DNA from: a virus
Direction: 5' to 3' (one strand)
IMG/VR virus record: IMGVR_UViG_3300006929_003529
Coordinates: 1 to 24,204 of that record
DNA length: 24,204 bases
A program made the translations under genes and the position numbers. The notes under the pieces are model-generated. The model saw only the letters and a program-made list of their open reading frames with translations, had not been told where the DNA came from and made no database searches. Positions within the stretch are counted from its first letter, which is position 1, and every line of letters begins with the position of its first letter. Shown here in pieces: positions 1 to 24,204 of this stretch.

Positions 1-360
1 GATTCAGGTTGGATTGCAACACCAGCAGATAATATCTGTGGAGTGAAAGAGCCTAGGATGGTAACGCAACCTGGAGTAGTGAACTGGCAGCAGTTGATGG
101 ATAGCACTCCAGAGATGAAGAAGATGAAGAAAGAGGGAATCAAGAGAGACAGCCCTAAAGGAGCCCAACTAGTCTCTGAAGCACAGAGCAGGTGCAAGAG
201 AGCGTGTGTAAAACAAATGCGCGTAGCCAAGGTAGACAGTATGTGGAAGAATATATCTCATGTGAGCAAAGCTCCTTGGGACCAGACTCATGCTGTGATA
301 GCCTTAATGAAGAACGGAAACAAGAAAGAGATCTTGGTCCGATGGAAGGAAAAAGTATGA
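1..360 (+). CDS. Unknown phage protein, C-terminal part (5' end outside window)
   Basis: The frame is open from base 1 and closes with TGA at 358-360, leaving 119 codons. A GTG at 43 is in frame, but nothing favours it as the start, since the frame continues upstream without a stop. The visible part is soluble and very basic, with a Lys/Met-rich stretch (EMKKMKKEG) and a cysteine pair in SRCKRACVK. I see no membrane segment or known motif. It overlaps the ferredoxin gene by the four bases ATGA, so the two are translationally coupled and in one operon. Function not recognised. Confidence 0.7.
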   Translation, partial: DSGWIATPADNICGVKEPRMVTQPGVVNWQQLMDSTPEMKKMKKEGIKRDSPKGAQLVSEAQSRCKRACVKQMRVAKVDSMWKNISHVSKAPWDQTHAVIALMKNGNKKEILVRWKEKV

Positions 361-611
361 CGTTTGTAATTCATGAGCCCTGTGTGGCAGAAAAAGATAC
401 AGCATGTGTAGATGTTTGTCCTGTGGACTGCATTTACGAGGTGGAGCCTCAAGAAAAGTTCGCAAATCTTCCCATGTTTATTCATGCTGATGAGTGTATT
501 GATTGTGGAGCTTGTGAGCCTGAGTGCCCTGTAGATGCAATTCGATGTGACGGAGAGGCACAGGAGAAATGGACAATTATTAATGCAGAACTTTCGGAGG
601 CCCACGGATGA
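357..611 (+). CDS. fdxA: 7Fe ferredoxin (3Fe-4S/4Fe-4S), FdxA type
   Basis: Small cytoplasmic electron carrier of 84 aa. The start chosen is ATG 357, because the homology begins MTFVIHEPC and AAGGA (346-350) sits 6 nt upstream; the open frame itself runs back to 192. The N-terminal half has C9-x7-C17-x3-C21-P and the second half has C47-x2-C50-x2-C53-x3-C57-P. This is the layout of bacterial seven-iron ferredoxins such as Thermus or Azotobacter FdxA. By family analogy C9, C17 and C57 bind the 3Fe-4S cluster, and C21, C47, C50 and C53 the 4Fe-4S cluster. All cluster ligands are present, so it looks functional. It sits between an unknown gene and a zinc-ribbon gene in a phage replication operon. 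The redox partner is unknown; a host or phage reductase elsewhere is possible. Phage ferredoxins are better known as the plant-type 2Fe-2S kind, so this type is unusual. Confidence 0.92.
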   Translation: MTFVIHEPCVAEKDTACVDVCPVDCIYEVEPQEKFANLPMFIHADECIDCGACEPECPVDAIRCDGEAQEKWTIINAELSEAHG

Positions 612-1060
612 CATTTTACGATTGGATATGTAACGAGTGTGAACTCGTATGGGAGCAGGAGCATCCTTTAGGGAAAGCCCCCAAGGAAACAGAATGCCCT
701 GAATGCGGAGAGTCTAGAGGTAGAAACTGGGCATCCGTTACTACTTTTAGGATGAAGGGTGATTGTCATACCAATAGAGTAAGATTAAGGGACAGGTACG
801 ATAAAGGTATGGATAAGGATACCGCTGAAGAGTTTTATGATACTGCAATCAAAGCTTCTAAAAGATCCATAGAAACAGGTTGGAAAAACTACAAACGATA
901 TGAACCAAACATTGACGCTTTCAGGAAGAAAGGGCTAGTAAGACAAAGAAGTGAGAATGAGGCACAAGAAGCGAAAAATAACGCGAAGAAATTGACAGAG
1001 GCAGTCTATAATGATAGGAACATTGACATAAAAGAAACCATCGAACGAAAGCCTCAATAA
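608..1060 (+). CDS. FmdB-like zinc-ribbon protein
   Basis: Protein of 150 aa. It begins with a zinc ribbon in the FmdB style: C8-x2-C11 after YDWICNEC, and C30-x2-C33 in CPECGES. A basic, helical, charged tail follows (roughly residues 45-150, rich in K, R, E and D), so nucleic-acid or protein binding is plausible. The start is supported by GGAGG at 596-600, 7 nt before ATG 608; it overlaps the ferredoxin stop by 4 bases. Its TAA shares its last A with the ATG of the helicase. FmdB-like ribbons are common in phages but have no defined role. The position just before the helicase suggests a replication accessory, by inference only. A second, shorter ribbon lies at 22043. Confidence 0.75.
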   Translation: MTFYDWICNECELVWEQEHPLGKAPKETECPECGESRGRNWASVTTFRMKGDCHTNRVRLRDRYDKGMDKDTAEEFYDTAIKASKRSIETGWKNYKRYEPNIDAFRKKGLVRQRSENEAQEAKNNAKKLTEAVYNDRNIDIKETIERKPQ

Positions 1061-2358
1061 TGAAATACGATTTTAGCGACGATATCCAGCGCGGCATACT
1101 TTACCTTTCCAAGTACAGCCGAGACTTTTATCTTCAGATTAGCTCCTTAGTTCGTCCTGAGTATTTTGAGTATCCTATTCACTCAAATATTTATCAGGCG
1201 ATCAGCAATTACTATGAAGAGTACAAAGATATCCCCAAAGACCTTCACCTTCTGGAGTGCGTAAAAGACCATAAGGGCTCTAAAGAAGATCTTCCTGATT
1301 ATGATGATGAGCTTCATCGGGTTAACTCGATGGACGCTTCTTGTATCGGACATACTGAATTCTTCTTAGATATCATAGAGAAGTTTGCTCAAAAGTCTGC
1401 TATGCGAGAGGCTATCACAAGCAGCATAAGCCTTTTGAAAGATGATCGCATGGGTGAAATTGAGCACCTCGTTCGAGAAGCACTATGCATTAACAGAAAC
1501 GTCGATTTAGGGCACTCCTACTTCAAGGATGTGCTTGCTAGATTTGAGAGAAGCTTAAAGGACAATAAAGGGAATCGTCACGCTACTGTGTTCGATACCT
1601 TGTCTAAAGAGTTGGAAGGAGGCTTAGGAAACAAGGAACTAGCAATGGTCGTTGCTCCTCCTGGAGTTGGTAAGTCCCTGTACTTGGTTAATCAGGGTGT
1701 CCAAGCTTTGATGAACAATAAAAAGGTTCTTTACATTAGTTTGGAGATGAGCGAGGATAGAATTGCTGCAAGATTCGATTCTGTCATGACGTTGATCCCT
1801 CAAAAGAAACTAAAAGATAGTCTTTCCATGCTACAAAAGAGGCTTGCTCTTTTTGGTGACAAGTTTCCTGGCGGTCAACTGATGATCAAAGAGTTCCCTA
1901 CTGGTTTAGCCAATATTAATGATATTAGATCTTTGTTGGTCCAGCTTCAGAACTATGAAGACTTTAAACCTGATGTTGTTCTTATTGATTACCTAGAACT
2001 GCTGCGTCCTACCAGAGATGGTCTTGCAGAGTACCAAGCGCAACAAAGAATCTCAGAGGAGCTTAGAGGCATTGCTGTGGAGTGTGACGTTCTCGTTTGG
2101 ACTGCTACTCAAACCAATAGGCAGGGTAGGTCAGTAAAGCTAATTACCGATGCTGAGTTGGCAGATGCGTATGGAAAGATTAGGACTTGTGATTATGCTA
2201 TCTCTCTAAATCAAACTGAAGAAGAGTTTGATGACAGTCAGATGAGATGCTACGTTATGAAGTCTAGAAACGGAAAGCAGAGGTTTGTGGTTCCTATTTC
2301 CATAGACTATAGCACCCTAACCATGACAGAGGCTGATCCATATGAAACAGAAGACTAA
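1060..2358 (+). CDS. Replicative DNA helicase, DnaB / T4 gp41 type
   Basis: Hexameric 5'-3' replicative helicase of the RecA-fold SF4 family, 432 aa. Residues 1-130 form a helical N-terminal domain as in DnaB. The ATPase domain shows Walker A APPGVGKS (199-206), the DnaB catalytic-glutamate motif SLEM (227-230), Walker B with VVLIDYLELL (306-315), and the sensor segment TQTNR (350-354). Together these identify the family clearly. No primase domain is fused, unlike T7 gp4, so a separate primase is expected outside the window. The start ATG overlaps the preceding TAA by one base and has no strong Shine-Dalgarno, which suggests coupled translation. The 3' end overlaps the metallopeptidase gene by 17 bases. 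Adjacent ssDNA-binding and recombination genes fit a phage replisome module. Confidence 0.92.
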   Translation: MKYDFSDDIQRGILYLSKYSRDFYLQISSLVRPEYFEYPIHSNIYQAISNYYEEYKDIPKDLHLLECVKDHKGSKEDLPDYDDELHRVNSMDASCIGHTEFFLDIIEKFAQKSAMREAITSSISLLKDDRMGEIEHLVREALCINRNVDLGHSYFKDVLARFERSLKDNKGNRHATVFDTLSKELEGGLGNKELAMVVAPPGVGKSLYLVNQGVQALMNNKKVLYISLEMSEDRIAARFDSVMTLIPQKKLKDSLSMLQKRLALFGDKFPGGQLMIKEFPTGLANINDIRSLLVQLQNYEDFKPDVVLIDYLELLRPTRDGLAEYQAQQRISEELRGIAVECDVLVWTATQTNRQGRSVKLITDAELADAYGKIRTCDYAISLNQTEEEFDDSQMRCYVMKSRNGKQRFVVPISIDYSTLTMTEADPYETED

Positions 2359-2728
2359 TCACATATACGAAACCATCAAGGCTAACCCTAATCTCCAAAC
2401 AGTTGATGTAGGTTGGGCTCTATTTAAGATCGTATTTAAGAAAGGCTTAAAGTCTGGTTCCCAGAACTGCTGGGGCACTTGCGACTTTGACACTTATGAG
2501 ATTCATCTAGAAGAAAAAATTGAGGACTCACCTGCCCGTGAGACTCTTTTTCATGAGATATGTCATGGCTATTTAGAGCTTTGCGGCATGGGAGGAGAAG
2601 GTGAAGGAGAAGATGAGGAATATGTTTACGCTTCTAATGAACGTGTGACTATAACAGTATCCCGAGCAATCATGATGTTCGCTCGGCTCAACCCCGAACT
2701 AGCCAAGGAGCTATTATGCCTAAACTAG
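2342..2728 (+). CDS. Putative zinc metallopeptidase (HExxH)
   Basis: Protein of 128 aa with the zinc-protease helix FHEICHGYLE: H71, E72 and H75 are the expected metal and catalytic residues. N100-E101, in the helix after an acidic loop, offers a third ligand as in gluzincin-type ImmA/IrrE-like peptidases. Such small stand-alone peptidases are frequent in phage genomes and their substrates are mostly unknown. The start is supported by AGAGG (2328-2332), 9 nt upstream of ATG 2342, inside the end of the helicase gene. It overlaps the next gene by 13 bases. There is no signal peptide, so it acts in the cytoplasm. Could it cleave a host repressor, as ImmA does, or process a phage protein? Nothing here decides that. 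Confidence 0.75.
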   Translation: MKQKTNHIYETIKANPNLQTVDVGWALFKIVFKKGLKSGSQNCWGTCDFDTYEIHLEEKIEDSPARETLFHEICHGYLELCGMGGEGEGEDEEYVYASNERVTITVSRAIMMFARLNPELAKELLCLN

Positions 2729-3162
2729 ATATAAATCAGGTTATCAATCACCTTGACATGGATACATATAATGAGATCTGTCAAAGTATTACTAAGATTG
2801 ATAGAACAAACATGGACGTAGAGTTATCTCGCCATGCGAGCCATTACTCGTATTATTCAGCTATGCAGGACCTGTGCAAGAAGAAGTTGGATGATAAGAA
2901 CTTAGAGTTAACGATGTATATGGCTAAGACAAGAAAAGAAAGAACAGAAGAGGGTACAGGACTCGCCAAGAAACCAACTGCAAAGGACTTGGATGATTAT
3001 GTTCTTTCCCAGGACGAGTACGGGCGCATTGGCCTTGAGGTGAATGAGTTAACTTTGAAGTATAATATGCTTAGGAGCTTAGTTCAGTCATTAGGCCAGA
3101 AGAAAGACCTTCTCGTTCAACTTTCTGCAAACATGAGAGCAGAAAAAAATATTTACACTTAA
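2716..3162 (+). CDS. Helical protein, possible UvsY-like recombination mediator
   Basis: Protein of 148 aa, almost entirely helix-forming, with charged heptad-like stretches at about 45-85 and 100-145 and no cysteine-based motif or membrane segment. Size, a YYSAM segment followed by a long Lys/Glu helix, a flexible Gly/Lys/Pro loop near residues 75-92 and a C-terminal helix ending in a basic tail recall T4 UvsY, which loads UvsX on gp32-coated DNA. Position between the helicase and the ssDNA-binding protein, with a RecA/UvsX downstream, supports this, but the resemblance is architectural and was not aligned. ATG 2716 has AAGGAG (2705-2710) 5 nt upstream. A generic phage coiled-coil protein is the alternative. 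Confidence 0.5.
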   Translation: MPKLDINQVINHLDMDTYNEICQSITKIDRTNMDVELSRHASHYSYYSAMQDLCKKKLDDKNLELTMYMAKTRKERTEEGTGLAKKPTAKDLDDYVLSQDEYGRIGLEVNELTLKYNMLRSLVQSLGQKKDLLVQLSANMRAEKNIYT

Positions 3163-3180
3163 AAAAATGGGCGTTGTTGC

Positions 3181-3188
3181 CTATAATA
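3181..3188 (+). promoter_or_regulatory. Candidate promoter element CTATAATA upstream of ssDNA-binding protein gene
   Basis: CTATAATA lies in the 63-base gap before the ssDNA-binding protein gene, one of only four such gaps in the window. It resembles a sigma-70 -10 box and the T4 late octamer. A weak TTAAAA hexamer stands 17 bases upstream of TATAAT. The predicted transcript would start near 3194, giving a leader of about 32 bases with AAAGGAG (3212-3218). The same octamer recurs at 4373, 22017 and 22610. Confidence 0.55.
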
Positions 3189-3225
3189 CTACTCACAGCT
3201 TAACTAACTACAAAGGAGTTTACAC

Positions 3226-3966
3226 ATGGCTATTGACCTAGACAAAATTAAAGAAATCCACGCAAACCTTTCAGGAAAAGGCACAGGTGGTGGAGGAATG
3301 TCCGATACATTCCTGAAGATTGAGGATGGCACAAATTCTGTGCGAATCTTACCTCCCAAGGAGGATACCCAAGACTTCTATGCAATGACAAAATTGCATA
3401 GGGTTCCCATGCAGGACGGCACAACCAAGAATATTCATTGCCGTCAAGTGCATGGAGAGCAGTGCCCTATCTGCAACCTTTACTACTCGCTATGGAAGGA
3501 GCCTACAAAGGATGAAACCCTTGCGCGTCAGATTAAGGGTAGGGATCGTTATTACATGAATGTAGTTGATCGCAACACGGGAGAGGTTAAGATTCTCTCT
3601 GTTGGTATTATCTTGTTCAAGAAAATTATTGCCGCAATGGTTGACCCTGATTATGGGGACATTACTGATGTGGAAGAGGGTCACGACTTCAAGATTATCA
3701 AAATCATGGAAGGACAATGGCCTAAGTATGATCAGTCAGCACCCCGTCCCAAGTCTACCCCTGCGGGTACTGGAGCAGAGGTTGCTGGTTGGATGGATAC
3801 TCTTCACGACATCCAGTCTCTTGTGAAGCTGGAAGATTATGAGGAGCTTAAGCAGATCTCTGAAAGCATCAACCCTTTTGCAGCGGTTGAAAGGTCTGCT
3901 GGTGACATCAACCGTTCTACTACAGAGGTTGGTGACGATGATTACATGGAAAGATTACAATCATGA
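3226..3966 (+). CDS. Single-stranded DNA-binding protein, T4 gp32-like with zinc site
   Basis: Coats ssDNA at the replication fork and in recombination. It has 246 aa. A basic N-terminal segment (MAIDLDKIKEIHANLSGKG) is followed by an OB-fold-like core (about 28-165) carrying a zinc-ligand cluster: H71, C72, H76, and C80-P-I-C83. T4 gp32 also inserts a zinc site (one His, three Cys, ending CxxC) in its core. The C-terminus has the short acidic run GDDDY near the end, as in phage SSBs that recruit replisome partners through an acidic tail. ATG 3226 has an excellent AAAGGAG 7 nt upstream and its own candidate promoter, consistent with a highly expressed protein. It overlaps the lipoprotein gene by ATGA. 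Confidence 0.85.
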   Translation: MAIDLDKIKEIHANLSGKGTGGGGMSDTFLKIEDGTNSVRILPPKEDTQDFYAMTKLHRVPMQDGTTKNIHCRQVHGEQCPICNLYYSLWKEPTKDETLARQIKGRDRYYMNVVDRNTGEVKILSVGIILFKKIIAAMVDPDYGDITDVEEGHDFKIIKIMEGQWPKYDQSAPRPKSTPAGTGAEVAGWMDTLHDIQSLVKLEDYEELKQISESINPFAAVERSAGDINRSTTEVGDDDYMERLQS

Positions 3967-4355
3967 AAAATATTATTTTACCTGCCGCTCTTGCGGTTCT
4001 GTTTGGAACGGGTCTTATGTCCTGTTCTATGATTGAGGGCTTTATGGGAGAAGGTACAACCGAATCTCCTGGAGGATTTCTCGACAACATTTGGACCCTA
4101 CTAAAGGGGTTCCTTCCTAGTCTTGCTGCTTGGGAGGGTGGATGCTCCATCTTCAGCCCAAGAAAAAGGCAACACTACACCAACATGGTTACTGCTATTG
4201 TACCCATGAACAAGAACATGGAGTTTGGGGACGCTATTAAGTCTCTTGGTTCTGGTCTTGGGTTAGCCCACTCCTCGGACGCAACAAAATCCACTAATGC
4301 TGATGAAGTTGCGACCAAGAAAGTAGAGGCTGCAAAACCTGCAAAAAAAGCATAA
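3963..4355 (+). CDS. Small predicted lipoprotein
   Basis: Protein of 130 aa. The N-terminus is a lipoprotein signal peptide: K2, a hydrophobic core (residues 4-18), then the lipobox L18-M19-S20-C21, so the mature protein would be lipid-anchored at Cys21. The mature part has a hydrophobic or amphipathic helix (about 41-57) and a basic patch (SPRKRQ). The tail is low-complexity and Lys/Ala-rich (EAAKPAKKA). Met at -2 of the lipobox is unusual but tolerated. No lysis or entry-exclusion family is recognised; a spanin-like outer-membrane subunit, superinfection-exclusion lipoprotein or virion protein are all open. Its start overlaps the ssDNA-binding protein stop by 4 bases, an odd pairing of an abundant replication protein with an envelope protein. 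A terminator follows. Confidence 0.7.
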   Translation: MKNIILPAALAVLFGTGLMSCSMIEGFMGEGTTESPGGFLDNIWTLLKGFLPSLAAWEGGCSIFSPRKRQHYTNMVTAIVPMNKNMEFGDAIKSLGSGLGLAHSSDATKSTNADEVATKKVEAAKPAKKA

Positions 4356-4372
4356 GAAGTAAAAAGCAGGAT

Positions 4373-4380
4373 CTATAATA
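4373..4380 (+). promoter_or_regulatory. Candidate promoter element CTATAATA at the head of the sugar operon
   Basis: CTATAATA begins five bases before the terminator stem and ends inside its 5' arm. A transcript started about six bases downstream of the box would begin near 4385-4386, within the stem, so it would lack half of the hairpin and escape termination. This is the only copy of the octamer found between 4355 and 22000 and could serve the whole sugar operon. No -35 hexamer is evident. Confidence 0.5.
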
Positions 4381-4410
4381 TGGGGAGCTTAACCGCTCCT
4401 CATATTTTTT
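4378..4410 (+). terminator. Rho-independent terminator after the backbone operon
   Basis: An 11-pair stem (4378-4388 with 4395-4405) contains one G-U pair (4383/4400) and closes a six-base loop TTAACC. The last T of the 3' arm starts a run of six T (4405-4410). This is a textbook intrinsic terminator, placed 22 bases after the lipoprotein stop. It marks the end of the upstream transcription unit and the left edge of the sugar island. Confidence 0.88.
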
Positions 4411-4414
4411 ATCT

Positions 4415-5656
4415 ATGGAAAAACTAAAGATTTTATGTTGTCCCGCAAATGATGGCGGGTGTAGTTACTACAGGGCTTGGTCACCTTTTGCCAAGTTAGC
4501 GGAGCAATTCCCAGAGTTAATTGAACTTAGGTTTGATAAAAACCCTTTGGGCTTAGATGTCGAGAAGGGTGAGTGGGACACAGAGTTTGATTTTGAAAAT
4601 ATGAAATGGGCTGATGTAATCATGACCCAAAACATATGCAATTACGGTGGGCCTTATACCGCTAGGATAGTTGGAAAAGCAAAAGAGTTTGGCAAGTTCG
4701 TTCACTTTGATACTGATGATTTATTGACCGATTTATATGATGGGCATAGATTAAAGAAAGTTTATGAAGAGCGAGGCTTATCTGATATCACCAAATTTAT
4801 TTATCAGAACTCTGATCTTGTAACAGTAACTCAAAGAAAGTTTGCCGCCAGGATTCAAGAGTATTGTGGTGGAGTTCTTGCTGTTATTAAGAACGCTATT
4901 GATTATAATCTACCTTGCTGGAATGTTCCAAAGTCTAAGCCTAGAAGAAAAAGAACAGTAAGGGTTGGTTGGGCAGGAGGAATCCATCATGAGGAAGACG
5001 TTAAAGAGTTCGCAGGAGTACCTCACTTCGTCAACCAGAGAGTTGGTATAGAAAATGTTGAATGGCATTTCTTTGGTCGCCCACCTAAAACACCTGACCA
5101 TCAAGAAGACGATTGGCAGTACGATGTGTGGAAAAACTATCAAAGGATTTTGCTTAAAGGTTTTAAGGGAGCTAAGAATTGGTTTGTTCATGACGCACTA
5201 TCGACTGACACTTATGGGGCAATCTTTGCACACATAGATGTTGCCATTGCGCCTCTTCAAATGAATGCATTTAACGACTCAAAGTCTGAAATTAAAGTGG
5301 CCGAGTGTGGTCGCTACAAAGTTCCGTTGGTTGCATCAAACGTAGGCTGCTACGACGAAACAATTACAAACGGCAAGACAGGTTATTTGATTGATGTTAA
5401 TGCTCCTCCAAAAGACTGGGTTAATACTCTGACTAAAGTAATCAGAGATCCAAAGCATAGATTGGAGATGGGCCAAAACCTACATGAGCTTACAGAGACT
5501 TATTTTGATTTAAATAAAGTTGCCAAGTCTCGACTGGAGTTATACCGAGATGCTGCTGACCTAAGAGGGGCTAAAGAACTTCATGAAAAAATGTGCAACC
5601 TACTAGGGGAAGGGAGCCCCGAGAAGTATGATTTTCCAGTGTTATCCGAAGAGTGA
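4415..5656 (+). CDS. Glycosyltransferase, GT-B fold (group 1 / GT4-like)
   Basis: Transfers a sugar from a nucleotide donor in the cytoplasm; 413 aa, a normal length for the family. Two Rossmann-like halves are visible: an N-terminal half with HFDTDDLL (98-104), and a C-terminal half starting at VRVGWAGG (182-189). The family donor-binding segment is SEIKVAECGRYKVPLVAS (291-308), with E292 and E297 as candidate nucleotide-binding acids, followed by NGKTGYLID. It is the first gene of the island. ATG 4415 lies 4 bases after the terminator T-run and has no Shine-Dalgarno, unlike most genes here, so its initiation may be weak or unusual. It overlaps the next gene by 29 bases. Acceptor and donor cannot be told. 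Confidence 0.85.
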   Translation: MEKLKILCCPANDGGCSYYRAWSPFAKLAEQFPELIELRFDKNPLGLDVEKGEWDTEFDFENMKWADVIMTQNICNYGGPYTARIVGKAKEFGKFVHFDTDDLLTDLYDGHRLKKVYEERGLSDITKFIYQNSDLVTVTQRKFAARIQEYCGGVLAVIKNAIDYNLPCWNVPKSKPRRKRTVRVGWAGGIHHEEDVKEFAGVPHFVNQRVGIENVEWHFFGRPPKTPDHQEDDWQYDVWKNYQRILLKGFKGAKNWFVHDALSTDTYGAIFAHIDVAIAPLQMNAFNDSKSEIKVAECGRYKVPLVASNVGCYDETITNGKTGYLIDVNAPPKDWVNTLTKVIRDPKHRLEMGQNLHELTETYFDLNKVAKSRLELYRDAADLRGAKELHEKMCNLLGEGSPEKYDFPVLSEE

Positions 5657-6443
5657 GTATAAGAAGGACTTATTTAAGACCGAGCCATATCAGGGTTTCG
5701 GCCTGGAGCGGGATGTAAACAAGTTATTAACTTTGAACTGTCCTGAACTAGTTGATCCTAAGACAAGGATGCAACTGACTGAGTATGCTTGCTTTTTGTG
5801 GCATTGGAGAAATCCAGGACATGATTCCGATAGTTGGATTGGAACAACCTCTTATAGGCAGCTTGATAAATTCCCACACATCTTTCAATCTAAAGATGAG
5901 ATTCGAGGTTTGCTTAAAGAACATGAGATCGTTGGGTGGGGAGAGTACGATTGTTTTGCAGTTACAAGAAAACCCTCACCTAAGATGGTAGAGGATCACG
6001 GCTTGAATGTTGAAAATCTTCCCGAAGATGGTGCATTTGCAATACCCATTTCGCTTAAGAGGCAAGCTGATTTATGTCATCCAGGCTTAGGTGATTACAT
6101 TGAGTTTATGTTTAAAAAGTTTGGTCATACTGTGCCTGATGATTGGGATAAAACCACTAGAGGGTTTTACGCCAACTATTGGGTTATGAACAAAGATTTG
6201 TTTAACGACTTTATGTCTTTCTCTTGGCCTATGGTTAAGTGGAGTCTAGAGAATATTGAGGTGACGCATTACTATAACATCCAGCCAGTATACGGAACTG
6301 TCAGTAATAATAAGGCTACTGGATACTTCATGGAGAGGTTGTTTATGCTTTGGTATTTGTCTAAAGGCATAACACCGTATAATCCTTCTGAGCCTAGTCA
6401 GTTAATGAATAAGTATGAATGGGATGGTGTAACAGATGAATAG
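5628..6443 (+). CDS. Putative glycosyltransferase, DUF4422-like
   Basis: Protein of 271 aa. A segment WIGTTSYRQ (70-78) parallels the HYRRY motif of DUF4422 proteins, which occur in capsule and LPS clusters. The C-terminal GYFMERLFMLWYL resembles the end of the same family, where a conserved Arg precedes a hydrophobic helix. No DxD is obvious. The start at ATG 5628 lies 29 bases inside the upstream GT gene; no later in-frame start precedes the conserved region. It overlaps the next GT by 8 bases. Assignment is by motif resemblance only; a sugar-binding or acceptor-recognition protein is possible. Confidence 0.5.
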   Translation: MIFQCYPKSEYKKDLFKTEPYQGFGLERDVNKLLTLNCPELVDPKTRMQLTEYACFLWHWRNPGHDSDSWIGTTSYRQLDKFPHIFQSKDEIRGLLKEHEIVGWGEYDCFAVTRKPSPKMVEDHGLNVENLPEDGAFAIPISLKRQADLCHPGLGDYIEFMFKKFGHTVPDDWDKTTRGFYANYWVMNKDLFNDFMSFSWPMVKWSLENIEVTHYYNIQPVYGTVSNNKATGYFMERLFMLWYLSKGITPYNPSEPSQLMNKYEWDGVTDE

Positions 6444-7317
6444 TTATTGTACTTTATCTGATGTAAATTATCTTGATAGGGGTTTAGCCCTGTACGACTC
6501 TTTGTACAAGAGAGAAGACCGAACACCTTTTGCATTGCATTACTTGTGCTTGGACGATGAGACATACAAGAGACTTTTACAACTAGATCTCCCCTTTCTG
6601 TTTGTGTATCGAGTCGAGGATCTTGAAGAAAACGAAGACTTAAAAGAGGCTAAAGGTAATCGTGATAGAAAAGATTATATCTTTACGTTAGCTTCTTACT
6701 TCAGCGACTACCTACTAAACTCCTTAGAGTTTGATAGTATTTTCTATATGGATTCAGACATTTACTTTTATGATGATCCACAAACCGTAATTGATTGCTG
6801 CGAAGGCAAGGATTGCGGCATCATGTTACATCGCCATAACTTTGTAGGCCATAGAGATGGTGGTTTTAATGTTGGGGTTGTTTGGTTTAAGAAATCTGAG
6901 AAAGGTCGTGAGATCTTATCATGGTGGAAGAATGCTGTTCTAAAGAAAGAGCCTAAAGAGCTTTCCATCATGGGTGATCAGAAATACTTAGAGGCTTTTA
7001 CTCCTATGTTTGGTGAAGACTGTGTTAAGGTTATTGATGATGACATTGGACATGGCGCACCTTGGAACTTTAGATTGTATGTTTATGATGATTTCAAGGA
7101 AAAGGGTTTGATTGGTTGGGGAGACAAGAAGCAGAAACTGGTCTTTAACCACTTCTCGCAGTTTTGGTATAACCCAGACGAGAAACAAATATCCTTTGAC
7201 AATAATGTATACGCCCACTTAACTTATAATGGTGCAGTATTTATGACTCCTGAGGTTTACGGAATGTATGAAGATTATTATTCAGCTTTAGTGGAGGTTA
7301 AAAAGAAATGGCTTTAA
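6436..7317 (+). CDS. Glycosyltransferase, GT8-like (GT-A fold)
   Basis: Retaining-type GT of 293 aa. The DxD metal site is in FYMDSDIYFYDDP (103-115; D106, D108), the form typical of GT8 and related families. GDQKYLEAF, HGAPWNF and FNHFSQFW further along match the usual GT8-like order (acceptor loop, then a His that helps bind the metal). It therefore should use a UDP- or GDP-sugar with Mn2+ to extend a glycan in the cytoplasm. It overlaps both neighbours (8 and 10 bases). The donor is not predictable. Confidence 0.75.
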   Translation: MNSYCTLSDVNYLDRGLALYDSLYKREDRTPFALHYLCLDDETYKRLLQLDLPFLFVYRVEDLEENEDLKEAKGNRDRKDYIFTLASYFSDYLLNSLEFDSIFYMDSDIYFYDDPQTVIDCCEGKDCGIMLHRHNFVGHRDGGFNVGVVWFKKSEKGREILSWWKNAVLKKEPKELSIMGDQKYLEAFTPMFGEDCVKVIDDDIGHGAPWNFRLYVYDDFKEKGLIGWGDKKQKLVFNHFSQFWYNPDEKQISFDNNVYAHLTYNGAVFMTPEVYGMYEDYYSALVEVKKKWL

Positions 7318-8195
7318 AAATAGCTTTCGGAATGATTGTATTTGAGGGTGATTATGTGCTTAAAGAGTGCTTAGAGTCTGTCTACCCTTACGCTACGCAG
7401 ATCCTTATCTCAGAAGGGCCTGTTAGATATTGGCAAGATAAAGGATTTACAACCTCAACAGATAAAACAAACGACATTCTTCATAGTTTTCCTGACCCAG
7501 AGAATAAGATTACTATTGTACATGGGCAGTTTGAGGAGAAGGATGAAGAATGTAGAGCTTACATGCCTTACCTCAAAGACGATATAGACTATATTTGGAA
7601 TCTAGATTCTGATGAGATATTTAAGGGTGAAGATATTGAAAAGTTGGTCCAAGTTCTAGAGGAAGAAAAGTACACTTCTGTGGGCGTGAGAAGCTGTTCG
7701 TTCTACGGTGGGTTCGACCATTACATTGGTGGTTTCGAGCAAATGCCTGACAATTTTTTACGCATTTTCAAGGTATATCCTGGCGCAAATTGGCTTACAC
7801 ACAGACCTCCAACGATCATTGCTCCAGAGGGTGTCGAAACGCTACCAGATAAGCATTTAGATAGTGAAACTTTATGGGAAAAGCATGGAGTTCAAATGTA
7901 TCACTACTCATATGTTTTCCCAACACAAGTTAAAAACAAGCTAGAGTATTATAAAGCTAAGGTTAGTATGCAACATTGTCATCCTAATTACTTCAATGAA
8001 ATTTTTCTTCCTTGGATTGCAGGAAATAAAGAAGTTGAGCAGACCTGGCAAGGTGTTCATGAATTTAATCCTGGGATAAGAATGCACTCATTTACAGAAA
8101 AATTTACTGGCTCTCATCCCGAAGCCATAGTTAAAGGTATGCCTGATTTAAAGCGGAGGCTAGATGAAGAATCACGAAGATTCTTGGAAGAATAA
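7308..8195 (+). CDS. Glycosyltransferase, GT2-like (GT-A fold)
   Basis: Protein of 295 aa. The N-terminus KIAFGMIVFEGDYVLKECL matches the start of a GT2 nucleotide-binding domain (beta strand, then the 'E..L..CL.S' helix). The metal site is WNLDSDEIF (97-105; D100, D102, E103), and the second half with HxH-like and aromatic residues is family-variable. It likely acts on a lipid-linked glycan in the cytoplasm. Start ATG 7308 lies 10 bases inside the previous gene, and the 3' end overlaps the methyltransferase gene by 32 bases. Confidence 0.75.
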   Translation: MALKIAFGMIVFEGDYVLKECLESVYPYATQILISEGPVRYWQDKGFTTSTDKTNDILHSFPDPENKITIVHGQFEEKDEECRAYMPYLKDDIDYIWNLDSDEIFKGEDIEKLVQVLEEEKYTSVGVRSCSFYGGFDHYIGGFEQMPDNFLRIFKVYPGANWLTHRPPTIIAPEGVETLPDKHLDSETLWEKHGVQMYHYSYVFPTQVKNKLEYYKAKVSMQHCHPNYFNEIFLPWIAGNKEVEQTWQGVHEFNPGIRMHSFTEKFTGSHPEAIVKGMPDLKRRLDEESRRFLEE

Positions 8196-8805
8196 AAAGG
8201 TCTTTGAAGCACAGCTTGCTTTAAATGAAAAAGAGTTAGATGCCTATCCTTTTCATTGGCAATGCCTTCTGAAGGGGATGAGTTTTTTAAAGAGTGGACC
8301 CACTAGGCAGGAGCCTAAGTCTTTCTTAGATTTAGGTTGTGGGTGTGGTGTATTTTCAAAACTCGTAAAGAGGCATTTCCCTACCATAAAATATAAAGGT
8401 TTAGATTATGCTGATGAGGCCATAGAGGTGGCATCTAAACGGTGGGGTATCATGGGTCTTAAGTGGGAAGTTAAAAGCTACAAGGATTTATCTGAAGAAG
8501 ACTTAAGCTTTGATATTCTTCATGCGGGAGCCATGCTGGATGTTCTTCCTAACGCTGATGAGGCATTAAAGCATTTGTGTGAGTTAGGGTTTACTAATTT
8601 AATTTTTGGTAGGATGAAATTAATTGAAGAAGATAGCAGAGTTGAAACATATGAAGCCTATGATTTAATAACCACATACGCTTTTTATCATAAACAATCA
8701 TTTGTGCATGAAACACTTCAAAAAAATGGGTATAATTATGTGGTCCTCGGTTACCCAGACAATGCTACGATAGTGGCATCAAAGCAGGAGTTAATTCTTG
8801 ATTAA
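8164..8805 (+). CDS. Class I SAM-dependent methyltransferase
   Basis: Protein of 213 aa with the SAM-binding glycine loop FLDLGCGCGVF (54-64), then the acidic strand end YKGLDYADEAIEVA (motif II) and FDILHAGAMLDVL (motif IV region). This is a single-domain Rossmann methyltransferase. In a sugar cluster the substrate is most likely a sugar hydroxyl or an NDP-sugar, but it could equally be a lipid or protein. GGAGG (8155-8159) stands 4 nt before ATG 8164. Its last codons overlap the TTG start of the aminotransferase by 8 bases. Confidence 0.75.
   Translation: MKNHEDSWKNKKVFEAQLALNEKELDAYPFHWQCLLKGMSFLKSGPTRQEPKSFLDLGCGCGVFSKLVKRHFPTIKYKGLDYADEAIEVASKRWGIMGLKWEVKSYKDLSEEDLSFDILHAGAMLDVLPNADEALKHLCELGFTNLIFGRMKLIEEDSRVETYEAYDLITTYAFYHKQSFVHETLQKNGYNYVVLGYPDNATIVASKQELILD
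8786..8790 (+). promoter_or_regulatory. Shine-Dalgarno deciding a TTG start
   Basis: AGGAG stands 7 nt before TTG 8798. No ATG or GTG exists in that frame before the aminotransferase homology begins, so this site supports TTG as the true initiation codon. Confidence 0.7.
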
Positions 8806-9715
8806 TTTATTTAATTTAAACAGTTATACTATTGATTTAGGTAGTTTCGATCATCATCTTCATGGTAGTATTGTAACAGAGTTTGAGAAAGAGTTTTGTG
8901 ATTACGTTGGAGCGAAGCATGGCTGTGCTTTAAGTAGCGCAACAAATGCAATTTTCTTATCGTTACTTAATAAAGATACTACTGTGGATATTCCCACGCT
9001 CATCCCTCCTGTTGTAGCGAACGCTATCACTAACTCAGGAAATAAAGTATCTTTTACAGATAACACCTTTTGGGTGGGCAGTAGTTATTATTTACATCAC
9101 TTCGAAGATTACAGCATCATTGATTCCGCGCAGAGAGTATCAAGAAATCAATTCAAAGAACATAGTCCTCACGATCTGATGTTCTTTAGTTTCTATCCAA
9201 CAAAACCTGTGGGTGGGATTGATGGAGGCATAATCGTTTCTGATGATGAGGATAAAATTAATTGGTTTAGAGAGGCTTCTATGAATGGAATGAGCTACTC
9301 TTTACATAATTGGGATCGTGAGCTAAAGTTCCCAGGGTGGAAAATGTATATGAATTCTGCACAGGCGTATGTTGCATTACAAAACCTAAGAAAGCTTGAT
9401 GAAAAGAAAGAAAGACTAGCAGATATTCGCCTTAAATACAACCTAGCTTTTGGTCAGTTAAACAAAAGCGATCATTTGTATAGGCTTAATGTAAAAGATA
9501 GGGCTACAGTTAGACATAATTTAAAAGAAGAAGGAATCATTACTGGAATTCATTACGAGCCTTTACATAAATCAGATGTATACGGAACTGATCAGAATTT
9601 AAAATGGTCAGAGCAAGAAGCTGCAAGCACAATAAGTATTCCTTTCCATGAGGGTTTGACAGACGGAGAGGTTGATAAGGTAATTCATGAGCTTAAACAA
9701 ACTAGCGTTAGATAG
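8798..9715 (+). CDS. DegT/DnrJ/EryC1/StrS-family sugar aminotransferase
   Basis: PLP enzyme that converts a keto-sugar nucleotide into an amino sugar using glutamate or glutamine as amino donor. It has 305 aa, shorter than the usual 360-400. Visible marks are the PLP phosphate and ring contacts in ALSSATNAIFLSLL (44-57), IIDSAQRV (107-114; D109 in the place of the DxAHA aspartate), and the Schiff-base lysine K136 in SFYPTKPVGG (131-140). TTG is the start. With the FdtA-like isomerase at 14489 it could make a 3-amino-3,6-dideoxyhexose, as FdtB does. Glutamine in DSAQ replaces the more usual AHA histidine. Some of the normal small-domain length is missing, so substrate shape may differ. Confidence 0.8.
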   Translation: MINLFNLNSYTIDLGSFDHHLHGSIVTEFEKEFCDYVGAKHGCALSSATNAIFLSLLNKDTTVDIPTLIPPVVANAITNSGNKVSFTDNTFWVGSSYYLHHFEDYSIIDSAQRVSRNQFKEHSPHDLMFFSFYPTKPVGGIDGGIIVSDDEDKINWFREASMNGMSYSLHNWDRELKFPGWKMYMNSAQAYVALQNLRKLDEKKERLADIRLKYNLAFGQLNKSDHLYRLNVKDRATVRHNLKEEGIITGIHYEPLHKSDVYGTDQNLKWSEQEAASTISIPFHEGLTDGEVDKVIHELKQTSVR

Positions 9716-10268
9716 AAACATTGCCTTGATAGGTAATAGTGATAGCATTCTAGACGAGGAGTATGGATATATTATTGATTCTCACAAACAAGTTGTTAGG
9801 TTCAATAATGCTATCACGGAAGGTTTTGAAAAATATGTAGGATCAAAAACTGATATACGGGTATCTAATCCTCATGTTTTTGAGGACCACCCAGACCATC
9901 ATGTAAATAAAGTAAGGCCAGGGAGCGAGCAATACAGATTAGACAACCCTGAAGAGCCTTACGCGCTTCTCCCAGCGAATATGTATAGACCACAATTATT
10001 GAGAGCAATTCAAGAAGATGGTATAGAAGGCTGCCCAACTGCAAAAAAGATAACTAAAGAATATACGGTAGGGTTTAGTTTTGTTTTACTGTGTGTTCGA
10101 ATGGGAATCATTCCAAATCTATTCGGTTTTAGTTTAGATATGGACAGACGAGGAACTCACTACTGGCAAGAGCGAGAGGCTCCAAACATGATAGGACATG
10201 ATCAACTACAAGAGCAACAGCTTTTGAGAGAGTTGAAGGAAGCAAACAAAATAAACGTATTTCAATGA
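9687..10268 (+). CDS. GT29 sialyltransferase-like glycosyltransferase
   Basis: Protein of 193 aa resembling the catalytic core of GT29, the family of eukaryotic sialyltransferases that use CMP-activated keto-acid sugars. The L-motif region runs IALIGNSDSIL ... VVRFNNA ... VGSKTDIRVSN (12-61). The S-motif region is YTVGFSFVLLCVRMG ... LFGFSLD (126-151). HYW (158-160) is the motif III equivalent, and H171-x4-E176 fits the VS motif, whose His is catalytic. It lacks a membrane anchor, so it is a soluble core enzyme. A Kdo-8-P synthase and a CMP-sugar synthetase lie just downstream, so the donor is likely CMP-Kdo or a related CMP-ulosonate, not necessarily sialic acid. It overlaps the aminotransferase by 29 bases and the aldolase by 4. 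Confidence 0.78.
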   Translation: MSLNKLALDRNIALIGNSDSILDEEYGYIIDSHKQVVRFNNAITEGFEKYVGSKTDIRVSNPHVFEDHPDHHVNKVRPGSEQYRLDNPEEPYALLPANMYRPQLLRAIQEDGIEGCPTAKKITKEYTVGFSFVLLCVRMGIIPNLFGFSLDMDRRGTHYWQEREAPNMIGHDQLQEQQLLRELKEANKINVFQ

Positions 10269-11161
10269 CTAGAACAGTAATCCCCATACCTCCCTCTTTT
10301 GATAAAGGAGGGCTTATGTTACAGCATGACAAAACCTTTGAGTATCTCAAATGGTTACACTCACAAGGAGTGAATGATGTGATGACCACAGCAGGAACCT
10401 CTCAATTCAACATGATGAATACAGAGGAGATCCTCCACTTAAATGAAACTGTGGCTATGTGTTTTCCAGGAAACAAGATTATCGGTGTACCTGCTTTAAA
10501 TACTTTTGATATGCAGCTTTTCTTAGATGATTCAATGGAGAAGAAACCAAAAGACACTAGTTATATTCTTCTTTATCCAGATCGGTTTTATCACACGCAA
10601 ACATTGATTGATTACTTTAAAGCGGCTAGTGATATTGTCGAGGGTCCAGTTTATGTGCATGACATGGGTATGCGTAGTGGAACAGGAGGATCTTGGGAGT
10701 ACACAGCGGAGGTGATCAATGAGATGCATGACCGAGGTATCGTGAAAGGCATTAAAGAGGAGCATCCAACCCTAGACTCAGCGTTTAAGTTCGTAAGCAG
10801 GTTACATGAAGACTTAGACGTTATCGTTGCGGGAGGTAGCATGAGAAGACACTCCCTTCTTCGCCATGCGGGAGCTAATGCATTTTTAGGTGGGTTAGGT
10901 AACTTGCTACCAGAGACCGAACTTGAGTACTGCAAGTTAATAGATGAAGAGTATACTAAAGAGGCAAAAGAAGTTGATTTCCTGTTGAAAAAAGAAAAAA
11001 GTCTGTTTGAGGTCTTCATGGCTTTTGGTTGGCATAGATCTTTACGGGAAGGAATGTCACAACTTGGGCACGGGTGTGACTATGATAGAATGCCTTGGCC
11101 TAAAAGAGATTTTTATTTTAAGAGGTGTATCAAGGAATGTATAGAGGAAATGATAAAATGA
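10265..11161 (+). CDS. Class I aldolase/synthase of the DapA/NanA (DHDPS/NAL) family
   Basis: TIM-barrel enzyme of 298 aa. Members condense or cleave pyruvate with an aldehyde through a lysine Schiff base. The predicted Schiff-base lysine is K164 in VKGIKEEH, and Y130 in VYVHDMGMRSG matches the family tyrosine before the RSG turn. The N-terminal phosphate/keto-acid loop normally GTTGE reads TTAGTSQ (41-47), losing the conserved Glu, so the substrate differs from dihydrodipicolinate or Neu5Ac. Beside Kdo-8-P synthase and a CMP-transferase, a role in making or breaking a 2-keto-3-deoxy sugar acid is the best guess. A strong internal ribosome site (AAAGGAGG before ATG 10316) exists, but the N-terminus upstream matches the family, so 10265 is preferred. 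Confidence 0.7.
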   Translation: MTRTVIPIPPSFDKGGLMLQHDKTFEYLKWLHSQGVNDVMTTAGTSQFNMMNTEEILHLNETVAMCFPGNKIIGVPALNTFDMQLFLDDSMEKKPKDTSYILLYPDRFYHTQTLIDYFKAASDIVEGPVYVHDMGMRSGTGGSWEYTAEVINEMHDRGIVKGIKEEHPTLDSAFKFVSRLHEDLDVIVAGGSMRRHSLLRHAGANAFLGGLGNLLPETELEYCKLIDEEYTKEAKEVDFLLKKEKSLFEVFMAFGWHRSLREGMSQLGHGCDYDRMPWPKRDFYFKRCIKECIEEMIK

Positions 11162-11964
11162 AAGATAAAGTATGGATTCTAGGCCCTTGTTCCCTAGAAA
11201 ATAGAAAAGTATTTATGTCCACGTTGGATGAGATTAATTCTTGCATGAACGAGGATGATAATTGGTATATGAAGGCAAGCTTTGATAAAGCTAACAGAAC
11301 TTCTCTACATGGTGGAAGAGGTCCTGGACTGGATTACTGCAAAGATGTGTGGGCTGAAGCTAAGGAGAAATACCCAGGCGTAAAATTGATTACGGATGTT
11401 CATGAAACTCACCAAGTTGAAGATCTTGTGGGTCATGTTGATGCCATTCAAATTCCTGCTTTCCTTGGTCGCCAAACGGATTTGATTGTAGAGTGTGCAA
11501 AACACTTCGACACCATCAACATCAAAAAAGGCCAATGGTTAGGACCAAACAATTTAATTAAGTCTGTAGACAAAGTTAAAGAGGTTAATCCTGATTGTGA
11601 AGCTTGGATCTGCGACAGAGGAACAAACTTTGGATACCATGATCTGTTTGTTAATTTCGGTATTGTGGATGAGCTTAAAAAGTATTACGATAAAGTAATC
11701 CTTGATTGCACTCACGCTACTCAAAGGTCCAGGTCGGTCTATGGGACTCAAGGCGATCCCATTCTTGCGGAGAGGTACTTCATGGCTGCAAACTTATTTA
11801 ATTATGACGGTGTATTTGCTGAGATTCACCCTTGTCCTCAAGATGCTGTATCTGACGGTGATTGTCAGTTAGGGATTCCTCAGTTCCGTGAAGTCCTTAA
11901 AAAGACTAGACTTATTGATGATCTTCCTCCTGTTGGAGAACACCGTAGAGTTGACGGTCACTAA
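11158..11964 (+). CDS. kdsA: 3-deoxy-8-phosphooctulonate (Kdo-8-P) synthase, metal-dependent class
   Basis: Condenses phosphoenolpyruvate with arabinose 5-phosphate to give Kdo-8-phosphate. It has 268 aa, a full-length TIM barrel. Diagnostic motifs are MKASFDKANRTS (38-49), RGPGL (54-58), ITDVHE (78-83), IQIPAFLGRQTDL (97-109) and DRGTNFGYHDL (153-163). C11, H186, E222 and D233 match the four metal ligands of the metal-dependent class (Aquifex type); E. coli KdsA has Asn in place of the Cys. The start is ATG 11158, not the ATG 33 bases upstream: AGAGGA lies at 11143-11148 and the ATGA overlap fits the operon style. The product would pass to the HAD phosphatase and CMP-transferase next door. 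A related ulosonate is an alternative product. Confidence 0.9.
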   Translation: MKDKVWILGPCSLENRKVFMSTLDEINSCMNEDDNWYMKASFDKANRTSLHGGRGPGLDYCKDVWAEAKEKYPGVKLITDVHETHQVEDLVGHVDAIQIPAFLGRQTDLIVECAKHFDTINIKKGQWLGPNNLIKSVDKVKEVNPDCEAWICDRGTNFGYHDLFVNFGIVDELKKYYDKVILDCTHATQRSRSVYGTQGDPILAERYFMAANLFNYDGVFAEIHPCPQDAVSDGDCQLGIPQFREVLKKTRLIDDLPPVGEHRRVDGH

Positions 11965-12633
11965 ATGCGAAGATTAGCTGTAATCCCTGCAAGGTCAGGG
12001 TCCACTAGATTAAAAAATAAGAACACTTTCCCTTTAGGGGGCAAGCCTCTTATTCGTTGGATGACTGAAGCAGTTTTGGAGTCTGGTTGTTTTGATAAGG
12101 TAATCATCTCAACCGATGGTGATCATATTTTTGATGCCGTGTCAGACCTACCTGTCGAAAGGCATCATCGTCCCCACGATGACGCTACGGTTAAAGCCAC
12201 CGCTCTTGATGCTATGCTTAACCTTATGGAAAGCACAGAAGAGGAGTACGATGTCTTCGCTTATTTCTTACCCACTTGCCCTTTTATTAGCTACTTAGAG
12301 ATTAGAAAAGGTGTAGAAGCTTTAGACGCTAGTACCGACTCAGTTATTAGCATGACTGAGATTCCAGAGACCCTACAGTTAGCATGTGTAATGAAAGATG
12401 ATTGGGTGCTGCCTGTTTACGATAATTTGGAACAAGGTATGACGAATAGCAAATTCTTAAAGAAATACTATAAACCTTCTGGTGCTTTTTACATGGGCTG
12501 GTGGGACACTATTCTTAAACACAGAAACTTTTTCAAAGGTAGCACAAAAGGTATTCGTATTCCTCAAGAACGATCAATAGATATTAACGATATTTATGAT
12601 ATCACACTAGCACAAAATCTCTTATCAGGATGA
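11965..12633 (+). CDS. CMP-ulosonate synthetase (NeuA/CMP-Kdo synthetase family)
   Basis: Activates a 2-keto-3-deoxy sugar acid with CTP, releasing diphosphate. It has 222 aa. The nucleotide loop is IPARSGSTRLKNKN (7-20). GGKPLIRW and KVIISTDGD (45-53) follow, and then the HRPHDDATVKATALDAM segment of the NeuA side of the family. GAFYMG and SIDIN near the C-terminus are also typical of NeuA/PseF/LegF enzymes. The family does not discriminate Kdo from nonulosonates such as sialic, pseudaminic or legionaminic acid. The direct KdsA neighbour favours Kdo or a Kdo-like sugar. It begins on the base after the kdsA stop and overlaps the HAD gene by 4 bases. Confidence 0.85.
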   Translation: MRRLAVIPARSGSTRLKNKNTFPLGGKPLIRWMTEAVLESGCFDKVIISTDGDHIFDAVSDLPVERHHRPHDDATVKATALDAMLNLMESTEEEYDVFAYFLPTCPFISYLEIRKGVEALDASTDSVISMTEIPETLQLACVMKDDWVLPVYDNLEQGMTNSKFLKKYYKPSGAFYMGWWDTILKHRNFFKGSTKGIRIPQERSIDINDIYDITLAQNLLSG

Positions 12634-12947
12634 AGATTTTTGTAGACATAGATGAAACAATCTGTGATACCCCAGCCTCCAGAGATTACAGTGAATCCAC
12701 GCCTTTAGTGGATCGTATAAATAAAATAAATAAGCTTTATGATGAGGGTAACACTATTATTTATTGGACTGCGCGAGGAACAGGCACAGGCATTGATTGG
12801 GTGGAAGTTACCGTAAATCAATTTAACGATTGGGGCGTTAAGTATAACGATCTAATGTTCGGCAAACCTGCATATGATCTTTTTATAGATGATAAAAATA
12901 TAAATTCAGAGACATTTTTTAAACATGACAAAACAAACATTTCTTGA
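12630..12947 (+). CDS. HAD-superfamily phosphatase, candidate Kdo-8-phosphate phosphatase
   Basis: Small HAD protein of 105 aa. Motif I is FVDIDET (4-10; D6 nucleophile, D8 acid/base). Motif II is YWTARG (45-50, T47). Motif III/IV is GKPAYDLFIDDKN (78-90; K79, D87, D88). No cap domain is inserted, as in KdsC, so it should act on an open phosphosugar. Between the CMP-transferase and methyltransferase, with kdsA two genes upstream, removal of the 8-phosphate from Kdo-8-P is the simplest role. KdsC is longer (about 180 aa), so this is a minimal, non-orthologous candidate. It overlaps the next gene by 23 bases. Confidence 0.65.
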   Translation: MKIFVDIDETICDTPASRDYSESTPLVDRINKINKLYDEGNTIIYWTARGTGTGIDWVEVTVNQFNDWGVKYNDLMFGKPAYDLFIDDKNINSETFFKHDKTNIS

Positions 12948-14109
12948 CCTAGGCTGGCAACCAATAGCCAACGGGTTTCTAGATAAAGAAGACAGCGATG
13001 ATGAGTTTTTCTTTAACTTAGAGGTAGCACTTGATGACGAAACAAAGTTGGTAACACAAAAAGACTATGTTGCGCCAGAGAAGATGTTCAATGAAAGCTA
13101 TGCTTATCGTGGGTCTATGTCACGAACCATGCTTGATCACTTCCAAAAAACCTCTTTTCTTTTGGCCTCTAAGTTTTCCGTGAATGCAAAGGTTTTAGAG
13201 ATAGGAAGCAACGATGGTGTTTTTATAAAAAACTGGCCTAAAGACCGTGCTTTTGCTGTAGAGCCTTGTGCTAATTTTGCAGAGGAAACCAATGCTTTAG
13301 GATACAAGACATACAGCAGGTTTTGGAACAAGGACTTAGCAAAAGATATTCTCGCTGAAAGTGGAGACATGGATTTAATTTTTGCAGCTAACTGTATGTG
13401 CCACATCCCTAACCTACAAGAAGCATTCTGTTCTGTTGCAACTTTATTGAACCCTGAAGGGTTGTTTGTCTTTGAGGATCCATCTTTAGCTAAGATGATC
13501 AACTTTAGTTCTTATGATCAGATTTATGACGAACACGCGCACATATTTTCGGTGATTGCCCTTAAAAATGAATTAGAAAAAGTAGGGATGCGGATCATCC
13601 AAGTTGATGATCTTTCTGTTCATGGGGGATCAAATAGAATTTGGGCAGCACACGAAAGCTCTTCTTGGGAGGTTACAGATAGCGTTGGACAAGCTCTAGC
13701 ATTTGAAAAGCTTTTAGGTTTAGATAACATAGCAGTTTTTGATAAATTCAGCGCGAGAGTAGCGCAATCAAAGTTTGATTTGTTAGATCTTCTATGGTCA
13801 TGCAAAAAGAACGGTAAGAAAGTAATTAGTTATGGCGCTACATCAAAATCTACAACGGTATTTAATTATTGTGGCATAGACTCAGAACTGATTGATTACA
13901 TTACAGACACAACACCAGAGAAACAAGGCAAGCTGTCTCCAGGTGTTCATATTCCTATTGTTGCACCTAGAGCCCAAATTGAGTCTGATGTTGATTTTGC
14001 CTTCTTAGGAGCTTGGAATTTTGCTGAAGAAATTTCGCTCAAGGAGAGGAAATTTATAGAACGGGGAGGGAAGTTTATAACTCATGTCCCCATCGTGAGG
14101 TTTGTATGA
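12925..14109 (+). CDS. Sugar C-methyltransferase-like SAM enzyme (TylC3/TcaB9-like)
   Basis: Protein of 394 aa with the architecture of NDP-hexose C-methyltransferases. It has a short N-terminal module (FLDLGWQPIANGFL, 6-19), then a SAM domain with VLEIGSNDGVF (90-100), YDEHAHIFS (201-209) and VHGGSNRIW. A second Rossmann-like C-terminal module holds YGATSKSTT and a PGVHIPIV segment. The family's N-terminal zinc knuckle of paired cysteines is missing; the protein starts just after where it should lie. It probably places a branch methyl on a 4-keto sugar nucleotide, though related proteins act on other carbons. It overlaps the HAD gene by 23 bases with no strong Shine-Dalgarno, and overlaps the cupin gene by 4. 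Confidence 0.75.
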   Translation: MTKQTFLDLGWQPIANGFLDKEDSDDEFFFNLEVALDDETKLVTQKDYVAPEKMFNESYAYRGSMSRTMLDHFQKTSFLLASKFSVNAKVLEIGSNDGVFIKNWPKDRAFAVEPCANFAEETNALGYKTYSRFWNKDLAKDILAESGDMDLIFAANCMCHIPNLQEAFCSVATLLNPEGLFVFEDPSLAKMINFSSYDQIYDEHAHIFSVIALKNELEKVGMRIIQVDDLSVHGGSNRIWAAHESSSWEVTDSVGQALAFEKLLGLDNIAVFDKFSARVAQSKFDLLDLLWSCKKNGKKVISYGATSKSTTVFNYCGIDSELIDYITDTTPEKQGKLSPGVHIPIVAPRAQIESDVDFAFLGAWNFAEEISLKERKFIERGGKFITHVPIVRFV

Positions 14110-14510
14110 AGTATAGTTTTAAAGACATTCAGTATAATGAAGATGACCGCGCACAAAGGTATCTAAATGTGTTTCCTCACTTAGAGGGACAGCTAAACGT
14201 ATCTTATGTTAATTCAACTGAGCATATTGTTGCTTGGCATAAGCACGATATTCAAAGTGATTACTGGTGTTGCATAAAAGGATCTTTTAAAGTTGGTTTA
14301 GCAACTGATGATGGAGAAGTGAAGTGGGAGTACTTATCAGAAAAAACACAACGGGTATTGGAGATTCGCCCTGGAGTATATCATGGCTACAAGGCCCTTG
14401 AGCCAGGATCCATTTTAATGTATCACCTCACACATAAGTATAATCCTGAAGATGAGATCAGAGCTAAGGTTGGTTCTTTTGGAGAGAAATGGGAAAAGGA
14501 AAACAAATAA
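14106..14510 (+). CDS. RmlC-like cupin, putative sugar-nucleotide epimerase
   Basis: Protein of 134 aa with a single cupin fold. WHKHDIQSDYWCCIKG (44-59) and PGVYHGYKALEPGSILMY (89-106) match the strands of dTDP-4-keto-6-deoxyhexose 3,5-epimerases, which end with PG..HG, as well as related cupins. The catalytic His and Tyr of RmlC would be about H47 and H93 with nearby Tyr, but this was not aligned. It is shorter than true RmlC (about 180 aa), so it may be a mono-epimerase or an isomerase. Next to an FdtA-like isomerase it belongs to the deoxysugar branch. Overlaps the next gene by 22 bases. Confidence 0.6.
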   Translation: MKYSFKDIQYNEDDRAQRYLNVFPHLEGQLNVSYVNSTEHIVAWHKHDIQSDYWCCIKGSFKVGLATDDGEVKWEYLSEKTQRVLEIRPGVYHGYKALEPGSILMYHLTHKYNPEDEIRAKVGSFGEKWEKENK

Positions 14511-14920
14511 CAGTAGATGATGTTCAGTTCTACAACATGAAGACTGTTGTAGATGAGAATGGTAATTTAACACCCATAGAATCTAATGAAGCTCTTCCCT
14601 TCTCGATAGAGAGAGTTTTCTACGTTTATGGTGTAAGAAGTGAGGAGCTTCGGGGTTGTCATGCCCATCATAATACACAGCAGTTATTAATTTGTTTAAA
14701 CGGAAAGATACAGGTCATATGTAAAGACGGTGAAAAAGAAAGGCAGTTCTTGCTTGAATCACCTCAACAAGCTTTGTATATTCCTAACATGATTTGGGAT
14801 GAGCAGCTTTATCGGTCAGAGGATTCTGTTCTGTTGTCTGTGTGTAGCACTAAGTACAACTCTACAGATTACATTCATTGTTTTGAAGAGTTTAAAGAGT
14901 TAAAAGGTATTAAAGAATGA
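14489..14920 (+). CDS. fdtA: FdtA/QdtA-like dTDP-4-keto-6-deoxyglucose 3,4-ketoisomerase
   Basis: Cupin of 143 aa. It shows the family layout: NLTPIESNEALPFSIERVF (26-44), RGCHAHHNTQQLLICLNG (55-72, with catalytic-type H58 and H60), SPQQALYIPNMIW (91-103), and the C-terminal STKYNSTDYI. FdtA moves the keto group from C4 to C3 of dTDP-4-keto-6-deoxyglucose, which then feeds a DegT aminotransferase such as the one at 8798. No RmlA or RmlB is in this window, so the 4-keto-6-deoxy precursor must come from host enzymes or elsewhere on the phage. GGAGA lies upstream of ATG 14489, which is also 22 bases inside the previous gene. Confidence 0.82.
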   Translation: MGKGKQITVDDVQFYNMKTVVDENGNLTPIESNEALPFSIERVFYVYGVRSEELRGCHAHHNTQQLLICLNGKIQVICKDGEKERQFLLESPQQALYIPNMIWDEQLYRSEDSVLLSVCSTKYNSTDYIHCFEEFKELKGIKE

Positions 14921-15828
14921 AAGTTTTAGTTACAGGTGGTTGCGGTCATATAGGCTCTAAGTTTATTAGGTCTGATGGAGTTGACGAGTATGATATTACT
15001 GTTGTTGATAACTTATCAACACAGCGGTACTGCTCTTTGTTTTACTTGCCAAAGAAAATAAAATTCATTAACTCAGATTTTGCTGACCTGACGGTTGATT
15101 ATTTGAAGCAGTTTGATGTTGTGGTTCACTTAGCGGCAATAACAGACGCACCCAGCACGTTCACGGACAAAGGATCGCTAGAGAAAACAAATGTGGTTAA
15201 AACAAAGAAGTTCTTTAGGCTTTGTGAGTTGGCTGAGTGTAGAATTATCTTCCCTTCTTCGACAAGTGTATATGGTAAAGCAGTTGATGAAGTTTTTGAG
15301 GATGACGTTACAGCGTTAAATCCACAAAGCCCTTATGCGGAAGCAAAGATCAGTATTGAAAAGTTTCTACGATCAGGCTCTGGCAAATTCACTATCTTAC
15401 GCTTTGGTACTATCTTTGGATACAGCATGGGCATGAGATTTCATACTGCGATAAATAAGTTTTGCTTCGAAGCAGCACTAGGAAAACCTTTAACTGTGTG
15501 GAAACAAAACTATGAGCAATACAGACCTTACTTAGGTCTTGATGATTGTGCTAGGGCTTTGTGCCATTGTATAGAAGAAGAGGAGCTAGTTGGAGAACAA
15601 CAAACCTACAATGTTCTTTCTACGAATGCAAGATTAAAAGATATTGTTAAGTATATTACTGATAAAACATCTGCTAAGGTTAACTATGTTGATACTCCGT
15701 TACTAAACCAACACTCTTACTTTGTTAATCATGACAAAATTAAATTTGTAGGCTTTACTCCTGTAGATGATTTGTTTGATAGCATTTCCAACACCTGTAA
15801 TGCTCTCGCAAATATAAATAATGCGTAA
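14917..15828 (+). CDS. NAD-dependent epimerase/dehydratase (extended SDR)
   Basis: Nucleotide-sugar enzyme of 303 aa. VLVTGGCGHIGS (3-14) is the NAD loop. VVDNLST (29-35) binds the adenosine end, and FPSSTSVYG (112-120) with Y140-x3-K144 forms the catalytic set. It resembles UDP-glucose 4-epimerase-type SDRs but is somewhat short, and the sugar pocket is not informative. Within this cluster it may be a reductase or epimerase for a dTDP- or GDP-sugar. ATGA overlap with the upstream gene, 8-base overlap with the next. Confidence 0.8.
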   Translation: MKVLVTGGCGHIGSKFIRSDGVDEYDITVVDNLSTQRYCSLFYLPKKIKFINSDFADLTVDYLKQFDVVVHLAAITDAPSTFTDKGSLEKTNVVKTKKFFRLCELAECRIIFPSSTSVYGKAVDEVFEDDVTALNPQSPYAEAKISIEKFLRSGSGKFTILRFGTIFGYSMGMRFHTAINKFCFEAALGKPLTVWKQNYEQYRPYLGLDDCARALCHCIEEEELVGEQQTYNVLSTNARLKDIVKYITDKTSAKVNYVDTPLLNQHSYFVNHDKIKFVGFTPVDDLFDSISNTCNALANINNA

Positions 15829-16555
15829 GTTACTAATTACTGGGGGTGCTGGTAAACTGGCGCAGCAACTAAGCATTAAGAATAAGGGTCGGTATTTGAT
15901 TTACGCACCTCATCGAAGTGCAATGGATTTAACCTCGCTTGAATCTGTAAAAAGGTACATGGATAAAACTAAACCTGATATTGTTCTTCATGCTGGTGCC
16001 TACACTAGACCCATGAATAAGCATCAAGAAAATGCTGACATAAGTATCCAGACGAATATTATTGGGACTTGTAATGTTGTTCTATCTTGCATTGAGCATG
16101 GCTGCAAATTAGTGTATGTCTCTACAGATTATGTTTATCCTGGGACCGAAGGTAATTATAACGAAAACAGCCCTTTATCTCCCTACAAAGGAAACGACGA
16201 TGGCCTAACCAAGTATGGCTGGTCTAAGCTAGGAGGCGAGTGTGCAGTAAAAATGTACGACAATTCGCTGATTTTGAGAGCTTGTATTTGTGACAAACCC
16301 TTTCCACACAAGAAGGCAGCATTAGACGTTAGAAAGAGTTTACTATTTAATGATGAAGCGGCAGAGATTATGTTAAAACTCTTGGAATATAAGGGTATAA
16401 TAAATGTGGGGGGACCAGCGCAATCGGTTTACGATTTTGCGTATGGAAACGACCCAAGAACCGAAACTCTGAGTCGAGAAGATATCAAGGATGTTAATAT
16501 CGCTCCTGATACGACGATGGACATCTCAAAATTAAAGAGTATACTAAAAACATGA
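15821..16555 (+). CDS. RmlD-like dTDP-4-dehydro-sugar reductase (SDR)
   Basis: Reductase of 244 aa. ITGGAGKLAQQL (6-17) is a degenerate nucleotide loop. DLTSLESVKRYMDKTKPDIVLHAGAYT matches the RmlD region that senses the sugar, and VYVSTDYVYPG (98-108) with Y132-x3-K136 gives the catalytic Thr/Tyr/Lys. Reduction of a 4-keto group after epimerisation is the family reaction. RmlD is about 290 aa; the C-terminus here is shorter. It could finish the deoxysugar made by the cupin pair. The first 8 bases overlap the SDR above. Confidence 0.75.
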   Translation: MRKLLITGGAGKLAQQLSIKNKGRYLIYAPHRSAMDLTSLESVKRYMDKTKPDIVLHAGAYTRPMNKHQENADISIQTNIIGTCNVVLSCIEHGCKLVYVSTDYVYPGTEGNYNENSPLSPYKGNDDGLTKYGWSKLGGECAVKMYDNSLILRACICDKPFPHKKAALDVRKSLLFNDEAAEIMLKLLEYKGIINVGGPAQSVYDFAYGNDPRTETLSREDIKDVNIAPDTTMDISKLKSILKT

Positions 16556-17163
16556 AACCCGTAAAGCTTAATGTAGGTTGTGCATCAAGGATTCTTCCAG
16601 ACTACATTAACATTGATCTAGACTCTCTAGAAGAAATTCGCAAAAGATACCCAAACATATCTGTGCCCGAGAGCGGCGAGTTTATGGTAGGCGATGTATT
16701 AAGTTTGGATTTTGATGATTCCTCTGTTGATGAAGTAAGAGCAGACGCTTTGGTGGAGCATCTATCGTTTCTTGAAGAGCCTAAGTTTTTTAATGAAGTT
16801 AAAAGGGTTTTAAAATCAGGGGGCATATTAAGATTCTCTGTTCCTGATTTTGAAGATGCCGTCCGCAAGTGGTTGGAGGCTGAAGATGATTGGAAGGACT
16901 TTTTTAGAAATGATGATGATGCCATAGCTGATAAACATTGGTTTGGTAACTACTCCTATTCCACAGACAATAGGTGGGGTTATCTAATGGCAAGTATTTT
17001 TGGTCCACAGAATGGAGTTGGACAATTTCACAAGAATGCGTATACTCAGAAGAAAATAGAGGCAATATGTAAAGCCCTTGATTTTGAGAAACCTAAGATA
17101 GAAAGGTTTTTGTGGAAGGGCGAGAGAGATTTAATGCTTCGCGTGGAGGTAAAGAAACTATGA
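16552..17163 (+). CDS. Class I SAM-dependent methyltransferase
   Basis: Protein of 203 aa. The SAM loop is KLNVGCASRILPDYINID (5-22), followed by VGDVLSLDF and EVRADALVEHLSF (motif IV region), and then VKRVLKSGGILRFSVPDF, typical of Methyltransf_11-type domains. Family members in LPS/capsule clusters methylate sugar hydroxyls or the glycan end, which can stop elongation. The target is not predictable. ATGA overlap on both sides; the next gene's GGAGGT lies inside its last codons. Confidence 0.78.
   Translation: MKPVKLNVGCASRILPDYINIDLDSLEEIRKRYPNISVPESGEFMVGDVLSLDFDDSSVDEVRADALVEHLSFLEEPKFFNEVKRVLKSGGILRFSVPDFEDAVRKWLEAEDDWKDFFRNDDDAIADKHWFGNYSYSTDNRWGYLMASIFGPQNGVGQFHKNAYTQKKIEAICKALDFEKPKIERFLWKGERDLMLRVEVKKL
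17145..17150 (+). promoter_or_regulatory. Shine-Dalgarno deciding the start at 17160
   Basis: GGAGGT stands 9 nt before ATG 17160, within the end of the methyltransferase gene. Together with the ATGA stop/start overlap, it supports 17160 over an in-frame ATG 48 bases upstream. Confidence 0.7.
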
Positions 17164-18314
17164 GCTTTGTTAGAGACAACTTAACCGTTATAGTAACTAT
17201 TAGGAATCGACGTAACACCCTTCCCCGTGTTATGAATTACTACAAGAAGTTTCCTGCAAACGTCATCTTTTTAGATAGCACAATCACAGGACCTTACCCG
17301 AACGCTCACATAGCGATGCCTAATCAATATAGACACGTTCCTGGAAAAACCTATGTACAAAAGCTTAATGATTGTTTAGCAGAAGTAAAAACAAAATACT
17401 CAGTTGTGGTTTGTGATGACGATTTCTTGGTGAGTGAAGGTATAGATTATTGCCTTGAGTTTCTAGAGAAGCATGATAATTACTCTGCTGTTAGAGGTCA
17501 GGAAGTAGCATTACTTGATGAGTTCTGTAGTTTTGAGACTTTGGACTTTTTGGTGGAGAGATTTGATCTTTTTGAATCTGATGATGTTAAGGAGCGTGTG
17601 CATAGAGCATGGACCTATTTCAATGGGGCCAATGTTCATAACATCATGCGGACTGATGTACAAAAAAAGATCCAAGAGTTTCACTTAGAGCATGATCAGT
17701 TTAATGCCATGATGATTTATGACAAGACTTTATCGTTTATCACAGCGTTATACGGAAACATTGCTACGTTGCCTGTTTTTTATATTGTCAGAAGCGATGA
17801 GTTAAGAGCGACCTCTTTGAATGTTGAGAATAGTGTATACACTAATGATGAGATTCAAGACTCTGAAGTGATAGAAAGAAAGGTTAAAGAAGCTAACGAA
17901 CAAATTATAGATTGGAAGCCTCATCTTAAGTTTAGGAAAGACTTTTTAGATTGCGAAACTAAACCCTTAGAGGACTTAGCAGGTGTTGATCGTGATTACA
18001 TAGAGGAGATGCATAGCAATCTTTGCAGTAGTGAGATTAGAGATGCAAGAATGGATGAGATTTTAGAAAATTACGATGTGTTTTATCCTAGGGTTCATAA
18101 ATTACATGGTATGCCTTTATTGTTTAGGGCAGGTTCTGGAGGAGATTTATTAGGCAAATCGGAAGCCTATGAGTCTGAAGAGGCAACCGCTGCATATTTT
18201 ACAAGGTTTAGAAACGGCGGTAATCAAGCTAGAGACCTTTACCCTGTTCTGGCAGATAAAAATGTACGAGCTTTAAATGACATCATCAGATATGTTAAGG
18301 CTTTCCCGCTATGA
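17160..18314 (+). CDS. Glycosyltransferase-like protein, GT2-like
   Basis: Protein of 384 aa. The N-terminus is a GT-A domain (LTVIVTIRNRRNTLPRVMNY, 8-27; family N..R...L.R.L). The metal site lies in VVVCDDDFLVSEG (82-94; D86-D88). The rest is longer than a plain GT2 domain and helical, with an aromatic-rich segment near the middle. It resembles the TIGR00180-type GT domains seen in phage and marine glycan clusters. Its partner is probably the 2OG oxygenase that overlaps it by 4 bases. ATG 17160 is used, from the ribosome site just upstream. Confidence 0.65.
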   Translation: MSFVRDNLTVIVTIRNRRNTLPRVMNYYKKFPANVIFLDSTITGPYPNAHIAMPNQYRHVPGKTYVQKLNDCLAEVKTKYSVVVCDDDFLVSEGIDYCLEFLEKHDNYSAVRGQEVALLDEFCSFETLDFLVERFDLFESDDVKERVHRAWTYFNGANVHNIMRTDVQKKIQEFHLEHDQFNAMMIYDKTLSFITALYGNIATLPVFYIVRSDELRATSLNVENSVYTNDEIQDSEVIERKVKEANEQIIDWKPHLKFRKDFLDCETKPLEDLAGVDRDYIEEMHSNLCSSEIRDARMDEILENYDVFYPRVHKLHGMPLLFRAGSGGDLLGKSEAYESEEATAAYFTRFRNGGNQARDLYPVLADKNVRALNDIIRYVKAFPL

Positions 18315-19210
18315 ATCAACCTCAAATATTTAAAGATGCTTGGACTGCAAGAGAAAGTGTAGACACTAGACCTCATTATGTAAGAAATATAATCATGGTC
18401 AACGCTGATGAGTTTTACGATAAAGTTGTCAACGCTACAGAGAAAGAAGCTTTTGATTTAGTTGAGTCCATTTACAGCGGAGATGCATACATTCTTAAGG
18501 ATGCTTTTGATTCAGAGTTTATAGAGGAACTAAAGGCTAAGGTTTTTGCTTGGTCTAATGATACGGAAAGCAAAGCTTATGAGATGAGAGATGGTTGTCC
18601 TGATTACCATTGCGTGTATGATAAACCCCAAGGCCCTGTAGGTGGTTACACAAGTCTAGAACATTCATATGTATTTTTTAGGCATAATAAAAACCCCCTT
18701 GACGTTTTCCTACCCATAGACAAGTATTGGCAAGCAGTTAAGGTTTTGAGTGGTCAAGATAAGGATGCTTATAAAAATAATGTCCCTTCTGACGGATTAA
18801 TAGACCGAGTAACTTTTTTGCAATACCCAATAAATAAGGGTAAGATCACAAAGCACTTTGATTCACCCAAGTCTCAAAAATTACTCCTCGGAATGTTAAT
18901 GTCTCAGATAGGTCAGGACTATGATTACGGTAAAAACGGTTTTTACTTAGTAGATAGTAAGCAGAGAAAAATATACATTGAGAACGTCTGCAAAAAAGGC
19001 GATTTCATTTGTGTCTATCCTACAATGTATCATGGAGTGCCCACGGTATCTAAAGGCGATAGAGGTTTAACGCAACGCTGGGACTCAACAGACGGTCGTT
19101 GGTATTTACAATGTTATACAGCAGAATCACATGAGGTAGATGGACGAGAATACTCTACAGCAGTAAAAGACGAAGCAGGGCATGGACCCATGGCAAACCA
19201 TATAAAATGA
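18311..19210 (+). CDS. Fe(II)/2-oxoglutarate-dependent oxygenase
   Basis: Protein of 299 aa with a cupin-type 2OG oxygenase core: H182-x-D184 in ITKHFDSP and H241 in YPTMYHGVPTV are the likely Fe ligands. R256 in TQRWDS is a plausible 2-oxoglutarate anchor. These enzymes hydroxylate or desaturate C-H bonds; members next to GTs can act on glycans or on peptides. It sits between two similar GTs, in the order GT, oxygenase, GT, oxygenase, each joined by ATGA or a longer overlap, which suggests a shared substrate. No signal peptide, so cytoplasmic. Confidence 0.68.
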   Translation: MNQPQIFKDAWTARESVDTRPHYVRNIIMVNADEFYDKVVNATEKEAFDLVESIYSGDAYILKDAFDSEFIEELKAKVFAWSNDTESKAYEMRDGCPDYHCVYDKPQGPVGGYTSLEHSYVFFRHNKNPLDVFLPIDKYWQAVKVLSGQDKDAYKNNVPSDGLIDRVTFLQYPINKGKITKHFDSPKSQKLLLGMLMSQIGQDYDYGKNGFYLVDSKQRKIYIENVCKKGDFICVYPTMYHGVPTVSKGDRGLTQRWDSTDGRWYLQCYTAESHEVDGREYSTAVKDEAGHGPMANHIK

Positions 19211-20379
19211 AAGATAATAATTTAACACTATTCTTAATATTGAAAGATAGGCCGTTCTTTACTGAGCGTCTGATGCAGTTCATGAACTTCGTTCAATACC
19301 CCTTTAAACTAATTATTGCGGATGGAGGTAAAGATAAAGAGATTCAAACTTTACTGGAGGATGAGCAAACTTACCCAAATGTAGACTATGAATATATTAG
19401 ATGTCCCATAGATAAAACCTTAGATGATTTTCATGAGAAGATGGCTAACACTATTGATAGAATAGACACGCCGATAACTTCTGTAATTGATAACGATGAT
19501 TTACTAATCCAGGAAGGATACTATAAGTGTTTACAGTTCTTAAAGGATAATCCAGGCTATAGTTCTGCTAGAGGTAGAATGTCCTCCATGGGCGTTAATC
19601 ATCATGAAGGTTCACCTGCTGAACTTAGAGGAGTATGTGGAAATCTAATAATTCAAAGCAATATGTATTCTAAGTACATGGATGATATTGTAGGTGACAC
19701 AGCTAAGCAAAGATTTAAGGATCAAACAACACATTTCCATGGAAACTGGCACAACCTGACAAGAACTAATCATGTTCAAGCCTGTTGGAAAATGTTAAAT
19801 GTCATCAAGCCTGAAAACATGAGGTTTACCGAACAGGTGACAGGTTATATAAATACTTTGTGGGGTGATAGCCATAGAGGTGATTTTGATTGGATGCTAC
19901 ATGAGAACAGCCAAAGAATCATGACCCAAGGTGTTCCTCTTAGCTCACATTTCCCTAAACAAGTAGACTGGTTAGAAATTGATTGTTGGGCAAGCGACTT
20001 TAATAAAATGACAGAGCTTATGGGTGTTGCCATCTCGGAGTACGATGATACGCCAGTATCAGAAGCTATGGATTATTTTGCGGAGACATACCCTCTTAAG
20101 TTCTTAGGCTCAGAAAATGAAAAGCATATCCCTTTGTTTAGAGAAAAAATAAACGAGGCGAAAAAATTAGGCTACTCCGAGAAGAGAATCGAAGAGTTAA
20201 CACAAGTTGTAAGGAAATACAACATTAAAGATTTACCTCAAGTTGGAGATCTTGGTTTTAGTCCTTTAACCACTCTTTTAGAGCAGACGTTAATGGCTAA
20301 CTTTTTAGCAGGAATGATACATCAGTACAATGGAACAAACTACCCCCTCAGAGGAAAGCTATTGTCAAGAAATAATTAA
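19207..20379 (+). CDS. Glycosyltransferase-like protein, GT2-like (related in style to 17160)
   Basis: Protein of 390 aa. GT-A start LTLFLILKDRPFFTERLMQF (6-25) and metal site TSVIDNDDLLIQEG (91-104; D95, D97, D98). The order of motifs and the overall length match the gene at 17160, so the pair may be paralogues or fill alternate steps. The C-terminal third is helical and charged. The 3' end overlaps the next oxygenase gene by 50 bases, the longest overlap of the window. Donor and acceptor unknown. Confidence 0.65.
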   Translation: MKDNNLTLFLILKDRPFFTERLMQFMNFVQYPFKLIIADGGKDKEIQTLLEDEQTYPNVDYEYIRCPIDKTLDDFHEKMANTIDRIDTPITSVIDNDDLLIQEGYYKCLQFLKDNPGYSSARGRMSSMGVNHHEGSPAELRGVCGNLIIQSNMYSKYMDDIVGDTAKQRFKDQTTHFHGNWHNLTRTNHVQACWKMLNVIKPENMRFTEQVTGYINTLWGDSHRGDFDWMLHENSQRIMTQGVPLSSHFPKQVDWLEIDCWASDFNKMTELMGVAISEYDDTPVSEAMDYFAETYPLKFLGSENEKHIPLFREKINEAKKLGYSEKRIEELTQVVRKYNIKDLPQVGDLGFSPLTTLLEQTLMANFLAGMIHQYNGTNYPLRGKLLSRNN

Positions 20380-21034
20380 GCAGGTTCGAAAGGATGGGAT
20401 TTGTATTTTAGGTGACTCCTTACTAAGTGAGGACCAGCTAAGTTTCTTTCTTTCCACCTTAGATAAATTATCAAAAGAGGATAGTGATTATAAGTTTGGC
20501 AAAGCTTACAATGCAGGTAATGTCCACGACTGGAACGGGACAAAAATAACCTCTTTATGTAACAGTCCTCTGATGACAGGATGTATTCATGAATTTTTTG
20601 GAAAGCAAATTGTAGCTGAGATCTTCTTTACTCATGAGTATAAAAATGATGAAGGTTTAGATAGAAATGCATATCTGCATTTTGATAGAATACCTAGCTT
20701 AAAGTTCTTTATTTATTTAACTGATTGTCTTGATGAAAGTGGAGCGTTTCACTTTATTCCAGGCTCACATCATCTAGGTAGAGAGTTAAGATTAAAAGGC
20801 CAACAAAACTATTTAACTGATTTTGATGCTAACAGGAAGGACTATGATGAAAAGAAGAACAGGCTTGAGGTTGATTTCCCTGAGCTAGGGTTTACAAAAA
20901 AAGACGCTATTCCTCTTACAGGAAAAGCAGGTACTATGTTCGTCTTTAACACCGATATGTTTCATTTTGGAGGTGAGATTAAAGATGGAGAAGAAAGAAA
21001 AGTAATGAGGATACATTTAAGGAATACAATATGA
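20330..21034 (+). CDS. Phytanoyl-CoA dioxygenase-like Fe(II)/2OG oxygenase (PhyH family)
   Basis: Protein of 234 aa with PhyH-family order: a basic start RKDGICILGDSLL (20-32), H117-x-D119 in LHFDRIPSLK, a short ESGAFHFIPGSHHLG segment (136-150) typical of the family, then H212 in DMFHFGGE and R223 in EERKVMRIH for the 2OG anchor. PhyH-like enzymes in glycan or natural-product clusters hydroxylate small molecules or lipids. The start is ATG 20330, 50 bases inside the preceding GT gene; no later start leaves the domain intact. ATGA overlap with the epimerase gene. Confidence 0.8.
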   Translation: MEQTTPSEESYCQEIIKQVRKDGICILGDSLLSEDQLSFFLSTLDKLSKEDSDYKFGKAYNAGNVHDWNGTKITSLCNSPLMTGCIHEFFGKQIVAEIFFTHEYKNDEGLDRNAYLHFDRIPSLKFFIYLTDCLDESGAFHFIPGSHHLGRELRLKGQQNYLTDFDANRKDYDEKKNRLEVDFPELGFTKKDAIPLTGKAGTMFVFNTDMFHFGGEIKDGEERKVMRIHLRNTI

Positions 21035-22041
21035 AAACAGCTTTAGTATGTGGAGCGGGTGGCTTCATTGGAGGACATCTAGTAAAGAGACTTTTAGGCG
21101 AAGGTTATCGGGTTGTTGCGGTAGATATAAAACCTAGGACCGAATGGGAGCAGGTTCACGCCGAGGCCAAGAACATGGGTAACTATGATTTAAGAACCCC
21201 GTTTATTGTTGACAACTTGATTGGTGTTGAAAAACCTGATGAGCTATATCAGTTGGCAGCAGATATGGGAGGAGCAGGATATCTGTTTACAGGTGAGCAT
21301 GATGCTGATGTGATGCATAATTCAGCCGCAATAAATTTAAACGTGTCTCATGCTATTGCGAACATGTGCCAAAAGTGCAAAGTCTTTTACTCCTCTTCAG
21401 CGTGTATATACCCTAAGCATAATCAAGAGGATCCAGACAATCCAAATTGTGAGGAAAGCTCGGCGTACCCTTCAAACCCTGATTCAGAGTATGGCTGGGA
21501 AAAACTATTCTCAGAGCGTTTGTGGAGGTCCTTTGCTAGGAATTATGAACTTGATGTTAGGATAGCTAGATTCCATAATATTTTTGGTCCCGAGGGAACC
21601 TGGGATGGAGGTAAAGAGAAAGCTCCTGCCGCAATGTGTAGAAAAGTAGCCATGGCTCAATGGGATCCAGAAGAGGGTTTGTCCATTGATGTATGGGGAC
21701 CAGGAACACAAACTAGGTCTTTCCTTTACATTGACGAATGCTTGGAAGCAGTCAGAAGATTAATGGACTCTGATGTGGAGGAAGTTGTTAACATTGGATC
21801 GGATGAGATGATTTCAATTAATGGTTTAGCTAATATGGCTGCTGAAATTAGCGGCAAAAATATTATCATTAGAAACATTGATGGTCCAGTAGGTGTTAAT
21901 GGCAGGAACAGCGATAATACGCTTATTAAAGAACTTCTTGGTTGGGCTCCATCTATGCCTCTCAGAGAGGGTATGGAAAAAACGTATAATTGGATCTCAA
22001 AACAAGTAGAAGAGACCTATAATATTCCCCAAGGAGATTGA
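21031..22041 (+). CDS. GDP-mannose 3,5-epimerase (GME-like SDR)
   Basis: Converts GDP-D-mannose to GDP-L-galactose, and partly to GDP-L-gulose. It has 336 aa. The NAD loop is GAGGFIGGHL (8-17). LAADMGG (75-81) and SSSACIYP (121-128) are hallmarks of plant-type GME. C125, Y154, K158 and K197 sit at the spacings of the catalytic residues of Arabidopsis GME (Cys145, Tyr174, Lys178, Lys217). The RFHNIFGPEGTW, EKAPAAMCRK and VWGPGTQTRSF segments also match. It is the last gene of the sugar island and is separated from the zinc ribbon by one base. A host-made GDP-mannose would be the substrate. Close relatives such as other GDP-mannose epimerases remain possible. Confidence 0.85.
   Translation: MKTALVCGAGGFIGGHLVKRLLGEGYRVVAVDIKPRTEWEQVHAEAKNMGNYDLRTPFIVDNLIGVEKPDELYQLAADMGGAGYLFTGEHDADVMHNSAAINLNVSHAIANMCQKCKVFYSSSACIYPKHNQEDPDNPNCEESSAYPSNPDSEYGWEKLFSERLWRSFARNYELDVRIARFHNIFGPEGTWDGGKEKAPAAMCRKVAMAQWDPEEGLSIDVWGPGTQTRSFLYIDECLEAVRRLMDSDVEEVVNIGSDEMISINGLANMAAEISGKNIIIRNIDGPVGVNGRNSDNTLIKELLGWAPSMPLREGMEKTYNWISKQVEETYNIPQGD
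22017..22024 (+). promoter_or_regulatory. Candidate promoter element CTATAATA before the second zinc-ribbon gene
   Basis: This copy of the octamer lies inside the last codons of the epimerase gene. A start about six bases beyond it gives a leader of about 13 bases holding AAGGAG (22031-22036), 6 nt from ATG 22043. It could start a separate transcript for the zinc-ribbon and deaminase genes, so the right edge of the island would be a transcription boundary. It is also coding sequence, so chance remains possible. Confidence 0.42.
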
Positions 22042-22042
22042 T

Positions 22043-22258
22043 ATGCCCGTATATAATTGGCACTGTAAAAAATGTGATATGGTTTTTGAGATTTTTCAAA
22101 GTATGACCGAGAGAGATCAAGACCCCCCCACCCATTGTGAGGATTGTGACCCCGAGATGGTGGAAGAGGGAACCTTGAGTCAGGTTCACTTTAAAGGTAG
22201 CTTACCTAAGTTTAGGATTAGAGGCCAAGGCGCATTCTATCCTGATAAAATGCAATGA
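22043..22258 (+). CDS. FmdB-like zinc-ribbon protein
   Basis: Protein of 71 aa: MPVYNWHCKKCDMVFE is the classic FmdB start. Zinc ligands are C8-x2-C11 and C32-x2-C35 in HCEDCDP. No extra domain. It is shorter than, and not obviously a copy of, the zinc-ribbon at 608. A strong AAGGAG is 6 nt upstream. ATGA overlap with the deaminase gene. Function unknown; such small ribbons are common in phages. Confidence 0.78.
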   Translation: MPVYNWHCKKCDMVFEIFQSMTERDQDPPTHCEDCDPEMVEEGTLSQVHFKGSLPKFRIRGQGAFYPDKMQ

Positions 22259-22596
22259 TTGATTTAGATGACCCGTCTGCTCCGATGCGGATAGCAATTA
22301 AAGAATCTTATAAGTCAAATCACAGGTTTAAACTTGGGGCCTGTATAGCCAAAGGAAAAAGGGTTTTAAGCAGAGCCCACAACACACGAAAGACTCATCC
22401 CAAGTTTGGGTCAGGACAGTATCAAACCCTTCATGCCGAGAGCTACGCAATCTACAAAGCAGTACGTCAAGGCATAAACCTGGAAGGCACAAAACTTTAT
22501 GTTTATCGGCACAATAATAACCTCGCCAAACCTTGTCCTTGTTGTATGGGACTCATCCATAAATATGGAATAAAAGAAGTTATTTATAGTGGTTAA
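22255..22596 (+). CDS. Cytidine/deoxycytidylate deaminase-fold protein
   Basis: Protein of 113 aa with the zinc deaminase signature: H60-A-E62 in TLHAESYAI and PCPCC (93-97; C94, C97) are the metal ligands and catalytic glutamate. It hydrolytically deaminates a base or nucleoside, most likely cytidine or dCMP in a phage, feeding dTMP synthesis. It is compact, lacking the extra elements of true phage dCMP deaminases, so the substrate could also be a nucleobase. GTG is not needed: ATG 22255 overlaps the preceding stop by 4 bases. Confidence 0.75.
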   Translation: MIDLDDPSAPMRIAIKESYKSNHRFKLGACIAKGKRVLSRAHNTRKTHPKFGSGQYQTLHAESYAIYKAVRQGINLEGTKLYVYRHNNNLAKPCPCCMGLIHKYGIKEVIYSG

Positions 22597-22609
22597 ATAT
22601 AAGTCAAAT

Positions 22610-22617
22610 CTATAATA
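22610..22617 (+). promoter_or_regulatory. Candidate promoter element CTATAATA directly before recA
   Basis: The octamer lies in the 25-base gap between the deaminase and recA genes, four bases from ATG 22622. A start 5-7 bases after TATAAT would coincide with the ATG, so the mRNA would be leaderless. No Shine-Dalgarno is present in the gap. No -35 hexamer is visible. Confidence 0.5.
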
Positions 22618-22621
22618 ATAT

Positions 22622-23635
22622 ATGAACAAAGATGTAATAAAAAGACTGAAGAATGCTGGGTTACTATCAGAACAGGCTCACGATTTAGGGTTTGTTTCTA
22701 CTGGAAGCTATGCGCTTAATAAGATCATCTCAGGTGATTACATGAAAGGGATTCCCATTGGTATGATTACTCAATTCCATGGAGAAGCCTCAACCGCAAA
22801 AACTGTATTTGCCACACACATTTTAAAAGAGGCACAAAGTAAGGGTTACTATTCGATGTTAGTTGATAGTGAAAATGCATACAATCCTACTTTTGCTAAA
22901 CAACTTGGAGTTGATCCTGAACGCTTGATTTACTCCACTCCTGAAACTCTGGAAGAGAGCTTTCAAGTTATGGAGGAGACAATCAACTCGATTAGAGAAG
23001 CTGACCCAGACACACCTATTGTTATTGCATATGACAGTATTGCTGTGTCTCCTTCTAAAGCCGAGTATGATGCCGAAAACTATGACGGGAATAATATGCA
23101 GGGCGCAATAAGAGCAAAAGCTACTGGAGCTTGTTTGAGAAAGATCAATCCCCTCATGCGTAAGCATAAGGTTGCTCTTGTTGTAATTAATCAAATCAGA
23201 AGTAAAGTTGGTGTGATGTACGGTAACCCTGAAACCATGGCAGCAGGAGGCAAGTCGTTAGACTATTACTTGGGAGTAAACCTGAAGTGCATCTCTAATA
23301 AGACTGCTGACCTTGTTCGAGATGATAATAAACAGGTCATCGGTATCACAGGAACAGTAAGGAATACGAAGAACAAAGTTTCTATTCCCTTTAGGGAGTG
23401 TGATTTTGAGTTGATGTACGATGAGGGGTTGAACGCTTGTGCAGGGATGCTAAAGCAGTTAGTCCTAGACAATGTTGTGGATCAAAGTGGAGCATGGTAT
23501 AGTTGGAACGGTGTTAAGTTCCAACGCAAGGAGTTTGATAATAGCTTTCCAAGCGGTGAAAAGTTTGCAGGACTCAGAGAAGCGGTGGGCGTAGAGGCCC
23601 AACCCGTTGGCAGTAAAGAGCTTAGAGCGAGTTAA
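22622..23635 (+). CDS. RecA/UvsX-family recombinase
   Basis: Forms filaments on ssDNA and drives strand exchange for phage recombination and repair. It has 337 aa. Walker A is GEASTAKT (54-61), with Ala59 where cellular RecA has Gly; T4 UvsX also departs from Gly there. Walker B is PIVIAYDSIA (132-141). The RecA L2-region segment is VVINQIRSKVGVMYGNPE (187-204), closer to bacterial RecA than to T4 UvsX. GGKSLDYY (209-216) follows. It lacks the long acidic RecA C-terminus. The ATG has no ribosome site and is next to a TATAAT motif. It works with the ssDNA-binding protein at 3226 and the possible UvsY at 2716, from which it is separated by the sugar island. Confidence 0.9.
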   Translation: MNKDVIKRLKNAGLLSEQAHDLGFVSTGSYALNKIISGDYMKGIPIGMITQFHGEASTAKTVFATHILKEAQSKGYYSMLVDSENAYNPTFAKQLGVDPERLIYSTPETLEESFQVMEETINSIREADPDTPIVIAYDSIAVSPSKAEYDAENYDGNNMQGAIRAKATGACLRKINPLMRKHKVALVVINQIRSKVGVMYGNPETMAAGGKSLDYYLGVNLKCISNKTADLVRDDNKQVIGITGTVRNTKNKVSIPFRECDFELMYDEGLNACAGMLKQLVLDNVVDQSGAWYSWNGVKFQRKEFDNSFPSGEKFAGLREAVGVEAQPVGSKELRAS

Positions 23636-23676
23636 AAATTAATCGCAGTTTAAGTTTGTAATACATAGATAATAGG

Positions 23677-23684
23677 GTATAATA
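23677..23684 (+). promoter_or_regulatory. Candidate promoter element GTATAATA after recA
   Basis: A one-base variant of the octamer in the 48-base gap after recA. TATAAT ends at 23683, and 6 bases later is ATG 23690. TTTGTA stands 17 bases upstream of the box as a poor -35. The alternative ATG 23684 overlaps the motif itself. Confidence 0.42.
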
Positions 23685-23689
23685 TGACG

Positions 23690-23926
23690 ATGAAAGACAA
23701 AGATGATAGCTTCTTTGGTGTGCTGAGTAACATCATAGATGAAGCCTTTTCCAAAGTGTTTACAGATAAGCAGGAAGAATCTCTCCCTGCCTCCCCAAAG
23801 TATGCATCTATTGAAGAGTATACTTCGGCAACGGGTAAGAGATTCCGAATGAGTAAGCAACAAAAGGAAAGGGGTTTAAGTAGACAAGAAGCGTTCGCAG
23901 AACTACATTTAAACGAGGAAAAATAA
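23690..23926 (+). CDS. Small hypothetical phage protein
   Basis: Protein of 78 aa from ATG 23690 (80 from ATG 23684), very charged, with no membrane segment or cysteine. A helical SFFGVLSNIIDEAFSKVF region (8-25) is followed by a basic C-terminal half (KRFRMSKQQKERGLSR). I do not recognise it. Starts: ATG 23684 has AGGG six nt upstream, while ATG 23690 lies where a TATAAT box would begin transcription. I favour 23690 weakly. The next gene starts two bases after its stop, so the two are probably co-transcribed. Confidence 0.6.
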   Translation: MKDKDDSFFGVLSNIIDEAFSKVFTDKQEESLPASPKYASIEEYTSATGKRFRMSKQQKERGLSRQEAFAELHLNEEK

Positions 23927-23928
23927 TT

Positions 23929-24204
23929 ATGATTCTAACTAAAGAAAACAACCCCGCAATTTTCGCAGAAAAAGCCGCTCCCACAGTTTCCGAGAAGTAC
24001 ACCTTTATTCCTACTACTAGGATCCTTGGTGTTCTGGAGGATCAAGGGTGGGTTCCCACAGAGGTATCACAGGTTAATTCTCATCAAGAGAGCAACAAGC
24101 AATTTGCGAAGCACCTTATTCGCTTGCGTCGAGATGAGGCTATTTCACCTGAAGTAGACAAGACGATTCCTGAGATCGTTCTGTTCAACTCTCACAATGG
24201 CAAA
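23929..24204 (+). CDS. DUF932 (phage/plasmid-like TIGR03299) protein, N-terminal part
   Basis: Open from ATG 23929 to the window edge (92 codons). GAGGA (23915-23919) lies upstream. Motifs match DUF932: TFIPTTRILGVLEDQGWVP, then the KHLIRLRR segment, then PEIVLFNSHNGK. DUF932 proteins are conserved in phages and plasmids, are often about 250-350 aa, and have no established function. The 3' part is beyond the window. Its place after recA fits an early or middle replication operon. Confidence 0.8.
   Translation, partial: MILTKENNPAIFAEKAAPTVSEKYTFIPTTRILGVLEDQGWVPTEVSQVNSHQESNKQFAKHLIRLRRDEAISPEVDKTIPEIVLFNSHNGK

Follow-up and report, generated by a model that had tools for sequence, protein, structure and literature searches.

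The genes around the junction

The window, meaning the whole stretch of DNA that was analysed, is a virus record of 24,204 bases whose replication genes encode a DnaB-like helicase, a gp32-like protein, a dCMP deaminase and a UvsX-like recombinase, with glycan-synthesis genes placed between gp32 and the deaminase as a long, overlapping series on the + strand (Table 1). The viruses of this group infect bacteria, are marine and have not been cultivated. Searches of phage records with the gp32 protein (77 records) and the glycosyltransferase protein (68 records) gave matches that were all below 60% identity, so that the phage-record collection searched yielded no cultivated virus closely related to this one. 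A DNA search of phage records with the gp41-gp32 stretch returned nothing but short helicase matches in seven cyanophage records, and half of the ten large proteins of record G001 that were scanned against PHROGs had no match.

The glycosyltransferase gene that follows gp32 and a small 130-aa protein is present in all seven relatives compared, at 61-87% identity, whereas the region from 5628 to 22041 is common, as a block, only to the window and its nearest relative, G003; five of its genes have single matches elsewhere besides G003. The original prediction had taken the junction ahead of the glycosyltransferase gene as the left border of a sugar island. This placement does not hold, since the glycosyltransferase gene is conserved and the later block is exchanged, and the variable part begins after about 5656 rather than at 4414. 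The conserved junction and the conserved first gene are better described as a fixed entry into a block that changes behind them. Within that block, a DAHP-synthase-family gene adjoins a cytidylyltransferase gene (11125-12633), a pairing that suggests synthesis and activation of a keto sugar.

Table 1. Positions of the features discussed, numbered from the first base of the window
Feature	Position	Strand	Basis or remark
CTATAATA ahead of gp32, predicted promoter of the gp32 unit	3181..3188	+	exact match
gp32-like single-strand DNA-binding protein	3226..3966	+	PF08804 E 2.4e-16; phrog_1192 E 5.5e-35
130-aa protein with lipoprotein-like start (by eye), last gene ahead of the terminator	3963..4355	+	no family match
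CTATAATA box, predicted -10-only promoter	4373..4380	+	motif enrichment and conservation
Predicted intrinsic terminator	4377..4410	+	stem 4377-4388 / 4395-4406, T-run through 4410; 5′ arm shares 4 bases with the box
Predicted transcription start	4385..4386	+	inferred from the 12-13 nt box-to-start-codon spacing elsewhere
Glycosyltransferase gene, conserved, first in the downstream unit, without Shine-Dalgarno	4415..5656	+	PF00534 E 8.8e-10; phrog_7162 E 2.6e-33
Variable glycan gene block	5628..22041	+	transferases, methyltransferases, aminotransferase, DAHP-synthase-family, cytidylyltransferase, epimerases
CTATAATA 12 nt ahead of the uvsX ATG (22622)	22610..22617	+	leaderless spacing that calibrates the start site

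A box overlapping a terminator hairpin and its conservation

Between the 130-aa gene and the glycosyltransferase ATG at 4415 lies a G+C-rich stem-loop followed immediately by a U-run, the usual form of an intrinsic terminator. Its arms, AATATGGGGAGC (4377-4388) and GCTCCTCATATT (4395-4406), enclose a 6-nt loop and form 12 pairs, 11 of them Watson-Crick and one G-U, so that the stem of 11 pairs originally reported was nearly right and one pair short. The RNA fold of 4356-4420 has an energy of -20.3 kcal/mol (z -3.85) that was equalled by none of 200 shuffles, and among the terminator-like sites listed for the window this stem has the most pairs, the next best having nine. The 5′ arm does start within the box, as had been claimed, with position 4377 falling inside CTATAATA. 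Exact copies of CTATAATA occur four times in the window, on the + strand only (3181, 4373, 22017 and 22610), and by reading of the sequence each sits 12-45 nt ahead of an ATG. Inside the glycan block, no fused box-terminator was found between 5628 and 22041, and no exact CTATAATA or CTATTATA, the related form of the box described below, is present on the + strand before 22017.

Conservation of the junction was followed through two protein searches, which have many contigs in common and are not independent, as related loci are not independent of one another. The gp32 search gave 41 loci, and in 32 of these an exact CTATAATA is fused to a terminator hairpin at the same junction. Among the remaining nine, the contig is too short to reach the junction in four (L008, L011, L023 and L040) and stops within the hairpin, after its box, in L007; L033 has CTATAATG in place of CTATAATA, the junction is absent from the 1,800 nt scanned in L035, and L041 and L042 have the terminator without the box. 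From the glycosyltransferase search, the best 80 of 173 matches were kept and combined with the window into 81 upstream regions, of which 29 were dropped for sharing many 8-mers with kept ones. Box and terminator are both present in 50 of the 52 non-redundant regions that were left from these best 80 matches and the window, the exceptions being L121, with a terminator and no box, and L086, with neither. The box is also missing from L122, as from L121, and L086, together with L087 and L094, is an intra-operon copy of the glycosyltransferase gene that has neither signal. With 50 of 52 non-redundant loci carrying both, a chance overlap of box and terminator is ruled out.

The pattern CTATnAT near the stem was used to score the box, so these letters are invariant among the 50 loci by definition; the unconstrained result is that 50 of 51 terminator-bearing regions matched the pattern. 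Variation within the box was confined to position -9 (A in 42, T in 6, G in 2) and position -6 (A in 46, G in 4). Across the 50 loci the box has a mean pairwise identity of 0.95, compared with 0.39 over the 40 nt leading up to it, 0.53 over the next 8 nt and 0.30-0.45 farther away, and 49 of the 50 hairpins differ from one another. In eight chosen sequences, two of 13 stem pairs had changed on both sides. The retention of the fused signal while the surrounding sequence changed points to a role that is probably the insulation of two neighbouring gene blocks. No conserved -35 was found across the 50 junction sequences, and the box site is absent from the output of a two-hexamer scan for a sigma-70 -35 hexamer (near TTGACA, at 16-18 nt); a sigma-70 promoter with a -35 was rejected on both counts.

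Fusion is not a general rule for the terminators of these phages. In a scan of six records, which left out G003 and G010, 5 of 24 intergenic terminators were fused, all five at the gp32/glycosyltransferase junction. A second junction, found at G008 36292, G009 2334 and G010 37971, has a terminator T-run that abuts CTATAATA and a leaderless start; its counterpart in G005 has a box at 27810 upstream of a complete terminator, which the escape logic set out below does not predict. In L022 (1770-2886), two copies of the fused element flank roughly 1 kb of sequence that contains a 297-aa ORF; of these copies, the glycosyltransferase-side copy retains CTATAATA and the other has TTATAATA with the hairpin intact.

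A degenerate DNA pattern run over viral contigs returned 25 stretches. Five that had not come up via gp32 were inspected (L051, L053, L054, L061 and L068), and of these L061 alone had a terminator. It led to G006, a viral contig of 327,992 bases that lies outside both the gp32 loci and the 80 kept glycosyltransferase loci and has sigma region 2 matches. Three of the 28 intergenic terminators of G006 are fused to CTATnATA (43692, 107976 and 233042), at different and unrelated genes, against a rough expectation of 0.16 (P 6e-4); these sites are treated as a lead, since the offset window was chosen once they had been seen.

Leaderless spacing, a candidate sigma factor and the predicted start

Motif counts in eight records (the window, G001, G003, G005, G007, G008, G009 and G010; 657 called genes) place CTATAATA first in enrichment among all 8-mers of the 60-nt upstream regions, with 43 occurrences against 1.28 expected from coding sequence, and CTATTATA third, with 21 against 1.43. 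Their spacing to the ATG peaks at 12 nt (19 starts) and 13 nt (4 starts), and 22 of these 23 starts are without a Shine-Dalgarno-like string, compared with a frequency of 46.7% for such strings among all 657 genes. By reading, the 23 gene starts correspond to 21 distinct sites, since a pair of divergent genes shares one site in G009 and likewise in G010. Genes at this spacing include uvsX and, in G003, G005, G009 and G010, the sigma gene itself. A 12-13 nt spacing without a Shine-Dalgarno suggests leaderless mRNAs, and CTAT[A/T]ATA placed 12-13 nt before an ATG probably marks a phage regulon with leaderless mRNAs, to which uvsX and, in the four records, the sigma gene belong. At the first gene behind the junction, no Shine-Dalgarno was seen by eye ahead of 4415, in agreement with the original prediction, and an SD-like string occurs at 2 of the 52 homologous glycosyltransferase starts, far from the frequency among all genes in the eight records.

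The divergent sites are CTATAATAG, which reads CTATTATAG on the other strand, at G009 6871-6888 and G010 33519-33536. This near-palindromic box stands at leaderless spacing to the sigma gene and to a divergent 340-aa gene, and looks like a bidirectional promoter. G009 and G010 also have a CTATAATA box ahead of gp32.

The window record stops short of the sigma gene, which is known from the relatives. A PF04542 (sigma region 2) search of seven long relatives found one short ORF in each (7/7, E <= 1e-4), with the curated cut-off exceeded in three, and the candidate sigma proteins are 113-120 aa in length. Four of five of these proteins matched phrog_234, the gp55 family, at E values from 4e-4 to 0.094, and the fifth did not match. 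A structural model built from 21 aligned sequences (pLDDT 86) had its best match in T4 gp55 within a promoter complex (7d7c_F; Z 10.3, 110 of 116 residues, rmsd 2.5), with other sigma factors scoring within about 1 Z of this match. Helical folds commonly reach Z scores of such size. Foldseek by itself gave E 0.22 and a probability of 0.99 for the model, and a sequence search of the PDB with the candidate sigma profile found no sigma factor. The name is therefore kept at gp55-like rather than gp55, as the sequence evidence is weak. A gp55-like protein is a plausible reader of the -10-only box, and a sigma factor with region 2 alone would require no -35, as is observed at the box.

A spacing of 12-13 nt is that expected if the mRNA starts at the start codon, and on this basis the +1 of the junction box was placed at 4385/4386, which is 12 or 13 positions after the C of the box (C+12 or C+13). 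The start so predicted lies within the 5′ arm in all 50 loci, and is a purine in 49 of them at either position (C+12: G 44, A 5; C+13: A 32, G 17). The idea that a new transcript would begin inside the stem is thus borne out at the level of prediction: because the start sits in the 5′ arm, the new RNA from the window would lose 8 or 9 of the 12 pairs, with a change in fold energy from -17.3 to -4.7 or -1.1 kcal/mol. Averaged over the 50 loci, 7.3 of 13.1 pairs are lost with a start at C+12 and 8.3 with a start at C+13, and the mean fold energy of -20.2 kcal/mol rises to -7.6 and -4.7 kcal/mol, respectively. More than half of the stem is kept by 10 of the 50 loci at C+12 and by 4 of the 50 at C+13, which counts against escape, and some residual hairpins remain stable, such as that of L092, which retains -17.1 kcal/mol at C+12. 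In all 50 loci the residual stem ends at least 3 nt short of the old stem end, a gap that should break the contact between hairpin and U-run.

Probable insulation, alternative readings and comparison with known systems

The junction is probably a fused terminator-promoter that insulates two transcription units running in the same direction. A polymerase arriving from the gp32 unit would copy the entire stem and terminate at the T-run, close to 4410. Another polymerase, probably with a phage sigma factor that reads only a -10 in the manner of T4 gp55, would bind CTATAATA and start at 4385/4386, within the 5′ arm, and its RNA, lacking most of the stem, would form no hairpin against the U-run. 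Transcription would then continue through the glycosyltransferase gene into the variable glycan genes downstream. An on/off junction had been proposed originally, which suggests a temporal switch, but gp32 upstream has the same box, and an insulator between units of one promoter class fits better for that reason. The gp32 unit itself is probably strongly transcribed.

Several other readings of the junction were weighed against insulation. It is unlikely that an ordinary terminator has acquired a chance -10 look-alike, with the glycan genes reached by read-through. A-rich bases that pair with a U-run do resemble TATAAT, in the window and near relatives TATT is indeed the pairing partner of AATA, the final four bases of the box, and boxes with one mismatch show no enrichment in the window (28 found against 31.5 expected); yet the CTAT part lies outside the 12-pair stem of the window, and in L134 and L144 the box is present though wholly or mostly outside the stem, so that it is not retained merely for pairing. 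A look-alike also fits poorly with the low flanking identity, 0.30-0.53, and with the same 8-mer ranking first in upstream enrichment and peaking in its spacing to start codons. Attenuation usually sits ahead of a long operon, and the hairpin here does precede one, but it is quite improbable that gp32 and the glycan genes share a single transcript whose termination at 4410 is controlled through an alternative fold, by a protein or by translation of the gene upstream. No Rfam match was found in the window at the gathering threshold, the upstream 40 nt hold no conserved arm (0.39 identity), the stem begins 21 nt past the upstream stop codon, a distance at which, by reasoning, a terminating ribosome would not cover it, and the kept box is left unexplained.

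Little credence is likewise given to a promoter-terminator pair that yields a short RNA or pauses polymerase, with sigma on a -10-like element in transcribed DNA delaying elongation at the hairpin. Such a delay is part of lambda Q control, a -10 element immediately ahead of a hairpin suits sigma-dependent pausing, and the G005 box at 27810 precedes a complete terminator. By contrast, with the predicted start inside the stem in 50 loci, a short RNA begun at the box would not end at this hairpin, and the analysis gave no direct support for pausing. A relay is doubtful as well; here the polymerase released near 4410 would stay on the DNA, slide back about 25 bp to the box with the phage sigma factor and start the glycan operon, coupling glycan expression to that of gp32 at a lower level. 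Reinitiation by RNA polymerase at nearby promoters, upstream or downstream, has been observed in vitro after intrinsic termination (PMC6978380), and at the present junction release site and start lie about 25 bp from each other. The system described there is in vitro and has a separate promoter and terminator, unlike the present junction, where recycling is hypothetical.

If the insulating reading is correct, the junction would be a compact, strongly conserved insulator in which some 38 bp both close one transcript and open another, and would offer a natural system for testing if polymerases that have just terminated begin again in place. It also illustrates how a single fixed expression junction, followed by one conserved gene, can serve a glycan block while the other genes of that block are exchanged. 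A further implication is a promoter class, so far little known, in marine phages that are abundant and uncultivated; it has CTAT[A/T]ATA as the box, a gp55-like sigma factor and often leaderless mRNAs. The literature searched gave no natural case of a terminator that overlaps the promoter behind it as here, a weak negative given that few subscription journals were covered. The arrangement appears to be new and is conserved, with component signals of known kinds and a function predicted from sequence.

T4 gene 32 is followed by an intrinsic terminator, and the present hairpin resembles it in having a G+C-rich stem, a short loop and a U-run behind the gp32 unit; it differs in that its 5′ arm overlaps a -10 box and holds the predicted start of the next transcript. 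The T4 late promoter box, TATAAATA, is read by gp55, and phage Aeh1 uses CTAAATA with a strong C (PMC1524935). Like T4 late promoters, the junction has a -10-type box and no conserved -35 across its 50 sequences, its box ends in AATA as does the T4 box, and the relatives encode a sigma-region-2 protein for which gp55 is the best fold match. Unlike the T4 late consensus, the box is CTAT[A/T]ATA (CTATAATA / CTATTATA), and it would work like a T4 late promoter rather than be one, because it departs from that consensus. The candidate sigma factor, at 113-120 aa and with phrog_234 at E 4e-4 at best, also differs from the 185-aa gp55 of T4, and the box, unlike T4 late promoters, precedes replication genes, often at leaderless spacing.
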